DNA from: Endobacterium cereale | GTDB taxonomy: Bacteria; Pseudomonadota; Alphaproteobacteria; Rhizobiales; Rhizobiaceae | Assembly (NCBI RefSeq): GCF_009617585.1 | Contig: NZ_WIXI01000050.1 | Span: 310,001 to 374,000, forward strand | DNA: 64,000 nt | Direction: 5' to 3' | Shown: positions 1 through 64,000 of the stretch, one piece after another | How positions within the stretch are numbered: position 1 is the first letter of the stretch | How the letters are laid out: each line of letters starts with the position of its first letter | The notes under the pieces: model-generated | What the model saw: only the letters and a program-made list of their open reading frames with translations | Told to the model about the DNA's origin: nothing | The model's database searches: none | Position numbers and translations under genes: made by a program

Positions 1-1649
1 GGCACATCCTCTTCCACCAGCCGGCGCAGGATATCGGAGAGCTTGTTGAGCGGCACGACGCGCGTCGCTTCTTTCACCAGTTCCCCATATTCGCCTTCCA
101 TCAGGGTCAGCAGCTCGCGGGTTTCCTGAATGCCGATGAAATGTGCCGCATACCGTCGCAGCGAATGCGACAGGCTTTTGGCGAGCGTCGCGGCGGGATC
201 GTGAAAACCGATGCCGGCTTCGGACAATGAGTCCGCTTCAGCGGCGCCAATCCAGATGGCGCGCTGTCCCGCCACGTGGGCTGGACCATTGTGGCGCGGT
301 ACCTGCAACAGATCGAGATGCATGGGGTCGTCGTTCAGCAGCAGCGTATTGTGTGGGATTTCGCCCTCGACGATCGGCACGCCTTCAAGATCGATACGAA
401 AACGATCCGGCAAAAGTGACGGGTCGGGACGCATCTCGACGGCCGGCATGTCCAGCCCGAGATCGGCTTTCAGCATGTCGCGGACATGGTCGGCTTCAAG
501 GCGAAAACGCTCGGGCCATACGGCCTCGCCGATATGCGCGCCGACATGGGCGACGACACGGTGGCGGGTCGAGCCGCTGGAGATGACCGTGTGCTCGATG
601 ACCGGGCCATCCTCGACCTCGATCATATCCGGTTCCGGCTGCTGAACCGGTGGCTGCGCGGCTTTGGGGCGACGGCGGCCGATCGTGAAGGCAAAGCCAC
701 CGAATAAGGCGGCAAGTGCCAGAAAAATCAGCGTCGGAAAGCCGGGAACGAAGGCCGCTCCGAGAAGGATGACGGCGGCGAGCCACAGCGCCTTGTCGCT
801 TGATCCGAGTTGGCGGAAAATTTCGGTGCCGAGGTCGGCTTCGGTTTCGGAGGCGACGCGGGTAACCACGGTGCCGGCGGCAATCGAGATCAGCAGCGCC
901 GGGATCTGGGCGATCAGGCCATCGCCGACCGTCAGCAGCGAATAGGTGTGGGATGCGTCGGAAAAACTCATGCCGCGGCTGAGCATGCCGATCAGCAGCC
1001 CGCCGATCAGGTTGACGAACACGATGATGATGCCGGTGATGGCGTCACCCTTCACGAATTTCATGGCGCCGTCCATGGCGCCGTAAAGCTGGCTTTCCCG
1101 CTCCAGCCGGCCGCGACGGCTGCGGGCTTCGGTCTGGTCGATGTCGCCATTGCGCAGGTCGTTGTCGATCGACATCTGCTTGCCGGGCATGGCATCGAGC
1201 GTGAAGCGGGCGGCGACTTCGGCCACACGTTCTGCACCCTTGGTGATAACGATGAACTGGGCGGCGGTGATGATCAGGAAGACGACGAGGCCGACCACGA
1301 CTTCGCCGCCGATGACGAATTTGCCGAAGGTTGCGACGATATCACCGGCATCCGCATGCAGAAGGATGAGGCGTGTGGTGGTGATCGACAGGGCGAGACG
1401 GAAGAGCGTGGCGATCAGGATGATGGGCGGCAGCGAGGAAAAATCGCCAGGTCGGCCGATATAGAAGGCGACGACGAGGACCAGAAGGCTGAGTGCCATG
1501 TTGACGGCGATCAGCATGTCCACAGCCAAGGTCGGTAGCGGAATGACCATCATGATGACAGCCAGCATCATGAAGCTCGCGACGATGACATCGGAGCGAT
1601 AGGACGCCATGCGCGCAAAACGGTTGAGCGTGCCGAGAATGCCAGTCAT
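1..1649 (-). CDS. sctV: T3SS export gate protein SctV (RhcV), truncated by window edge
   Basis: Inner-membrane export gate subunit of the type III secretion apparatus (FHIPEP/FlhA family). Reading the minus strand from the ATG at 1649 gives one uninterrupted frame of 549 codons that leaves the window at base 1; the family is about 690 residues, so roughly the last 140 are missing. The N-terminal half is a multi-helix membrane domain; the family signature is present around residues 140-160 (RVAEVAARFTLDAMPGKQM). A charged linker (IGRRRPKAAQPP) leads to the cytosolic domain that binds chaperone-substrate complexes. The start overlaps the stop of the upstream TPR gene by ATGA, indicating translational coupling. 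Long antisense ORFs over this gene are shadows. Confidence 0.96.
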   Translation of the reverse strand, partial: MTGILGTLNRFARMASYRSDVIVASFMMLAVIMMVIPLPTLAVDMLIAVNMALSLLVLVVAFYIGRPGDFSSLPPIILIATLFRLALSITTTRLILLHADAGDIVATFGKFVIGGEVVVGLVVFLIITAAQFIVITKGAERVAEVAARFTLDAMPGKQMSIDNDLRNGDIDQTEARSRRGRLERESQLYGAMDGAMKFVKGDAITGIIIVFVNLIGGLLIGMLSRGMSFSDASHTYSLLTVGDGLIAQIPALLISIAAGTVVTRVASETEADLGTEIFRQLGSSDKALWLAAVILLGAAFVPGFPTLIFLALAALFGGFAFTIGRRRPKAAQPPVQQPEPDMIEVEDGPVIEHTVISSGSTRHRVVAHVGAHIGEAVWPERFRLEADHVRDMLKADLGLDMPAVEMRPDPSLLPDRFRIDLEGVPIVEGEIPHNTLLLNDDPMHLDLLQVPRHNGPAHVAGQRAIWIGAAEADSLSEAGIGFHDPAATLAKSLSHSLRRYAAHFIGIQETRELLTLMEGEYGELVKEATRVVPLNKLSDILRRLVEEDV

Positions 1650-1975
1650 TGCGGCCCCCGCAAGTGCAGATAGTCACGAAAGCAGCGATAGGCCTGCGGT
1701 TTGTCGTCCAGCACCCAGAAGGCACGCGCACGAAGAAGATGCGAAGACGGATCACCGTCGATTTCCATCAGCCTGTCCAATGCGCCGAGTGCACGCTCAC
1801 CGGCGCCGTTTTCGATCAGGGCGGCTGCGAGGCTGCGCAGGATGCCGGGATCTTCCGGCTCGATGCGGTTGGCGATCAGTAGGAACACGAGGCCGCGGCC
1901 CTTCTGGCCGCTGCGCATGTAGATGTAACCGAGCGCATGCATCAGTTCAGCGGAATCGGCATCGGTGCGGTTCAT
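1646..1975 (-). CDS. small TPR protein of the T3SS (SctY/Y4yS-like position)
   Basis: A 109-residue protein made almost entirely of tetratricopeptide-like helix pairs (for example ALGYIYMRSGQKGRGLVFLL, then IEPEDPGILRSLAAALIENG, then a third repeat ending AYRCFRDYLHL). Short TPR proteins sit next to SctV in Ysc systems (YscY) and in rhizobial systems (Y4yS), where they act as chaperones or assembly factors, so that role is inferred here. It overlaps sctV (downstream) and the 128-aa gene (upstream) by ATGA on each side, so the three genes are translationally coupled. Assignment to SctY specifically rests on size, fold and position only. Confidence 0.75.
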   Translation of the reverse strand: MNRTDADSAELMHALGYIYMRSGQKGRGLVFLLIANRIEPEDPGILRSLAAALIENGAGERALGALDRLMEIDGDPSSHLLRARAFWVLDDKPQAYRCFRDYLHLRGPQ

Positions 1976-2358
1976 TCCGGACCGCCTTCCTCATCGATCC
2001 GTGCCTGCAATTCGCGGCGGCGGTCGATCTCTTCCTCCAGCATCGCCTTGGCGATGGAGGTGACGTCTTCGTTGGCGTCGAGATTGGGCAGGATGGCGGT
2101 GATGACGTGGTCGAGCAGGTTCATGCTCCGCTCATTGCCGAAGATGCCGGAATCGGTGATCTCCGGCATGGTCAGCTGGTCGATCTCGCCGCGCAGCGAC
2201 GCGCCATGCGCAAGGCTGCCGCGACGGCGCACACGCACGGCGTTCTCGAACGCCTCGATCTGCGCGCGGCTGACCGGATCGGCGCGCTTGGCCGCCTCGG
2301 TGAGCGCCCGATCGAGCCGTTGCCGATCGATGGTGACAGGCCGCAATGGTTCGTTCAT
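1972..2358 (-). CDS. T3SS-associated protein of unknown function
   Basis: 128 residues, not recognised with confidence. The start is set at the ATG at 2358, because AGGAGGG lies six bases before it; a GTG two codons upstream is less likely. The protein is soluble, charged and mostly helical, with a C-terminal segment (TSIAKAMLEEEIDRRRELQA) that looks like a coiled coil, and no signal peptide. It lies between sctD and the TPR gene, overlapping the latter by 4 bp. In Ysc systems YscX-YscY-YscV occur in this order, so it could be a diverged SctX-like partner of the TPR protein; by eye the similarity is too weak to name it. Confidence 0.7.
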   Translation of the reverse strand: MNEPLRPVTIDRQRLDRALTEAAKRADPVSRAQIEAFENAVRVRRRGSLAHGASLRGEIDQLTMPEITDSGIFGNERSMNLLDHVITAILPNLDANEDVTSIAKAMLEEEIDRRRELQARIDEEGGPE

Positions 2359-2386
2359 TGCCACCCTCCTGAACGTCTCATGCGCA

Positions 2387-3322
2387 TCATAAGGTCAGCT
2401 TGAACTCCTGCCCGCCGCGCACGACGAGGATCTGGCCGTTCTCGATGGATTTCAGCATCCAGCCGTCCGGCAATGCGGCGCCCGGATAACGGCGCTCGCC
2501 ACGAGCATCGAGGACATAGGGATTATCGCCGAAAAATACGGCCTGGAAGATGAATTTTGGCGCATCGGTCAGCGCGGCAGGGGCGACGAAACTTGTCAAC
2601 ACATAACGACCGCCATGCGACTGGTCGAACCAGCGTTGTACCCCGCGCCACGCGTCCATGCGCGCCGGAGGCACTTCACCGGCGACATCGATGCGACGAC
2701 CATCGGATGTCACGGTCAGGTTGCCAAGATTTGCTTCTGCGATCTTTTGCTGAAGGTTGCCGACGATTTCGGCATCCGTAGGCGCGAGCGGCGCGGCCGG
2801 GACGGTGCCGACAATCAGGCTGTCTTCGGGCGAGACTGCTTTTTGCGGCATCAGACCGGAAATGCCGGCTTGCACAGCAACGATCGGCATCATGACAAGC
2901 GCAACGGCCAGAACAGCCAGATAGGGTCCCCAGCGCCGCGTCATCAGATTTTGGGCGCCGTCACGGGCAATACGGAGTTTTGCGCCGCCGACCACGAGCG
3001 TGATCGGCAGATTGGCGCGGCAGCCGAAACCGCGTTGAACGGGCGGGCGGCCCTCGATCACGACCGGACCGCCAATGGCATTGATCGCGACCTGGCGGCC
3101 ATAAAATCTCAATTGAAGATGTTCTTCGGCGATATCCGCATCGGAAAGCACAAGGTCGCAGGTGCGGGAGGAGCCGATCGTGCAGGCGTCGCCATCAATC
3201 GGCGCGCGCACGCCATTGTGCATGCCCGAAATGACATCCAGCGACAGCATTCCTGGTGTCGCTGCAACAACGGCCGTGGACAGCGCGTTTGCGCTGGAAG
3301 AACTTAAACTGTTCGGCGGCAT
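2387..3322 (-). CDS. sctD: T3SS inner-membrane ring protein SctD (FHA domain)
   Basis: 311 residues. The N-terminal ~125 residues form a cytoplasmic FHA-like domain (IGSSRTCDLVLSDADIAEEH, the phosphopeptide-binding fold used structurally in SctD). A single membrane segment follows at about residues 132-155 (WGPYLAVLAVALVMMPIVAV), then a periplasmic part with a BON/ring-building-like stretch (LTVTSDGRRIDVAGEVPP). This bitopic FHA-TM-periplasm layout is that of SctD/YscD, the outer ring of the inner-membrane platform that joins SctJ. Gene order (sctD, two small genes, sctV, all minus) resembles the rhizobial y4yQ-rhcV-y4yS unit. About 120 bp separate it from the upstream small gene. Confidence 0.88.
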   Translation of the reverse strand: MPPNSLSSSSANALSTAVVAATPGMLSLDVISGMHNGVRAPIDGDACTIGSSRTCDLVLSDADIAEEHLQLRFYGRQVAINAIGGPVVIEGRPPVQRGFGCRANLPITLVVGGAKLRIARDGAQNLMTRRWGPYLAVLAVALVMMPIVAVQAGISGLMPQKAVSPEDSLIVGTVPAAPLAPTDAEIVGNLQQKIAEANLGNLTVTSDGRRIDVAGEVPPARMDAWRGVQRWFDQSHGGRYVLTSFVAPAALTDAPKFIFQAVFFGDNPYVLDARGERRYPGAALPDGWMLKSIENGQILVVRGGQEFKLTL

Positions 3323-3442
3323 GGTTGCACCCCCTTGACCGAATTCATTCGTTAAACAGCCGGTTGGCGCAAACCGGCCACGAGCACCCCTTCATGGAGC
3401 GGAGGCGGCGCGGACGCGCAATTTCGTCCGCGCCTAACCGGA

Positions 3443-3610
3443 TTAGTTCTGCGGACGCTGCTTGGTGGCGTCGAGCTCGGTCTTCTTTTCGGTGGTGATC
3501 TCGGTGATCTTGGCCGACTTTTCGATGGCTGCGTCGAAGGCAGCTTCCATCTTTGCGATAGCCGCGTCGGAACCGCCGCCGGTGGAAGAAGTCGCAGGTA
3601 CGTTTGCCAT
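3443..3610 (-). CDS. 55-residue T3SS small protein, candidate pilus/needle or secreted subunit
   Basis: The likely start is the ATG at 3610 with GGAG about nine bases ahead; the longer reading upstream has no such site. The product is 55 residues, no signal peptide, Ser/Thr/Gly-rich at the N-terminus and then an amphipathic helix rich in Ala, Lys, Glu and Thr. The last 41 residues match the C-terminus of the 153-residue gene at 13829-14290 at 30 positions (shared core SAKITEITTE). Rhizobial clusters carry the small pilin NopA next to the sctD/rhcV unit, so a filament or secreted-protein role is plausible, but it is inferred from size and place. It is the first gene of the minus-strand T3SS unit. 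Confidence 0.7.
   Translation of the reverse strand: MANVPATSSTGGGSDAAIAKMEAAFDAAIEKSAKITEITTEKKTELDATKQRPQN
3446..3511. repeat. left copy of a 66-bp direct-oriented repeat flanking the T3SS operon
   Basis: This segment, the 3' end of the 55-aa gene, matches 13832-13897 with about seven mismatches in 66 bases and in the same orientation. Similarity fades further upstream, although the protein homology continues. Confidence 0.8.
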
Positions 3611-4075
3611 GGGTGGTCTCCATTCCTGTTTCAGGTTCATGAGATACGCCGCATTGATGCGCCGTAGCGCGGCTCTCTCCTCGAAAGGCCGCGACGGGCT
3701 GGAACCTAGAGGCGGTTTTCTACAGATTAACGACAAAGTGAAAATTCTTGCCGAAACGTTAAGCCTGACGGTCTATCTATGCATATATGCTGATGTATTT
3801 TATCGCTTAAAAACTGTTTTAAAACAACTTATTGCGCCCTCGTATCCACTCGGTTGGCTATGCGAAAAAAGAAATTGAAAATCCGTTTGCGGCGCCGCAT
3901 TTATTAACAACACGACCGCCATTCACAGGTCGCGGGATCGGGCATCGATCGCAGCAGAGACGAATCCTTTCCGATCGAAAGGAACATGTCTGCTCGCAGG
4001 TTCTTACGGTTAAATTTCATTAAAAATTCATATTGGCTTGTTCATTCGTCTGGTGTGTTCCGATAGCCTTCGCGC
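3611..4075. promoter_or_regulatory. divergent T3SS promoter region
   Basis: 465 bp without a credible gene between the minus-strand 55-aa gene and the plus-strand rhcC1. It is visibly more AT-rich than its surroundings from about 3720 to 4060, as expected for two back-to-back promoters. Dyads present are CCTTTC-N5-GAAAGG at 3966-3982 and GTTTTAAAAC near 3817-3826. On the minus strand around 3740-3770 there is GTCAGGCTTAACGTTTCGGC, which shares the GTCAG.CTT...CG core with the rhizobial tts box bound by TtsI, but the match is partial. No Pseudomonas-type hrp box was found. Confidence 0.5.
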
Positions 4076-4774
4076 ATGATTTTTCGCTTCGCCCATGTGT
4101 CCGCGTTGAAGAGCAGTGCAGCCAGCAATGGACCGCGCAGTCGCCCCGCTTCAGGTGCTGCATTGGCCCTGCTGCTGGCCGTAGGCGTGGCGCTGGCTTC
4201 AACCGCCGAAGCCGCACCTGCCTGGTCCGACAGTCCCTATAACTACGTCGTTCTCGATCAGGATGTGCGTGTCGCGCTGACCGAGTTCGGGCGCAATGTC
4301 GGCCTTCCAGTTGTGCTCTCGGATGCGGTCAATGGCCGTGTTCGGGGTCGAATCGAGGCAAAAAGTGCGGGCGAGTTCATCGACCGGCTGGCGGCCACCA
4401 ACGGTCTTGTCTGGTATTTCGACGGTTCGGTTTTGCATGTCAGCGCTGACAGGGAATTTGTGACGCGGGTGATCGATGCCGGTCGCCTCCGCGGTGATGT
4501 CGTTGCCAATGAAATGCGCGATCTCGGGCTGGCCGACGAGCGGTTTTCGCTGCGCGCCGCGCGCAACGGCAATGTCATAACCGTGTCAGGACCGCCTGCT
4601 TACATCAACGTCGTCAACCAACTCGTCGAGCGTCTGCAGCCGGAACCGGTTGTCGCAGGTGACGATCCGCGCGTTCGCGTATTTCGCGGCGGGGTGATGA
4701 CGGAAATGGTTTCGACCGGGCCGGCGGACAGTGCGCCCTCCGGTCAACGCCAGGAGAACGCCGCGCGAAAATGA
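4076..4774 (+). CDS. rhcC1: T3SS secretin N-terminal protein RhcC1 (split SctC)
   Basis: 232 residues. An N-terminal hydrophobic segment around residues 28-45 (ALALLLAVGVALASTAEA) is a Sec signal peptide. The rest matches the N0-N1 periplasmic domains of secretins: a STN-like region (VRVALTEFGRNVGLPVVLSD) and a second domain (VITVSGPPAYINVVNQLVER). There is no pore-forming secretin domain, so the protein stops where rhizobial RhcC1 stops; rhizobia split SctC into RhcC1 and RhcC2. RhcC2 is not in this window. First gene of the plus-strand operon; it is 74 bp from the next gene. The first-ATG start gives a long n-region and could be later. Confidence 0.87.
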   Translation: MIFRFAHVSALKSSAASNGPRSRPASGAALALLLAVGVALASTAEAAPAWSDSPYNYVVLDQDVRVALTEFGRNVGLPVVLSDAVNGRVRGRIEAKSAGEFIDRLAATNGLVWYFDGSVLHVSADREFVTRVIDAGRLRGDVVANEMRDLGLADERFSLRAARNGNVITVSGPPAYINVVNQLVERLQPEPVVAGDDPRVRVFRGGVMTEMVSTGPADSAPSGQRQENAARK

Positions 4775-4848
4775 TTTTCGGCGGATGAGACTGAAACGGG
4801 CGACAGCAGCAAACGCTTTCGCCCACCGATGAAAAGAGGAAGAAGACA

Positions 4849-5058
4849 ATGGCTGTGACCCCTGTTTCCGGTGTGGATTCCGTTTCAACGACCAATGGCG
4901 AAGCTGCATTCGATGCCGCCCTCAACAATGCGCAGGGCAGCGAAATGACGCCCGAACTGGAAGAAATGATGATCGAAGGCGCCATCACCATCGGTGGTCA
5001 GATGATCATCATGCCGCGCGCCAACGACATCCTCAACGAGGCGATGTCCGACGAATAA
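4849..5058 (+). CDS. 69-residue T3SS protein, candidate needle/pilus subunit (SctF position)
   Basis: A 69-residue protein with a good ribosome site (GAGGAAGAAG) before the ATG. The N-terminus is polar and Ser/Thr-rich (VTPVSGVDSVSTTNGEAAF) as in secreted T3SS substrates, followed by a predicted helix with Met-rich hydrophobic face (ITIGGQMIIMPRANDILNEA). No signal peptide or membrane anchor. Its size and its place between the secretin gene and the inner-rod gene sctI fit an SctF-type filament subunit, but needle proteins are too short and variable for a firm call. The 55-aa gene at 3443 is the rival candidate. Confidence 0.65.
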   Translation: MAVTPVSGVDSVSTTNGEAAFDAALNNAQGSEMTPELEEMMIEGAITIGGQMIIMPRANDILNEAMSDE

Positions 5059-5097
5059 TCGCTGAAAACAGACGCGATTTTTTCGGAAGGAAAACCG

Positions 5098-5550
5098 ATG
5101 ACGACACCGATCGTGGCTGCGGGCATGCCGCAGCCGACAGCCGTGCAGGATGTGGCAGCCCAAGCCAGCCAGAACCTGTTCGAACATGTCGCCAGCCAGG
5201 CAAAGGCGCTGCCGGAAAGTGCGGGGCCGACACAGCTTGGTCAGGAGGTGCTGCAGAACCTGCAGGGCTTTTTCGAGCGTAGCGGCAGTTTTGCCGAGCG
5301 GGCCAGCGGCCTGACTCAGCGCACGCCGCAGGCAACCGGTGGCGAACTTGTCAGCCTCGGCCCGAAAGGCGCCGGCATGACCGACCTGTCGCAGACCCGC
5401 AATTCGGCGCTGCCCGTGGATCAGAACCAGATCGACAAGGTGGTCCAGTCGCTTGGCATGATGTTCGACCATTCGATCGAGACCCAGATGGTGGTGCGCG
5501 GCACGACGCAGGTTTCCGGCGCGGCCAACACGCTGCTGCGCGGTCAGTGA
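5098..5550 (+). CDS. sctI: T3SS inner rod protein SctI (NopB/NolB position)
   Basis: 150 residues, no signal peptide. The C-terminal ~45 residues (SLGMMFDHSIETQMVVRGTT then QVSGAANTLLRGQ) match the conserved end of the SctI/YscI/HrpB inner-rod family, including the terminal LLRGQ. The N-terminal hundred residues are low-complexity and Gln/Ala rich, as usual for this family. SctI forms the adaptor between the export gate and the needle. It sits directly before sctJ, as in most T3SS operons, and overlaps it by one base (TGATG). Confidence 0.88.
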   Translation: MTTPIVAAGMPQPTAVQDVAAQASQNLFEHVASQAKALPESAGPTQLGQEVLQNLQGFFERSGSFAERASGLTQRTPQATGGELVSLGPKGAGMTDLSQTRNSALPVDQNQIDKVVQSLGMMFDHSIETQMVVRGTTQVSGAANTLLRGQ

Positions 5551-6374
5551 TGCGCATGGAAAATTCGGGGCCTGTCCGTCATCTCGTCACCCCATTCCTG
5601 TCCGCGCCGCTGAAGAGACTCGGTAGCGCGGCTCTTGTCGCGTGCACTCTTCTGCTCGCGGGTTGCCAGCAGGATCTGTATACCAACCTTGCGGAACGCG
5701 AGGCCAATTCCATGGTCGCGACGCTGCAACGCAACGGCATCCCGGCAAGCCGCGTGCTACAGGACGACGGCAAGATGAAGGTCGTCGTTGATGGCGAGCG
5801 GTTCGGCGAGGCTGTGCAGGTGCTGGACGATGCCGGCCTTCCCAAACAGGCCTTTGCCACGATGGGCGAAGTGTTCCAGCAGGAAGGGCTTGTTGCCTCG
5901 CCGACGCAGGAACGCGCAAAAATGCTGTATGCGCTGTCGGAAGAACTGTCGCGCACCGTGTCCGAGATCGATGGTGTGCTGTCGGCCCGCATTCACATCG
6001 TGCTGCCGGACAATGATCCGTTGCGCCGCGAGGCATCGCCGTCCTCCGCTTCGGTCTTCATCCGCCATGAGGCCGGCCTGAAGATCGATCCGCTCATTCC
6101 TCAGATCAAGACGCTGGTTGCCAACGGCATTGCAGGCCTTTCCTATGACAAGGTCTCGGTCGTGCCGGTTGCTGCGGCCGCTGCGCAGCCAGCATCCGCC
6201 AGTCAGCCGATGGTGTCTTTCCTCGGTCTGTGGATGTTGGAAAGCAGCGTTTCGCGGGCGATGTGGATCATCGGCGGGTTGGCAGGGCTTGTCGTTGCAC
6301 TGGTGGCTGGTGTGGCCGCCCTGCTGCTGCGCCAGCGTGATCAAAAGACCTATCAGCTGGAGAGCTTTCGATGA
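5550..6374 (+). CDS. sctJ: T3SS inner-membrane ring lipoprotein SctJ (RhcJ)
   Basis: 274 residues. Type II signal peptide with a lipobox ending LLLAGC, so the mature N-terminus is a lipidated Cys anchored to the periplasmic face. Two ring-building domains follow (LQRNGIPASRVLQDDGKMKV and SARIHIVLPDND), then a C-terminal transmembrane helix near residues 235-262. This is the SctJ/YscJ/PrgK layout; the protein forms the inner ring with SctD. The ATG at 5550 overlaps the sctI stop; a GTG one codon upstream is possible. The stop overlaps the start of sctK by 4 bp. Confidence 0.95.
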   Translation: MRMENSGPVRHLVTPFLSAPLKRLGSAALVACTLLLAGCQQDLYTNLAEREANSMVATLQRNGIPASRVLQDDGKMKVVVDGERFGEAVQVLDDAGLPKQAFATMGEVFQQEGLVASPTQERAKMLYALSEELSRTVSEIDGVLSARIHIVLPDNDPLRREASPSSASVFIRHEAGLKIDPLIPQIKTLVANGIAGLSYDKVSVVPVAAAAAQPASASQPMVSFLGLWMLESSVSRAMWIIGGLAGLVVALVAGVAALLLRQRDQKTYQLESFR

Positions 6375-6955
6375 ATGCTCTGCTGGCCGAGATGCATCCG
6401 GATCGCGTCGCCCTGTGTTTTCGGACGGTCGGGGCCAACGGGCTTCCTGACGGACTTATGGACGAACCTCGGTTCGCTACCCGGCTCACCGAGATTGTCA
6501 CGTGCCATTACGACCTTGCCGATACGAGCGAAAGCATTGATGAGGTCGATCAGGCGCTCGCCCTGCTTTCGCGCGACAATCTGGAAAAACTGGCAGCTCG
6601 TGCCGGTGTCGTGCTGCATGCGCGGCAGTTCGTGCAGGAAATTCGCGGTCCGGTTCTTTCGGCGCTGACGGATCGTTTCGGGGCCGAGGCTCTGGATGAT
6701 GCGCGTCGCCATGGCGCTCTTGCGACGGACATGGCAAGAACCGACGATCTCGATGAACTTGAAGCCGAGGTGGCGCGGGATGGAACGTCGTGTCTTGCTG
6801 CCTGGATCGAGGTGCTGCCGGTTTCCCTGAAGCGCCGTGTGCGACTGAAATGGCCGAACGATCATGCCGTTCCGGCGAAGGATAATGCTGATCTGGTTGA
6901 ACTTGGGCCGGTCATCCTGCGCCGTCTCTACGCATCTGAAAGCCGGAACGCATGA
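6371..6955 (+). CDS. sctK: T3SS sorting platform protein SctK (NolU-like)
   Basis: 194 residues, soluble, no signal peptide. Family similarity is weak by nature, but size, position between sctJ and sctL, and the start/stop overlaps at both ends are those of SctK (NolU in rhizobia), which links SctD to the SctQ pods of the cytoplasmic sorting platform. A conserved-looking helical stretch (LARDNLEKLA equivalents around residues 60-90: LALLSRDNLEKLAARAGVVL) is present. Assignment is mainly by synteny. Confidence 0.8.
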   Translation: MNALLAEMHPDRVALCFRTVGANGLPDGLMDEPRFATRLTEIVTCHYDLADTSESIDEVDQALALLSRDNLEKLAARAGVVLHARQFVQEIRGPVLSALTDRFGAEALDDARRHGALATDMARTDDLDELEAEVARDGTSCLAAWIEVLPVSLKRRVRLKWPNDHAVPAKDNADLVELGPVILRRLYASESRNA

Positions 6956-7548
6956 CGGAAATGCCGAACCGACCGCTCGCCCGTATCATCCGGGCGGAGG
7001 AGGCCGAATGCTGGATCGACGGTTACGCCTTTCTGGAACAAGCCAAGGCCGAAGCAGCTGCCATTCGCGGCGGGGCGCAGGATGAGGTGGCCAAGGCCCG
7101 CGAGGCCGGCCACGAAGAGGGCCGAAAGGCAGGCGAGGCGCACTCAGCTGCTCTTTTGATGCGCACGCAGGCGGATGTGGAACGCTATCTCGGCTCCGTG
7201 GAGCCGATGGTTGCTATGCTGGCTATGCAGATCGTCGAACGTGTCATCGGGACCTTCGACGATGCCGAGCTCGTGGCACGCGCCGCGCGTGAGGCGCTAA
7301 ACGGGCTGCGCGAAGATAAGGCCGTCGTTGTCAATGTTGCGCCCGAGATTTTGGGTGAGGTGCAGCGGCGTCTCGAGGCCATGAATTCCGGTGCCCTGAC
7401 GGTGCGGGTGGCGGCAGACCGGCATCTGTCCGGCCGGCAAAGCACGGTCACCACAGCATCGACCAGCATCGATGTCGGCATCGATACGCAGCTTGAAGCA
7501 ATCCGTGCCGCCATGCAGGACCAGTATCAGGAACGGAGCGGCTCATGA
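6952..7548 (+). CDS. sctL: T3SS stator protein SctL (NolV-like)
   Basis: 198 residues of the FliH/SctL type: a charged Ala/Glu-rich coiled coil in the first half ([20 protein letters not shown]) and a globular C-terminal half ([20 protein letters not shown] ... GIDTQLEAI). SctL anchors the SctN ATPase to the sorting platform and restrains its activity. It overlaps sctK and sctN by ATGA at both ends, so SctK, SctL and SctN are translationally coupled. Confidence 0.9.
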
Positions 7549-8885
7549 ACGAGATGCTGCGGCCCAAAAACCTCGAAAGCATTCTGCCGCGATTGTCGCT
7601 GGCGGTGTCTTCGGTTGACACACGCCCGACACGCGGACGTGTTCGGGAGATCCGTGGCGTCATCGTGCATGCCAGCTTACCCCAGGCGCGGATCGGCGAA
7701 CTCTGCCATCTGCGCGATCCGGTGACCGGACGACAGGTGCCTGCCGAAGTGATCGGTTTCGAGGATGAGCGCGCGGTGCTCTCGCCGATCGGTGATCTCG
7801 AAGGCATGTCGGCCCGGACCGAAGTCATTGCGACAGGGCGATCCCTGCGGGTGCCGGTCAGCGAGGCGCTGCTTGGTCGTGTCATCGATCCTCTGGGGCG
7901 GGCGCTCGATGGAGAAGCCGGCCAGCTCACCACATCGGAAACCTATCCGGTTCAGGCAGATCCGCCGCATGCGCTGAAACGCGATATCATCGAGCATCCT
8001 CTGCGTCTCGGTGTGCGGGCCATCGATGGTCTGATGACGGTGGCGCGTGGTCAGCGCGTCGGCATTTTTGGCGAACCGGGTGTCGGCAAATCCTCGCTTC
8101 TCGCCTCAATAGTCGCCGGCACGGAGGCGGATGTCATCGTCGTCGGACTGATCGGTGAACGTGGCCGCGAAGTGCGCGAATTCGTCGATGTTCAGTTGAA
8201 TGCCCAAGCCCGCAAAAAGTCCGTCACGGTGGTGGCTACATCGGATCGGCCGGCGATCGAACGTGTGAAAGCTGCCTATGTGGCGACGGCTATCGCCGAA
8301 TATTTTCGCGATCAGGGCCGCAATGTGCTGCTTCTGATGGATTCGGTCACGCGGTTTGCACGGGCGCAGCGCGAGATCGGTCTTGCCGCCGGCGAACCGC
8401 CCACCCGGCGCGGTTTTCCGCCATCGTTTTTTGCGGCCTTGCCGCGTCTGCTGGAGCGGGCGGGCCCGGGCAGGGGCGGGTCGATCACCGCGCTTTATAC
8501 GGTTCTGACCGAAGGTGATGGCGGACTGGACCCGGTGGCCGAGGAAACCAAGGCCATCCTCGATGGTCACATCGTGCTCTCTGCCGAACTCGCACAGCGA
8601 AACCATTTTCCGGCCATCGATGTTTTGAAAAGCCGCAGCCGCCTGATGAACACTGTTGCCTCGAAGGAACATCGCGATCTGGCTGGCGACATGCGAGAAA
8701 GCATGGCGGCCTATCAGGATATCGAGCTTCTTCTGCGTGTCGGTGAATACAAACCTGGCAGCGATAAGCGGGCAGATCAGGCGGTGAACCGTCATGCCGC
8801 GATCGAAGCCTTTTTGCGCCAGCCATCGGATGAAATCTGCGACATGGCGACAACGTTGAAGGCGATGAAGGAGGCTCTTGGATGA
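7545..8885 (+). CDS. sctN: T3SS ATPase SctN (RhcN)
   Basis: 446 residues, full length for the family. F1-beta-like N-terminal barrel, then Walker A ([14 protein letters not shown], about residues 174-187), Walker B ([18 protein letters not shown]) and the arginine-finger-region motif ([20 protein letters not shown]). SctN forms the hexameric ATPase that unloads chaperones and unfolds substrates at the export gate. RhcN-type features and the operon distinguish it from flagellar FliI and F-ATPase. Overlaps sctL and sctO by ATGA. Confidence 0.97.
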
Positions 8886-9367
8886 GTGGCCTTTCAGACC
8901 TTTCCCGGCTGCTGGACCTGCGGGCGCTTCGTGAGGAGCGGGCGCGAACCGCTGTGTCGGTCGCTGCCTCACGCCTGAAGGATGCCGAGCATGCTGTGTC
9001 GATCGCCGATTCTGACATCGAAGAGCATGATCGCGAGACCGGACAACAGGAAGAGCGGTTTTTCGCCGCCATGGGCATACGTCCGGTCTCCGAAAACGAA
9101 CTGGGTCGTTCCCGTGATCGTCTCGGAATATCCGACCAGAAACGTGAGGAACTGATCACGGCCCGCGAGACAGTGATTAGGGCTGTTACGACGCGGCAAA
9201 CGGAACTCGCGGCAGCGCATGCCGAATGGCGGCAGCGACTGTTCGAACGTGACAAACTCGCGCAAGCGCAAGACCGATTGCTGCAGCAGGACCGCGCACG
9301 CACGGATGCCGCCAGCGAAATGGAAATGGAAGACATGAGTGCAGACCGGGTGCGGATGTCATGCTGA
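8882..9367 (+). CDS. sctO: T3SS central stalk protein SctO (RhcZ/YscO-like)
   Basis: 161 residues, almost entirely charged alpha-helical hairpin ([20 protein letters not shown] ... [20 protein letters not shown]), the hallmark of SctO/FliJ stalk proteins that connect the SctN hexamer with SctV. Sequence is poorly conserved in this family; coiled-coil composition, length and the position after sctN support the call. It overlaps sctQ by 7 bp. Confidence 0.87.
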
Positions 9368-10392
9368 GGGATACGGGTGTCCATTTTGGTCTGGGCTGTG
9401 GTGGCGCCAGCGTCGCCGAGGTTCTGGCGGTGCTGCCGGAACCAGTTCCTGTCTCTCTTGGGGAGCGTCTGTCGCGACCGCGCGGGTCGATTGCCGGTGT
9501 GGTGGCGGGGCGTAAAATCAAGATACATCCAGTCGCTGAGCGCACCGATGACATGCTGGTGGCCATGCCGCTCACGATCGGTGCCGAAACCTGCCGACTG
9601 CATATGTCTGCCGGCTTGATCGACTGGTTGGCGCAACCGCTCATGCTTGAGGGGGCTCTCATAGATGAGAAGCCTTTGCCGCGCGCCGTGCTTCTGGAAC
9701 TGGCTGGTCTCGACTTCATTCGCAAACTGGAGACTCACGTCGGGGAAGATATCCGCCTTGGCGACGGCGATGTGACGCAGACACACCATGCGCTGGATAT
9801 GGCGATCGAAGCAGATGGCGAGATGATGCCCTTGCGGATCGAACTGGCCGAGCGTCATCGCGAAACGCTGGCCGATTTTCTCGACCGCCTGCAGCCGCCA
9901 GAACCAGCAGATCTTTCCGGTGTCGCCGTTGAAATGGTCGTCGAGGCCGGGTCGCAGGACCTTTCCATGACGGAGATTGAAAGTCTCTCACCCGGCGACG
10001 TGGTAATGCTGGCTCATCATCGCCCTGTTGTGGTGGCGAATGGAAAACTGGTTGCCGCTGCGCGCCGCAAGGCCGACGGGGTGGAACTGGATGGCCCCTT
10101 TTATCCATTGAGCCGCCGCGCCATGGTCGGTTCATTGGCCGATATCCGGTCGGGAAAAGAAAACGCTCATCTGGTGCACTTCATTGCCGAATCTGCGCGT
10201 ATTACCACCACGATAGGCGCTATCGATGCTCTCAAGCCACAACAGGCATTGCCGCTTTCCTCGTTCAATGGAACCGGTGTTGATCTGGTCGTCGATGACA
10301 GACGTTTCGGGCACGGCGAACTCATCATGATCGGCGCCGGCCTGGGCGTCCGCGTCGTTTCCCTTTTTCCCGCAGACAGCCGGACAGCATGA
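9361..10392 (+). CDS. sctQ: T3SS C-ring/sorting platform protein SctQ (RhcQ)
   Basis: 343 residues. Two surface-presentation-of-antigens (SpoA) domains are visible: one near residues 190-240 (DLSMTEIESLSPGDVVMLAH) and one at the C-terminus (ELIMIGAGLGVRVVSLFP). SctQ pods sort substrates and bind SctL-SctN. The gene starts inside the end of sctO and overlaps the sctR start by ATGA. A separately translated C-terminal SctQ fragment is known in some systems; no clear internal start with a ribosome site was identified here. Confidence 0.9.
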   Translation: MLRDTGVHFGLGCGGASVAEVLAVLPEPVPVSLGERLSRPRGSIAGVVAGRKIKIHPVAERTDDMLVAMPLTIGAETCRLHMSAGLIDWLAQPLMLEGALIDEKPLPRAVLLELAGLDFIRKLETHVGEDIRLGDGDVTQTHHALDMAIEADGEMMPLRIELAERHRETLADFLDRLQPPEPADLSGVAVEMVVEAGSQDLSMTEIESLSPGDVVMLAHHRPVVVANGKLVAAARRKADGVELDGPFYPLSRRAMVGSLADIRSGKENAHLVHFIAESARITTTIGAIDALKPQQALPLSSFNGTGVDLVVDDRRFGHGELIMIGAGLGVRVVSLFPADSRTA

Positions 10393-11045
10393 CCGAATTT
10401 CAGCCGAACCTGATTGCCATCATCATTGTCGTCTCGACGATCGGTCTCCTGCCTCTAGCGGTCGTGACCATGACGGGATTTCTGAAAATTTCCGTCGTGC
10501 TGTTCCTGATCCGCAATGCGCTCGGCATCCAGCAATCGCCACCGAACCTCGTGCTTTACGGTATCGCGCTGATCCTCACGGTCTATGTGACGACGCCTCT
10601 CGTCGGCAACATGTACCGCGCAGTGGAGAGCCGGCCGATCGATATCGAAAGTGTCGAGGGCCTGCGCAATGTAGGCGAGACGCTTGCCGATCCGCTGCGT
10701 AATTATCTCAAGCGCTTCGCCAACGAGCGGGAACGGCAATTCTTTATCGAAGCGACGGAAAGTGTCTGGTCGCCGGAAGCGCGCGCGGATCTCAAGGATG
10801 ACGACCTCGTCGTATTGATTCCGGCTTTCGTGTCGTCGGAACTGACGCGCGCGTTCGAAATCGGCTTTCTTCTCTACATCCCGTTTCTGGTAATCGATTT
10901 GATCGTCGCCAACGTGCTGATGGCGATGGGCATGATGATGGTGTCGCCGACGCTCATTTCCATTCCGCTCAAAATCTTCCTGTTCGTGGCGGTGGAAGGT
11001 TGGTCGCGGCTGATGCATGGACTGATCCTGAGCTATGGAGGATAG
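10389..11045 (+). CDS. sctR: T3SS export apparatus protein SctR (RhcR)
   Basis: 218 residues, FliP/SctR family. Four membrane segments surround a polar periplasmic region; the conserved segments VTMTGFLKISVVLFLIRNAL and MAMGMMMVSPTLISIPLKIF are clear. SctR5 with SctS4 and SctT1 forms the helical export gate core. First of three consecutive membrane genes; overlaps sctQ by 4 bp and is 3 bp from sctS. Confidence 0.96.
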   Translation: MTEFQPNLIAIIIVVSTIGLLPLAVVTMTGFLKISVVLFLIRNALGIQQSPPNLVLYGIALILTVYVTTPLVGNMYRAVESRPIDIESVEGLRNVGETLADPLRNYLKRFANERERQFFIEATESVWSPEARADLKDDDLVVLIPAFVSSELTRAFEIGFLLYIPFLVIDLIVANVLMAMGMMMVSPTLISIPLKIFLFVAVEGWSRLMHGLILSYGG

Positions 11046-11048
11046 CCG

Positions 11049-11318
11049 ATGGGGCAGGAAATCTTTCTCAACGAGATGAACCGGGCACTGGTAACGGTGC
11101 TGATCGTGTCGGCACCCGCACTTGGCGTCGCGATCGTAATCGGCGTGGCCGTCGGTCTCATACAGGCATTGACGCAGATCCAGGACCAGACGCTGCCGCA
11201 GGCGGTGAAGCTCGTGGCAGTCATGCTGGTGCTGATCTTTGTCGGTCCGCTTCTGGCCGCTCAGGTGGGCGCGCTTGCCAGCCAGTCGCTGGACAATTTT
11301 GCCTCGCTGACGCGGTAG
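11049..11318 (+). CDS. sctS: T3SS export apparatus protein SctS (RhcS)
   Basis: 89 residues with two membrane helices, the standard FliQ/SctS length. The conserved motif around AVGLIQALTQIQDQTLPQAV lies between the helices. Part of the SctRST export gate. It is 9 bp upstream of sctT. Confidence 0.96.
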   Translation: MGQEIFLNEMNRALVTVLIVSAPALGVAIVIGVAVGLIQALTQIQDQTLPQAVKLVAVMLVLIFVGPLLAAQVGALASQSLDNFASLTR

Positions 11319-11327
11319 GGTGAGGCG

Positions 11328-12155
11328 ATGAACCTTGCGGCGGTCACGGCAGCAATTACCGAGTTTGCCTACCCCGTTCTGGTGGCAGCGGCGATCGCGG
11401 TTGCTCGCGCGATGGGCATGATCATGCTGACACCCGCCTTCATGCGGCTGGGCCTGACCGGCATCATCCGTTCGTCGGTGGCCTTCGCGATTTCTCTGCC
11501 GATGATCTTTCCGATCTTCCAGCAACTGGCGGTCACCGGCCAGCCGACAAGTTTTGATCTCGCCGGCCTGCTGATAAAGGAAATGGTGGTCGGGGCGCTG
11601 ATCGGCCTTGCCTTCGGCATTCCGTTCTGGGCGGCGGAAGTGGCGGGCGACCTGATCGACCTGCAGCGCGGTTCCACCATGTCGCAGCTCGTCGATCCGT
11701 TGTCCGCCGGCGAATCGTCGGTCACGGCAACGCTGCTGACGATCACGCTGCTGGCGCTGTTCTTCATGTCCGGCGGCTTTATGCTGCTGCTCGACGGGTT
11801 TTATCGCAGCTATCAGCTCTGGCCGGCCGCCAGCTTTTCACCGGTGCTCGATCCCTCTGCATTCATTGGCATTCTGAAGGTGCTCGACCGCATCATGCAG
11901 ATCGGTGTCCTCATCATCGCGCCATTGGTGATTGCCATCCTGATCGTCGATATCATGATGGCTTTTCTGTCGCGCATGGCATCACAGCTTCATGTCTTCG
12001 ATCTATCCTTGGCCGTGAAGAACCTGATGTTTTCGTTTCTGATGGTGCTCTACCTGAGTTTCATGGTGCCTTTGCTGCTCGATCAGATGGGCGCGCTGAA
12101 GGGCACGTTTGAAATTCTGCGTGGTTTTGTCACCAGCGGTGAGGGGGCCTCATGA
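11328..12155 (+). CDS. sctT: T3SS export apparatus protein SctT (RhcT)
   Basis: 275 residues, hydrophobic throughout, FliR/SctT family. Diagnostic segments include VGALIGLAFGIPFWAAEVAG and the following DLQRGSTMSQLVDP. It completes the SctRST gate. The usual next gene, sctU (the autocleaving substrate switch), does not follow; instead the stop overlaps the start of a 532-aa unknown by ATGA. Confidence 0.96.
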   Translation: MNLAAVTAAITEFAYPVLVAAAIAVARAMGMIMLTPAFMRLGLTGIIRSSVAFAISLPMIFPIFQQLAVTGQPTSFDLAGLLIKEMVVGALIGLAFGIPFWAAEVAGDLIDLQRGSTMSQLVDPLSAGESSVTATLLTITLLALFFMSGGFMLLLDGFYRSYQLWPAASFSPVLDPSAFIGILKVLDRIMQIGVLIIAPLVIAILIVDIMMAFLSRMASQLHVFDLSLAVKNLMFSFLMVLYLSFMVPLLLDQMGALKGTFEILRGFVTSGEGAS

Positions 12156-13750
12156 ACAATCCGATTCTGCCAACGCTTGATGGGCTTCTGAGCCTCAGCC
12201 AGACCTTTTCCGAAAGTGTCAGTCAAAAGAATTGGACGGACATCGAGGATCTGGAAAAGGAGCATGGTGCTTCCGACGGCCATGTTCGCCAGATGTTGTC
12301 AAATGGCACTGCCCTTTCGACTTTGAGCGGACCTGCAGATCTTCTGCAACGGGCATCCGTCGGGTGGGATGCGTCCTCGACACGCTACGAGTCGTTGAAT
12401 GTCGAACAATACGGTGAAGATCCGGAAGCCAGTCTCCTGTCATTGCCATCTGTGATTGATGCCGAGAGCGGCGAACCTCTGGATACGCTGACAGGTGAGT
12501 TCTCTGCTCGTGCCGCCGCCGCCAGAAGCGATGTAGGGCAGGCCGCCTCGCTGCCCGTGCGTGCCGCGATCGCGGACTGGCAGGTCGTGTCAGAGGTCGC
12601 GCTGTCGCCGGGGGCATCCGATATGGGCAGCGGAGAGGCGGCGTTAACTGCTACAGCCGTTATCGAGCATGGGTTGACGACCTCAGGTCCCGTTGTTGCT
12701 GCACAAAAACTGCACGCAGCAACGCGTTCGCTATCCGCCGAACAGGTTTCAGTTCTGATCGATAAAGCAGCACCTGTCATCGCCCGGCTTGTCGAGCAGG
12801 CAGTTCTCGCCGAAAATTCCGTCGATGTAACAGACAAAAAGCCGCGCGATGCCAAGCTGGCACTCGTGCTTGCCCATGTTGCGGCTGCCATCGACAAGGA
12901 TCCACGTCAGCCGCCTTCGATCCGTCTCCTGCAGGATATTTCTGCCATCGTTCTGTCGCCTGCCAATCAGAATGACAACACGGTCTTTTCCGGTCTGGCG
13001 CGGACGATTGCCGTCGGGGCTGGCTTGCGGCTGGTTCTTGCGGTCGCGGCCGATCTTGCGCATCACGACGAAAACCCGTCGCGGGCGAAAACGCTGGTCG
13101 CACTCATGGTCTCGGCATTTGCCGATCTCGGCGCACGGATCGATGCCGCCTATGCCGATCTGCTGCAGCAGGCCGGGCCGCTTTGCCTGCAATGGCTGTC
13201 ATGGCGGGAGATGGGGGAGGACAAGGCGATTGCCCGCCTGATCGCGCTCATAAACGAGAAAAACAGCTTGCTGGAGGACATGTCCCTCAAACTGGAGCGG
13301 CTGGAACAGGCGGGGCTGGATGCCTTTCGCGCCGTTTGCGATCTGGCCGTCTTCACGCTTGATCCGAAACTGGATGAGGTTCGCAGCCACTTCCTCAACA
13401 GCTCCAGCGTGTTTGCCTCGATCGCAGGCAGCAGGACTGCCCTGCGCGATATTCGCCAGGCGGTGACCACATCAACGACTGGCGACGAAAATGTGACGCT
13501 CGACATGGTGCGGCTGAGCCTGACCGATATCGGCTTTTCCGCACCTAGAGCGGCGTTTCTCGCCGATCTTTGCGAGCTGGAAAACAATGCGCTGATGCTG
13601 GGAGCAGGATGGACGGCGCTTGAAAATTTTCAAGCGATGGAAAGGCAGGGGCAAGCGTTCCAGCGCCTTTTGAGCTTTCTCAACGGCCAGTTCGTCATGG
13701 CCGTGGCACCGGACGTCATCAATTTTGGCGATGACGACATGCAGGCCTGA
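12152..13750 (+). CDS. 532-residue T3SS-operon protein of unknown function
   Basis: Not recognised. Translationally coupled to sctT by a 4-bp overlap, so it belongs to the T3SS operon. There is no signal peptide or convincing membrane helix; the sequence is largely helical with Ala/Leu-rich segments and a coiled-coil-like stretch (NEKNSLLEDMSLKLERLEQA). The first ~170 residues are Ser/Glu-rich and may be disordered, as in secreted T3SS proteins. A gatekeeper of the SctW/HrpJ type is one possibility because none is otherwise visible, but those proteins are normally 280-400 residues and no YopN/TyeA motif was recognised. Confidence 0.72.
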   Translation: MNNPILPTLDGLLSLSQTFSESVSQKNWTDIEDLEKEHGASDGHVRQMLSNGTALSTLSGPADLLQRASVGWDASSTRYESLNVEQYGEDPEASLLSLPSVIDAESGEPLDTLTGEFSARAAAARSDVGQAASLPVRAAIADWQVVSEVALSPGASDMGSGEAALTATAVIEHGLTTSGPVVAAQKLHAATRSLSAEQVSVLIDKAAPVIARLVEQAVLAENSVDVTDKKPRDAKLALVLAHVAAAIDKDPRQPPSIRLLQDISAIVLSPANQNDNTVFSGLARTIAVGAGLRLVLAVAADLAHHDENPSRAKTLVALMVSAFADLGARIDAAYADLLQQAGPLCLQWLSWREMGEDKAIARLIALINEKNSLLEDMSLKLERLEQAGLDAFRAVCDLAVFTLDPKLDEVRSHFLNSSSVFASIAGSRTALRDIRQAVTTSTTGDENVTLDMVRLSLTDIGFSAPRAAFLADLCELENNALMLGAGWTALENFQAMERQGQAFQRLLSFLNGQFVMAVAPDVINFGDDDMQA

Positions 13751-13779
13751 TCTGCTCGTCAGTGCCATAACCGGAAAGC

Positions 13780-13814
13780 ATATGCCGGCGATCCCATGTG
13801 CATCGCCGGCATAT
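13780..13814. terminator. bidirectional hairpin between convergent genes
   Basis: A perfect 13-bp stem (arms 13780-13792 and 13802-13814, core ATGCCGGCGAT) with a 9-base loop lies between the convergent 532-aa gene and the 153-aa gene. There is no long T run on either side, so termination is probable but not certain. Confidence 0.6.
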
Positions 13815-13828
13815 TGAGGTCGATAGAA

Positions 13829-14290
13829 TCAGTTCTGGGCGCGCTGCTTGGTGGCGTCGAGATCGGTCTTGCTCTCGGTGGTGATCTCGGTGATCTTAGC
13901 CGAGGCGCCGATGGCGCGGTCGAAGGCTTCCGTCATGGCGGCGATGGCCTCCACGGAGGAGCCTTCTAGACCGCCGGCGGCGGCCCATTCGAGGTTCCAG
14001 ACGCCGGAAAGGCCATCTTCGCCGGCCACGTCATGGGTTTCGATGGCCGTGAAAACGTCTTCGTGACGGACCATGTAGGATGCCGCGGCCGATACTTCGG
14101 ACGAGACATTGCCATTGGTGTTGTTGGCGAGAGCCGCAAGTTCCTGTTCGTTGATTGCGGACTTGCCGCTTTCCTTCAGATATTCGACCAGAACCTGACT
14201 GGATTTTGCGGCATTGAGCTTCTGCTCGAACGAGGCCGTATTGTTGGTCTGGGATGTTGCTGAAACATTGGCTGGCAAAGTGATAGACAT
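13829..14290 (-). CDS. 153-residue T3SS-linked secreted-type protein with NolX/HrpF-like segment
   Basis: The start is the ATG at 14290, six bases after GGGAAGGG; an in-frame upstream extension has no ribosome site. Three parts are visible: a Ser/Thr/Asn-rich N-terminus (ANVSATSQTNNTASFEQK) typical of T3SS export signals; a middle segment (SEVSAAASYMVRHEDVF then AIETHDVAGEDGLSGV) of the kind found in the NolX/NopX and HrpF translocator group, with a Ca-loop-like but non-canonical Asp/Gly run; and a C-terminus that repeats the 55-aa gene at 3443 (30 of 41 residues identical). It may be a translocon or pilus-associated protein. Convergent to the operon, own promoter expected in 14291-14443. Confidence 0.72.
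   Translation of the reverse strand: MSITLPANVSATSQTNNTASFEQKLNAAKSSQVLVEYLKESGKSAINEQELAALANNTNGNVSSEVSAAASYMVRHEDVFTAIETHDVAGEDGLSGVWNLEWAAAGGLEGSSVEAIAAMTEAFDRAIGASAKITEITTESKTDLDATKQRAQN
13832..13897. repeat. right copy of the direct-oriented repeat flanking the T3SS operon
   Basis: DNA copy of 3446-3511 (about seven mismatches in 66), encoding the shared C-terminus of the two small secreted-type proteins. Same orientation as the left copy, about 10.4 kb away. Confidence 0.8.
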
Positions 14291-14509
14291 AAAAACCCTT
14301 CCCTTGGCTTGAAACCGAAGCAGTTTATTAACCACGCGCGTGACGCTGGTGTGAAAGCGGCTGTTGGCGCATCAGGTTCTAAGCTCAGGGTTCGCCGGGA
14401 AGCATCATGCCGTGCAAGCAGGTGTTTCGGACACAGCGCTTGATTGAAATATCCAGAGGTTGTCACGGCAAGAATGACGCGCGCTCGCGATTCTGATAGA
14501 GCGCGGCTC

Positions 14510-15505
14510 ATGATGCGACAAAATATGCCCGGCATGCCCACCCAATTCGATATGTTTTCAGATGGCCCTACCGCCGAAACAGACACTTCCATCGACCTTC
14601 CGCCCAAACGGCCAGTGGGTCGAGGCCTCAACGAGAAGGAGATGGTGGCGCATCTGGTGGATACCGGGCGTTACCGTATCCTGAAAAAACTTGTGCCACG
14701 TCAGATTGCTTCCGAGATCAGGCCTCAATTTCTGCTGAAGGGTGTCATACTCGATACGGAAACGACCGGTCTCAACCATCGCAGGGACGAGGTGATCGAG
14801 ATCGGCATCATTGCCTTCACCTTCGATGAGCAAGGATGCATCGGGGATATCACGGGTGTCTATGGCGCGCTGCAGCAGCCGGGCATTGCCATCCCCTCCG
14901 AGATTACAAGGCTAACCGGCATAACCGATGAAATGGTGGCGGGGCAGCGAATTGATCTGGAGACGGTGGATGCCATGATACGGCCGGCCGATCTCGTCAT
15001 CGCGCACAATGCCGGTTTCGACCGCCCTTTCTGTGAGGCTCTGTCGCCCGTATTCGCGAGCAAGGCATGGGCATGCTCGAATGCGGAGATCGATTGGTCG
15101 GCGCGCGGGTTTGAGGGCACAAAGCTCGGATACCTCATCGGGCAGGCCGGCTTTTTCCATGACGGGCACCGTGCAGTCGATGACTGTTTTGCCCTGCTGG
15201 AAGTTCTGGATCGCAGCGCAAAACACGATGTCTTGTCGCCATTCGCGGAGCTTTATCGATCAAGTCAAAGATCGCGAGCTAGGATTTTTGCCGAGCACAG
15301 CCCGTTCGATATGAAGGATCATCTCAAGGCACGCGGATACCGGTGGTCAGATGGCAGTGACGGCCGCCCGAAATCCTGGTGGATCGAGGTGGATGAAACA
15401 GCGCTGGACAACGAACTTTCCTATCTCCGGTCCGACATCTATCGTTATCCGGATGCCGATCCTCCGATCAAGCACCTGACAGCGTTCGACCGATTTCGGG
15501 CATGA
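14510..15505 (+). CDS. DnaQ-family 3'-5' exonuclease (DNA polymerase III epsilon-like)
   Basis: DEDDh exonuclease: Exo I (ILDTETTGLNHRRDEVIEIG), Exo II (VIAHNAGFDRPFCEAL) and Exo III (GHRAVDD, giving His-x4-Asp) are all intact, so a two-metal nuclease active site is present. About 75 residues precede Exo I and about 130 follow the nuclease core; the C-terminal region (FDMKDHLKARGYRWSDGSDG) is a known companion module in stand-alone rhizobial epsilon-like proteins. It is not the replicative DnaQ, which is shorter and has a clamp-binding tail. The start is uncertain: a TTG at 14444 and ATGs at 14474, 14510 and 14534 are in frame, none with a strong ribosome site. Confidence 0.85.
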   Translation: MMRQNMPGMPTQFDMFSDGPTAETDTSIDLPPKRPVGRGLNEKEMVAHLVDTGRYRILKKLVPRQIASEIRPQFLLKGVILDTETTGLNHRRDEVIEIGIIAFTFDEQGCIGDITGVYGALQQPGIAIPSEITRLTGITDEMVAGQRIDLETVDAMIRPADLVIAHNAGFDRPFCEALSPVFASKAWACSNAEIDWSARGFEGTKLGYLIGQAGFFHDGHRAVDDCFALLEVLDRSAKHDVLSPFAELYRSSQRSRARIFAEHSPFDMKDHLKARGYRWSDGSDGRPKSWWIEVDETALDNELSYLRSDIYRYPDADPPIKHLTAFDRFRA

Positions 15506-15607
15506 GGCCGTTTTTTCGGCAGGCATTGCGCGACATCAATGCGCCAGACGCATGGCTGGGCTGCAGTTGGGTATCTAACGAGATTTCCAGAAAGCTGTAT
15601 AACTACA

Positions 15608-15770
15608 TCCAACGAAGCGATGCACCTCCTCCCGCAGAGCTTCGGGTTTCAGGCGACCTACTCCTCCTCCCAAGGAAGCCTGAGGGAACAGCGGCACTCC
15701 TCCTCCCAGTCGCTGTTCAATCTTTTCGAAAAGCCTGCCGCACCTCCTCCCGCGGCAGGCTTTTTCGTTT
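15608..15770 (+). ncRNA. cuckoo/alpha-r14-type small RNA with four CCUCCUCCC hairpin loops
   Basis: Four hairpins in a row each expose CCTCCTCCC in the loop: motif at 15625-15633 (stem CGAAGC/GCTTCG, 15613-15618 with 15639-15644), 15663-15671 (stem TCAGGC/GCCTGA, 15649-15654 with 15678-15683), 15699-15707 (stem AACAGCG/CGCTGTT, 15687-15693 with 15711-15717) and 15743-15751 (10-bp stem AAGCCTGCCG, 15731-15740 with 15753-15762). The last hairpin runs into TTTTT and is also the intrinsic terminator. CCUCCUCCC is complementary to Shine-Dalgarno sequences; this architecture defines the cuckoo RNA group (alpha-r14 in rhizobia, CcsR in Rhodobacter). The 5' end is a guess; no promoter was assigned. 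ORFs through it are unlikely to be coding. Confidence 0.87.
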
Positions 15771-15828
15771 TGGGTCTCCCTCTCCAGCCATGCCTTAAGT
15801 AAAGCCTCAGCCGAACAGTCTGCCACTT

Positions 15829-16548
15829 TTATCGGGCGGCCTTTGGCCCGTCTTCAAGCGGATGCCCCGGAAGCTCCTCCTGCGGCGTCCCCGGCCATTT
15901 GCGATAGATGTCGATCACATGAGTACTGGCATCGCGCAGGTGTTCGCGAAGTTCCTCGCGCAGACGTGTTGCGTCGCGCCGCCGCAACGCCTCGATGATC
16001 GGGTCATGCGAGCGCGCCAGTTCGACGGGATCGTCGTAAATTCGCCCGACAAGCGCTATACCCGAACGCAGTTCGGTGGCGATCTGATCGAACAGTCGCA
16101 AAATGCGTGAGTTGCCGCCGATCTCGCACAGCATGCGGTGAAATGCGTAGTCTTCGACGACCTGTTCCTGCGATCGGCCTTCGGCGCCGAGCGTCTTCAG
16201 CAGCTCGACCTGCGCTTCCAGTCGCTGCAGATCGGCATCCGTCATGCGGGTGACAAGCGCCTCGGCATTATGCAGTTCCAGACACTGACGCAGATCATAC
16301 GTCTCGGCCAGTTCATCGGCATTGTAGCTCTTGACGAAAAAACCGCGCCGCGGATGTGAAACGATGAGGCCCTGACTTTCAAGCAGCCGCAAAGCCTCGC
16401 GCACCGGCGCGCGCGATGTTCCCATTTGTGTGGCCAGACGAGCTTCGGTCACCCGCTCCCCCGGCCTCAGCAGGCCATCTCCAATTGCCTGAAGCACCTG
16501 ATCGGCGATGCGGCTTGGCAAATCGGCCTGCTCCAGCACTCGAAACAT
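15829..16548 (-). CDS. GntR-family regulator, FadR/FCD subfamily
   Basis: 239 residues. Winged helix-turn-helix at residues 10-70 (GERVTEARLATQMGTSRAPV, REALRLLESQGLIVSHPRRG), then an all-helical FCD ligand domain with the metal-site pattern (FHRMLCEIGGN, SHDPIIEALRRRD, LREHLRDAS). FCD regulators sense small organic acids. It is divergent from the hydroxyacid dehydrogenase at 16895, with a dyad-rich intergenic region, so it probably controls the dehydrogenase-amidohydrolase-transporter unit to its right. The ligand is not predictable. Confidence 0.9.
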   Translation of the reverse strand: MFRVLEQADLPSRIADQVLQAIGDGLLRPGERVTEARLATQMGTSRAPVREALRLLESQGLIVSHPRRGFFVKSYNADELAETYDLRQCLELHNAEALVTRMTDADLQRLEAQVELLKTLGAEGRSQEQVVEDYAFHRMLCEIGGNSRILRLFDQIATELRSGIALVGRIYDDPVELARSHDPIIEALRRRDATRLREELREHLRDASTHVIDIYRKWPGTPQEELPGHPLEDGPKAAR

Positions 16549-16894
16549 CTTTTGGAAATCCTTTACCTGTGGGCCACGGTCTTACCATTTCAGCATTCCG
16601 TCTTTGATGGTGGACACCAAAGTCCGAACGCGACTGATAGAAGAATAGATTGTCATTTGTCGATTGTCGACGATTGACAGTGCGTTTCATGCCGGTATCA
16701 TGCCCGCAAATTGATCGCTGTTCAGAAATTGCGCAGCGCAAAATAATACGGGGAATAGACGTGACGAAACCGAACGGGGCGGCCGAAAGGGCCGGACTGC
16801 GCTTGGCTTGTTGCCTTTTTGTCGGCATCAATTTGGCCGGTAGCGCCCATTCAGAATTCGCATGTTCGTCCCACCGATGTGATGGGCGGGTTCT
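16549..16894. promoter_or_regulatory. divergent promoter region with candidate GntR operator
   Basis: 346 bp between the regulator and the dehydrogenase. The notable structure is at 16651-16679: outer arms TGTCA and TGACA, and inside them a near-palindrome around GTCGAC (16661-16676, 12 of 16 positions symmetric). FCD-type GntR proteins bind short dyads of this sort. A short ORF through the region is not convincing. Confidence 0.5.
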
Positions 16895-17863
16895 GTGAGC
16901 ATGACGTCATCAGTACCGACCATCGAGATCGTTGCGCTGTCGCAGACATTTGATCTGGCGCAGCTGTTCGCGCCCGGCGAGGATCAGGCGGTTCGTGTTG
17001 TTCGGCCGGAAGAAGTTTCTAATCCCGAGCGGATAGAAATCGCATTGGCATGGCGGCCGGAGGGCAAGGCGTTTGATGCCTATCCGAACCTGAAAATGGT
17101 GTCGTCGATCGCAGCCGGCGTCGACAGCATTCTGGCCTGCCCTTCATTGCGACAGGATACGGTCGTCACCCGCGTGCGGGACCATTCCCAAGCCGATCTG
17201 ATGGCCGGTTTTGCCGCGTTCCAGGTCATCTGGCACCACCGGCGCATGGGCGATTATATCGCCAATCAGGCCCGCCATGTCTGGGATCGCAGTTTTCGCC
17301 CGCAGGCGCCGGGGTCGGTCACGGTCGGTGTTCTCGGTTATGGGCTGATGGGCAGGAAATGCGCGATGGCAATCGCCGCCATGGGGTTTCGCGTGGTCGT
17401 CGCGCGCAATTCCGTGTCTGTAGTCTCCGAAGTCGTGCCGGATGGCGTCGAGGTCTTTGCCGGGCCTGACGCCATTCACACGGTTGCCGCGCAGGCCGAT
17501 ATTCTCGTCAATATCCTGCCGCTGACCGACACGACGCGCGATATTCTGGACCACGATTTCTTCGCGCGGATGCGCAAGGGCGCAGCACTGGTGCAGATGG
17601 GACGCGGCGAGCACATGATCGAGGATGATCTTCTGTCTGCTCTCGACAGCGGACACTTAAGCGGCGCCAGCGTCGACGTTTTCCGTCAGGAACCGCCCGA
17701 AGTAGATCATCCCTTCTGGTCTCATCCCAAAATCATGGTCACGCCGCACAAGGCATCGGACACGTCACCCGCCGAAGTGCTTCGGCAGGTTCTGGAAAAT
17801 TTTGCTGCCCTTCGCGAGGGCCGCCTGCCGCCGGGTCTCGTCAACAGGGAAGCCGGATATTGA
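16895..17863 (+). CDS. D-2-hydroxyacid dehydrogenase, GhrA-like (glyoxylate/hydroxypyruvate reductase)
   Basis: 322 residues. Rossmann motif GVLGYGLMGRKCAMAIAAMG in the NAD(P) domain, followed by the catalytic segments of the family: Arg in ILPLTDTTRDILD, Glu in ASVDVFRQEPPE and His in VTPHKASDTS. The short C-terminal end and the HPFWSHPKIMVTPHKAS motif point to the GhrA branch, which reduces glyoxylate, hydroxypyruvate or similar 2-keto acids. First gene after the GntR-controlled region; 43 bp ahead of the first amidohydrolase. The start is either GTG 16895 or ATG 16901. Confidence 0.88.
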   Translation: MSMTSSVPTIEIVALSQTFDLAQLFAPGEDQAVRVVRPEEVSNPERIEIALAWRPEGKAFDAYPNLKMVSSIAAGVDSILACPSLRQDTVVTRVRDHSQADLMAGFAAFQVIWHHRRMGDYIANQARHVWDRSFRPQAPGSVTVGVLGYGLMGRKCAMAIAAMGFRVVVARNSVSVVSEVVPDGVEVFAGPDAIHTVAAQADILVNILPLTDTTRDILDHDFFARMRKGAALVQMGRGEHMIEDDLLSALDSGHLSGASVDVFRQEPPEVDHPFWSHPKIMVTPHKASDTSPAEVLRQVLENFAALREGRLPPGLVNREAGY

Positions 17864-17906
17864 ATTTGTAAACATTCCAATCTCGATTTCATAAAGGACC
17901 GAAAGC

Positions 17907-19520
17907 ATGACAATGCCCACTCGCCTGCTGATGAACGGAAAGATCTGGTGCGGCCTCAAGGAAGGGTTTTCCGAAGCGATCGCAATAGACGGCGACAAGA
18001 TCCTCGCCACCGGCACGACGGCAGAGATGATAGCACTGGCTGGTCCCGGAACCGAGATCATCAATCTCGAAGGCAGGCTGGCGACCCCCGGTCTCAATGA
18101 TGCTCACATGCATCTTCATCACTATGGCATCAGCCTTGTCGAACTGGATCTGAGACCGGCAGCCGGCGTCACCAGCGTGCAGGCGATCGTCGATCTGGTG
18201 AAGGATGCGGTCGCCAAGGCAAAACCCGGCGAATGGATTCTTGGGCGCGGTTACGATCATGACAAGCTGAGCGATCTGCGCCATCCGACCAAATACGATC
18301 TCGATGCCGTCTCTCCCGACAATCCGGTTTTCATCACTCGCACCTGCGGTCATACGACGGTGGCCAATTCGGTGGCCCTCAAGGCGGGCGGCATCGATCG
18401 CGATACGCCGGAACCGTTCGGCGGGAAAATTCGCCGCGAGAACGGTGAACCGGATGGCATCCTGTTCGAAAACGCCCGCGATGCCGTGCGTGCCGTCATG
18501 CCGGCCGCGACCGAAAGCTACATTGTCGATGCGATCGAGCGCGGCGGCAAAAAACTCCTGAGCCTCGGTGTCACCTCGATCATGGAGGCGGCGATCGGCC
18601 TGACGGTCGGCACGGTCGAACTCGATGCCTATCTGACCGCCCGCAAGGACAACCGCATTCCGATCCGCGTCGCCGGTACGCTAATGGGCGATCTCGAGCG
18701 CAATATCCTCGACTATGCCTATTCCAAGGAGCTGGTAACGGGCGCCGGTGACGACATCTTTCGCATCGGCCCGGTCAAATTTTTCACCGATGGCTCGGCG
18801 GGTGCCGGCACGGCGTGGTTCTCCATCCCTTACGAAAACGATAGCAGCAATTACGGTGTGCGCTGCCTCACGCAGGAACAGACCGACGAACTGACGCTCA
18901 AGGCCCACCGCATGGGTTACCAGATCGCGCCACATGCGATCGGCGATGCCGCCATTTCCATGGTGCTGAATGCCTATGAAAAGGCCTATGCGGAAATGCC
19001 CGATCCGAACCGTCGTCACCGTATCGAACATTGCGGCTGGCATGTGCCGGAAGACCTGCCGCGCATGAAGGCGATGGGCGTCATCCCGGCTGGCCAGCCC
19101 TCCTTCCTCTATTTCTTCGGCGAAGGCTATTACACCATCCTCGGTTCAGAACGTCCGCAGCATTGCTATCCGTTCAAGACCTGGCTGGACGAAGGCCTGC
19201 ATCCGTCCGCCTCGACCGATTGCCCGGTCACCGCGCCAGAGCCGATGCCCTGCCTCTACGCCATGGTCGCCCGCAAGTCCGATACCGGCAAACCGCTCGG
19301 AACGGCGCAGGCGCTTTCCGTCGCTGAGGCGCTGCATCTCTACACCTATGAAGCGGCCTATGGCGTGCATGACGAGGAGCGGAAGGGACGGCTGATCCCC
19401 GGACAACTGGCCGATATCGCAGTCTTTGACACCGACTTTTTCAGCGTCGAACCGGAAGCGTTTCTGTCGGCCAAATGCCTGATGACCCTGCTCGGCGGGG
19501 AGGTCGTCTATCGCGCCTGA
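17907..19520 (+). CDS. amidohydrolase, YtcJ-like (amidohydrolase_3), copy 1
   Basis: 537 residues, metal-dependent hydrolase of the urease superfamily. Metal ligands are visible: HxH in DAHMHLHHYG, the beta-strand segment GPVKFFTDGSAGAGTAW, His in APHAIGDAA, His in RHRIEHCGW and Asp in STDCPVTAPEP. Such enzymes hydrolyse amides or N-formyl/N-acyl groups; the substrate is unknown. No signal peptide, so cytoplasmic. It is a close paralogue of the next gene (same order of motifs, similar start GKIWxGxKEGFxEA) and is probably co-transcribed with it and the peptide-type transporter. Ribosome site AAAGGA precedes the ATG. Confidence 0.9.
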   Translation: MTMPTRLLMNGKIWCGLKEGFSEAIAIDGDKILATGTTAEMIALAGPGTEIINLEGRLATPGLNDAHMHLHHYGISLVELDLRPAAGVTSVQAIVDLVKDAVAKAKPGEWILGRGYDHDKLSDLRHPTKYDLDAVSPDNPVFITRTCGHTTVANSVALKAGGIDRDTPEPFGGKIRRENGEPDGILFENARDAVRAVMPAATESYIVDAIERGGKKLLSLGVTSIMEAAIGLTVGTVELDAYLTARKDNRIPIRVAGTLMGDLERNILDYAYSKELVTGAGDDIFRIGPVKFFTDGSAGAGTAWFSIPYENDSSNYGVRCLTQEQTDELTLKAHRMGYQIAPHAIGDAAISMVLNAYEKAYAEMPDPNRRHRIEHCGWHVPEDLPRMKAMGVIPAGQPSFLYFFGEGYYTILGSERPQHCYPFKTWLDEGLHPSASTDCPVTAPEPMPCLYAMVARKSDTGKPLGTAQALSVAEALHLYTYEAAYGVHDEERKGRLIPGQLADIAVFDTDFFSVEPEAFLSAKCLMTLLGGEVVYRA

Positions 19521-19608
19521 GGCGCCTTTGAACCTTGCCATGAAGGATCCGCTGCGGCGGGTCCGGAGCCCTGCATCGATCACGCGATACAAGAGAATGG
19601 AAGGCCCG

Positions 19609-21237
19609 ATGACGACAACTGCAGACGTAATCCTGACCGGCGGCAAGATCTGGCTCGGTCAGAAGGAAGGTTTCGCCGAGGCGCTCGCCATTCTTGGGGA
19701 CAAGGTACTGGCCTCCGGCTCAGCCGCCGAGATGGCGACGCTTGCCGGTCCGCAGACCGAGGTGATCGCGCTTGAGGGGCGGCTTGCGACCCCGAGTTTT
19801 TACGACGTCCATACCCATCTCGCAGCTTTCGGTCTTGGTCTGAAAAACCTCGATCTCAACCCGCGCAAGATCACCTCCGTCGGTGCACTTCTGGGGGAGG
19901 TGGCCGAGGCGGCAAAATCCCGCCAGCCGGGGGAGTGGATCATCGGCCGCGGTTACGACCATTCCAAGCTCTCCGAAAACCGCCACCCGACCCGTAGCGA
20001 ACTGGATGAGGTCGCGCCCGACAATCCGGTTTATGTGGTGCGTGCCTGCGGCCATGTCGGCGTTGCCAATTCGGTTGCCTTGAAACTTGCCGGCATCGGT
20101 CACAATACGCCGGACCCGGATGGTGGCACCATCGGCCGCGCCGACGGCGAACTGACCGGGCTTCTGGCGGAAAACGCGCGCCAGCCGGTTGCCGAACAGA
20201 TGCCGGTGCCCGGGCTGGAAGAGTATGTCGAGGCGATTGAGGCCGGTGGCCAAAGGATGCTGAGTTACGGCATCACCTCGACCATGGATGCTGCCGTCGG
20301 CATGAACCATGGCTGGACGGAATTTCAGGCCTACGAAACGGCAAAACAAACCGGCCGTCTGCCGGTGCGTGTATCCATGTGCCTGATCGGCGACAAGGAA
20401 CGCAACATCCTCGAACAGGCGACCGAGGAAGGGTATGTCGCCGGGCAGGGCGACGACATGTTGCGGCTGCGTCAGGTCAAGATTTTTGTCGATGGCAGTA
20501 TCGGCGGCAAGACGGCCGCGATGAAGACGCCCTATCTGGGAACACGCGACGAATACGGGCTTTTCTGCCTGACGCAGGACGAGACCGACGTGCTGGTGAA
20601 GCGCGCGCATGATCTCGGTTACCAGATGGCGGTGCATGCCATCGGCGACGCGGCAATCGACCGGATTCTCGATGCCATAAAAGCCGCGCAGTCTGCCAAT
20701 CCGGCAAACGACCGCCGCCACCGCATCGAGCATTGCGGCTGGCTCAGCCACGAACAGATCGCCACGATGGTCGAGCTTGGCGTCATTCCGGCACCGCAGC
20801 CCGATTTCATCTATTATTTCGGTGATCAGTATATCGAGGCGAGGGGTAAAGAGGCTTCCGACTTCGCCTATCCGATGCGCACCTGGATCGATGCGGGCCT
20901 GCGTCCCTCGGCCTCCACCGATTGCCCGGTCACGCCGCTCAATCCCTTTGCCGGCCTTTATGCCATGGTCACCCGCACCACCGACAAGGGCACCGTGCTC
21001 GGCGCCGATCAGGCGCTCACCATGGAAGAGGCGCTCAACGCCTACACGCTGGAATCCGCCTATGCTGCGCATGATGAAGCGTTCAAGGGCCGGCTGGTGG
21101 CGGGGCAACTCGCCGATATCGCCGTGTTCTCGCAGGACCTCTTCGAAATTGCACCATCCGAAATCCTTGACACTACCTGCGAGATGACCCTGCTCGGCGG
21201 CAAGGTGGTCTATGTCAGAGGGGAGGTGTCGTCATGA
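19609..21237 (+). CDS. amidohydrolase, YtcJ-like (amidohydrolase_3), copy 2
   Basis: 542 residues when started at the ATG at 19609, which has GGAAGG ahead of it and aligns with the N-terminus of copy 1; a longer in-frame reading from 19528 is unlikely. Same motif set: DVHTHLAAFG, QVKIFVDGSIGGKTA, AVHAIGDAA, RHRIEHCGWL, STDCPVTPLNP. The two copies look like an old tandem duplication with differing substrate loops. The stop overlaps the start of the permease gene by ATGA, which ties substrate hydrolysis to uptake. Confidence 0.9.
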   Translation: MTTTADVILTGGKIWLGQKEGFAEALAILGDKVLASGSAAEMATLAGPQTEVIALEGRLATPSFYDVHTHLAAFGLGLKNLDLNPRKITSVGALLGEVAEAAKSRQPGEWIIGRGYDHSKLSENRHPTRSELDEVAPDNPVYVVRACGHVGVANSVALKLAGIGHNTPDPDGGTIGRADGELTGLLAENARQPVAEQMPVPGLEEYVEAIEAGGQRMLSYGITSTMDAAVGMNHGWTEFQAYETAKQTGRLPVRVSMCLIGDKERNILEQATEEGYVAGQGDDMLRLRQVKIFVDGSIGGKTAAMKTPYLGTRDEYGLFCLTQDETDVLVKRAHDLGYQMAVHAIGDAAIDRILDAIKAAQSANPANDRRHRIEHCGWLSHEQIATMVELGVIPAPQPDFIYYFGDQYIEARGKEASDFAYPMRTWIDAGLRPSASTDCPVTPLNPFAGLYAMVTRTTDKGTVLGADQALTMEEALNAYTLESAYAAHDEAFKGRLVAGQLADIAVFSQDLFEIAPSEILDTTCEMTLLGGKVVYVRGEVSS

Positions 21238-22172
21238 TTTCGCTGATCCTGCGTCGCCTCGGACTGGCGATCCCGGTTCTGTTAGGCGTCCTTGCCTTCG
21301 GCTTTTTGCTTCTGCAAATGGTGCCGGGTGATCCGGCCGTCGTTCTCGCTGGCCCGACGGCCCCGCCCGATGTCGTCGCCGAAATCCGCAAATCCATGGG
21401 GCTCGATCAGCCCATGCTTGTCCAGTTCTGGATGTATCTGGAACGCGTGCTGGTCGGCGATCTCGGCCGTTCGATGATCTCCAACAAGCCGGTGATCGAG
21501 GAGCTGGCGACCGCCATCGTGCCGACCATCGAACTGATGCTGGCCTGCCTGATCTGGTCTATCCCGCTCGGCATCACCATGGGCACGGTTGCCGCCATGC
21601 GTCGCGGCTCTCTTGTCGATCGCGCCATCATGGCCCTGTCGGTCGCCGGCATCTCCTTGCCGGTCTTCTTCATCAGCCTGATCCTCATCCAGCTTTTCGG
21701 TGTCACGTTTCGGCTGTTTCCCTTTGTCGGGCGTGGTGGGCCGCTGTGGACGCTCGATGGTCTCAGCCACATCTTTCTGCCAGCACTGTCGCTCGGCATG
21801 GTTTTTATCGGCCCCGTCGCCCGCATGACCCGGTCCTCGGTGCTGGAAGTGCTGGAACTCGATCACGTCCGCACCGCCCGCGCCAAAGGCCTGCCGGAAC
21901 GAACCGTCGTTTTCCGCCATGGGTTGCGCAATGCGCTGATCCCGGTCGTCACGCTGGTCGGCCTGCAGACCGGATACCTGCTCGGCGGCGCTGTGGTGAC
22001 GGAGACGATCTATTCCTGGCCGGGGATCGGCCGGCTTGCGGTCGGCGGCATTCTGTCGAGTGATTTCACCATTGCCCAAGGCTGCATCCTTGCCATGGCC
22101 GTCACCTTCATTGCGATCAACCTGATCGTCGATCTCCTCTATTCGGTCCTCGACCCAAGGGTGAGCAGATGA
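21234..22172 (+). CDS. ABC transporter permease, DppB/OppB type
   Basis: 312 residues, six membrane helices. N-terminal family motif (LQMVPGDPAVVLAG) and the cytoplasmic EAA loop (ARAKGLPERTVVFRHGLRNA), followed by VVTETIYSWPGIGRLAVGGI. Peptide/nickel/opine uptake family. Coupled to the amidohydrolase before it and to the second permease after it by 4-bp overlaps. Confidence 0.93.
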   Translation: MISLILRRLGLAIPVLLGVLAFGFLLLQMVPGDPAVVLAGPTAPPDVVAEIRKSMGLDQPMLVQFWMYLERVLVGDLGRSMISNKPVIEELATAIVPTIELMLACLIWSIPLGITMGTVAAMRRGSLVDRAIMALSVAGISLPVFFISLILIQLFGVTFRLFPFVGRGGPLWTLDGLSHIFLPALSLGMVFIGPVARMTRSSVLEVLELDHVRTARAKGLPERTVVFRHGLRNALIPVVTLVGLQTGYLLGGAVVTETIYSWPGIGRLAVGGILSSDFTIAQGCILAMAVTFIAINLIVDLLYSVLDPRVSR

Positions 22173-23065
22173 GTGCAATCGTATCGAACGGGAAAGCCAC
22201 GACGACATCGGAGGCACCGGCCAATTCGGCATGGTGGAGACGGTTCCTTCGCGACCCCGCAGCGCTCCTCGCCATCACCATCTTTTTGCTCATCTGCCTT
22301 GCCGCCATTTTTGCACCTTTGCTTGCGCCCTACGATCCCTATGCCAGTTCGCGGCGCACCATGTTGCCGCCGGCATGGGCGGCACGCGGCAACATGGAAT
22401 ATCTGCTTGGAACCGACCCGCAGGGCCGCGATATCTTGAGCCGGCTTCTCTACGGCACGCGCCTGACGCTGCTGATCGGCCTTGCATCCGTTGCGATCGG
22501 CGGTGTTCTCGGTTCCTTCCTCGGCCTGCTCGCGGCTTTCTACCGCTCGCTTGATCCGTGGATCATGCGTCTGTCGGACATCCTCCTGTCGCTGCCGGCC
22601 ATTCTTCTTGGACTGGCACTGGTCGCGGCCATGGGGCAGGGGGCAACACCCATCATGCTGGCGTTGATCATTTCCACCATTCCCGATTGCGCCCGTGTGG
22701 CACGCGGCATCGGCCTTGGCATCATGGGGCAGGAATTCATTACCGCCGGTCGTTCGCTCGGCATTCGCGATCCGCAGCTCTTTTCGCGCTATCTCGTGCT
22801 CAACTGCATTTCCTCGGTGCTGATTTTTCTCAGCCTGCGTTTCGGCCAGTTGATCCTGATCGCCGCGTCGCTGTCCTTTCTTGGTCTCGGCGCCCGCCCG
22901 CCGGTTGCCGAACTCGGCATGATGGCAGCACAGGGACGCGACTTCTTCCTGTTCGCACCGCATATCGCGGTCATTCCCTCCGTTCTCATCCTCATCATCG
23001 TGATGGCCGCCAATGTGATCGGCGACACGCTGCGGGATGTGCTCGATCCACGCCTCAAAACCTGA
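22169..23065 (+). CDS. ABC transporter permease, DppC/OppC type
   Basis: 298 residues. A soluble N-terminal tail, a first helix (LAITIFLLICLAAIFAPLLA), the DppC motif LLGTDPQGRDILSRLLYGTR and an EAA-type loop (GRSLGIRDPQLFSRYLVLNC). It pairs with the DppB-type permease upstream. The ATPase subunits usually found after it are absent. Confidence 0.93.
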   Translation: MSAIVSNGKATTTSEAPANSAWWRRFLRDPAALLAITIFLLICLAAIFAPLLAPYDPYASSRRTMLPPAWAARGNMEYLLGTDPQGRDILSRLLYGTRLTLLIGLASVAIGGVLGSFLGLLAAFYRSLDPWIMRLSDILLSLPAILLGLALVAAMGQGATPIMLALIISTIPDCARVARGIGLGIMGQEFITAGRSLGIRDPQLFSRYLVLNCISSVLIFLSLRFGQLILIAASLSFLGLGARPPVAELGMMAAQGRDFFLFAPHIAVIPSVLILIIVMAANVIGDTLRDVLDPRLKT

Positions 23066-23151
23066 GTGGGGCGGCTGACGCCCCCTCGAAAACGAACCGC
23101 ATGCATTTCGATCGCCTGACATGTCCCCTATCCCAGCAAGGAGCCATTGCC

Positions 23152-24747
23152 ATGATTATGAAACGCCACCGACGTATGATGACAGCGGCTCTCGCCACCG
23201 CCGTCACCCTGACATTCGGCACGCTTGCGCTCGCGCAGGAGGTCAATATTTCACGCCGCATCGACAGCAACAATTACGACCCGCACAAGACGACGGCGAC
23301 GGCCGCTGCCGAAGTGCTGTTCATGCTCGCCGATACACTGGTCACGATCGACTACGACATGCAGACGCTGCATCCGGGCCTCGCCAAAAGCTGGGATGTC
23401 TCGGCCGACGGCCTGACCTACACGTTTCACCTGCGAGATGACGTGAAATTCTGCGACGGCAGGGCGATGACGGCGGACGATGTGGTCTACAGCTTCAAAC
23501 GCTGGATCGATCCGGCTACCAAATCGCCGGTGGGCTGGCGTGCCGGTGAAGTGGAAAGCATCACCGCGACCGATCCGGTGACCGTGCAGTACAAGCTGAA
23601 AAAGCCCTATTCCGAGCTGCTTTACCAGCTGACCCAGAGCTTTTCCGTGATCGTCGACAAGGCATCCGTCGAAACGCTTGGCCCCGATTTCGGCGTCAAG
23701 GGCATGAATGCCACCGGTCCCTATTGCTGGGGTGAGTGGGCGCCGCGCGACAAGATGGTTCTGACCCGCAATGAGGCCTATACGTGGGGGCCGGAGATCT
23801 ACGAGAACAAGGGGCCGGCCAAGGTCGAGCGCGTCACGTGGTCTATCATCGGCGAGGAAAACACGCTGACGGCCGCTCTGATGACCGGTCAGACTGATGT
23901 CTCGAATTATGTGCCGCCGATCGCGCTGCAGCAGTTCGAAACCATGCCGGGCTTCGTGTCGAGCAAGTCGCAATCGGCCCGCTACACCTATTTCGTCGGC
24001 TTCAAAATCGACAAGCCGACCGTCAAGGATCTCGCCGTCCGCCAGGCGATCAACTACGCGGTCGATCGCGTCGCCCTCGTTGAGGACCAGCTCTACGGCA
24101 CTGTTGATCCGGCCTATACCTACATTACCGAGGACACGCTGGACTGGAGCAAGGATGTCGACAAGGCCGTGATCAAGGATTTCGATCCGGAAAAGGCCAA
24201 AAGCCTGCTGGATCAGGACGGCTGGAAGGTCGGCTCGGACGGCATTCGCGAAAAGGACGGCGTCAAGCTCGCACCGGTTCTCTACAGCTTCAATGGCCAG
24301 TGGGTGAACATCATGCAGCAGGTGCAGGCCGAACTGTTGAAAATCGGCGTCAATCTGCAGATCCAGACTTTTGATGCCACTGTCGTCTGGGGCAAGCTTG
24401 CCACCCAGGAATTCGACATGTTCACCATGGGCTACCCGTATTTTTCGGCGGGTGACGCGATGAACCTCTATTTCCGTTCCGCCAATACACCGGCCCCCAA
24501 CCGTACCAACTGGAAAGACCCGGAAACGGATGCGCTTCTGGTTGCCGGTTCGGCCGCGACATCCAATGCCGAGCGCGCCAAGGATTTTGGTCAGGTGCTT
24601 TACAAGGTGCATGAGGCGGTCAACTGGCTGCCGCTCTATCATGCGCCTATCGTCATCGTTCAGACCGACAAGCTGAAGCCCATGAAGGCGCATCCGATCT
24701 ATGGTGCGGCCTATTACAAGGGCCTCGATCTGGAATTCAAGGAATAA
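23152..24747 (+). CDS. ABC transporter substrate-binding protein, DppA/OppA family (SBP family 5)
   Basis: 531 residues from the ATG at 23152, which follows AAGGAG; a much longer open frame upstream overlaps the permease and is not coding. Sec signal peptide (MMTAALATAVTLTFGTLALA). The SBP_bac_5 pattern is clear: LHPGLAKSWDVSADGLTYTF, FHLRDDVKFCDGRAMTADDV and AVRQAINYAVDRVALVE. Binds peptides or related amide-containing solutes in the periplasm and delivers them to the two permeases encoded upstream. Confidence 0.94.
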   Translation: MIMKRHRRMMTAALATAVTLTFGTLALAQEVNISRRIDSNNYDPHKTTATAAAEVLFMLADTLVTIDYDMQTLHPGLAKSWDVSADGLTYTFHLRDDVKFCDGRAMTADDVVYSFKRWIDPATKSPVGWRAGEVESITATDPVTVQYKLKKPYSELLYQLTQSFSVIVDKASVETLGPDFGVKGMNATGPYCWGEWAPRDKMVLTRNEAYTWGPEIYENKGPAKVERVTWSIIGEENTLTAALMTGQTDVSNYVPPIALQQFETMPGFVSSKSQSARYTYFVGFKIDKPTVKDLAVRQAINYAVDRVALVEDQLYGTVDPAYTYITEDTLDWSKDVDKAVIKDFDPEKAKSLLDQDGWKVGSDGIREKDGVKLAPVLYSFNGQWVNIMQQVQAELLKIGVNLQIQTFDATVVWGKLATQEFDMFTMGYPYFSAGDAMNLYFRSANTPAPNRTNWKDPETDALLVAGSAATSNAERAKDFGQVLYKVHEAVNWLPLYHAPIVIVQTDKLKPMKAHPIYGAAYYKGLDLEFKE

Positions 24748-24756
24748 CCCGCAATC

Positions 24757-24788
24757 GCACCCGGTCGTGCGATGCCGCGACCGGGTGC
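24757..24788 (+). terminator. intercistronic hairpin after the binding-protein gene
   Basis: 11-bp stem (24757-24767 with 24778-24788, GCACCCGGTCG arm), 10-base loop, followed by only three T. More likely an mRNA-stabilising or attenuating hairpin than a full terminator. Confidence 0.5.
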
Positions 24789-24847
24789 CTTTACCCCGCA
24801 AAATCACTGCGACGGCAAGGGGCCGTGCAGCACGAAAGGTCAAGAGA

Positions 24848-26194
24848 ATGAACATGCTCCCGAACTCGATCGAGGCGCGCGATATCCGCTCACAGATGCC
24901 GGCCGTTGCAGACATGCGCAAGCACGAGGAAACCGGCTCGCTCGTCATCGAGCGCGGCGAGGGCATCTATGTCTTCGACAACAATGGCAAGCGTTATATC
25001 GAGGGTCTTGCCGGTCTCTGGTCCGTCGCTGTCGGTTTCGGCGAGGAGCGTCTTGCCAAGGCCGCCTATGAGCAGATGGCAAAGCTGCCCTATTACCACA
25101 TCTTCAACTACAAGACGCACAGCCCCTCGGTCGATCTCGCGGAAAAGATCCTGTCGATGATGCCCTTCGAAATGTCGAAAGTGCATTTTGCGTCGTCGGG
25201 CTCGGAGGCCAACGATCTCTCCGTCAAGCTGGTCTGGTATTATAACAATGCACTTGGCCGCAAGGACAAGAAGAAGATCATTGGTCGCATCAAGGGCTAT
25301 CATGGTGTGACGATCGCCGCCGCCTCAATCAACGGCCTGCCGCGCAACCACGAAAGTTTTGATCTGCCGCTCGACCGGATGATCCACACGTCCTGCCCGT
25401 CCTATCCGCATTTCGGCAAGGATGGCGAGACGGAAGCCGAGTTCACGGAACGCACATTGCAGGAACTGGAAGACCTGATCCTTAAGGAAGGCCCGGAAAC
25501 CATTGCCGCCTTCTGGGGTGAACCGGTCATGGGTGCCGGTGGCGTTCTCATCCCGGCTGCGGGTTATTGGGAAGGCGTGCAGAAGATCCTCAAGAAATAC
25601 GACATCCTTCTGGTTGCCGACGAGGTGATCTGCGGTTTTGGCCGTACCGGCAAAATGTTTGCCTGCGAAACCTACGACATCGTGCCGGACATCCTCGTCC
25701 TGTCGAAACAGCTTTCGTCCTCCTACCTGCCGCTGTCGGCCATCGTCATCAACGACAAGCTCTATCAGGTTATCGCCGATGAATCCCATCGTATCGGTTC
25801 CTTCGGTCACGGTTTCACCGCCTCCGGACACCCGGTCGTCACAGCGGTTGCGCTGGAAAACCTGAAGATCATCGAGGAGCGTGATCTGCTGGGCAATGTT
25901 CAGCACCTGTCGCCGATGTTCCTCAAGGGTCTGGAAGACCTTGCCGAACATCCGCTTGTCTCGTCCTGGCGCGGCATCGGCCTGCTCGGCGCGCTTGAAC
26001 TGAAGCCTGCCGAAAAGGCCGGTGTCATGGGCACGAAAGTTGCCGACCGGATGCAGGAAGAAGGCCTGATCATTCGTGGCATCGTCGATGCCATCTGCTT
26101 CTGCCCGCCGATGATCATCACCGAAGAACAGATCAACGACATGTTTGCCGTTGCCCGCAAGGCGCTCGATCTGGTTGCCGCCGAACAGGCCTGA
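24848..26194 (+). CDS. PLP-dependent class III aminotransferase
   Basis: 448 residues from the ATG at 24848. Omega-aminotransferase family: N-terminal GLAGLWSVAVGFGEERLAKA, cofactor segment FASSGSEANDLSVKLVWYY, metal-free Asp in LLVADEVICGFGRTG, and the Schiff-base lysine in ILVLSKQLSSSYLP. Members move amino groups from amines or beta/gamma-amino acids to pyruvate or 2-oxoglutarate. Here it follows the transport genes and could process an amine released by the amidohydrolases, with the GhrA-like enzyme handling the keto acid; that chain is inference. Confidence 0.92.
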   Translation: MNMLPNSIEARDIRSQMPAVADMRKHEETGSLVIERGEGIYVFDNNGKRYIEGLAGLWSVAVGFGEERLAKAAYEQMAKLPYYHIFNYKTHSPSVDLAEKILSMMPFEMSKVHFASSGSEANDLSVKLVWYYNNALGRKDKKKIIGRIKGYHGVTIAAASINGLPRNHESFDLPLDRMIHTSCPSYPHFGKDGETEAEFTERTLQELEDLILKEGPETIAAFWGEPVMGAGGVLIPAAGYWEGVQKILKKYDILLVADEVICGFGRTGKMFACETYDIVPDILVLSKQLSSSYLPLSAIVINDKLYQVIADESHRIGSFGHGFTASGHPVVTAVALENLKIIEERDLLGNVQHLSPMFLKGLEDLAEHPLVSSWRGIGLLGALELKPAEKAGVMGTKVADRMQEEGLIIRGIVDAICFCPPMIITEEQINDMFAVARKALDLVAAEQA

Positions 26195-26210
26195 CAACCC
26201 CGACCTTTAC

Positions 26211-26239
26211 AAACCTCGCGCGCCACCGGCGCGAGGTTT
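26211..26239 (+). terminator. hairpin terminator after the aminotransferase gene
   Basis: 11-bp perfect stem (26211-26221 with 26229-26239, CCTCGCGC core) with a 7-base loop and TTTT at the end of the right arm. It lies between the aminotransferase and the next amidohydrolase and may lower read-through. Confidence 0.65.
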
Positions 26240-26269
26240 TCGCCACATCTGTTGCAGGGAGTCTACCTC

Positions 26270-27703
26270 ATGAGGAAAGTCATTCGTGCAGGCCATGTCA
26301 TCGCCTTTCAGGATGGTGGGCACCGTAATCTCCGCAATGGTACTATCGTCATTGAGGATGATTACATCGTGCATGTCGGCGGTGGTGAATTCGAGGGCGA
26401 TGCCGACGAGTTTATCGATGCGTCCGACAAGATCGTCACGCCGGGGTTCATCAACACCCACACCCATATCAGCGAAGGGTTTTTCGATCGCTCCTTCGTG
26501 GAGGATCGCGGCCCGCGCAATTTCTATCTCTCCGGCCTGTTCGAATTCCTGACCGCTCGAAATGGCGCAATCACCGAGGAGGCGAGACAGGCATCCATCC
26601 GCGCCTCCATGCCCGAACTGATCCGCACCGGCACGACAACCGTCGTCGAGATGGGTTTGAGCGGACGTTATGTCGCCGAACAGACGGAAAAGGCCGGCCT
26701 GCGCGCCTATATCGGCGAATTCTACCGCTCCGGTCGCTGGTACACGGACGATGGCCGCAGCGTGAAATATGAATGGCTGGAAGACGACGGCGCAGCGGCG
26801 ATGAAAAAGGCCGTCGATTTCATCCACGAGATCGACGGCCGTGCCGATGGCCGTATCAAGGGTTTTTTGACACCGGCCCAGGTCGATACCTGCTCCGAAG
26901 CACTGCTGCGCCGTACGCGCGAGGTCGCCAATGAGCTGAAAGTGCCGGCGGCGCTGCATGTGTCGCAATCGGTGCCGGAGTTTCAGGAAATGGTCCGTCG
27001 CAACGGCTGCTCACCGATCGAGTGGCTGGAGAAGATCGGTTTCCTCGGCAATGACGTCATTCTCGGTCATGCCATCATGCCGGGCGGCTCCAGCTGGGTG
27101 AATTATCATGCCGACGACCTGAGCATACTGGCCGATACCGCCACCAATGTCGCGCATGCGGTCTGGGTTTTTGCCCGCCGAGGCATCGCCATGGAAAGCT
27201 ATTCGAAATACCTTGCGCGCGGCATCAACATGACGCTTGCCACTGACACATCCCCGCAAAGCATGATCGAAGCCCTGCGCTGGACGGCGGTCATCTCGAA
27301 AATCATGGACCGGCGCACGGAGGTGGCAACTGCCGCCGATGTCTTCAATTCGGCAACCTTGGCCGGCGCCAAATCGCTCGGTCGTGATGATCTCGGTCGC
27401 ATTGCGCCAGGCGCCAAGGCCGATCTTCTCTTCTGGGAAGGCGCCAGCCTGTTCATGACGCCGATGCGCGATCCCGTCCGCAACATCGTCTATTCGGCAC
27501 AGCCGGAAGACCTGAATGCCTCGATGGTGGATGGCACATTCATCATGAAAGATCGTATTGTCCCGGGCTTCGATATCAAGGCAATCACCGCTGATCTGCA
27601 AAAGGGCGCGGAGCACATGTGGGCCAACATGCACCACCAGGACTGGGCGCATCGCGATATCGATACCCTTTCGCCAGACAGTTATCGGGCGTTTCGTGCG
27701 TAA
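26270..27703 (+). CDS. amidohydrolase of the AtzA/TrzN/cytosine-deaminase-like group
   Basis: 477 residues from ATG 26270, placed by the CAGGGAG ribosome site; an in-frame codon at 26252 is less likely. Different subfamily from the two YtcJ-like enzymes: HxH in INTHTHISEGFFD, His in ALHVSQSVPEF, His in DVILGHAIMPGG and Asp in TLATDTSPQSMIEALR. These enzymes deaminate or dechlorinate ring compounds or hydrolyse amidines. N- and C-terminal strands form the usual composite beta domain (ending KADLLFWEGASLFMTP). Last gene of the scavenging unit. Confidence 0.88.
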   Translation: MRKVIRAGHVIAFQDGGHRNLRNGTIVIEDDYIVHVGGGEFEGDADEFIDASDKIVTPGFINTHTHISEGFFDRSFVEDRGPRNFYLSGLFEFLTARNGAITEEARQASIRASMPELIRTGTTTVVEMGLSGRYVAEQTEKAGLRAYIGEFYRSGRWYTDDGRSVKYEWLEDDGAAAMKKAVDFIHEIDGRADGRIKGFLTPAQVDTCSEALLRRTREVANELKVPAALHVSQSVPEFQEMVRRNGCSPIEWLEKIGFLGNDVILGHAIMPGGSSWVNYHADDLSILADTATNVAHAVWVFARRGIAMESYSKYLARGINMTLATDTSPQSMIEALRWTAVISKIMDRRTEVATAADVFNSATLAGAKSLGRDDLGRIAPGAKADLLFWEGASLFMTPMRDPVRNIVYSAQPEDLNASMVDGTFIMKDRIVPGFDIKAITADLQKGAEHMWANMHHQDWAHRDIDTLSPDSYRAFRA

Positions 27704-27746
27704 GCGGATGTCGATCATCGTGTGATATCGACGGGGGGCGCGACGT

Positions 27747-28769
27747 TCAGGCGCTTTCGCGCACCGTCAGTTTTCCCCGGAAAAGCCGGTCGAAATCGCG
27801 ATCTTCCCGACTGTCCAATACCTCGACGAGATATTCGGCCATGTCCGTCAGCGGCTGCCGATACGTGGTCAGGCGATAATTGGCGCCCTCTGCCTGCGGC
27901 ACGTCGTCAAACCCGGTAATGGCGATGTCTTCCGGAATGCGCAGGCCGAGTTTATGGCGGATCACATCCGTGGCGCCTATGGCAAGCGCGTCGTTCTCGC
28001 AGACAAGAATATCCGGCAAGCTTGCTTTCTTTCGCGCCGAAAGCGTGGTTTCGACCACCTTGGCCGCCAGTTCAGGATCGTAAGCGGAGACTGCTACCGT
28101 TTCCGGCTCGCTGCCAAAATGCTGGCGCCAGTAATCGACAAACGTCTCCTTTCGCAGCAGATGCGCGGACGACGTTCGTGGACCCGCCAGAAACATCGGG
28201 CGTCGATAACCGCGCTCGTGCACGTAATTTGCGATTTCCCGCATCGCATGAACGTCATCGACGGCAATCGAGATCGTGTTCGGATTGCGCGAGGTGCGGG
28301 CAAAGATGATCAGTTTTCGAAAGCGGCGGGCATGAAGGGCGGTGTCCAGCACATCATCATCGAACTGGATGCCGATAAGGATGACAGCATCGACGCGCCG
28401 CTGGCTGGCATTCAGAAGGGCATGGCCTGCATCCGCCCGGTCGAGCGTGTTCACGAGAAGGATATCCCAGCCTTCGCGGCGAAGAATGCGCGTCAGCCTC
28501 TCCATCATCACCAATTTGTGGGGATTGGCAAAGTCATCAATCAGCAAGGCCACGAGATTGGAGCGATCAGACGCGAGGCTGGCGGCGCGCAGATCCGGCA
28601 CATAACCCAGCCGCTCGGCGGCGATGCGCACCTTTTCCAAGCTTTTTGACGAGATCGATGCATCCTTGCGAAAGGCGCGGTTCACCGTCCAGCGCGAGAC
28701 GCCTGCCTCGGCTGCCACATCGTCGGCAGTGATATTGCCCGCAAAGGCGGGCTTCTTTTCATCCGGCAT
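27747..28769 (-). CDS. LacI-family transcriptional regulator of the inositol locus
   Basis: 340 residues from ATG 28769, which follows GGGAGA; an in-frame start at 28811 has no ribosome site. N-terminal LacI helix-turn-helix (TADDVAAEAGVSRWTVNRAF) and hinge (LGYVPDLRAASLASDRSN), then a periplasmic-binding-protein-like sensor domain (ILVCENDALAIGATDVIRHK, DIAITGFDDVPQAEGANYRL). Divergent from iolG, with two LacI-type operators in between, so it most likely represses the iol genes until an inositol-derived inducer binds. Confidence 0.92.
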   Translation of the reverse strand: MPDEKKPAFAGNITADDVAAEAGVSRWTVNRAFRKDASISSKSLEKVRIAAERLGYVPDLRAASLASDRSNLVALLIDDFANPHKLVMMERLTRILRREGWDILLVNTLDRADAGHALLNASQRRVDAVILIGIQFDDDVLDTALHARRFRKLIIFARTSRNPNTISIAVDDVHAMREIANYVHERGYRRPMFLAGPRTSSAHLLRKETFVDYWRQHFGSEPETVAVSAYDPELAAKVVETTLSARKKASLPDILVCENDALAIGATDVIRHKLGLRIPEDIAITGFDDVPQAEGANYRLTTYRQPLTDMAEYLVEVLDSREDRDFDRLFRGKLTVRESA

Positions 28770-28842
28770 CGCAGTCTCCCGAATCCGGCTTGGATCGGTT
28801 CGCTCATACATAGCGGTTTTTTCGGGCTCTCTGAATTTAATT

Positions 28843-28881
28843 TTGCTCCCGCGTGCAAATGTCTATTGCTCGCGGGAGCAA
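28843..28881. promoter_or_regulatory. two tandem LacI-type operators between lacI-type gene and iolG
   Basis: Two 16-bp dyads with central CG: TTGCTCCCGCGTGCAA (28843-28858) and TTGCTCGCGGGAGCAA (28866-28881). Their centres are 23 bp apart, about two helical turns. The arms also form a longer 13-bp inverted repeat (28841-28853 with 28871-28883). Position and symmetry fit binding by the LacI-family protein encoded next door. Confidence 0.8.
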
Positions 28882-28936
28882 AACTTGCAATGTTCAAATT
28901 CGAGGCGGTCGGGAGCTGCCTTTCGGGAGGATAACA

Positions 28937-29926
28937 GTGCTTAAAATTGGATTGCTCGGCGCCGGCCGCATCGGTCGCGTGCATGCCATCAATATTGCCG
29001 CTCACGCCCGCAGCCAGCTGGCCGCCGTGTCGGATGTCAACGAAGACTCCGCCCGGTCGCTGGCCGATGCCTATGGCGCAAATGTTGCGACCTCGGAGGA
29101 CATCCTGTCGGATGCCTCGATCGATGCCGTGCTGATCGCCACCTCGACGGATACCCATTCCGACCTGATGGAAAGAGCCGCTGCCGCTGGCAAGGCGATC
29201 CTCTGCGAAAAGCCGGTCGATCTGTCTCTGGAGAGGGCGCAGGCGTGCCTTGATGTCGTCAGCAAGACCGGTGTGCCGGTCATGATCGGTTTCAATCGCC
29301 GTTTCGATCCGAATTTTTCCGCCATCAAAGCGTCCATCGCTGCCGGTGAAATAGGCAAGCCGGAACTGCTGTCGATCACGTCCTTCGATCCGGCGCCGCC
29401 ACCTGTTTCCTATGTCAAAGTGTCCGGCGGCCTGTTCCGCGACATGATGATCCACGATTTCGACATGGCGAATTTCCTGATGGGAGAAGTGCCGAAAACG
29501 GTACATGCCGTCGGCACCTCGATCGTCGATCCCGAAATCGGCAAGGCCGGTGATGTCGATACCGCAGTGGTGACGCTGACCTATGCTGATGGCCGTATCG
29601 CCGTGATCAAGAACAGCCGTCGTGCTGTTTATGGTTATGACCAGCGTGTCGAAATTCTGGGTTCCGAAGGCCTGCTGTCTGCCGGTAACGTGCTGGAGAA
29701 CACGGTGTCGAAGGCGACAAAGCAGGGCGTGGTGAGCGCCAAGCCGGAGTTCTTTTTCCTCGAGCGCTACATGCGCGCCTATGCGGCGGAATGGGAGGCC
29801 TTCGTTGCCGCCGTTCTTGATGGCGCTGCCATTCCGGTGTCGCTGAAGGATGGTGTTGCAGCGCTGGCGCTCGCAGAAGCCGCAACCGCTTCGGTGAAAT
29901 CCGGCCAGCCGGTTTCGCTGGCCTGA
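28937..29926 (+). CDS. iolG: inositol 2-dehydrogenase IolG (Gfo/Idh/MocA family)
   Basis: 329 residues from the GTG at 28937, six bases after GGGAGG; an upstream in-frame start would read through the operators. NAD-binding motif GLLGAGRIGRVHAINIA at the N-terminus, the family Lys in ILCEKPVDL and catalytic Asp/His in RDMMIHDFDMANFLMG. Oxidises myo-inositol to 2-keto-myo-inositol, the first catabolic step. First gene of the iol unit. Confidence 0.92.
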   Translation: MLKIGLLGAGRIGRVHAINIAAHARSQLAAVSDVNEDSARSLADAYGANVATSEDILSDASIDAVLIATSTDTHSDLMERAAAAGKAILCEKPVDLSLERAQACLDVVSKTGVPVMIGFNRRFDPNFSAIKASIAAGEIGKPELLSITSFDPAPPPVSYVKVSGGLFRDMMIHDFDMANFLMGEVPKTVHAVGTSIVDPEIGKAGDVDTAVVTLTYADGRIAVIKNSRRAVYGYDQRVEILGSEGLLSAGNVLENTVSKATKQGVVSAKPEFFFLERYMRAYAAEWEAFVAAVLDGAAIPVSLKDGVAALALAEAATASVKSGQPVSLA

Positions 29927-29934
29927 TCAGTACC

Positions 29935-29954
29935 GCGCCGGCCTATGCCGGCGC
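29935..29954 (+). terminator. small hairpin after iolG
   Basis: 8-bp stem GCGCCGGC/GCCGGCGC with a 4-base loop just after the iolG stop, followed by A-rich rather than T-rich sequence. Probably an intercistronic hairpin. Confidence 0.35.
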
Positions 29955-30069
29955 AAAAAGGATTGCCGCGGAGCAGGGGAGTGTGCCGCGGGCTTTCGGA
30001 GCCGGTCCCGCATGACCGGATGACGGAGCGCCTGGGAGTGGCGTTCCGGTATTCAACTGGGAGGAAGTC

Positions 30070-30993
30070 ATGAAGAAATTGCTTGCAGCCGCAGCAACGA
30101 TTGCGCTCGTTGCCGCCGCCACCCCGGTGCTCGCCACCGATATCATCGTCGTCGCACACGGTCAGGCCAACGACCCGTTCTGGTCGGTGGTCAAGAACGG
30201 TGCCGAAAAGGCCGCCAAGGATACCGGCGTCAATGTCGAGTTCCGTTCGCCGGAAACTTTTGACATGGTGGCCATGGGCCAGCTGATCGATGCCGCCGTC
30301 AATCAGGATCCCGATGGTCTCGTCGTCTCGATCCCGGACGGCGATGCGCTCGGCCCGGCGATCAAGCGCGCCGTCGATGCCGGCATTCCGGTCATCTCGA
30401 TGAATTCCGGCTCGGATGTCGCGCACAAGCTCGGCGCCAAACTGCATGTCGGCCAGTCCGAATTCGATGCCGGCAAGGTTGCCGGTGCCAAGCTTGCCGA
30501 AATGGGCGGCAAGAAGGCCATCTGCGTCAACCAGGAGGTCGGCAACGTGTCGCTCGACCAGCGTTGCGCCGGTTTTGCCGAAGGGTTTGGCAAGGAAGTG
30601 AAGGTTCTGCCAACCAGCAATGATCCGACCGAAGTGGAATCCAAGGTGCGCGCAGCGCTGGAATCCGACAAGGACGTCAATGTCCTCTTGTCGCTCAACG
30701 CCTCGCTGGTTGGTGAACCGGCGGTCAAGGCTGCACAGGCACTCGGCCGCGTTGACGTGCTGATTTCCACTTTCGACATGTCCGCCGGCTTCCTGAAATA
30801 TATCGCCGACGGCAAGGCTGCGTTTTCGATCGACCAGCAGCAATACCTGCAGGGCTATCTGCCGGTCTCCTTCCTGGCGCTCCACGCACAATACGGTCTG
30901 ATGCCCGGCGGTGATGTAGCCTCCGGCCCGAACCTCGTGACCAAGGAAACTGCAGCGCAGGTGATCGACCTGTCCTCCAAGGGCATCCGCTAA
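30070..30993 (+). CDS. sugar ABC transporter substrate-binding protein, probable inositol binding
   Basis: 307 residues with a Sec signal peptide (LAAAATIALVAAATPVLA). Peripl_BP_4 type: DIIVVAHGQANDPFWSVVKN, then ISMNSGSDVAHKLGAKLHVG and the C-terminal lobe. Placed between iolG and permease/ATPase genes, so a myo-inositol or inositol-like solute is the likely ligand (role like IbpA/IatB), but binding residues cannot be judged by eye. A strong hairpin follows it. Confidence 0.9.
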   Translation: MKKLLAAAATIALVAAATPVLATDIIVVAHGQANDPFWSVVKNGAEKAAKDTGVNVEFRSPETFDMVAMGQLIDAAVNQDPDGLVVSIPDGDALGPAIKRAVDAGIPVISMNSGSDVAHKLGAKLHVGQSEFDAGKVAGAKLAEMGGKKAICVNQEVGNVSLDQRCAGFAEGFGKEVKVLPTSNDPTEVESKVRAALESDKDVNVLLSLNASLVGEPAVKAAQALGRVDVLISTFDMSAGFLKYIADGKAAFSIDQQQYLQGYLPVSFLALHAQYGLMPGGDVASGPNLVTKETAAQVIDLSSKGIR

Positions 30994-31004
30994 GCACACC
31001 TCCT

Positions 31005-31035
31005 CCGGGCCGCCGCAGCTTTTGCCGCGGCCCGG
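31005..31035 (+). terminator. intercistronic hairpin between binding protein and permease genes
   Basis: 9-bp GC stem (31005-31013 with 31027-31035, CCGGGCCGC arm) and a 13-base loop, no T run. Typical of hairpins that keep periplasmic-protein mRNA more abundant than the permease mRNA downstream. Confidence 0.5.
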
Positions 31036-31058
31036 CCACCGCCTCCAGGAGACAGATC

Positions 31059-32165
31059 ATGTCGACAGACACGCTGGCGCATAGCGACGAGCGCATCAAG
31101 GCCGAGCCTTTTCTTACGAAACTCATGAAACGGCCGGAACTCGGCGCAATCGGGGGTGTGGTCCTCGTCACCATCTTCTTCATGATCACCGCTGACAGCA
31201 CGATGTTCACGCTGTCGGGCGTGATGAACTTCATGACGCCCGCCGCCCAGCTCGGTATTCTCGGCATTGCCGCCGCCATGCTGATGATCGGCGGCGAGTT
31301 CGACCTGTCGATCGGCTCCATGGTCGCCTTTGCCGGCATGGTGTTTGGCGTGTTTGTCGTCAATGTCGGAATGCCGCTCGTCATCGCCATTCCGCTGACG
31401 CTAGCGCTCGCCGCCGCCCTCGGCGCAACCAACGGCATGATCGTGCTGCGTACTGGCCTGCCGTCGTTCATCGTCACGCTGGCCGGCCTGTTCGTGCTGC
31501 GAGGTGCAGCGCTCGTTGGCCTGAAACTCTTCACCGGTGGCTCGACCCAGCTGCGCGGTATTCGCGAAGCGGTCGAAGGTGATTTCCTGGCGCCGATCTT
31601 TTCCGGCGACGCCTTTGGTTTCCTGATGCGTTGGCTGGCGGAAGCCGGCATCGTCGACAGTTTCAAATCAGGCGTGCCAAAAGTGCCGGGCATTCCGGTG
31701 GAAATCCTCTGGTTCATCGCCTTTGCCGCGATCGCCACCTACATTCTCCTGCGCACCCCGATCGGCAACTGGATCTTTGCGACCGGTGGCGATTCCCTCG
31801 CCGCTCAGAATTCGGGCGTGCCTGTCCGCCGCGTCAAGATTTCGCTGTTCATGCTGACGGCGACGGCTGCCGCCATTGTTGCCATCATCACCGTCATCGA
31901 TGCCGGCTCCACCGATGCGCGCCGTGGCTTCATGAAGGAATTCGAGGCGATCATTGCGGCTGTCATCGGCGGATGCCTGCTGACCGGCGGCTACGGTTCT
32001 GCCATCGGCGCATTCTTCGGTGCCATCATTTTCGGCATGGTCACGATTGGCCTGACCTACACCAAATTCGATCAGGACTGGTTCCAGGTGTTTCTCGGCG
32101 CCATGCTTCTGCTCGCCGTCATTTTCAACAACGTCATCCGCCGACGCGTGACCGGGGAGCGCTAA
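31059..32165 (+). CDS. sugar ABC transporter permease (RbsC/IatP type)
   Basis: 368 residues, about ten hydrophobic segments, BPD_transp_2 family. Family hallmarks are GIAAAMLMIGGEFDLSIGSM, the VTLAGLFVLRGAALVG stretch and AVIGGCLLTGGYGSAIGAFF. It works with the binding protein upstream and the ATPase gene that starts 3 bp downstream. A ~70-residue insertion around residues 165-210 is somewhat longer than in RbsC. Confidence 0.93.
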   Translation: MSTDTLAHSDERIKAEPFLTKLMKRPELGAIGGVVLVTIFFMITADSTMFTLSGVMNFMTPAAQLGILGIAAAMLMIGGEFDLSIGSMVAFAGMVFGVFVVNVGMPLVIAIPLTLALAAALGATNGMIVLRTGLPSFIVTLAGLFVLRGAALVGLKLFTGGSTQLRGIREAVEGDFLAPIFSGDAFGFLMRWLAEAGIVDSFKSGVPKVPGIPVEILWFIAFAAIATYILLRTPIGNWIFATGGDSLAAQNSGVPVRRVKISLFMLTATAAAIVAIITVIDAGSTDARRGFMKEFEAIIAAVIGGCLLTGGYGSAIGAFFGAIIFGMVTIGLTYTKFDQDWFQVFLGAMLLLAVIFNNVIRRRVTGER

Positions 32166-32168
32166 GAG

Positions 32169-32948
32169 ATGTCCGCACCGATCATCCATATGGAAAACAT
32201 CAAGAAGCATTATGGCAATGTCATCGCGCTCAACGGTGTGACCTTCGACCTTCGCGCCGGCGAATGCCACTGCCTGCTGGGCGATAACGGCGCCGGCAAA
32301 TCCACCTTCATCAAGACCATGTCGGGTGTTCACAAGCCGACCGAAGGTTCGATCACCTTCGAAGGCAAGCCGCTTTCCTTCGGCAGCCCGCGTGATGCAA
32401 TGGAAGCCGGTATCGCCACCGTCTTTCAGGATCTGGCAATGATCCCGCTGATGTCGGTCACGCGCAATTTCTTCATGGGGCGCGAGCCGACCAAGGGCAG
32501 GAGCATCTTCAAGCGGTTCGATATCGAAACCGCCAACGAGATCACCATGGCCGAGATGCGCAAGATGGGCATCAACCTGCGTGGTCCCGATCAGGCCGTC
32601 GGCACGCTGTCGGGCGGTGAACGGCAGACGGTGGCAATTGCGAGAGCGGTCTATTTCGGCGCCAAGGTGCTGATTTTGGACGAACCGACCTCGGCGCTCG
32701 GTGTGCGCCAGACGGCCAATGTGCTTTCCACCATCAACCGCGTGCGTGAACAGGGTATCGGCGTCGTCTTCATTTCCCACAATGTCCGTCACGCGATGGC
32801 GGTGGGCGACCGTTTCACGGTGCTCAATCGCGGACAGACGCTCGGCACTGCGACACGCGGTGAGATCAATGCGGCGCAGTTGCAGGACCTGATGGCAGGC
32901 GGTCAGGAAATGGCCGCGCTCGAAGGCTCGCTCGGCGGAACCATCTGA
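32169..32948 (+). CDS. sugar ABC transporter ATP-binding protein, single-domain
   Basis: 259 residues with one complete nucleotide-binding domain: Walker [19 protein letters not shown], signature [16 protein letters not shown], Walker [13 protein letters not shown] and switch His in [15 protein letters not shown]. Ribose/inositol-type importers usually have a two-domain ATPase of about 500 residues (RbsA); here only one domain is encoded, so it should act as a homodimer. Confidence 0.94.
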
Positions 32949-32958
32949 GGCATTTTTT

Positions 32959-34083
32959 ATGGTACAGACCAAAACTCTCCCGGATCGTCCGCTCGGCATC
33001 GCGCTGATCGGCACCGGTTTCATGGGCAAATGCCACGCCATGGCCTGGCGCAATGTCGCCGCAGTGTTCGGCGGCGCGCATCACCGGCTGGAAATCCTCT
33101 CCGATGCCACGCTGGAAAGTGCGCAAAAATTTGCCGAACAATTCGGTTTTGCCCGCGCCACCGCGAATTGGGAAGAGGCGGTCAACGATCCGAAGGTGGA
33201 TGTGGTCTCCATCACCGCCCCCAACGGCATGCACTGGCCGATGGCCGAGGCGGCGCTGAAGGCCGGCAAACATGTCTGGCTGGAAAAACCGATGGCATTG
33301 ACGCTGGCCGATGCCGAGGCGATGGCAGCGACCGCCGCCGCTCATCCGGGCCAAATGACCATGCTGGGCTACAACTATCTCAGAAGCCCAGCCTTCCAAT
33401 CGGCGCGCAAGATGATCCGCGATGGCGCGATTGGCAATCCGCTCGCCTTCCGAGGTGTTTATGACGAGGATTATTCCGCCGATCCGCTCCTCCCGTGGTC
33501 CTGGCGGATGACTCACGAAGGTGGCGGGCTGGGCGCGCTCGGCGATCTCGGCTGCCACCTCGTGAGCCATATGCTGGCGCTGATGGGACCGGTGACGGAA
33601 ATTGTCGCGCAGACCCAGGTGGCCGTACCCACGCGGCCTTCGCCGAATGGCCCAAAACCGGTCGAAAACGAGGATAGCGCGCTGGCGATGTTGCGTTTTG
33701 CCTCCGGTGCACAGGGTTCGTTTGCCACATCGCGCGTGGCGCGGGGCCGCAAATGCCGGCTGCAATGGGAAGTACATGGCAGCGATGGCACGATCGTTTT
33801 CGATCAGGAAAACATGAACGAGTTGTGGGTTCACCGTGTGGGCGAGGCCGGTTTCACGCGTCACCTGACCGGCCCTGATCAGCCGGATTTTGCGGCCTTC
33901 TGCCCAGCGCCCGGACACAATTTTGGTTTCAACGAACAGAAGGTGGTGGAGGCTCGCGATCTGCTGGCCGCGATCGCCGGCGGCCCGAATGCGGGCCCGG
34001 ATTTCGCGCACGGGCTGGAGATCGAAAAGATCATCCACGCCATGGCCGCCTCCAGCGGCCGCAGCATCAGCATGAAAGGGTGA
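32959..34083 (+). CDS. Gfo/Idh/MocA-family oxidoreductase, inositol-locus second dehydrogenase
   Basis: 374 residues. NAD(P)-binding [20 protein letters not shown], Lys in [17 protein letters not shown] and the catalytic Asp/His in [17 protein letters not shown]. More distant from iolG and with an extended C-terminal sheet. Such genes in inositol loci act on scyllo- or D-chiro-inositol or on inosose isomers; which one cannot be told. It lies 4 bp before iolC. Confidence 0.88.
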
Positions 34084-34087
34084 GCAG

Positions 34088-36013
34088 ATGACGAAGACAC
34101 TCGATGTCATCACCATCGGCCGCGCCGGCGTCGATCTTTATGGCGCACAGGTCGGCGGGCGTCTGGAAGACATGGGCTCGTTCGAAAAATATATCGGCGG
34201 ATCCCCCACCAATATCGCCTGTGGCAGTGCGCGGCTCGGATTGAAAACGGCGCTGATCAGCCGTGTCGGCAATGAGCATATGGGCCGTTTCATTCTTGAG
34301 CAATTGAAGCGTGAGGGCGTCTCCACCGAGGGCGTCAAAACCGATCCCGATCGGCTGACGGCGCTCGTCATTCTCGGTATTCGTGACGACAGCCAGTTTC
34401 CGCTGATTTTTTATCGCGAAAACTGCGCTGACATGGCGCTGTGCGAAGACGATATCGACGAGGATTTTATCGCCTCGGCCCGCGCCGTCGTCGTGACCGG
34501 CACACATCTGAGCAATACGCGCACCGAAGCTGCCGTCCTCAAGGCGCTGACGCTGGCGCGCAAACACGGCCTGCGCACCGCGCTCGATATCGACTACCGC
34601 CCCAATCTCTGGGGCGTGGCCGGCCATGGCGATGGTGAAAGCCGGTTTGTCGAAAGCGTCAAGGTCACGGCGAAGCTGCAGACGACATTGCACCTGTTCG
34701 ATCTGATCGTCGGCACCGAGGAAGAATTTCATATCGCCGGCGGGTCCACCAACACGCTCGAAGCCCTCATGGCAGTGCGCAAGGTGAGTGCCGCGACACT
34801 GGTCTGCAAGCGCGGTCCGCTCGGCGCGACGGCTTTCGAACACGCCATTCCCGCGAGTCTTGATGACGGCCAGAGCGGCCAAGGTTTTCCGATCGAGGTC
34901 TTTAACGTGCTCGGTGCCGGTGACGGATTTTTCTCCGGCCTGTTGCGCGGCTGGATGACCGGTGAGGATTGGCCGACATCGCTGAAATTCGCCAATGCCT
35001 GCGGCGCCTTCGCCGTCAGCCGCCACGGCTGCACGCCAGCCTATCCGAGTTTTGAAGAGCTGCAGTTTTTCCTCAAACGCGGCGTCGTACGTCCCGATCT
35101 GCGCAACGACCGGGAACTGGAACAGCTGCATTGGTCGACAACACGCCAGAGACGGGTCGATGGCGACTGGTCCACCATGCGGGTGTTTGCCTTTGATCAT
35201 CGTGTGCAACTGGAACAGATGCCCGATTACACGCTGCAAAAAGGGGCGGCCTTCAAGGAGCTTTGCCTTCAGGCAGCGCTTCGAGTGCAGGCCGGCAATC
35301 AGGGTTATGGCATCCTCTGCGACAACCGCATCGGCCGCTCTGCGCTGCATCGCGCATCCGGCTCAGGCCTGTGGATCGGCCGTCCCGCCGAGTGGCCGGG
35401 CTCGCGACCGCTGACGCTGGAGCCGGAACTCGGCACGGATTGCGGCACGCTGTCCGAATGGGCGCGTGAGGACGTCGTCAAGGTTCTGTGTTTCTGCCAT
35501 CCGGACGATGACGCTGCCACGCGCGTCGAGCAGGAAGCGACGGTCAAAAGACTGTTCGAGGCGGCGCGGCGCAATCGGCTGGAATTCCTGCTGGAGATCA
35601 TTCCGTCCAAGGTTGGCGTCACGGATCACAACACCGTCGCGACGCTGATCCACCAATTTTACGCCGCCGGCATCTATCCCGACTGGTGGAAACTGGAGCC
35701 GATGAAGACCTCGGCGAGCTGGCAGAACGCCATTGACGCCATCGAGGCGCATGACCGGTTTACGCGCGGCATCGTCGTGCTGGGTCTGGACGCGCCGGAG
35801 GTGGAGCTTTCCGCCAGTTTCGAAGTCGCGGCCCGGTGCGGTCTGGTGAAGGGGTTTGCCGTCGGCCGCACGATTTTTGGAGATGCGGCGCGGCGGTGGT
35901 TCGCCGGTGAGATGACGGATGCCGATGCGGTTGAAGAGATGGCGAAACGTTACCAGCGCCTTTGCCACACCTGGGACGCAGCGCGCGAAAAAGCACAGGA
36001 GAAGGCGGCATGA
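34088..36013 (+). CDS. iolC: IolC: 5-dehydro-2-deoxygluconokinase fused to DUF2090 (aldolase-like) domain
   Basis: 641 residues. Residues 1-320 are a PfkB-type sugar kinase (GGSPTNIACGSARLGLKTA; ATP/active-site NVLGAGDGFFSGLLRGWM). From about residue 325 a DUF2090 domain follows (RVFAFDHRVQLEQMPDY, EFLLEIIPSKVG, KLEPMKTSASW), a class I aldolase-like barrel. This fusion is normal in proteobacterial iolC and probably couples phosphorylation of 5-dehydro-2-deoxygluconate to cleavage of the product. The stop overlaps the iolD start by ATGA. Confidence 0.93.
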   Translation: MTKTLDVITIGRAGVDLYGAQVGGRLEDMGSFEKYIGGSPTNIACGSARLGLKTALISRVGNEHMGRFILEQLKREGVSTEGVKTDPDRLTALVILGIRDDSQFPLIFYRENCADMALCEDDIDEDFIASARAVVVTGTHLSNTRTEAAVLKALTLARKHGLRTALDIDYRPNLWGVAGHGDGESRFVESVKVTAKLQTTLHLFDLIVGTEEEFHIAGGSTNTLEALMAVRKVSAATLVCKRGPLGATAFEHAIPASLDDGQSGQGFPIEVFNVLGAGDGFFSGLLRGWMTGEDWPTSLKFANACGAFAVSRHGCTPAYPSFEELQFFLKRGVVRPDLRNDRELEQLHWSTTRQRRVDGDWSTMRVFAFDHRVQLEQMPDYTLQKGAAFKELCLQAALRVQAGNQGYGILCDNRIGRSALHRASGSGLWIGRPAEWPGSRPLTLEPELGTDCGTLSEWAREDVVKVLCFCHPDDDAATRVEQEATVKRLFEAARRNRLEFLLEIIPSKVGVTDHNTVATLIHQFYAAGIYPDWWKLEPMKTSASWQNAIDAIEAHDRFTRGIVVLGLDAPEVELSASFEVAARCGLVKGFAVGRTIFGDAARRWFAGEMTDADAVEEMAKRYQRLCHTWDAAREKAQEKAA

Positions 36014-37842
36014 ACACGCTAAGACTGACGGCAGCGCAGGCCATGGTGAAATGGCTCGCCGCGCAGATGACAGAGGATGGCGAGCGTTTCGTCGATGGCG
36101 TCTGGGCGATCTTCGGCCACGGTAATGTCGCCGGTCTCGGCGAAGCCTTGCAGAAGGCCGGCAACAGCCTGCCGACATGGCGCGGCCAGAACGAACAGAC
36201 CATGGCGCATGCCGCCATCGCCTATGCGAAGGCGAAAAAGCGTCGGCGCGTGCAGGCCGTCACTTCCTCCATCGGGCCGGGTGCCACCAACATGGTAACG
36301 GCCGCGGCATTGGCGCATGTCAATCGTCTGCCGGTTTTGCTGATCCCCGGCGATGTGTTTGCCAATCGTCGTCCTGACCCGGTGCTGCAACAGGTGGAGG
36401 ATTTCGATGACGGCACCATTTCGGCGAATGACTGCTTTCGCCCGGTCAGTCGTTATTTCGACCGCATCACCCGCCCGGAACAGCTTCTCACCGCCCTGCC
36501 GCGTGCATTGCGGGTGATGACCGATCCCGCCAGTTGTGGGCCGGCGACGCTGTCCTTCTGCCAGGATGTGCAGGCAGAAGCCTATGACTGGCCGGAAGCG
36601 TTTTTCGAACCAAAAGTCTGGCGCATTCGCCGACTGGCGCCGGATGCCCGTGATCTCGAAGAGGTGGCGGCGCTGATCCGCACGGCGAAAAATCCGGTCA
36701 TCGTCGCCGGCGGCGGTGTGATCTACAGCGAGGCGGAGCGGGATCTTGCCGATTTCGCCACCCGTCACGCCATTCCGGTCATCGAGACGCAGGCCGGCAA
36801 GTCGGCGCTCGCCCAGAACCACCCAATGAATTTTGGCGCCGCCGGCGTCGATGGTTCTGCCGCCGCCAATGCGCTTGCCCGCAAGGCCGATCTGGTGATC
36901 GGCATCGGCACGCGCTTTCAGGATTTCACCACCGGCTCGTGGTCACTGTTCGACGCAAAGGGGCGAAAACTCGTTTCGATCAATGTGCAGCCCTATGATG
37001 CCGACAAGCACGGTGCCATCGGCCTTGTCGCCGATGCGAAAGTCGCACTGGCAGCGCTGGGTGCCAAGCTCGGCAGCTATCGCGCACCAGAACCCGATGC
37101 TGCCGCGCGTACCGAATGGCTCGCGGCCATCGACCATCATTGCGCGGCACCGACTGAGGACGGTCTTCCGACCGATGCACAGGTGATCGGCGCGGTACAG
37201 CGTGCGACGGCTGAAAACGCCATCGCGATGTGTGCCGCCGGCACCATGCCGGGTGCGCTGAAACTTCTCTGGCAGCCGAGCCAGGGCGGTTATCACATGG
37301 AATACGGTTATTCCTGCATGGGGTATGAAATCGCCGGTGCGATGGGTCTGAAACTGGCGCGGCCGGAACGCGAGGTGATCTGCTTCGTCGGTGATGGATC
37401 CTACATGATGGCCAATTCGGAACTGGCGACCGCCGTCATGCGCAAGGTACCGTTCACCGTCGTTTTGACCGACAATCGTGGTTACGGCTGCATCAACCGG
37501 CTGCAGCGTGGCACCGGCGGCGAGGCGTTCAACAACCTCTACAAGGACTGCAATATCGAACAGCAGCCGGCGATCGATTTTGTCGCACATGCCAGCTCGC
37601 TGGGCGCTTTCGCGGTGAAAGCCGAAAATATCGCCGATCTCGAAACGCAGATCGCCAATGCCCGCAGTCGCGATATCCCGACGGTCATCGTCATCGATAC
37701 CGACCCGACCGATGGTCCCGGCTTCGGGGATGCAGGCAACTGGTGGGATGTCGCCGTGCCGGAAGTCGGCACGACCGACAAGCTGAAACAGGCCTACGCG
37801 GCGTACCTGCAAAATGCCGCAAAGCAAAACACAGTCAATTGA
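36010..37842 (+). CDS. iolD: IolD: 3D-trihydroxycyclohexane-1,2-dione hydrolase (ThDP enzyme)
   Basis: 610 residues from ATG 36010, which overlaps the iolC stop. Three-domain ThDP enzyme: Glu-containing Pyr domain ([20 protein letters not shown]), central Rossmann-like domain ([20 protein letters not shown]) and cofactor motif [18 protein letters not shown]. Opens the inositol-derived ring to 5-deoxy-glucuronate. Also partly similar to acetolactate synthase, but the locus makes IolD clear. Confidence 0.95.
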
Positions 37843-37852
37843 GGACGGAACC

Positions 37853-38749
37853 ATGATCCGCTTCGGCACCAACCCCATCGCCTGGGCCAATGACGACGAC
37901 CAGAGCCTTGGCGCCAACATCCCGACCGAACAGATTTTGCGCGAAGCCGGCCAGATCGGTTTTGACGGTATCGAGAATGGTCATCGCTGGCCAAACGAAC
38001 CGGAAGCCCTGAAACAGTTGCTCGGTTCCTACGGTCTCGCCTTCATCTCCGGCTGGTATTCGCTGAACCTGCTGACCCAATCGGTCGAGGAGGAAAAGAA
38101 GGCCATTCAGCCGCATCTCGACAAGCTCAAGCACAATGGCTGCACAGTCTGCATCGCCTGCGAAACCTCCACCAGCGTGCAAGGTTTGGCTGTGCCGCTT
38201 TCGCAAAGCCCGGTTCTGTCCGAGGCCGAGATGAAGGCGTTTGGTGCCAGGGTCGAGGAGTTGGCCGCCTTCACGGCCGCCCAAGGCATCGCACTCGTCT
38301 ACCATCACCACATGGGAACCGTGGTCGAGACCCCGGAAGAGATTGATGCCTTCATAGCGGCGACAGGCCCCGCCACGCGTCTGCTGTTCGACGCTGGCCA
38401 TTGCTTCTTTGGCGGCAACGGTCGCGATACGGCGCCGGTACTGACCCGTTATGTCGACCGCGTCAGCCATTTTCACGCCAAGAACGTGCGCCCCGCCATC
38501 ATGCAGCAGGTGCGCGAACAGGGATTATCGTTCATGGATGGCGTGCGCGCCGGGGTGTTTACCGTGCCGGGTGACGAAGAGGGAGGCGTGGATTTCGAAC
38601 CGTTGCTGCAGATCCTCAAAAATTCCGGTTACGACGGCTGGGTCGTCATCGAGGCCGAGCAGGACCCGGATGCGCGCAATCCCTTCCAGTATCAGTCGCT
38701 TGGTCTGAAGACCTTGAAGGCCGCCGCCGCGAAGACTGGTCTCGTCTGA
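37853..38749 (+). CDS. iolE: IolE: myo-inosose-2 dehydratase
   Basis: 298 residues from ATG 37853, preceded by GAGGACGGA. Xylose-isomerase-like TIM barrel: [20 protein letters not shown] at the N-terminus, metal-ligand segments [28 protein letters not shown] and HFHAKNVRP. Dehydrates 2-keto-myo-inositol to the dione cut by IolD. Confidence 0.94.
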
Positions 38750-38769
38750 CTAAACAGCAGGAGTTCATC

Positions 38770-39567
38770 ATGCCCAATCTTCTCCATCGCCCCTTCGGCA
38801 GTCACGGCAAGGTCCACGAGATCACCCCGGCCTCTGCCGGCTGGCGTTATGTCGGCTTTTCGCTCTATCTGCTGCGGGCCGGAGAAACCGCGGCGGAGGT
38901 GACAGGTGATCGCGAGGTCATTCTGGTTATGGTGGAAGGCAAGGCCAATGTGGAAGGCGCAGGTCAGGATTGGGGTGTTTTCGGCGAACGCATGAGCGTG
39001 TTCGAAAAATCGCCGCCGCATTGCCTCTACCTGCCGAACGATAGCGCCTGGAAAGCCGTGGCCGAGACGGATTGCGTCATCGCGGTTTGCACGGCGTCGG
39101 GCAAGGGCGGACACAAGGCTCGCCGCATCGGCCCGGATGGTATCACGCTGACCCAGCGCGGCGAGGGAACGAACACCCGCTATATCAACAACATTGCCAT
39201 GGAAAACGAGGATTATTGCGACAGTCTTCTGGTGACGGAAGTGTTCACGCCGGCGGGCCACTGGTCGAGTTATCCGAGCCACCGCCACGACGAAGACGAT
39301 TTTCCGCGCATCACCTATCTGGAAGAGACCTATTACCACCGGATCAACCCGGCCGACGGATTTGGCATCCAGCGGGTCTATACCGATGACCTGCAACTCA
39401 ACGAAACCGTGGCCGTGCATGACGGCGATGTGGTCTGTGTTCCACGCGGGCATCACCCCTGCGGCGCGCCGCACGGTTTCGAAATGTATTATCTGAACGT
39501 CATGGCCGGTCCCTTGCGCAAATGGCGTTTTGTCGCCGCGCCGCCGGTCGAGCACCTGATGCGCTGA
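38770..39567 (+). CDS. iolB: IolB: 5-deoxy-glucuronate isomerase
   Basis: 265 residues, bicupin. Metal-binding histidines in SSYPSHRHDEDDFPRITYLE and the conserved YYHRINPADGFGIQRVYTDD, ending with VVCVPRGHHPCGAPHGFEMY. Converts 5-deoxy-glucuronate to 5-dehydro-2-deoxygluconate, the substrate of IolC. 20 bp after iolE. Confidence 0.95.
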   Translation: MPNLLHRPFGSHGKVHEITPASAGWRYVGFSLYLLRAGETAAEVTGDREVILVMVEGKANVEGAGQDWGVFGERMSVFEKSPPHCLYLPNDSAWKAVAETDCVIAVCTASGKGGHKARRIGPDGITLTQRGEGTNTRYINNIAMENEDYCDSLLVTEVFTPAGHWSSYPSHRHDEDDFPRITYLEETYYHRINPADGFGIQRVYTDDLQLNETVAVHDGDVVCVPRGHHPCGAPHGFEMYYLNVMAGPLRKWRFVAAPPVEHLMR

Positions 39568-39590
39568 CCTCTCAACCACGGACAATCACC

Positions 39591-40400
39591 ATGGACCAAC
39601 CGTTTACGCTGGCCGCCTGCGCGGAAATGCTCTGGCGCGACAAGCCGATCGAATGGCGCTGCGCGCAGCTCAAGGAACTGGGTTTCGAAGTCGGGCTGTG
39701 GAACTGGGCGGAGCACGATCTCGATGCATTGGTCCGTTCTGGCGCTACCTTCTCCATCATGAACGGCTATCTGACAGGTCGTCTCGCCGATGATGAAGGT
39801 GCCGACGAACTGTTGCGTTCGGCCCGGGAAACGGCACAGGTCGGCAAGCGGCTTGGCGTCGCGCGGCTTAATCTGCATGGCACGGGGCTGGGCGAAGGCG
39901 GTCTGCCTGTTCGCCCCAGCGAAGTCACGACCGGGCGCATGTGGCTGAAGGCACGCGACACGCTGGCGCGCATCGCCGATATGGCGGAAGAGGAGGGCCT
40001 CGTTTACACGCTTGAAAACCTCAATCTGCCGGTCGATCATCCCGGCACACCTTTCGGGCGCGCGGAAGACACGCTTGCATTGGTCAAAAGCGTCAATCAT
40101 CCGTGCCTGCGTCTCAACCTTGATCTTTATCACGTGCAGATCGGCGAGGGGAACCTGATCGAAACCTGCCGTGCCTGCCTGCCGTTCATCGGCGAAGTCC
40201 AGGTGGCTGACGTGCCGGGACGTTGCGAGCCCGGTACCGGTGAGATCAATTACCGAGTTGTTGCCAAGGCACTTTACGACATGGGTTATCGTGGCGCTGT
40301 AGGCATGGAGGCTTTTGCATCCACTGACCCCGTCACGGCGCTGGCGGCATTTAGGGCGGCTTTCAGCGCGGGGTCCGTATCGACGGCGGCAAGCACATGA
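39591..40400 (+). CDS. hydroxypyruvate-isomerase-like TIM barrel protein
   Basis: 269 residues from ATG 39591; longer in-frame readings overlap iolB. AP-endonuclease-2-like barrel of the Hyi type: Glu in GLVYTLENLNLPVDHPG, LNLDLYHVQIGEGNLIETC, VADVPGRCEPGTGEINYRVV and the C-terminal Glu in GMEAFASTDP. In inositol loci such proteins may isomerise inososes (IolI/IolH-like), but by motif it is closest to hydroxypyruvate isomerase. Last gene of the iol run; iolA is not in the window. Confidence 0.85.
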   Translation: MDQPFTLAACAEMLWRDKPIEWRCAQLKELGFEVGLWNWAEHDLDALVRSGATFSIMNGYLTGRLADDEGADELLRSARETAQVGKRLGVARLNLHGTGLGEGGLPVRPSEVTTGRMWLKARDTLARIADMAEEEGLVYTLENLNLPVDHPGTPFGRAEDTLALVKSVNHPCLRLNLDLYHVQIGEGNLIETCRACLPFIGEVQVADVPGRCEPGTGEINYRVVAKALYDMGYRGAVGMEAFASTDPVTALAAFRAAFSAGSVSTAAST

Positions 40401-40488
40401 GGTTGATAAAAAAATACGGTTGTCGGGGCTCTCGAACATATCGAACAACCTGATTTCGGAGCGCTGCATTTTTTGGTAGGCTTGGCAT

Positions 40489-41004
40489 TCAAGAGCTTTT
40501 CCGGCGTCGCTTCGCAATGGCGTCTTCAAATGCAGCAACGAGCAGGGAACTGCTTGATTGCCAATCAAATCGTTGGGCATTCTCAAGCGATGCCTGAGCA
40601 ACTGATTGATAAGCTGCTTCATCAAAAATCATAGATCGCAGCCCTTCCCCAATAGCATTTACGTCCAGCGGATCTACCAGCAGCCCCGCCGAACCGGCAA
40701 CCTCGATCATCGATGAGGTCGATGAGGTCAGGACAGGTTTCCCATAGCGGTTGGCTTCTACGATCGGAAATCCGAACCCTTCATAAAGCGAGGGAAAGAC
40801 AACAAATTGGCAACCGGCATAGAGTTCTGTCAGTGTCTTTTCCGGGACGGGAGATGTGCTGCCCGAGCGGGGTCGCGCGCCTGACGCGCGTTACCAGGAT
40901 AAGGGCGCAGATTGGAGAGCGCCTTTGGCAATCGTATGTATGGTTCGTTCGACACCGCCGAACGAATCTGGATAATAAGTCTTGAATACATGCAAAACGT
41001 GCAT
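40489..41004 (-). pseudogene. glycosyltransferase (group 1) wrecked by internal deletion and stop
   Basis: Starting at ATG 41004 the minus strand encodes a normal GT-B N-terminus (HVLHVFKTYYPDSFGGVERT), then a TAA at 40893-40891. The same frame reopens and encodes the C-terminal donor-binding domain (FVVFPSLYEGFGFPIVEANR, then GSAGLLVDPLDVNAIGEGL) to the stop at 40489. The two ends of the gene are therefore present in one frame, but only about 170 codons remain of the expected ~360; the middle is gone and the scar carries the stop. It follows manC by 69 bp and was probably the mannosyltransferase of that polysaccharide unit. Confidence 0.82.
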
Positions 41005-41073
41005 CGTAGACTTTCCAGTATATGAGTACGGGCCGCCAATGGTTCAGAATTCGGCGGCCCGTACTTGCGTGTA

Positions 41074-42501
41074 TTATCCCCGCCCAAACTCGTCCGATAC
41101 GCGAACGATATCATCTTCTCCCAGATAGGAGCCTGTCTGCACTTCGATCATTTCCAACATGATCTTCCCAGGATTGTAGAGCCTGTGAAGATCGCCCTGA
41201 GGAATATAAACGGATTGGTTTTCGCGCACGAAGGTCACCGTGTCGCCGATTGTCACCTCGGCCGTGCCCTTGACGCATATCCAGTGTTCCGAACGGTGAA
41301 AGTGTTTCTGCAGGGACAGCTTTTTGCCCGGCAGAACGAAAAGTCTCTTAACCTGGAAACGGTGACCGTTGAGGATGGATGTATAGCCTCCCCAAGGGCG
41401 ATAGCAGGTTGGATGGGTTTCCGTCAGAGCTGCGGTTGCCTCGTTTGCGGCCAGATGTTTGACAAGCTTGCCAACGTCCTGCGCGTCATCCATGCGCCCG
41501 ACATAGATCGCATCCTCGCTGGCAATAACGGCAACGTTCTTCAATCCGTGTACTGCCACATGCGATGCCCGGGACAGGACCAGCGAGTGTTCCGTGTTCA
41601 TGACGGTCGCATGGCCAATAACCACATTTCCGTTTTCATCCTTGTTCCCAAGTTTCCAGACCGCGTCCCAGCTTCCAAGGTCTGACCAGGCAAATGATGA
41701 TGCGACCACGGCGGCATTGTCGGTTTTTTCCATCACCGCATAATCGATGGAGATATCCGGGCTTGCGGCAAAACTGACTTCGTCAAGCCGCACGAAATCG
41801 AGATCCACGGACGCCTTCCTGACGGCTGCGGCGGCTGCCTCGTGGACGGCGGGCGCAAAGTTTTCAACCTCGCTCAAAAGCAGGTCGGCTCGACACATGA
41901 ATATGCCGGAATTCCAGAAGAAACCACCAGCCGCAAGCATCTGCTCTGCCGCCGCCAGTTCCGGTTTTTCGACAAAACGCTTGACCTTGTGCGCGCCGGT
42001 GGGAAGGGGCGCGCCCTGTTCGATATACCCATAACCCGTCGCCGGTTCTGTCGGTGCGATGCCGAAGGTGACGATCATTCCGGTTGATGCTGTACGATGG
42101 GCCGTGGCGATCGCTTCCTGCCAATCCGTGCCGGAATCGATCTCGTGATCAGAAGCCAAAATCTGCAGCGTGACGTTTTCACCAAATATCTGACGGATAT
42201 GGAAGGCGGCGGCGGCAATCGCCGCTGCCGTATTGCGCGCCACCGGCTCCAGGATAATTGCGGAGAGATCGATCCCTAATTCACGCGCTTGCTCGGCAAC
42301 TGTAAATCGAAAATCCTGGTTGGTAATGACGACAGGCGCCTCGTATAGCTCCTTATCCGCCACGCGCTCCAACGTCGCTTGGAACAGCGTTTTTTCGTCC
42401 ACCACCTGAATAAATTGTTTGGGTGCGCTCGAGCGTGACAAGGGCCACAGACGTGTTCCCTTGCCGCCAGCCATGATGACGGGAATAATCTTCTCTGTCA
42501 T
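41074..42501 (-). CDS. manC: ManC: mannose-1-phosphate guanylyltransferase / mannose-6-phosphate isomerase
   Basis: 475 residues, bifunctional type II. N-terminal nucleotidyltransferase with MAGGKGTRLWPLSRSSAPKQ and FVEKPELAAAEQ; C-terminal cupin isomerase domain with QKHFHRSEHWICVKGTAEV. Makes GDP-mannose for surface polysaccharide. Between manB (upstream) and the dead glycosyltransferase (downstream), all minus strand. Confidence 0.95.
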   Translation of the reverse strand: MTEKIIPVIMAGGKGTRLWPLSRSSAPKQFIQVVDEKTLFQATLERVADKELYEAPVVITNQDFRFTVAEQARELGIDLSAIILEPVARNTAAAIAAAAFHIRQIFGENVTLQILASDHEIDSGTDWQEAIATAHRTASTGMIVTFGIAPTEPATGYGYIEQGAPLPTGAHKVKRFVEKPELAAAEQMLAAGGFFWNSGIFMCRADLLLSEVENFAPAVHEAAAAAVRKASVDLDFVRLDEVSFAASPDISIDYAVMEKTDNAAVVASSFAWSDLGSWDAVWKLGNKDENGNVVIGHATVMNTEHSLVLSRASHVAVHGLKNVAVIASEDAIYVGRMDDAQDVGKLVKHLAANEATAALTETHPTCYRPWGGYTSILNGHRFQVKRLFVLPGKKLSLQKHFHRSEHWICVKGTAEVTIGDTVTFVRENQSVYIPQGDLHRLYNPGKIMLEMIEVQTGSYLGEDDIVRVSDEFGRG

Positions 42502-42562
42502 TTATATCTCCGATGGTCGGACGGTTTACTTGTAGAGATGCAACTTTAAATACACAATAGGC

Positions 42563-43981
42563 TTAACGATTTTTGGCCCAGTTGCGCACCAGCGACAGCC
42601 CGTGGTCGAGCAGCGAGTTCGCATCCATCTCGTTAATTGCTTCGACATAACAACGCATTTCCGGCGCATTGCCCGACGGCCGAAGGTGAATAATGGAACG
42701 ATTATCGAGCGTTACGCGCAGGCCGTCGATATCGCTCACTGCCTCTACATTCCCGACCGGAGCAAAAAAGGCATCCAGGTTTTCTGCGGATGCGCGCAAA
42801 TGCACCATCAAAGCTGCACTGTCTTCGATCGGGAAATTTTCGAGACGCCCTGCGGTGGCAAAGGGCAAACGATAGGCGGAAGCGAGAGCAGAAAGTCGCG
42901 TGTTCTGCTGCTTGGCCAAAAACAGGGTTGCGAGGATCGGAAGAAAACTGTCGCGTGTCGGCAGGGCTTTTAGCTGTCCGCCAGCAACGCCAAAGTCCGA
43001 ATGGGTCAATACCCCGCCATTGGCCTCGAATCCCATGATTGCTTTGCCGCCACCAGCACTTGCACTGTTCATACCCTCGATCACGTAAGGTGAACCGACA
43101 CGCGTTCGCAAGACATCATATACGCCGGCAGCATCGATACCGGAATTTGATGTTACGGGTGTAACCACGATTTCTGCCTCGAGAAAACGCGCCACAATCA
43201 TGCCGAGTAGATCGCCACGAAGTGGAGCGCCTGTCTCGTCTGCCATAAGAGGACGGTCGCCGTCGCCATCGGCGGAGACGATACCGTCAAGTTGGTACTC
43301 GTTTGCCCAGAGCCGGAGAGATTCAATTGTCTGCGGCGACACCGCCTCGGTATCAACGGGAATGAACAAATCCGATCGCCCAAGTGTCACAACCTCGGCG
43401 CCATAACCGGCGATCACCTCAACGAGATAATCCCGGGCAACGGTGCTGTGCTGGTAAACACCGATCCTCATACCGGAAAGGGAAAGGCCAGGAAGCACGA
43501 CAGAGTTACGCGCGAGAAAAAGTGCAATCGCTTCTTTTCCCTCGTTCTCCGCTACTGCCGGGCTGGCATCGATGGCGGTGTCGCCGATCTCTGCTGCTAT
43601 GCGGCTGATTTCCTGTTCGTCAGTCTTGTCGATTTCTCCGTCCGGTCGATAGAACTTTATGCCATTGCGATCTGCCGGAATATGCGAACCGGTCACCATG
43701 AGAGAACCGGCCCCTTTCATCATGGCATAGAAGGCCAATGCCGGAGTGGGGATTGCACCGCAATCGACGGGTCGCAAGCCAGCGCGAGCCAAAGCGCCGA
43801 TGCAGGTGGCGGCGATGTCGGGACTTGAGGGGCGATAGTCCCCGCCGACAAAAATTCGATCGCCCGGCTTGGAAAAACCTTTTTCCAGCAAATGCTTGGC
43901 AAAGGCGGTGGCGTAGAGGGCTGAAGAACGTCCTTGAAGATCAGTCACAAGGCCGCGAAGTCCACTGGTTCCGAATTTCAT
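42563..43981 (-). CDS. manB: ManB-type phosphomannomutase/phosphoglucomutase
   Basis: 472 residues from ATG 43981, giving the usual N-terminus MKFGTSGLRGLVTDLQG; the open frame extends 70 codons further upstream but lacks family sequence there. Active-site phosphoserine loop GSHIPADRNGIKFYRPDGE, metal loop SADGDGDRPLMADE and sugar-binding GMNSASAGGGKAIMGFEAN, with the phosphate loop RPSGNAPEMRCY at the C-terminus. Converts mannose-6-P to mannose-1-P for ManC. Confidence 0.9.
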   Translation of the reverse strand: MKFGTSGLRGLVTDLQGRSSALYATAFAKHLLEKGFSKPGDRIFVGGDYRPSSPDIAATCIGALARAGLRPVDCGAIPTPALAFYAMMKGAGSLMVTGSHIPADRNGIKFYRPDGEIDKTDEQEISRIAAEIGDTAIDASPAVAENEGKEAIALFLARNSVVLPGLSLSGMRIGVYQHSTVARDYLVEVIAGYGAEVVTLGRSDLFIPVDTEAVSPQTIESLRLWANEYQLDGIVSADGDGDRPLMADETGAPLRGDLLGMIVARFLEAEIVVTPVTSNSGIDAAGVYDVLRTRVGSPYVIEGMNSASAGGGKAIMGFEANGGVLTHSDFGVAGGQLKALPTRDSFLPILATLFLAKQQNTRLSALASAYRLPFATAGRLENFPIEDSAALMVHLRASAENLDAFFAPVGNVEAVSDIDGLRVTLDNRSIIHLRPSGNAPEMRCYVEAINEMDANSLLDHGLSLVRNWAKNR

Positions 43982-44532
43982 GCGATGTTCCGCTATTGGT
44001 CTGGCTGGTTTTCTACTTGTGTGAGTTGCTGCGCTCAAGAGCCAATGCCGGATGACGTCAGAAGCCGGCGGAAATGTCTCTGTCGAGAACGCTACTATAG
44101 GCACCATAATCCGGCAGTTTTCGAATGCGAAATATGCTGTGAAGGATCTTACATAGATCGTGGACAAAGCGTGACCAGATTTGGACGCCATTTCGTTGAA
44201 TGGTTTCCGCTTTTACCATTCCCTGGCCATTGCGCCGTCAGGCAGAGCATGATGCGCCTGGGTCACCTTCGTCCAAAGGTCTATTTTGCGTGTGAGGATG
44301 TCGAGCCGATTTGGCCAGGCTGGCTGTGCTTCGGCTGGCCCGTGGATGTGTGATTTCTTCAGCTCGTCTCAAATCCTGGGAACCGGGGTCGAGCATCCCA
44401 TGTCTGTGCTACTGCACCGGGGTCCGGATCGCATCGAATGTGAACACAAAATGCCAATCGAAAAACACCGGTCGTCTCGAGTGAACAACCGGCATTTGAG
44501 CTGGTCTGAATACGCGCTTGGGCAGTATTGAT
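43982..44532. other. 551-bp intergenic region upstream of manB
   Basis: No credible gene on either strand; it holds the 3' flank of the FAD-protein gene and presumably the manB promoter. No strong terminator, repeat or known motif was identified. Short ORFs here are Cys/Trp-rich and look like chance. Confidence 0.55.
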
Positions 44533-46074
44533 TTATCGAACAGCCTCTGCGGCGTTGTGAAGCCGTCTGGACAGGGCGGCGGTCTGACCGCTGTTCACGT
44601 TTATACGTAGTGCAGAATCAAGCTTTGCTGCCAGCATTTGAGCTTGCTCGCGCAATTCGGTCAGGGAACTCGATTCCCATGCAACGCCGCGTAATGGGTG
44701 ACCTATGGCAAAAAGATCGCCATGCTCCGTCCCGGCTTGATCTCGCACGCCCCCGTCGGTGGTGGCGTCTATACCGAAACCGGTGTCGTGGCGCCGGACA
44801 AGACCATTCTCAAGCAGATGACGGACCAGCGGTGCCTTTATCCGGCTCCAGTCATGTTCCTGATGGCCACGGGCATCGATGATCCCATCGACTTTAATCG
44901 TGACTGTTTCCCTTTGGCCGCGCGGTCGCAGTGAGACCTCGATCTGCTCGCCAGATAGCTCGGCCGAGACTAGTCTTGCCGCTTGTGCCGTGAAACGGCC
45001 TGCGCGCATGGCGCGTTCGACCGCGGCATAGGATGGTGGTGCGGCACGATGCAGGGTGACATCCCAAAGGGAGCGTAGATGGCGGGTGAAGCGAAGCTGC
45101 TCGATGGTTGTCGAGCCTTGCCACAGGCGCAGGATGAAGGGTCTGAGACTGAGTGGGATAACCTGCCAGTCACGCCCTTCTGCGAGCAGTTTTCGGCGTG
45201 CACTGATCACCAGTGCCAGCAGTTCGCGGGCAGTACAAGGCAGCGCATTCTGATCAACGATGTCCAACGCCTCACCTGCGGTCCGCACGGGTTCGATGAG
45301 GTGGCCGCGGCGAGAGATGATTTGATAGCGGCCGGTAAAGCCGCGGGCCTCAAGGCTTGCTACGGTATCCACCATGCTAAGGCTCGCGCCGACGATCAGG
45401 ACCTCATTTGCTTTGCTGAGACGATCCAGTTTCACCTCATTCCACGGCGTGGCAAGGCGCGGGTCGTTGGCAAGAGACGAAAGGCCAACATCGGTGGCGA
45501 GCGGAAACACACCGGTTGCCAAAACCACAAGGTCTGCATGCAGACTGCGGCCGTCCGCGAACCCGGCCACCATCCGGCCTCCGGCGGATGGTCGGTCGAG
45601 GCGAATAACCTGCGTTTGCCAGTGTTCGAGGGTAACGCCATCGTCCATTGCGCGGATTGCATGTTGCAATTCCTCCTGAACATAGTGACCGAACAGACTG
45701 CGTGGTATGAAAAGGCCGCTAGCACCATCAGGCGGCAGAACGATATCGTGTCGATCGGAGTTCCGCTCCACCCAGTCGGCGAGGTGTGTCAGGTTGTCCC
45801 GGTGGATGGAGAAGTTGCCGGCCGGTCCGTTCATCAATTGCGCTTTGTCGGCGGTGCTGTAGGCCTGCCCACCGCCGAGCACGCTCCTCGGCTCTGCGAT
45901 AACAATCCGCATATTGTTTCGTCGCTGCTCGAGCAGACGGATCGCCAAGGCGGCGCCGGAATAACCGCCGCCGATGATGAGCACCACCGGGTGAGGGTGA
46001 TTCTCTTTCCCATATGCTGGCGGCACGCCAGGATTATGGTCCGCGATGATCTTCTGAAGTCCCGCGACCGTCAT
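44533..46074 (-). CDS. FAD/NAD(P)-binding protein (NAD_binding_9 / HpyO-like)
   Basis: 513 residues from ATG 46074, which overlaps the upstream monooxygenase stop by ATGA. Dinucleotide motif VLIIGGGYSGAALAIRLLEQ near the N-terminus and a second segment (NEVLIVGASLSMVDTVASLE) in the middle; LVVLATGVFPL is the usual FAD loop. Members accompany sulfonate and taurine gene sets and are thought to be flavin-dependent oxidoreductases; the reaction is unknown. Coupling to the SsuD-like gene suggests a role in organosulfur oxidation. Last gene of the minus-strand sulfonate unit. Confidence 0.85.
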   Translation of the reverse strand: MTVAGLQKIIADHNPGVPPAYGKENHPHPVVLIIGGGYSGAALAIRLLEQRRNNMRIVIAEPRSVLGGGQAYSTADKAQLMNGPAGNFSIHRDNLTHLADWVERNSDRHDIVLPPDGASGLFIPRSLFGHYVQEELQHAIRAMDDGVTLEHWQTQVIRLDRPSAGGRMVAGFADGRSLHADLVVLATGVFPLATDVGLSSLANDPRLATPWNEVKLDRLSKANEVLIVGASLSMVDTVASLEARGFTGRYQIISRRGHLIEPVRTAGEALDIVDQNALPCTARELLALVISARRKLLAEGRDWQVIPLSLRPFILRLWQGSTTIEQLRFTRHLRSLWDVTLHRAAPPSYAAVERAMRAGRFTAQAARLVSAELSGEQIEVSLRPRGQRETVTIKVDGIIDARGHQEHDWSRIKAPLVRHLLENGLVRRHDTGFGIDATTDGGVRDQAGTEHGDLFAIGHPLRGVAWESSSLTELREQAQMLAAKLDSALRINVNSGQTAALSRRLHNAAEAVR

Positions 46075-47147
46075 GCCGCCTCGCGCAGCAATGGCAGCAA
46101 CTGATCGCCCTGCCGAGAAATTTCGCGCAGATAGGGTGTGTCGGATAATACGAAATGCGCGATACCGAGATCGCGGTAGCACTTCAACGAACGCGCGACA
46201 TCGGCAGCAGACCCGACCAGCCACGTGGTACCGGCGCCGCCGCCACCATACCTGCCGGGCGCAGTATAAAGGTTTTCGTCCAGCACATCGCCTTTGGTCT
46301 GCAGATCGTAAAGCCGTTGCTGGCCGACCGCCTGAGGGCGGCGTTCGTCGACCCAGTCGCTTTTACCGGCTTTTGCCATCTCGGCGACTTTGGCTTCCGC
46401 CTCCGCCCACGCCTGTTCGGTCGTGTCGCGTACGAAGGTCGTAATGCGCAAACCGAATTCGAGTGGCGGCAAGTTGCGGTCCTGGTTCTTGCTCAGCTGT
46501 TTGAGCCGATCGATGCGCGCAGCAATGCCTTCCAAAGGCTCGCCCCAGAAAAGCTGAACATCGGCTTCGCTGGCCGAAACGCGCTCAGCGGCTGCGGAAG
46601 CGCCCCCGAAATAGAGTTTGGGGGTAGGGCGGTCCGGCCTCGTGGCAATCCGCGGCGTCACTGTCGAATTATCGAGCCAGTAGTGCTGGCCTTTGAACGT
46701 GACGTTATCCTCGCTCCAAAGCCGGCGTATCAGCCGCATGAATTCCTGCGTCCTGCCATAACGCTCCGCCTGGTCGCCTTCCTGATCGCCATAGGCGGCA
46801 ATGCTGTCCTGACCGGATACGATGTTGATGCGGACGCGGCCCCCGCTCAGATGATCGAGCGTTGCAATGGAGGAGGCAAGGTTTGCCGGTTTCCAGTAGC
46901 CCGGACGGATGGCGATCAACGGTTCAAATGTTGTGGTGCGGGCCGCCAGTGCCGTTGCTACCGTAAAAGTGTCTGGACGGCCCCAGCCGGCACCGAGCAA
47001 TGCGCCCTTCCATCCGTGTTCTTCCAAAGCCTTGGCGTGGCTTGTCAGGGTGTGCAGGCTGTTATGGTCGTCGCGAACCGGTTCACCGCGATGACCTCCC
47101 ACGATCTGATTGGGGATATACCAAAGAAATTCTGACTGTTGGGTCAT
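46071..47147 (-). CDS. ssuD: FMNH2-dependent alkanesulfonate monooxygenase, SsuD-like
   Basis: 358 residues, luciferase-like barrel. Diagnostic SsuD segments: EFLWYIPNQIVGGHRGEPV-type N-terminus, FEPLIAIRPGYWKPANLAS, RVRINIVSGQDSIAAYGDQ and KLYFGGASAAAERVSA. Cleaves alkanesulfonates to aldehyde and sulfite using reduced FMN, probably from the flavin reductase encoded at 51907. 48 bp after the ABC ATPase gene, 4-bp overlap with the FAD protein. Confidence 0.9.
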   Translation of the reverse strand: MTQQSEFLWYIPNQIVGGHRGEPVRDDHNSLHTLTSHAKALEEHGWKGALLGAGWGRPDTFTVATALAARTTTFEPLIAIRPGYWKPANLASSIATLDHLSGGRVRINIVSGQDSIAAYGDQEGDQAERYGRTQEFMRLIRRLWSEDNVTFKGQHYWLDNSTVTPRIATRPDRPTPKLYFGGASAAAERVSASEADVQLFWGEPLEGIAARIDRLKQLSKNQDRNLPPLEFGLRITTFVRDTTEQAWAEAEAKVAEMAKAGKSDWVDERRPQAVGQQRLYDLQTKGDVLDENLYTAPGRYGGGGAGTTWLVGSAADVARSLKCYRDLGIAHFVLSDTPYLREISRQGDQLLPLLREAA

Positions 47148-47195
47148 AGTCCATCTAATCTTTTGAATGAAAAGGAGTTCGGACGGAGCGTCCGC

Positions 47196-47927
47196 TCAAA
47201 TGACGTGGGCGGCCTGCAATGCCGTCAGCACATCGCTCTTTAGTTCAGCCAGTCGCGCGGCGCGGCGATCACGAGGACGCGGGACATCGACGGACAGATC
47301 ATGCTGGATGCCGCCATCGCCTGCGCCCATCACGTAGATGCGATCGCCGAGATAAAGCGCTTCATCAATGTCATGCGTGACCAGCAGAAACGAAATGCCC
47401 CGCTGTTCGACAAGCTTGAGAACGAGATCCTGCAGCTTCATGCGGGTAAAGGCATCGACGGCGCTGAAGGGCTCGTCGAGCAGCAGGATACGCGGTTCGG
47501 TGTAGAGCGCGCGGGCAATCGCCACACGCTGCGCCATGCCGCCTGAAAGCGCTTTCGGCAGTGTGGCGGCGTGACCGGTCAGGCCCACATCGGCAATCAG
47601 CCCGTTCACCCGGCCGGTGTCATATTTGGCACCGTCTGCGAAACCGATATTCTGCGAGACCGTCAGCCATGGCATCAGCCGTGGTTCCTGGAACACGAAG
47701 GCCACGGGCGGCGACTTCGTGTTTCCATCCTGCCCGGTTTTGACCGACACGCTGCCCGAAAACTGCTTGTCCAGGCCGGCGGCAATACGCAGAAGCGTGC
47801 TCTTGCCGCAACCGCTCGGGCCCAGCAGAACGGCTGCCTGGCTATCGTCCAGACTGAGCTTGATGTCGTGCAGGACAATCGTTTTGCCGAAAGCTTTTTC
47901 GCGAACGTCTATATCCAGAAGGCTCAT
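47196..47927 (-). CDS. ssuB: sulfonate ABC transporter ATP-binding protein, SsuB-like
   Basis: 243 residues from ATG 47927, overlapping the permease stop by ATGA. Walker A LLGPSGCGKSTLLRIAAGLD, Q-loop FVFQEPRLMPWLTVSQN, signature [17 protein letters not shown], Walker B ILLLDEPFSAVDAFTR and switch His LLVTHDIDEALYLG. Nitrate/sulfonate/taurine type. Confidence 0.93.
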   Translation of the reverse strand: MSLLDIDVREKAFGKTIVLHDIKLSLDDSQAAVLLGPSGCGKSTLLRIAAGLDKQFSGSVSVKTGQDGNTKSPPVAFVFQEPRLMPWLTVSQNIGFADGAKYDTGRVNGLIADVGLTGHAATLPKALSGGMAQRVAIARALYTEPRILLLDEPFSAVDAFTRMKLQDLVLKLVEQRGISFLLVTHDIDEALYLGDRIYVMGAGDGGIQHDLSVDVPRPRDRRAARLAELKSDVLTALQAAHVI

Positions 47928-48793
47928 GCCGGGCGCCCTCCGATTGCGGTCGCATAGCTGTCGCGCCAAGACAAGCAACGGTCCTCGATCAGCTTGAACA
48001 GGCTGTCTGAAACTTTTCCCAGAACCGCCAGACAGATGATGGCGATCAGCACAAGATCGGGGCGGGACAATTCACGGCCATCCGACAGCATATAGCCGAT
48101 GCCTTCCGAGGCTGCGAGAAGTTCGGCGGCCACGACGCTCAGCCAGGCAAGCGACAACCCGTAGCGCAGGCCGGTAAAGAGGTGCGGAAGGGAGGCCGGG
48201 ATGAGGATACGCCAGACCAGGACGGGTAGGGGCTGCCGATACATCTCCCCGACTTCCACCAGTTTGCGATCGACATTGCGGATGCCGGAAAACAGGCTGA
48301 GATAGACGGGGAAAAACGCGCTTTTGGCGATCAGCACGATTTTCGACGTTTCGCCGATGCCGAACCAGATCATCAGCAGTGGTACCCAGGCAAGGCTCGG
48401 CACGGCGCGAAGTGCCTGAAAACTCGGCTCGAGATAACGCTCGGCCGAATACCAGAGGCCAACCACCGAGCCAACGATGACGGCGAGCAGCGAGCCGATG
48501 ACAAAACCGGTGAGCACACGTAACGCACTTGCACCAATATTGGTCCAAAGTGGCCCCTCTGCCAGATAAAGAAAAGTCTCATAAAGATCCGATGGCGGCG
48601 GTAGTACGTATGGACTGATCCAGCCCATACGGACAAATAGCTCGAGAAGAGCCAGCGCGCCGACCGGCACGATTGCGCCGCGCAGGTCGACAGACACAAT
48701 TTTCGCGATGATCCGGGAGGATGCTCTCGATGACCGAGTTTTTATCTGTTCGTCTTGTGCCTCGCCCCTGAATTCATGGGTGGAAATCGTCAT
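47924..48793 (-). CDS. ssuC: sulfonate ABC transporter permease, SsuC-like
   Basis: 289 residues, six membrane helices after a 35-residue polar N-terminus. EAA loop region (GEMYRQPLPVLVWRILIPAS) and family segment FQALRAVPSLAWVPLLMIWF are clear. Coupled by ATGA overlaps to the binding-protein gene upstream and the ATPase gene downstream. Confidence 0.93.
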   Translation of the reverse strand: MTISTHEFRGEAQDEQIKTRSSRASSRIIAKIVSVDLRGAIVPVGALALLELFVRMGWISPYVLPPPSDLYETFLYLAEGPLWTNIGASALRVLTGFVIGSLLAVIVGSVVGLWYSAERYLEPSFQALRAVPSLAWVPLLMIWFGIGETSKIVLIAKSAFFPVYLSLFSGIRNVDRKLVEVGEMYRQPLPVLVWRILIPASLPHLFTGLRYGLSLAWLSVVAAELLAASEGIGYMLSDGRELSRPDLVLIAIICLAVLGKVSDSLFKLIEDRCLSWRDSYATAIGGRPA

Positions 48794-49785
48794 GAGCCGA
48801 GTACTTTCCGGGCCGGCGCAGGCTCCAGAAGCTGGCCGAGAACATCATCGACATTCGTCCCCGGTCGCAGAACTTCCGGACCAAGGAGAGGTGTGGCCGT
48901 CTTGATGGAAGCCAGCAGTTCATCACCGGGAACCGGGTCCGTCCAATCGCGGCGTTCGACCGTCAGCTTTGTGACCTGCGGGTCGCCACCGGCCTGCTCG
49001 GTCACGAATGCGATGAACTCCTCCTTGTTTTCGCGGATCCACTTTTGCGTCTGCGCCCAGACACCTAGCACGCGCTCGACCGCTTTGGGGTGCTTGCCGA
49101 GAAACGCTTCCGATACACTGAAAACGCTACCTTCACGCCAGCTTCTATCGTTGAAAATTGCACGGTCGCCGGCGATTTCCGCCTGCGCCGTTTGCGGGTC
49201 GATCCCGACCCAGGCATCGACCTGACCCTGTCGAAGCGCGGCGAACCCTTCCGGGTGCTGCAGATTGACGACCTTAAGGTCGTTGATGGTCAGGTCGGAC
49301 TTCGAGAGTGCACGCACCAGCGTGAAATAGGGCGCCGTACCCTTGGTGACGGCGATCGTTTTGCCCTTCAGGTCCGCCACGGATTGCAACGGAGAATCCT
49401 GCTTGACCTGAATGATCGAAGAGCCGCCCCAGCTTGCCACGTAAATGACTTTCAGAGGTGCGCCATTGGCACGCGACAGGAAGGCGGAGAGAGCCGCAGA
49501 CCCGGCGAAATCCGTTGAGCCTACCTTTAGAAATTCGAGCGAATTATTGCTGCCGCGCGACTGCACCCAGGTGATTTTCGTGCCGACATCCTTGAACGCT
49601 TCCTCAAGCCAGCCCTTGTTTTTGATGAGCAGCGTGTGGGAGGAATAGAAGCCCCAGTCGAGCCGCAATTCCGTTGGAAAATCCGCACTGGATTGGGCGA
49701 GGGAGGCGCCTAGAGAAAGCGGAGATGCGAGAATTGCTCCTGCACCGATTTTGAGAGCATTTCGTCTCGAAAGCATCATCGTCAT
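48790..49785 (-). CDS. ssuA: sulfonate ABC transporter substrate-binding protein, SsuA-like
   Basis: 331 residues from ATG 49785, eight bases after TAGGGA; an in-frame TTG at 49818 is unlikely. N-terminus LSRRNALKIGAGAILASPLS carries an Arg pair before the hydrophobic core and may be a Tat signal. SsuA/TauA-type domain (SADFPTELRLDWGFYSSHT, LKGKTIAVTKGTAPYFTLVR, GQVDAWVGIDPQTAQAEIAG). First gene of the minus-strand unit, with an Rrf2-type dyad just upstream. Confidence 0.92.
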   Translation of the reverse strand: MTMMLSRRNALKIGAGAILASPLSLGASLAQSSADFPTELRLDWGFYSSHTLLIKNKGWLEEAFKDVGTKITWVQSRGSNNSLEFLKVGSTDFAGSAALSAFLSRANGAPLKVIYVASWGGSSIIQVKQDSPLQSVADLKGKTIAVTKGTAPYFTLVRALSKSDLTINDLKVVNLQHPEGFAALRQGQVDAWVGIDPQTAQAEIAGDRAIFNDRSWREGSVFSVSEAFLGKHPKAVERVLGVWAQTQKWIRENKEEFIAFVTEQAGGDPQVTKLTVERRDWTDPVPGDELLASIKTATPLLGPEVLRPGTNVDDVLGQLLEPAPARKVLGS

Positions 49786-49798
49786 TATATTCCCTATA

Positions 49799-49815
49799 TC
49801 TATCGATTTTATAGA
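49799..49815. promoter_or_regulatory. candidate Rrf2 operator upstream of ssuA
   Basis: TCTAT-N7-ATAGA dyad followed by CAATAGG. It sits 14 bp before the ssuA start, in the 305-bp ssuA/rrf2 divergent region (49786-50090), which otherwise shows no gene. The same 5-7-5 layout recurs at 52763-52779 and, less perfectly, at 52512-52528. Confidence 0.6.
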
Positions 49816-50090
49816 CAATAGGTATAGGCAAACCGGTTTCGAGCGTCGCGGTAAGGAATCCTATAATTCTGGCAGGGCCAGGAAAATTATATTGAAACGC
49901 CATCGGTCCCTCGCAAGGGTGTTCCGTCTGCATCTCCAGCCAGAGACGGAAAATCGCATCTCGAAAGATAGACGTTGATGCTGCCGACGCCTCAATTCGC
50001 AGGCTTTATTGAACCATCCGCAGCCTTCGTGTATCTGGGAAATCATTCCTGCGTGCTGTGCCAGGGCGAAGAACGGATAGATTTATCTCG

Positions 50091-50537
50091 ATGCTCACCA
50101 AGAAGGGGAAATACGGCCTCAAGGCGCTGGTCCATCTTGCACAGCTAGAGCCCGGTAAAACTGCCTTCGTGAGCGAGATCGCCGAAAAGAACAATATCTC
50201 CAAGAAGTTTCTCGACGCCATTCTTCTGGAATTGCGCAAGGGCGGCATCCTGCGCTCCAAAAAAGGGCCGGGCGGCGGTTATGCGCTTTCCAAGCCGGCC
50301 TCCGAGATTTCCATCGGGCAAGCTGTGCGGATTCTGGACGGGCCACTTGCGCCCATCCGCTGCGCCAGCAAAACCGCGTTCGAAGCCTGCGACGACTGCG
50401 ATCATCCGGACGACTGTCAGGTAAGGCATTCGATGACGGAAGTCAGGGATGCCATTTCCGCGGTTCTCGATACGATGACACTGGAACAGATGGTCGCCAA
50501 GCGTTCCTCTGATCTCGCCGACAGGCTCATCCAGTAA
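50091..50537 (+). CDS. Rrf2-family regulator with Cys cluster (CymR/IscR-like)
   Basis: 148 residues from ATG 50091. Winged helix of the Rrf2 type (LTKKGKYGLKALVHLAQLE, NNISKKFLDAILLELRKGG, SKKGPGGGYALSKPASEISI). Cysteines at residues 91, 100, 103 and 109 occupy the region where IscR holds its Fe-S ligands, so a cluster or a thiol sensor is plausible; CymR of Bacillus lacks this and senses cysteine synthesis through CysK. Flanked on both sides by organosulfur genes, it probably reports sulfur or cysteine status. Possible sites are the TCTAC/GTAGA dyads nearby. Confidence 0.9.
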   Translation: MLTKKGKYGLKALVHLAQLEPGKTAFVSEIAEKNNISKKFLDAILLELRKGGILRSKKGPGGGYALSKPASEISIGQAVRILDGPLAPIRCASKTAFEACDDCDHPDDCQVRHSMTEVRDAISAVLDTMTLEQMVAKRSSDLADRLIQ

Positions 50538-51755
50538 TCAAAATTGGCCGTTGGGTTCCGGCAGTTTGCCATTGAGATGGAAATCGCCGATTGCGTGATG
50601 TTTCCATCGCACCGGATCGTGCACCGTATGTGTGCGAGCATTGCGCCAGTGGCGATCGAAATTGAAGCTCTCGTCGGTTGATGATGTTCCCGCAAGCTCG
50701 AACAAGGCATTCGTTGCCTCAAGGGCTGCTTCCGTCGTCAGGATTTTTGCGGATGCTACGGCAATCGACGCTTCAGCGGCGACCTCTGCGGACGGACTGA
50801 CCTGTGCAATGTCAATCTTGCTTCCGGCACGCTCCAGAACGGCCGCCGCCGCCTCGATTTTAACGGCGATCGACCCGGCCCGTGCGACTGTCAGCGGATC
50901 ATGGCTTGCGGTATCGATGCCGAGATTGCTGTTGCCGCGTGCCTTTGTGCGCACGAAATCGACCATATCGGCAAACGCTGCGCGGGCGATGCCAAGGTCC
51001 ACGGCGGCGTGCAGCAATTGTGCCAGGGCGCCAAGCGGAGCTGGTTGCGAAAAGGCCTTATGACTTTCAATCACGGCGTCGGCGGACACATAGAGATTGT
51101 CGATCACGACGGTGCCGCTTGCGGTCGTGCGCTGTCCGAACCCCGACCAGTCGTCGATGACAGACAAACCGTCGCTCTCTCTCGCGACGATCGCCATCAC
51201 CAGCCTGTCCTGCACATCCAGCGCGAAGATGGCGATCCAGTCTGCAAACAGGGCGCCGGTTGAATAATATTTCCGTCCAGAGATACGGTAACCCGGACCG
51301 TCCTGCACGAGACGTGTGCTGATGTCGCCAGATGCTTTCGCATCCCGTTCCGCCAGCGCATTGGCAAAATGGTCACCGGCCAGCGCGCGCGTAAAGAAGT
51401 AGCGCTTCTGTTCCTCGCTGCCTGCAAGGCGCAGTACATCGAGAATATAAAAATGGTTCTGCGGGATCTGGCCTATGGAACTGTCCGCCTCGGACAGGAT
51501 GGCGAGCATTTCCGCCAGAAACGGGTTGGAGATATCCGCCCCACCATACTCCGCCGGCACGGTTACACCGAGAAGGCCGGATTGTGCCAAGAGCTGCATC
51601 TCATGATGCGGCAGGATACGTTGTCGATCGCGCAGGCTTGATCCTTCGCTTAACCGGCTTGCCATAGATTTGGCGATATCGATCGCCTGGTCTTCATGGG
51701 CGATGTAGGGCGCAACCGCCCTGAGCTTTGCTGCCAAGCCAACGACACTGCCCAT
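50538..51755 (-). CDS. SfnB-like sulfur-acquisition oxidoreductase (acyl-CoA dehydrogenase fold)
   Basis: 405 residues from ATG 51755, six bases after AGGAGG. Acyl-CoA-dehydrogenase fold with AEYGGADISNPFLAEMLAIL and ISGRKYYSTGALFADWIAI, and the SfnB/DszC-type C-terminal end (RNARTHTVHDPVRWKHHAIG). Family members are FMN-dependent monooxygenases acting on sulfones or thiophene-type compounds under sulfur limitation. Its stop lies against the rrf2 stop (convergent). Confidence 0.88.
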   Translation of the reverse strand: MGSVVGLAAKLRAVAPYIAHEDQAIDIAKSMASRLSEGSSLRDRQRILPHHEMQLLAQSGLLGVTVPAEYGGADISNPFLAEMLAILSEADSSIGQIPQNHFYILDVLRLAGSEEQKRYFFTRALAGDHFANALAERDAKASGDISTRLVQDGPGYRISGRKYYSTGALFADWIAIFALDVQDRLVMAIVARESDGLSVIDDWSGFGQRTTASGTVVIDNLYVSADAVIESHKAFSQPAPLGALAQLLHAAVDLGIARAAFADMVDFVRTKARGNSNLGIDTASHDPLTVARAGSIAVKIEAAAAVLERAGSKIDIAQVSPSAEVAAEASIAVASAKILTTEAALEATNALFELAGTSSTDESFNFDRHWRNARTHTVHDPVRWKHHAIGDFHLNGKLPEPNGQF

Positions 51756-51906
51756 CCGAGCCTCCTGAAAATTCAACTCAGCCTAAACGGATTGCCTCCC
51801 GGCAGCACGGCATCGAGCCACTGCACCGGGTTCTGAAAGGGGAATAAAGCTTCAATATCTCTCGTTGGCTTGGCGTATTTTGCCATGATCGATCGATGTG
51901 CCGGTT

Positions 51907-52440
51907 TCAGGACGAGACCGAACCGTAGCGGCCGCGACTGTATATCAACGGCGAACCGCCCTGCGCGGTGACGGCGACGACCCGGCCAATGATGATGGCA
52001 TGGCTATGCCTTTCGATAATGTCTTCCACCTCGCAATCGATGGATGCGAGCGAGCCGACGAGAGCAGCAGCACCCGTAACCAGCGTGGTCCATTCCGCAC
52101 CGCCGTAACGCTGCCGCCCCTTCAGCCCGTCTTTGCCTGAAAAACGCTCGGCCACGACCTGATCCTCGATATCCAGGATGTTGACGCAGAAATGGCCGTA
52201 CTTGGCGATGACAGGCCATGTGGACGAGGATTTGTTGATGTTGACGATCATCGTGGGTGGATCGACCGAAAGGGCCGTCGCCGACGTCACGGTGGCGCCC
52301 GTCCTGTCTTCTCCGTCTCCTGCAGTCACGACAGATACCGTGCCTGCAACATGCCGCATGACGGCTTTTAGTTCTTCGGCCGACGGTGCCGGGAGATGAA
52401 ATGCCGGTTCGATCGTCAATGACGTGGCAAGCGTGCTCAT
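51907..52440 (-). CDS. flavin reductase (HpaC/SsuE-function, flavin_reduct domain)
   Basis: 177 residues. Flavin-reductase-like split barrel: VMRHVAGTVSVVTAGDGEDR, ATVTSATALSVDPPTMIVNI, NKSSSTWPVIAKYGHFCVNI, and HAIIIGRVVAV at the end. Supplies reduced FMN to monooxygenases; the neighbouring SfnB-like enzyme and the three luciferase-like enzymes are the obvious clients. Start chosen at the second of two adjacent ATGs (52440) for better spacing to GGAG. Same strand as the SfnB-like gene, 151 bp ahead of it. Confidence 0.9.
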   Translation of the reverse strand: MSTLATSLTIEPAFHLPAPSAEELKAVMRHVAGTVSVVTAGDGEDRTGATVTSATALSVDPPTMIVNINKSSSTWPVIAKYGHFCVNILDIEDQVVAERFSGKDGLKGRQRYGGAEWTTLVTGAAALVGSLASIDCEVEDIIERHSHAIIIGRVVAVTAQGGSPLIYSRGRYGSVSS

Positions 52441-52511
52441 CATGTCTCCATTGGTTGGCAGCGAAGGATAAATCGGCTCCTGCAGCTGCGTGGATGGGTG
52501 AGACGCTATAA

Positions 52512-52528
52512 GCTATTTAATTTGTAGA
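52512..52528. promoter_or_regulatory. candidate Rrf2 operator upstream of the flavin reductase
   Basis: GCTAT-N7-GTAGA followed by CAAAG, a degenerate copy of the TCTAC-N7-GTAGA dyad, about 70 bp before the flavin reductase start in the 376-bp divergent region 52441-52816. The region holds no gene. Confidence 0.45.
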
Positions 52529-52762
52529 CAAAGAAGAACATCGCGAAGATCAGCATGAATGTAGAAAGGATTTTCTCCAGCGATATGATTTATCGATGTC
52601 GGCGCTGCGAAAATTCCACGCGATGGCGATAATCTGAAACGCCTCACTATGGGCTATGATGCCCTCCCGGATCCGTATCGGTTTCAAAATTCTCATGCAC
52701 GGCAAAAGCCGGGACGTATTTTCTCCCTTTGCAGCGGCAATCGAAAATTACGCCCTTCATTA

Positions 52763-52779
52763 TCTACTAAATCAGTAGA
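52763..52779. promoter_or_regulatory. candidate Rrf2 operator upstream of the monooxygenase operon
   Basis: Perfect dyad TCTAC-N7-GTAGA (TCTACT and AGTAGA arms), followed by CAAATAG, 37 bp upstream of the first luciferase-like gene. Best copy of the motif shared with 49799-49815. Confidence 0.65.
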
Positions 52780-52816
52780 CAAATAGTGCGGTATCGAAAC
52801 TGCCAGCGAGGCGACC

Positions 52817-53812
52817 ATGTATTCACTGAGCCTGCTCGACAAGAGCCCGATCTCGTCAGGAGAAAGCGCGGTATCGGCGCTTTCCGATACCGTCAAGCTG
52901 GCGAAGAGGGCGGAAGAGCTTGGTTATCGCCGCTTCTGGGTGGCAGAACATCATGGCAGCACCGAGCTGGCAAGTTCTGCGCCGGAGGTGCTGATCGCCT
53001 GGATCCTGTCGCACACGTCTCGCATTCGTGTCGGTTCCGGTGGCGTCATGCTGCAGCATTACAGCCCTTACAAGGTGGCCGAGGTGTTCAATCTGCTTTC
53101 GTCGCTGGCGCCGGGGCGGGTCGATCTTGGTGTCGGCAAGGCGCCGGGCGGGCTGCCGCAATCGACGGAGGCACTGCAGGCCTATCGCCGGGAAAAACCA
53201 GATTTCGATCAGCAGTTGGCTGAATTGCAGGCCTTTCTCGCTCACGCCGTGAATTCAGATCGGCCAAATGAGCGCGCCTTTCCCGGCCCGCAGCCGCTGG
53301 TGGCCGCGGAACGGTTTTTACTCGGGGCGAGCCCAGGCAGTGCCAGGTTGGCGGCCGCCCAGGGCTGGGATTTCGTTTTTGCCGGGCATCTCAACGGCGA
53401 CCCGGAAAACCTGCGCCTCAGCCTTGAAACCTATCGTCAGCAGAGCGGTGGAAAGTCGCCGATCCTGGCACTCTCCGCCTATGCATCTGAAAACGCGGCG
53501 GATGCACGGGCATTCGTCTCGGAACTAAAGATCTTCAAGGTCTTCCTCGACAACGGCCAGTCGGTCAGCCTTGGTCGCCGCGATCAGGCGGAGGAGTTTG
53601 CGAGGCAGGCCGGCGCCACGGACTTTCGCATAGAGGAACGCAAACCGAGTGTGTTGCATGGCACGCCGGGCACCATCCATGCGGAACTCGCACGCCTGAC
53701 TTCTCTCTACGGCATCGAGGAATTCATTCTCGAACCGCCCGCCGCCGGTATCGACCGGCGCCTGGCATCCATCGAGCTTCTGGCTCGCAATCCTCTCTCG
53801 GCAGCAGCCTGA
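52817..53812 (+). CDS. luciferase-like flavin monooxygenase, MsnO8/CmoO type
   Basis: 331 residues. N-terminus [20 protein letters not shown] and the segment [20 protein letters not shown] are typical of the MsnO8 branch of bacterial luciferase-like enzymes, to which B. subtilis YtmO (CmoO) belongs; [20 protein letters not shown] follows later. Needs FMNH2. First gene of a plus-strand run that reproduces the parts list of the Bacillus ytmI-ytnM operon, so a role in oxidising N-acetylated S-substituted cysteines is proposed. Confidence 0.87.
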
Positions 53813-53829
53813 TTTCAAGGATATACCGA

Positions 53830-55167
53830 ATGACCAGGAAGATCAGTTTCGGCATCATGTTGCAGGGCGCAGGGGGCCACATGAATGCGTGGCGCCACCC
53901 AAAGAGCCCGGTCGATGCCAGTGTCAATCTCGATTTCTTCAGGACCGCCGCGCTGAAAGCCGAAGCGGCGGGCATTGCATTTGCCTTCGTCGCCGACGGC
54001 CTCTACATCAATGAAAAATCGATCCCGCACTTCCTGAACCGTTTCGAACCGCTGACCATTCTGGCTGCACTGGCGACGGTGACGAGCAGGATCGGCCTCG
54101 CTGGCACGGTCTCCACCTCCTACAGCGACCCCTTCACCATCGCCCGCCAATTTGCCTCACTGGACCTGATCAGCGGCGGCCGCTGTGGCTGGAATGCCGT
54201 GACGACCCCGCTCGAGGGGACTGCAAAAAACTACAGCCGTAACCATCCCGAGCACGCATTGCGCTACGAGATTGCCGATGAATATCTAGAGGTTGTGAAG
54301 GGCCTTTGGGATAGCTGGGACGACGATGCCTTCACCCGCGACCGTGAGAGTGGACAATTTTTCGACCGTGAAAAGCTGCATACGCTGGGGCACAAGGGTC
54401 GGTTCTTTCAGGTCGAGGGCCCGCTCAACATCCAGCGCTCGCCGCAGGGCCAGCCGGTCATTTTCCAGGCCGGATCTTCGGATGCCGGTATCGGGCTTGC
54501 CGGAAAACATGCCGATGCGGTGTTCACCAATGGCGTTTCGCTGGAAGGCAACCAGACTTTTTCCCGCCGTGTGAAACAGTCCGCAGTGGCACAGGGACGC
54601 TCGGCGGATGACGTCAAGATTTTCCCGGGCGTAGGCCCGATTGTCGGCCGCACACAGGCCGAAGCGGAGGAGAAATATCAAGTCATCCGCAATCTCATCT
54701 CTATCGATGAAGCGCTTGCCTATCTCGGTCGCTTCTTCGATCAACACGATTTCAGCGCCTATGATCTCGACGCACCGTTTCCGGACCTTGGGGATATCGG
54801 CCGGAACAGCTTTCGCTCCACCACGGACCGCATCAAGCAGGTGGCGAAAGAGCAGGGGCAGACCTTGCGCGAAGCAGCACTGGCAGCGGCCACTCCGCGG
54901 GAGGGGTTTGTCGGCACGCCGGATGCGGTCGCCTCCAAGCTCATCGAATGGTTCGAAAACGGAGCAGCCGACGGCTTCATCCTCGGTTTCCCGGTGATTG
55001 CGGAAGGTCTGGATGATTTTACCCGCCTGGTCCTGCCGATCCTTGAAGAGCGGGGCTATTTCGACCCGCAGCTCAAGGCCGGCACATTGCGGGAAAATCT
55101 CGGCCTGCCGTACCGCCAGAGCGTTTACGCAGGTGTCGATGGAGAAACCGAAAAAGCCCGCGCCTGA
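53830..55167 (+). CDS. NtaA/SnaA/DszA-family FMN-dependent monooxygenase (CmoJ/YtnJ-like)
   Basis: 445 residues, the long luciferase-like class. [20 protein letters not shown] near the N-terminus, [40 protein letters not shown] and [20 protein letters not shown] are family hallmarks. Members remove sulfur- or nitrogen-linked groups (DszA, NtaA, YtnJ). 17 bp after the first monooxygenase and followed by a deacylase, matching cmoJ-like context. Confidence 0.92.
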
Positions 55168-55187
55168 CACTTTGAAAAGGTGAAACC

Positions 55188-55208
55188 GCGCCGCCAACCC
55201 GGCGGCGC
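55188..55208 (+). terminator. intercistronic hairpin before the M20 deacylase gene
   Basis: 8-bp stem GCGCCGCC/GGCGGCGC with loop AACCC, no T run; likely an mRNA hairpin rather than a terminator. Confidence 0.4.
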
Positions 55209-55229
55209 CAACCTTTGGAAAGCAACTCC

Positions 55230-56417
55230 ATGAACATCCACATTGACAGCGCGCGTCATCGCGATGACGCCGAACGGACGATCCTTGCCTACGCACCGGA
55301 ATTGGTGGCGATCCGCCGCGATCTTCATCAGTACCCGGAACTCTCCTTTCACGAGGGACGCACCGCCAAGGTCATCGCCAGATATCTGCTCTCCTACGGT
55401 TTTGAAGTAACGGAGGGTGTCGGCGGTTACGGGGTCGTCGCCACGCTGCGGCGTGGCAAGGGTGACAAGCGGCTCGGCATTCGCGCCGATATCGATGCCT
55501 TGCCGATAGAGGAGGCAACGGATCTCCCCTATGCCAGCCACAACCCGCGCGTCATGCATGCCTGTGGGCATGACGGCCATACTGCCATCCTGCTGGGCGC
55601 TGCGCGCTACCTTGCAGAGCAGGGCCGTTTTTCCGGCACACTGACTCTGATTTTTCAACCTGCGGAAGAGGTGGGGGCAGGTGCAAAAAAGATGATCGAG
55701 GACCGCCTGTTCGAGCGTTTCCCGGTCGATGCGGTCTTCGGCCTCCACAACTGGCCGGGCGTGGCGGCAGGACAGTTCGGGTTCGTCGAAGGGCCGGCCA
55801 TGGCATCGGTTGACCAGGCGCTGATCCGTATCATCGGCAAAGGCGGCCATGGTGCCTCGCCGCATGAAACGGTCGACCCGGTTCTCGCTTCCGCCTCCTT
55901 CATCACCGCCCTGCAGAGTATCGTCGCTCGCAATGTTGATCCCCTGGAAATGGCGGTTCTGACGGTGGGTTCGATCCATGGCGGTTCTGCCTCCAACGTC
56001 ATTCCGGACAGCGTTGAGTTGAAGCTGACTGCGCGCGCTTATTCACCAGCCGTGCGCGACCGCCTCGAAGAACGCGTTCCAGCACTCGCCCACGCACAGG
56101 CGCAAAGCTTTGGCGCGCAGGCAGATGTCAAATACCGCCGTGGTTTTCCACCCGTCATCAACCACATCGAGGAAACCCGTTTTGCCCGTCGCGTCGCGGA
56201 AGAGACTTTTCCGGCGGAGCAGGTGGCCGGCGACTTTCGCCCGCGCACGGCAAGCGAGGACTTTGCATACATGCTGCAGGAGCGCCCCGGCTCCTACCTC
56301 TTCATCGGCAATGGCGACAGCGCGCCACTGCACAGTCCGCTTTACGACTTCAACGACGACATCATCGTGCCCGCCGCGCGCTATTGGGCGCGGCTTGCCG
56401 AAGTTTTTCTCTCCTGA
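55230..56417 (+). CDS. M20D amidohydrolase (N-acyl amino acid deacylase, SndB/YtnL-like)
   Basis: 395 residues from ATG 55230. Peptidase M20D signature: HQYPELSFHEGRTAKVIARY, metal ligands in HACGHDGHTAILLGAARYL, catalytic Glu pair in FQPAEEVGAGAKKM, dimerisation-domain GHGASPHETVDPVLASASF. Relatives are hippurate hydrolase, indole-acetyl-amino-acid hydrolase and Bacillus YtnL, which deacetylates cysteine conjugates. With an acetyltransferase gene next to it, an acetylate-oxidise-deacetylate route is suggested. Confidence 0.9.
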   Translation: MNIHIDSARHRDDAERTILAYAPELVAIRRDLHQYPELSFHEGRTAKVIARYLLSYGFEVTEGVGGYGVVATLRRGKGDKRLGIRADIDALPIEEATDLPYASHNPRVMHACGHDGHTAILLGAARYLAEQGRFSGTLTLIFQPAEEVGAGAKKMIEDRLFERFPVDAVFGLHNWPGVAAGQFGFVEGPAMASVDQALIRIIGKGGHGASPHETVDPVLASASFITALQSIVARNVDPLEMAVLTVGSIHGGSASNVIPDSVELKLTARAYSPAVRDRLEERVPALAHAQAQSFGAQADVKYRRGFPPVINHIEETRFARRVAEETFPAEQVAGDFRPRTASEDFAYMLQERPGSYLFIGNGDSAPLHSPLYDFNDDIIVPAARYWARLAEVFLS

Positions 56418-56456
56418 CCGACTGACCAAACCGCCTCAAATCTGGGAGTGCGACCC

Positions 56457-56996
56457 GTGAGTGATCGCTTTTATTACACCACACCGCTCGATCCGCTGGC
56501 GCGACCGCTGATCGACGAACTGACGCTCGAATATGACAGCCGCTATGGCAGTTTTTACGATGCCGAAGGTGCAACCATGGAAATGAACCGTTATCAGCCG
56601 GACGTGTTTGCACCGCCCAACGGCAATTTCCTGCTGCTGTTGCGCGATGGTCAGGCGATAGCAGGTGGTGCCTTCATGCGCCATGCGGATGAAGGTACCA
56701 CCGAGGTGAAACGTGTCTGGACCCACTCCGGTTATCGCCGTCAGGGGCTGGCAAAACGCGTGCTGCTGGAACTCGAGGAACAGGCGTTGCGGCAAGGGTA
56801 TGCCCGCATCTACTTGACTACCGGTTTTCGCCAGCCGGAGGCGGTCGGCCTCTATCTCACCAACGGCTATACGGCCTTGTTCGACACATCCGTCGATCCC
56901 GAAACCATCCGAAAGCTTCCGTTCGAAAAGCACCTGACGGTGGGGCGTTTTGCTGTGCAGCCGACTGGCCGCGTAACCGCCCTGCATGGCATCTGA
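56457..56996 (+). CDS. GNAT acetyltransferase (SnaA/YtmI-like)
   Basis: 179 residues. The GTG at 56457, eight bases after GGGAG, is preferred to the GTG at 56448, which overlaps that site. GNAT acetyl-CoA loop [20 protein letters not shown] followed by [12 protein letters not shown]. In the Bacillus pathway YtmI/SnaA N-acetylates S-substituted cysteine before monooxygenation; here the neighbours (M20 deacylase, two monooxygenases, amino-acid transporter) support the same job. 11 bp before the transporter gene. Confidence 0.88.
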
Positions 56997-57007
56997 GGAG
57001 CTCGACA

Positions 57008-58798
57008 ATGACGATCACGACGGATTTCAACGATATCCCGGCAGAGAAGAACAAAACGGCGGTCAGGCGCGGAGACTACTCGCATTATCGTATCGTGCCG
57101 GCCCGGTATCCGGCCCGCACCATCGGCACGGTGTTCGCACTTCTGGTGATCGCCGCCACGCTGCATTCGGTTCTCGGCAATCCTCGCTGGGGCTGGGATG
57201 TGTTTGCGGAATGGTTCTTCGCCGAACCGGTTCTGGTCGGTCTGGCACGCACGCTGCTGCTGACGGCGCTCGGTGCGCTGTTCGGGTTCATTCTCGGCAC
57301 CGGTCTGGCGCTCGCGCGTGTGTCACGCTCGCCGCTGCTGGTCGGGGTGTCATGGACCTATATCTGGATCTTTCGTTCGATCCCGTTGATCGTGCTGTTG
57401 CTCATCCTCAACAATCTCGGTTATCTCTACGAGACGATCACCGTTGGCGTGCCCTATACCGGCATCAACTTCATCAGCTGGAACACGACGCAGCTGATCA
57501 CGCCTTTTGCCGCAGCCGTTTTGGGCCTCACGCTCAATCAGGCGGCCTTTGCTTCGGAAATCATCCGCGGCGGCATTCTCTCCGTCGACCAGGGACAGCT
57601 GGAGGCGGCGTCCGCACTCGGTCTGCCGCGTCACCGTCAAGCCTCGCGCATCATCCTGCCACAGGCCATGCGCTCTATCCTGCCGACCGCTTTCAACGAT
57701 ATCATTGGTCTCGCCAAGGGAACATCGCAGGTCTACATCCTGGCGCTGCCAGAACTGTTCTACACGATCCAGATCATCTATCGCCGCAATCTGGAAGTCA
57801 TTCCGCTGCTCATGGTGGCCACGGTCTGGTATCTCGTCATCCTGACGGTTCTGTCGATTATCCAGCACCATATCGAGCGGCATTATTCACGCGGGGCGCT
57901 GCGCAATCCACCACCTTCGATCTTTTCCGGTCTTTATCGCCGTTTTTCGCCGGCACGCGGAGACGCTACAATTGCCAAAGAGGAACCGGTCGTCCGCGCG
58001 GGCTCAAAGCCGGTCAGCCGCAATCCGCTGCATGCGCGCGGCGGGGAGGTGACGATCCATGCCGTCTCGAAAAGTTTCGGTCCCCTGAAAGTGCTTGATG
58101 ACGTATCGCTGCGCATCGCGGCCGGCAGTGTCACCACCATTCTCGGCCAGTCCGGATCCGGCAAATCGACGCTGTTGCGCTCCATCAACCACCTGGAACG
58201 TGTCGATGACGGATTTATCGCCATCGACGGAGAGCTGATCGGTTACCGTCAGGATGGCGAGACCCTCTACGAACTGAAGGAGAAGGACATTCTCAAACGC
58301 CGTGTCGAAGTCGGCATGGTGTTCCAGAATTTCAATCTCTTCCCGCATCTGACTGCGCTGGAAAACATCGTCGAGGCGCCGGTGACGGTGCGCGGCCTGC
58401 CACGCCGGCAAGCCGAGGTCGAAGCGCTTGATCTTCTCGCACGCGTCGGACTGACCGACAAGGCGTATGCCTTTCCACGCCAGCTGTCCGGCGGCCAGCA
58501 GCAGCGTGTGGCGATTGCCCGTGCGCTCGCGCTCAAACCAAAGGTCCTGTTGTTCGATGAGCCGACCTCGGCGCTCGACCCGGAACTTGTCGGCGAAGTG
58601 CTCGATGTCATCAAGGAGCTTGCCCGTTCCGGTGCCACGCTCGTTATCGTCACCCACGAAATCGGCTTTGCCCGTGAAGTCTCCGATCAGGTCGTCTTCA
58701 TGGAACAGGGCCGCATCCTTGAAACCGGCTTGCCGGACAAGGTTTTCAAACGGCCGGATCATCCGCGTACTGCGGCATTCCTCGCCAAAGTTCTCTAA
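57008..58798 (+). CDS. amino-acid ABC transporter, permease fused to ATPase
   Basis: 596 residues. Residues ~60-300 are a His/Glu/Gln/Arg/opine-type permease (EAA-like loop [20 protein letters not shown], then [17 protein letters not shown]). From ~340 a PolA-type ATPase follows with Walker [21 protein letters not shown], signature [18 protein letters not shown], Walker [19 protein letters not shown] and switch His [13 protein letters not shown]. The homodimer therefore supplies both membrane channel and motors; no separate permease or ATPase gene is needed. Counterpart of TcyL/M/N for cystine-like substrates. Confidence 0.94.
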
Positions 58799-58821
58799 CT
58801 CAAAACAAGGAAACACTCAGG

Positions 58822-59760
58822 ATGTCATACAGAACACGACTTCTCAGCATAGCCGCCGGCGGCCTCCTGTCGCTTTCGGCGGCGCTCGCTTCGAATGCGC
58901 AGGCTCAAGGCCCCGATCTTTCACCCACACAGAAGGATCGCGTGCGCGTCGAAAAGGTGGAGGCCGCTGCCAAGCTCATCCCCGCCGATTTCAAGTTCGT
59001 GACGCCGGGCAAACTGACGGTCGCCTCCATTCCCGGACGGCTGCCGTTTGCGGTCTATGCCAATGATAACAAGACCCCGGTCGGAAGCGAGCCGGATATC
59101 GCACAGCTGGTCGCCGACAGTCTCGGCTTGGAGCTTGAGCTGGTGCCCATCGCCTGGGCCGACTGGCCGCTCGGCGTCACTTCCGGCCGTTTCGATGCGG
59201 CGATACACAACATCACGGTGACCGAAGAACGCAAGCAGAAATTCGACTTCTCGACCTATCGCAACGATCTCATCGGCTTTTATGTGCCACTCAACAGCGC
59301 GGTGCAGAGCATCTCCAAGCCGGAAGACGTCGCCGGCCTCAAGGTGATCGTGTCTTCCGGCACCAATCAGGAGGAGATCCTGTTGCGCTGGAGCGAGGCC
59401 AACAAGGCCAAGGGTTTAGCGCCGAGCGAAGTGCAGTATTACGACGACGAGGCCGTGCTTGATGTCGCGCTGCAATCCGGTCGCGCCGATGCCTATCTCG
59501 GCCCGAACGCCACCTCCGCCTTCAAGGCGGCGCAGGAGAATAAGACGAGGCAGGTCGGCACATTCTCCGGCGGCTGGCCGGAAACTGCCGAAATCGCGGT
59601 CGCGACCAAAAAGGGTGGGGGCCTTGCCGACGCGTTCACCACGGCCCTCAACGCCCAGATCGAGAACGGCAACTATGCCAAGGTTCTTGCGCGCTGGAAC
59701 CTTTCGGCCGAAGCCATCAAGCAGTCGCGTACGAACCCGCAGGGTCTGCCCAAGAGCTGA
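58822..59760 (+). CDS. amino-acid ABC transporter substrate-binding protein, copy 1
   Basis: 312 residues, Sec signal peptide (GGLLSLSAALASNAQAQG). SBP family 3: FAVYANDNKTPVGSEPDIAQ, LELVPIAWADWPLGVTSGRF, VTEERKQKFDFSTYRNDLIG. Partner of the fused transporter just upstream. Together with the next gene it forms a tandem pair, as TcyJ/TcyK do in Bacillus. Confidence 0.93.
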   Translation: MSYRTRLLSIAAGGLLSLSAALASNAQAQGPDLSPTQKDRVRVEKVEAAAKLIPADFKFVTPGKLTVASIPGRLPFAVYANDNKTPVGSEPDIAQLVADSLGLELELVPIAWADWPLGVTSGRFDAAIHNITVTEERKQKFDFSTYRNDLIGFYVPLNSAVQSISKPEDVAGLKVIVSSGTNQEEILLRWSEANKAKGLAPSEVQYYDDEAVLDVALQSGRADAYLGPNATSAFKAAQENKTRQVGTFSGGWPETAEIAVATKKGGGLADAFTTALNAQIENGNYAKVLARWNLSAEAIKQSRTNPQGLPKS

Positions 59761-59801
59761 CCCTGTCCATCTCTGAGTGTCGAGGGAAACAGCAACTCGG
59801 C

Positions 59802-59828
59802 GACGCGGGCAATCCTTTGGCCCGCGTC
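59802..59828 (+). terminator. intercistronic hairpin between the two binding-protein genes
   Basis: 9-bp stem GACGCGGGC/GCCCGCGTC (59802-59810 with 59820-59828), loop AATCCTTTG, followed by CTTTG. Weak T tract; partial terminator or stabiliser. Confidence 0.5.
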
Positions 59829-59845
59829 CTTTGCCCATCAACCGG

Positions 59846-60796
59846 ATGAACGCCATGACCATGATCCAAAACCTCAGCCGCCTGATCGGCGTTGGCCTCC
59901 TCAGCCTGCCTCTGCATGTCTATGATGTAATGGCCGCCGACGATATCTTCGATCTTTCTCCGGAACAGTCCGGCCGCATCCGTGTCGAAACGGACACGGC
60001 AGCGATTGCCGCGCTCCCGAAGGATTTCAAGTTTGCCAATTCCGGCAAGTTCACGGTCGCCGTCTCCACCGGTGGGCCGCCACTGGCGACCTATGCCACT
60101 GACGCCAAAACCGTCGTGGGCGCCGATCCTGATTACGCTCTGGCGATCGCCGATAGCATCGGACTCGAACTGGAGCTTGTGCCTGTCGCCTGGGCTGACT
60201 GGCCGCTTGGACTGGTCTCCGGAAAATACGATGCGGTCATTTCCAATGTCGGCGTTACCGAGTTACGCAAGAAGAAATTCGACTTCTCCACCTATCGTCA
60301 GGGCCTGCACGGTTTCTTTGTCAAGGCCGACAGTGCTATCCAGGATATCAGGGAACCGAAGGATGCGGCAGGGCTGCGCATCACGGTGGGCGCCAGCACC
60401 AATCAGGAACGCATCCTGCTCAAGTGGAGCGAAGAAAACATTGCCGCAGGACTGAAGCCAATCGAGCTGCAATATCACGACGACGATGCGGCCAGGATCA
60501 TTGCGCTCCAATCCGGGCGTGTCGATGTCATCGTCCAGCCGCATGCACAACTCGTCTATATCGCTGCCCGAGACAGGAACATCAGGCGCGCAGGCACGCT
60601 CTCGGCCGGCTGGCCCGAGCGCTCGGATGTGGCTATCACCACGCGCAAGGGGTCTGGTCTTGCCGATCCGCTGACGCTTGCAACCAACGATCTCATCAAA
60701 TCCGGCGCCTACGCCAAAATCCTTGAACGCTGGCATCTATCGGAGGAAGCACTGCCGGAGTCGGAGACAAACCCGCCGGGTTTGCCGGAAAATTGA
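59846..60796 (+). CDS. amino-acid ABC transporter substrate-binding protein, copy 2
   Basis: 316 residues from ATG 59846 (ATG 59855 also possible); signal peptide LSRLIGVGLLSLPLHVYDVM, cleavage near AADD. Paralogue of copy 1 in every segment (LELVPVAWADWPLGLVSGKY, VTELRKKKFDFSTYRQGLHG), differing in binding-pocket regions, so the pair probably widens the substrate range of one transporter. Confidence 0.92.
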   Translation: MNAMTMIQNLSRLIGVGLLSLPLHVYDVMAADDIFDLSPEQSGRIRVETDTAAIAALPKDFKFANSGKFTVAVSTGGPPLATYATDAKTVVGADPDYALAIADSIGLELELVPVAWADWPLGLVSGKYDAVISNVGVTELRKKKFDFSTYRQGLHGFFVKADSAIQDIREPKDAAGLRITVGASTNQERILLKWSEENIAAGLKPIELQYHDDDAARIIALQSGRVDVIVQPHAQLVYIAARDRNIRRAGTLSAGWPERSDVAITTRKGSGLADPLTLATNDLIKSGAYAKILERWHLSEEALPESETNPPGLPEN

Positions 60797-61315
60797 TGCG
60801 GTGCCGCTTCGAAAAGGACGGCGGACCATTCAGGATGCCGGTGCAAACCGCTCGATACTTTTATAGCCTGATGCAATCAATGTGGCATTGAGTTCGGCGT
60901 TTCCGTCAATTTGCAAAGAGGAAATGTCCGCTGAGATATTCTGTGCGTCGCGGGAAAGGCACTGTTTCGGCACTTTCGCCGCCACCAGATGATGCGAACA
61001 TCGACGGTCGGCGAAGGTCATCTACTTATAGCATCCCGACATGCCAAAATCCCAAAGTGAAGCCATGGAGATTAATGGCATGTCGCATATGGGAAATAAA
61101 ATGTACCCCTGGAGGACACTGATATTTGATAATATGCATTATGGAACTTATTAATTGCTGTTTATGCTCAGATACTTGCGTTGGAGAACTTATTTATCGT
61201 CTCAGACCTTATCCGACGATGCCCAGCTCGATCTCGAAACTCAGCCCATCATGCGAATGCGTGTTCATATGCGACTTGCTAGTAATTTCAATGATTTCAC
61301 TTTCGAGATTTGGAT
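60797..61315. other. gene-poor stretch before the IS30 relic
   Basis: About 520 bp with no supported gene. A 63-codon minus-strand ORF (60830-61021) with ordinary codon use was noticed but not recognised. From about 61060 the sequence turns AT-rich, unlike the neighbouring operons, which fits old mobile DNA. Confidence 0.5.
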
Positions 61316-61687
61316 ATGTCAAAATGCTATACTCAGGTCGCCCTTACCGATCGCCTGCGTCTTCATTATCTGGTGACGGCAGAGGTTTTGGTCAATGATA
61401 TGGCGCGTCATCGATCCAGGATCTATCGCTCATTTACGGTGAGGAAGATGATGGCTTAGGCTTTTTGGTTACGTGCCCGAGGCGGGCCGCCAATGTCTTC
61501 CATGCGACTCTCGAAGCACAGTGTCTTTTTTGCGACATCTGGCTGCTGGGAAAGCGACCTTATGATCTTCGAGCGCAAGCTCAGTCATGGAACGGATCAT
61601 CGCAACTTTCTCGTCCGTATCATGGCGTCAGCCCACCGTCCACAAGGCTCTCCTACCATTTCCCGTAACCAACCATTTTACTCCTAA
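61316..61687 (+). pseudogene. IS30-family transposase relic
   Basis: One frame holds two fragments of an IS30-like transposase separated by a TAG (61457-61459). The first (from ATG 61316) has the N-terminal helix-turn-helix pattern YTQVALTDRLRLHYLV and MARHRSRIYRSF, close to the family's YTQLSL...RHRSTIYREI. The second has CWESDLMIFERKLSH, the WEGDL(I/M) core that starts the catalytic domain. Only 372 bp remain of the usual ~1 kb, most of the DDE domain is gone, and no terminal inverted repeats were found. Confidence 0.68.
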
Positions 61688-61726
61688 AGCCTTGCCATAA
61701 ATCTCTCCGAAATCATCGGTTGACAG

Positions 61727-61738
61727 CTAACATGTTAG
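61727..61738. promoter_or_regulatory. palindromic operator candidate upstream of the DapA-like gene
   Basis: CTAACATGTTAG, a perfect 12-bp palindrome 36 bp before the DapA-like start. FCD-type GntR proteins bind such TAACATGTTA-like dyads, and a GntR gene lies two genes downstream. Confidence 0.6.
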
Positions 61739-61774
61739 ACGACTACCACTAGGCAATCAGAGGAGGAGACACTC

Positions 61775-62656
61775 ATGACACGCTTCGGTCTATCCGTCGC
61801 ATTGACCACCCCGTTCGACGAGAATGGCGATATCGTGCTCGATATGATGCTCGCGCAGGTGAGACGCGGCCTTGCCGGTGGCTGCAACAGCTGCACCCTC
61901 TTCGGCACGACCGGTGAAGGGTCTTCGATCGGCCATCAGGAACGGGAGCGCGTCCTGTCGGCAGTGCTCGATGCCGGTGTGGCACCTGAGCAGATCGTTG
62001 TCGGCGTGCTGGTGGATTCGGCGGAAGATGCGGCCGAACAGGCCAGGCTCGCGCTCGATCGCGGCGTACGCAACATTCTTCTCGCACCACCCTCCTATTT
62101 CAAGAACGTCAGCGACGAGGGCCTGTTTCGCTGGTTTTCGCGGGTGTTTTCGCTGCTTGGGTCCAAGGCGCGAGATATCCTCGTCTACAACATCCCGTCC
62201 GTCACCATGGTGAAGCTCAGCGTGCCGCTCGTCGCCCGTCTGCGCGAAGCGTTCCCCGGCATCGTCACCGGCGTCAAGGATTCGGGTGGTGACTGGGATC
62301 ACACGCAAGCTCTGCTGAAAGACCATTCCGACCTAATCATCCTGATCGGCGACGAACGGCATCTGGCGCAGGGTGTGCGCATGGGTGGTCAGGGCGCCAT
62401 TTCCGGTGTTGCCAATTTTGCGCCGCAGGAAGTCGGTGCCATGGCCAATGAGGGGCGTGACGATCCGCGCGTGGTCGAACTTGTGGTCGCGCTCCTGAAG
62501 CACCCGGTCACGCCTGCCGTCAAGGCGATGGTCGCCCGTGAACTCGGCGATCAGAAATGGCTTGCGGTTCGCGCGCCGCTGCTTTCTACATCGACCGACG
62601 TACAAAACGAACTCGGCCACCTCTTTGACGGACTTTTCCGCACGAAGGCGGCCTGA
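61775..62656 (+). CDS. DapA/NanA-family aldolase or dehydratase
   Basis: 293 residues, class I Schiff-base TIM barrel. FGTTGEGSSIGHQERERVLS is the substrate-carboxylate loop, Tyr in VYNIPSVTMVKLS, and the Schiff-base Lys in IVTGVKDSGGDWDHTQ. Could be dihydrodipicolinate synthase-like, a keto-deoxy-sugar-acid dehydratase or an N-acetylneuraminate-lyase-like enzyme; the nearby FCD regulator and sugar-type binding protein favour catabolism. Ribosome site AGGAGGAGA before the ATG. Confidence 0.9.
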   Translation: MTRFGLSVALTTPFDENGDIVLDMMLAQVRRGLAGGCNSCTLFGTTGEGSSIGHQERERVLSAVLDAGVAPEQIVVGVLVDSAEDAAEQARLALDRGVRNILLAPPSYFKNVSDEGLFRWFSRVFSLLGSKARDILVYNIPSVTMVKLSVPLVARLREAFPGIVTGVKDSGGDWDHTQALLKDHSDLIILIGDERHLAQGVRMGGQGAISGVANFAPQEVGAMANEGRDDPRVVELVVALLKHPVTPAVKAMVARELGDQKWLAVRAPLLSTSTDVQNELGHLFDGLFRTKAA

Positions 62657-62687
62657 GCACCAAAAAACGACCGCAACAGGGACAGTG

Positions 62688-63359
62688 ATGCAACAACACG
62701 ACGACCAGCAGGTGGAAGAACCCACGCTTCGGGAAAAGGCCTATGAGAGCTTTACCCGACATCTGCTGGCGCGTGACGTGCGGCCCGGCCAGTTCGTGTC
62801 GCAGCGTCGCCTTGTCGAACTGACCGGCCTGCCGCTCGGTGCCATTCGTGAACTGATCCCACGGTTGGAGGCCGAGGGGCTGATCAAGACGGTGCCGCAG
62901 CGCGGATTGCAGATCGCCCATATCGACCTGCATCTGATCCGCGAAGCATTTCAGCTGCGCCTGTTTCTGGAAAAGGAAGCGGTCGCACTATTTGTTCATT
63001 CGGCATCCGACGAACTGATCGGCAGGATGATCGGCAAACATCGCGAACTTGCGGCGGCGGCCGCCGCCGGCAACGAAACGCCGGAACTGGAAGCGGAAGC
63101 GCAGGCGGTCGACTGGGGCATGCATGACGCCTTTATCGATGCGCTCGGCAACCGCATCATTTCGAATGTCTACCGCGTCAACTCGATCAAGATGCGGCTG
63201 ATCAACCAGGAACGTTTTCGCATCAATGGCCGTGTCGCGTCGGTCATGGGCGAGCATATGGGCGTGCTTGACGCCATCGAGCGCCGCTCCGCCGAGGATG
63301 CGGTCCTGGAACTCGTTAAGCATATCGGACATGCGAGGGACCGCGCCCTCAGGATTTAA
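62688..63359 (+). CDS. GntR-family regulator, FCD subfamily
   Basis: 223 residues from ATG 62688; a longer frame upstream overlaps the previous gene. Winged helix (DVRPGQFVSQRRLVELTGLP, AIRELIPRLEAEGLIKTVPQ) and FCD ligand domain (MHDAFIDALGNRIISNVYRV, GEHMGVLDAIERRS). Probably controls the DapA-like gene through the palindrome at 61727 and the transporter starting at 63427. Confidence 0.9.
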   Translation: MQQHDDQQVEEPTLREKAYESFTRHLLARDVRPGQFVSQRRLVELTGLPLGAIRELIPRLEAEGLIKTVPQRGLQIAHIDLHLIREAFQLRLFLEKEAVALFVHSASDELIGRMIGKHRELAAAAAAGNETPELEAEAQAVDWGMHDAFIDALGNRIISNVYRVNSIKMRLINQERFRINGRVASVMGEHMGVLDAIERRSAEDAVLELVKHIGHARDRALRI

Positions 63360-63426
63360 ACAGGCAGAATTTCAACGTTCATGAGCCGGGATGAGGAGAT
63401 CCCGGTAAACCTTGGAGGAGGACATC

Positions 63427-64000
63427 ATGACATCACCATTCTGGACCCCCACCCGCCGCAACTTTCTGGCAGGCTCCGCAGCACTGGGTGCGGCAGGCCT
63501 TGTCGGCGCGCGCACGGCATCGGCTGCCGTCGACTGGAAACGCTTTGCCGGCACCACGCTGGAAGTGAACCTCGTCAAAAGCCCGCGCGGCGAAATCCTG
63601 TTGAAATACATGAAGGATTTCGAGGCGCTGACCGGCATCAAGGTCAATGCCGAAGCGACCCCTGAACAGCAGCAGCGCCAGAAGACGACGATCGAACTGT
63701 CGTCCGGCCGGCCCAGCTTCGACGTCGTGCATCTCAGCTACCACGTGCAGAAACGCCAGTATGAAAAGGGTAAGTGGCTGGCCGATCTTTCCGGCTTCTT
63801 CAAGGACCCGAGCCTTACCGACCCATCCATGGTGGAAGGCGATTTCGCCGAGGCCGGCCTGAAATTCGCCAAGGATGCCGATGGCACCCTGCGCTCCCTG
63901 CCCTTCTCCGTCGATTACTGGATCGTCTACTGGAACAAGGAACTGTTCGACGCCAAGGGCCTCAAATATCCTGCAAGTTTCGAGGAAATGGTCTCTACGG
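63427..64000 (+). CDS. Tat-exported extracellular solute-binding protein (family 1), truncated by window edge
   Basis: 191 codons before the window ends, with no stop. Start follows GGAGGAGG. Tat signal with TRRNFLAGSAALGAAGLVGA, mature protein near AVDW. SBP_bac_1 pattern: LEVNLVKSPRGEILLKYMKD, GRPSFDVVHLSYHVQKRQY and SLPFSVDYWIVYWNKELFD. Sugar-type ABC importer; the permeases and ATPase should follow to the right. Linked to the DapA-like gene and FCD regulator upstream. Confidence 0.9.
   Translation, partial: MTSPFWTPTRRNFLAGSAALGAAGLVGARTASAAVDWKRFAGTTLEVNLVKSPRGEILLKYMKDFEALTGIKVNAEATPEQQQRQKTTIELSSGRPSFDVVHLSYHVQKRQYEKGKWLADLSGFFKDPSLTDPSMVEGDFAEAGLKFAKDADGTLRSLPFSVDYWIVYWNKELFDAKGLKYPASFEEMVST

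Follow-up and report, generated by a model that had tools for sequence, protein, structure and literature searches.

Introduction

CymR, an Rrf2-family cysteine regulator of the Firmicutes, has a role in the control of the ytm operon. In Bacillus subtilis this operon (ytmI-tcyJKLMN-ytmO-ytnIJ-ribR-ytnLM) includes two monooxygenases, CmoO and CmoJ, whose chemistry has been described (PMC10863075). YtnL and two of its paralogues are N-acetylcysteine deacetylases, and the ytn and yha clusters, rather than scm, have been tied to S-methyl- and S-benzylcysteine, S-(2-succino)cysteine (2SC) being assigned to scm (yxe); the natural substrate of the ytn cluster may still have to be found (PMC12757645).

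We analysed a window of 64,000 nucleotides from Endobacterium cereale, a bacterium of soil or roots, in which a first-pass annotation had proposed an alphaproteobacterial equivalent of the ytmI-ytnM operon acting on succinated cysteines. The ytm operon was compared here in B. inaquosorum (L009). We consider it fairly likely that the seven-gene operon in this window serves sulfur scavenging, recovering cysteine from S-alkylated cysteines by the steps, and under the Rrf2 control, proposed below.

Organization of the locus

The plus strand carries seven genes between 52817 and 60796. The first two are a CmoO orthologue of the MsnO8 family, predicted to be an N-acetyl-S-alkylcysteine S-oxygenase (52817..53812; TIGR03558, 326.7, cut-off 166.95), and a CmoJ orthologue of the NtaA/DmoA family, predicted to be a sulfoxide C-S monooxygenase (53830..55167; TIGR03860, 514.2, cut-off 279.7). 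These are followed by an M20D deacylase (amidohydrolase) that is a predicted N-acetylcysteine deacetylase (55215..56417; TIGR01891, 359.2 bits), a GNAT acetyltransferase predicted to N-acetylate S-alkylcysteine (56448..56996; PF00583), a fused amino-acid ABC permease and ATPase (57008..58798; PF00528 plus PF00005), and two SBP_bac_3 solute-binding proteins (58822..59760 and 59777..60796; both PF00497) that are 53% identical to each other. Because the spacing between the seven genes is 11-47 bases, a single transcript is likely. Promoter and terminator scans of the window gave scores at or below the shuffle mean.

Next to this operon the minus strand encodes a flavin reductase (51907..52443; PF01613), a probable FMNH2 supplier that reached no NCBIfam equivalog cut-off in the profile search, and an SfnB-family acyl-CoA-dehydrogenase-like flavin monooxygenase (50538..51776), which passes the TIGR04022 equivalog cut-off (550.7 versus 430.9 bits). 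An Rrf2-family regulator with four cysteines (91, 100, 103 and 109) lies beyond them on the plus strand (50091..50537; PF02082). In two other loci (L273 and L274) the Rrf2 orthologue adjoins SfnB as well, and the flavin reductase is beside the Rrf2 orthologue in a third (L275) and near it in L273. Further along, on the minus strand, is a sulfonate-type operon (44533..49818), with SsuA-, SsuC-, SsuB- and SsuD-like genes and a FAD-NAD(P)-binding protein (PF13454). SfnB and the sulfonate operon together form a sulfur-gene neighbourhood, which we counted for the salvage reading. Each part named by the first-pass annotation was found in its place and order, including the features that it had listed as peculiar to this locus: the fused permease-ATPase, the Cys-bearing regulator and the adjoining SfnB/flavin-reductase pair.

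The CmoO and CmoJ monooxygenases

The window CmoJ is 57% identical to YtnJ and 46-47% identical to YxeK. It forms a reciprocal best match with its counterpart in the B. inaquosorum ytm operon, as CmoO does with YtmO of that species (42-43% identity), the return search in both cases covering only loci of the E. cereale genome already hit by the window proteins. In a careful CmoJ tree of 57 rows, built after removal of 36 of 93 rows that had long branches or were redundant, the window protein and YtnJ fall in one clade of 37 rows (support 96/90), itself nested in a clade of 42 rows (100/100) that leaves out YxeK. An AU test rejects placing the window CmoJ together with YxeK (p 4.5e-10). For CmoO, a quick tree placed the window protein in a cluster-linked clade of 39 rows (quick-tree support 99), apart from 15 other MsnO8 proteins. 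The two window monooxygenases belong to the clades that contain, respectively, CmoO and CmoJ from the ytm operon of B. subtilis; the kinship with CmoO and YtnJ that had been proposed earlier is borne out by the reciprocal best matches and by the trees.

Recurrence of the cluster

The cluster was also found in other genomes from the family, the order and the phylum of E. cereale, and named Rhizobium and Neorhizobium plasmids carry it. We compared 80 Firmicute loci and 33 CmoJ loci from Proteobacteria, one of them being that of the window. At the proteobacterial loci CmoJ was accompanied by CmoO in 32 of 33, by an M20 protein in 27 and by a window-type GNAT in 30, and the transporter match was in one piece in 22. 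This recurrence in other genomes indicates that the gene set is more than a chance assembly.

CmoI (YtnI, glutaredoxin-like) was found at none of the 33 proteobacterial loci and at 12 of the 80 Firmicute loci, about 9-10 kb being covered on each side, and is not a general feature of such loci. A link between CmoI absence and glutathione use was dropped as a simple rule, since 68 of the 80 Firmicute loci also have no CmoI match.

Deacylase, acetyltransferase and importer

The other enzymes of the operon have different relatives. The M20 sequence carries the HACGHD and PAEE motifs, and in a careful tree that leaves out 6 of 42 rows it clusters with paralogues from Alphaproteobacteria (AU p 0.026, a post hoc test in that the group was chosen after the quick tree). 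Of the M20 loci in this genome, YtnL matches a different one better than the window M20 (302 versus 291 bits), so that the match is not reciprocal. From these comparisons the window M20 is probably not a YtnL orthologue. The window-type GNAT, present at most of the proteobacterial loci, occurs at only 1 of the 80 Firmicute loci, and the YtmI type at only 3 of the 33 proteobacterial ones; the two barely match each other (phmmer E 3e-4 in a small search set). Judging from the locus counts and this weak match, the window GNAT is of a lineage different from that of YtmI.

In all 54 binding proteins compared, the amine-binding Asp is replaced (by P in 44 and by V in 10) and the carboxylate-binding Arg is kept; we take this Asp to be the usual holder of the free amino group in such proteins, and the Arg that of the carboxylate. 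A free amino acid would accordingly seem to fit both window binding proteins poorly, although the same is true of TcyJ and TcyK. This pattern is what would be expected if the same enzymes acted on a compound that enters the cell already modified, be it an N-acyl-S-alkylcysteine (a mercapturate) or an S-alkylcysteine sulfoxide of plant origin; the acetyltransferase would then serve only part of the load. However, the Asp is likewise missing from TcyJ, TcyK and YxeM (T, T and S respectively), and the GNAT, kept in 30 of 33 loci, would be idle if the substrate were already acetylated. We regard import of a modified compound as improbable, though as the likeliest of the alternatives.

The part-by-part equivalence with ytmI-ytnM claimed by the first-pass annotation does not hold for these components, the M20, the GNAT, the binding proteins and the transporter layout all being unlike the Bacillus parts; when compared with YtnL and YtmI, as that annotation had suggested, the M20 falls outside the YtnL clade and the YtmI match is weak.

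Proposed pathway and substrate

Given the observed gene content, the CmoO/CmoJ orthology and the conservation of the cluster, we infer the reactions and the substrate as follows. Import of S-alkylcysteine would fall to the pair of binding proteins together with the fused permease-ATPase, and the GNAT would acetylate its amino group. CmoO would then convert the sulfur to a sulfoxide, and CmoJ would cut the C-S bond of the sulfoxide to give an aldehyde and N-acetylcysteine sulfenic acid, the FMNH2 probably coming from the flavin reductase. Cell thiols could reduce the latter to N-acetylcysteine, from which the M20 deacylase would release cysteine. The logic of acetylation, oxidation, cleavage and deacetylation put forward earlier is supported overall, the acetyltransferase and the deacylase being present in the operon and conserved.

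The succinated substrate is another matter. A route for 2SC breakdown would share with the window the monooxygenase family TIGR03860 and the common strategy of acetylation, cleavage and deacetylation (PMC12757645). However, CmoO sits beside CmoJ in the window whereas the scm route has been described with one monooxygenase, and methyl- and benzylcysteine have been linked to the ytn and yha clusters rather than to scm. Among the annotated operon members there is no lyase gene that might stand in for YxeK as a 2SL lyase. Because the CmoJ/YxeK grouping is rejected, and because the literature gives 2SC to scm/yxe, the succinated substrate is unsupported and a 2SC route is very unlikely. From its sequence the operon is better read as salvage of S-alkylcysteines of the methyl or benzyl type. 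Catabolism of an unrelated xenobiotic or plant conjugate, by monooxygenases with new substrates and an M20 amidohydrolase for amino acid conjugates, would suit the position of the M20 outside the YtnL clade and the presence of a plant IAA-amino acid hydrolase among its matches, but both monooxygenases lie inside the cluster-linked CmoO and CmoJ clades, amid sulfur genes with a common operator, and we give this explanation hardly any credence.

A candidate operator and regulator

Upstream of cmoO, of the flavin reductase gene and of the sulfonate operon beside them lies a TCTA-N9-TAGA palindrome. The sites are TCTACTAAATCAGTAGAC (52763..52780), about 37 bases upstream of cmoO; GCTATTTAATTTGTAGAC (52512..52529), with one mismatch, 68 bases upstream of the flavin reductase start; and TCTATCGATTTTATAGAC (49799..49816), 13 bases upstream of the likely ATG of the SsuA-like gene (49785, minus strand, read from the sequence). 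A perfect palindrome is found 30-40 bases upstream of cmoO in 8 of 32 loci. Genome-wide, the pattern CTA-N9-TAGACAA gave five matches against five for the reversed control. As it is not enriched by count, the case for an operator rests on placement, three of the five matches preceding three sulfur operons that are all within 3 kb, and on conservation. Matches in the window numbered seven, two of which represent one place, at 61788, that is not upstream of a sulfur operon.

Related sites in the Rhizobiaceae are found upstream of cysG, cysH and msuE. Many further sites have no known sulfur gene adjacent, and those beside ubiH-, kef-, panE- and RND-type genes are probably due to chance. One site lies close to an M20 paralogue, C32, but was rejected as the mark of a second salvage operon, because it is downstream of that M20 and before an oxidase-like frame. 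No title or abstract that we found describes an operator or regulator for sulfur scavenging in the Rhizobiaceae, and we put forward TCTA-N9-TAGA as a new candidate operator.

Across the 16 genomes or records that we checked, the palindrome and an orthologue of the four-Cys Rrf2 next to the operon occur together, kinship among them being a confounder. From this observed co-occurrence we infer the identity of the operator-binding protein: the four-Cys Rrf2 is the probable regulator of the cmo operon, the flavin reductase and the sulfonate operon, the last of these being placed under the same regulator by its site. When cysteine or sulfide is plentiful, this protein would bind TCTA-N9-TAGA and jointly repress all three. 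A cysH-linked Rrf2 paralogue was disfavoured as the binder here, since in this genome no site lies in the divergon that it forms with cysH; the relatives G399 and G128 do have one.

The four cysteines are invariant in the orthologues of the regulator and have no counterpart in the B. inaquosorum protein that matches it best, presumably CymR of that species. Against the CymR profile NF047409 the regulator scores 86.2 bits and misses the equivalog cut-off of 195. The parallel with CymR control drawn by the first-pass annotation is thus acceptable as an analogy, through the common operator, but not as identity. A broader proposal, falling somewhat short of probable, has two parts. The four-Cys Rrf2 would be an alphaproteobacterial counterpart of CymR that arose separately within the Rrf2 family, a cysteine-, thiol- or Fe-S-sensing repressor of sulfur acquisition that acts on TCTAY-N7-RTAGA in the Rhizobiaceae. 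It would govern the organosulfur scavenging genes (cmo, ssu and sfnB/flavin reductase) and also, in relatives, msuE and the sulfate assimilation genes cysG and cysH. The cmo operon would be a mosaic: CmoO and CmoJ alone would be ancestral to it, the importer, the acetyltransferase and the deacylase each having been newly recruited.

Comparison with known systems

S-Methylcysteine and its sulfoxide are made by plants, and the route may therefore bear on the sulfur supply of root bacteria. A pathway worked out in Bacillus would be extended to root-nodule bacteria and other Proteobacteria, with the CmoO-CmoJ pair as its fixed part and the importer, acetyltransferase, deacylase and sulfenate reductase as replaceable ones, and a candidate operator and regulator would be available for sulfur scavenging in the Rhizobiaceae.

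With SfnB/Ssu scavenging genes the locus shares an SfnB equivalog and the SsuABCD-like operon alongside, although the SsuD-like protein (46071-47147) is below the SsuD equivalog cut-off (214.9 versus 518.2). The regulator belongs, like CymR, to the Rrf2 family and likewise seems to act at organosulfur operons, and differs from CymR in its four conserved cysteines and low profile score. With scm (yxe) the locus has in common the acetylate-cleave-deacetylate scheme and an NtaA/DmoA-family monooxygenase; YxeK, however, is outside the CmoJ clade of the window, and scm has no described CmoO.

The closest system is the B. subtilis ytm operon, which also combines CmoO and CmoJ orthologues with an acetyltransferase, an M20 deacylase and an ABC amino-acid importer served by two binding proteins. 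CmoI, RibR, YtnM and YtlI had no match in positions 40001-64000 of the window. In contrast to the ytm operon, the window has a deacylase from a separate M20D branch, a GNAT and binding proteins that belong to other lineages, a fused permease-ATPase, and adjoining Rrf2, SfnB and flavin reductase genes. As an alphaproteobacterial equivalent of ytmI-ytnM, the locus therefore retains the CmoO/CmoJ pair and the overall logic but neither the remaining parts nor the succinated substrate. Its core is the two flavin enzymes that the Bacillus operon also has, with helper parts that differ and a probable sulfur switch of its own.

Layout and distribution of the locus

All the genes that the first-pass annotation had listed for an alphaproteobacterial equivalent of the Bacillus ytmI-ytnM operon, devoted to S-substituted (succinated) cysteines, are present in 50091-60796 exactly as listed. 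Seven plus-strand genes (52817-60796) are separated by gaps of 11-47 bases, and upstream of them on the minus strand lie a flavin reductase gene and an SfnB equivalog, with the Rrf2 regulator gene (50091-50537, plus strand) beyond. Divergent from the latter is a sulfonate-type operon encoding SsuA-, SsuC-, SsuB- and SsuD-like proteins and, last, a 563-residue FAD-NAD(P)-binding protein (44533-46224, PF13454). That interpretation is partly supported by our analyses, which favour a proteobacterial variant of the CmoO/CmoJ-type operons for S-alkylcysteine salvage, together with a sulfur regulon that is open to testing. Downstream (61775-63359), a DapA-family aldolase-like gene and an overlapping GntR-type regulator frame showed no sign of an operon link.

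Matches of at least 70% identity were found in 7 of 151 family genomes and of at least 60% in 22 of 398 phylum genomes; the best match in a same-genus genome, G140, was 34%. The cluster is also plasmid-borne in named records, near repC in Rhizobium beringeri pRlX4. The plasmid records matching best come from Neorhizobium and Rhizobium, in line with a member of the Rhizobiaceae.

The two monooxygenases

The closest B. inaquosorum protein to the first monooxygenase (52817-53812, plus strand) is YtmO, at 42-43%, and the first monooxygenase is in turn the nearer to YtmO of the two MsnO8 loci identified in the window's genome. In a quick 54-row tree, 39 cluster-linked proteins formed a single clade (99) separate from 15 other MsnO8 proteins. 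On this evidence the first monooxygenase is a CmoO orthologue.

The second monooxygenase (53830-55167, plus strand) shares 57% identity with B. subtilis YtnJ and 46-47% with B. inaquosorum YxeK, which stood in for the B. subtilis protein and was named from its position beside a YxeP-like M20. A search of solved structures returned 3sdo, deposited as a nitrilotriacetate monooxygenase, at 633 bits and YtnJ at 536, before scores fell to 292. A careful 57-row tree placed the window protein and YtnJ in a 37-row clade (96/90) nested in a 42-row clade (100/100), with YxeK outside the latter. Grouping with YxeK, imposed by constraining it into one group with the window protein and the 18 cluster rows closest to that protein, was rejected at a cost of 119 log units (p-AU 4.5e-10). 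On these sequence comparisons the second monooxygenase is a CmoJ orthologue. Elsewhere in the genome, a second NtaA/DmoA-family monooxygenase, 46% identical to CmoJ, is found behind an amino-acid ABC permease, an ATPase and a 446-residue protein without an NCBIfam match (L168:6344-10632, contig C10), and perhaps belongs to another thioether or sulfur route.

Pathway and substrate

The original CmoO and CmoJ reports are said to be Chan 2014 and Hazra 2022. Following the chemistry outlined in PMC10863075, the substrate would be acetylated, sulfoxidised by CmoO and cleaved by CmoJ to a sulfenic acid and an aldehyde, after which reduction of the sulfenic acid and deacetylation would complete the route. 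PMC12757645 demonstrates N-acetylcysteine deacetylase activity for ScmP, YhaA and YtnL, connects S-methyl- and S-benzylcysteine with the ytn and yha clusters, and allots S-(2-succino)cysteine to scm; PMC9706529 gives an account of S-(2-succino)cysteine routes, and PMC5270733 does no more than cite the S-alkylcysteine work.

The binding proteins (58822-59760 and 59777-60796) were considered at two ligand-site positions. All 54 cluster binding proteins keep the Arg, which we take to hold the carboxylate, and all 54 have replaced the Asp, presumably the amino-group holder, by Pro (44) or Val (10). Judged from sequence, this replacement may point to N-acylated ligands; it is not decisive on the substrate, because Bacillus TcyJ, TcyK and YxeM share it, with Thr, Thr and Ser.

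Exchangeable helper parts

We compared 33 proteobacterial loci with 80 Firmicute loci, the best 80 of 547 found. The proteobacterial set comprised the window, 28 of 40 fetched loci and four loci on plasmids, with three genomes contributing two each; the other 12 fetched loci lay outside the 37-row CmoJ clade or were comparison loci. Window-type GNATs occurred in 30 of the 33 versus one of these best 80, window-type binding proteins in 30 versus none, and a one-piece permease-ATPase in 22 versus one, while CmoI occurred in none versus 12. On these counts the CmoO-CmoJ pair is fixed, and the helpers can be exchanged.

The M20 tree had two sides, one (18 rows, 100/97) with 14 window and other proteobacterial rows outside group f49 and four M20 paralogues of the window's genome, the other (17 rows, 100/98) with YtnL, YxeP, the Firmicute cluster M20s and those of f49; YhaA was a long branch beside the window's side. 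Uniting 31 cluster-linked M20s, a group chosen after a quick tree, to the exclusion of YhaA and the four paralogues cost 22.5 log units (p-AU 0.026). YtnL itself, compared with the M20 loci of the window's genome, scored highest not with the operon's protein (291 bits) but with another (302).

In 12 of the 33 loci, including same-genus L149 and N. galegae L089, a third luciferase-type monooxygenase (identity to the R. beringeri protein about 60% or higher) lies after or beside the genes for the binding proteins; it is absent from the window at 60797-61774, and its best match elsewhere in the genome is 31%. Three Rhizobium plasmid loci (L090, L091, L092) have a DsbA-family protein after it (L090:17112-17705), and in L160 the DsbA-family protein was found and the third monooxygenase was not. 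The DsbA-family protein could replace CmoI as the sulfenic acid reductant.

A candidate operator and its putative regulator

A CTA-N9-TAGACAA word occurs ahead of the SsuA-like gene (word start 49800), the flavin reductase gene (52513) and cmoO (52764); the whole genome has five, as does the reversed control. With one mismatch and both strands counted, TCTA-N9-TAGAC gave seven window matches (two of them one place, 61788, inside another gene) versus a shuffle mean of 2.02, and seven were reached in 1 of 100 shuffles. Of 32 loci tested, 8 carry a perfect TCTA-N9-TAGA palindrome 30-40 bases from the cmoO start, each equalled in at most 0.3% of 300 shuffles. One-mismatch sites occur about 50 bases away in G340 (7% of shuffles) and G343 (2%), 127 bases away in G088 (1%) and, at chance level, 138 bases away in L167 of G517 (15%); each of the other 20 loci shows at least two mismatches.

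The genomes or records behind the cmoO loci were searched with the window's Rrf2 protein, orthologues being taken at 59% or more. All eight with an orthologue (G000, the window's own genome, G047, G120, G399, G340, G343, G088 and the N. galegae plasmid) have a site with no more than one mismatch. None of the eight lacking one (G149, G063, G072, G525, G468, G466, G447 and G517; best match 46% or less, or none listed) has a perfect cmoO site, and G517 alone has its chance-level site. Three further perfect sites are on plasmids (L090, L091, L092), on two of which no Rrf2 orthologue was found; these loci are not decisive for the pairing because the search there was confined to those two plasmid records. 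Kinship confounds the pairing, every site-bearer belonging to one family or its named genera; G149, G063 and G072, of the same family, have neither site nor orthologue. Outside the cmoO-locus set, five more genomes carry the orthologue (G073, G147, G128, G092, G029).

With a stricter pattern, 16 genomes or records together yielded 48 matches versus 8 for the reversed control, symmetric sites being counted twice in both. Without an Rrf2 orthologue, G149, G063 and G525 had 1, 1 and 0 (controls 2, 1 and 0), and G140 had a single palindromic site that was scored on both strands (control 0).

Sulfur-type genes adjoin 9 of 35 fetched site loci: cysG (L320, L322), cysH (L333, L335), msuE (L323), metQ (L337), an ssuC-like gene (L314) and, below their cut-offs, a tauD-like gene (L332) and a sulfonate-type monooxygenase (L321). 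Many of the neighbours scanned (twenty site-side proteins against NCBIfam, ten sequences against Pfam) are non-sulfur genes. The L326 site leads into a flavin reductase-SfnB-Rrf2 module, of which G047 shows a second layout, with the operator before a 2OG-Fe(II) oxygenase gene followed by flavin reductase, SfnB and the Rrf2 orthologue (L273:5952-7055). Relatives of the FAD-NAD(P)-binding protein, 28-30% identical, lie beside this operator in G140, G047 and G128.

The four Cys are invariant in 13 Rrf2 rows at 59% or above and also in 8 rows at 43-46%, the cysH-linked paralogue among the latter, whereas the best B. inaquosorum match lacks them. In the window's genome a paralogous four-Cys gene, about 45% identical, is divergent from cysH (L280:9600-11196, contig C21); the intergenic region of this pair contains the operator in G399 and G128 and not in the window's genome.

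Comparison with known systems

According to PMC10863075, the CmoO/CmoJ route is widely distributed among soil bacteria, and therefore the kind of system is known; what is added here is its proteobacterial make-up and a candidate regulon. The proposed equivalence to the Bacillus operon holds for the CmoO-CmoJ pair and gives way at the helper parts; the locus is best read as a proteobacterial variant for S-alkylcysteine salvage. In contrast to Bacillus ytm/ytn, the window's M20 falls on the other side of the tree from YtnL, and its GNAT matches YtmI only weakly.
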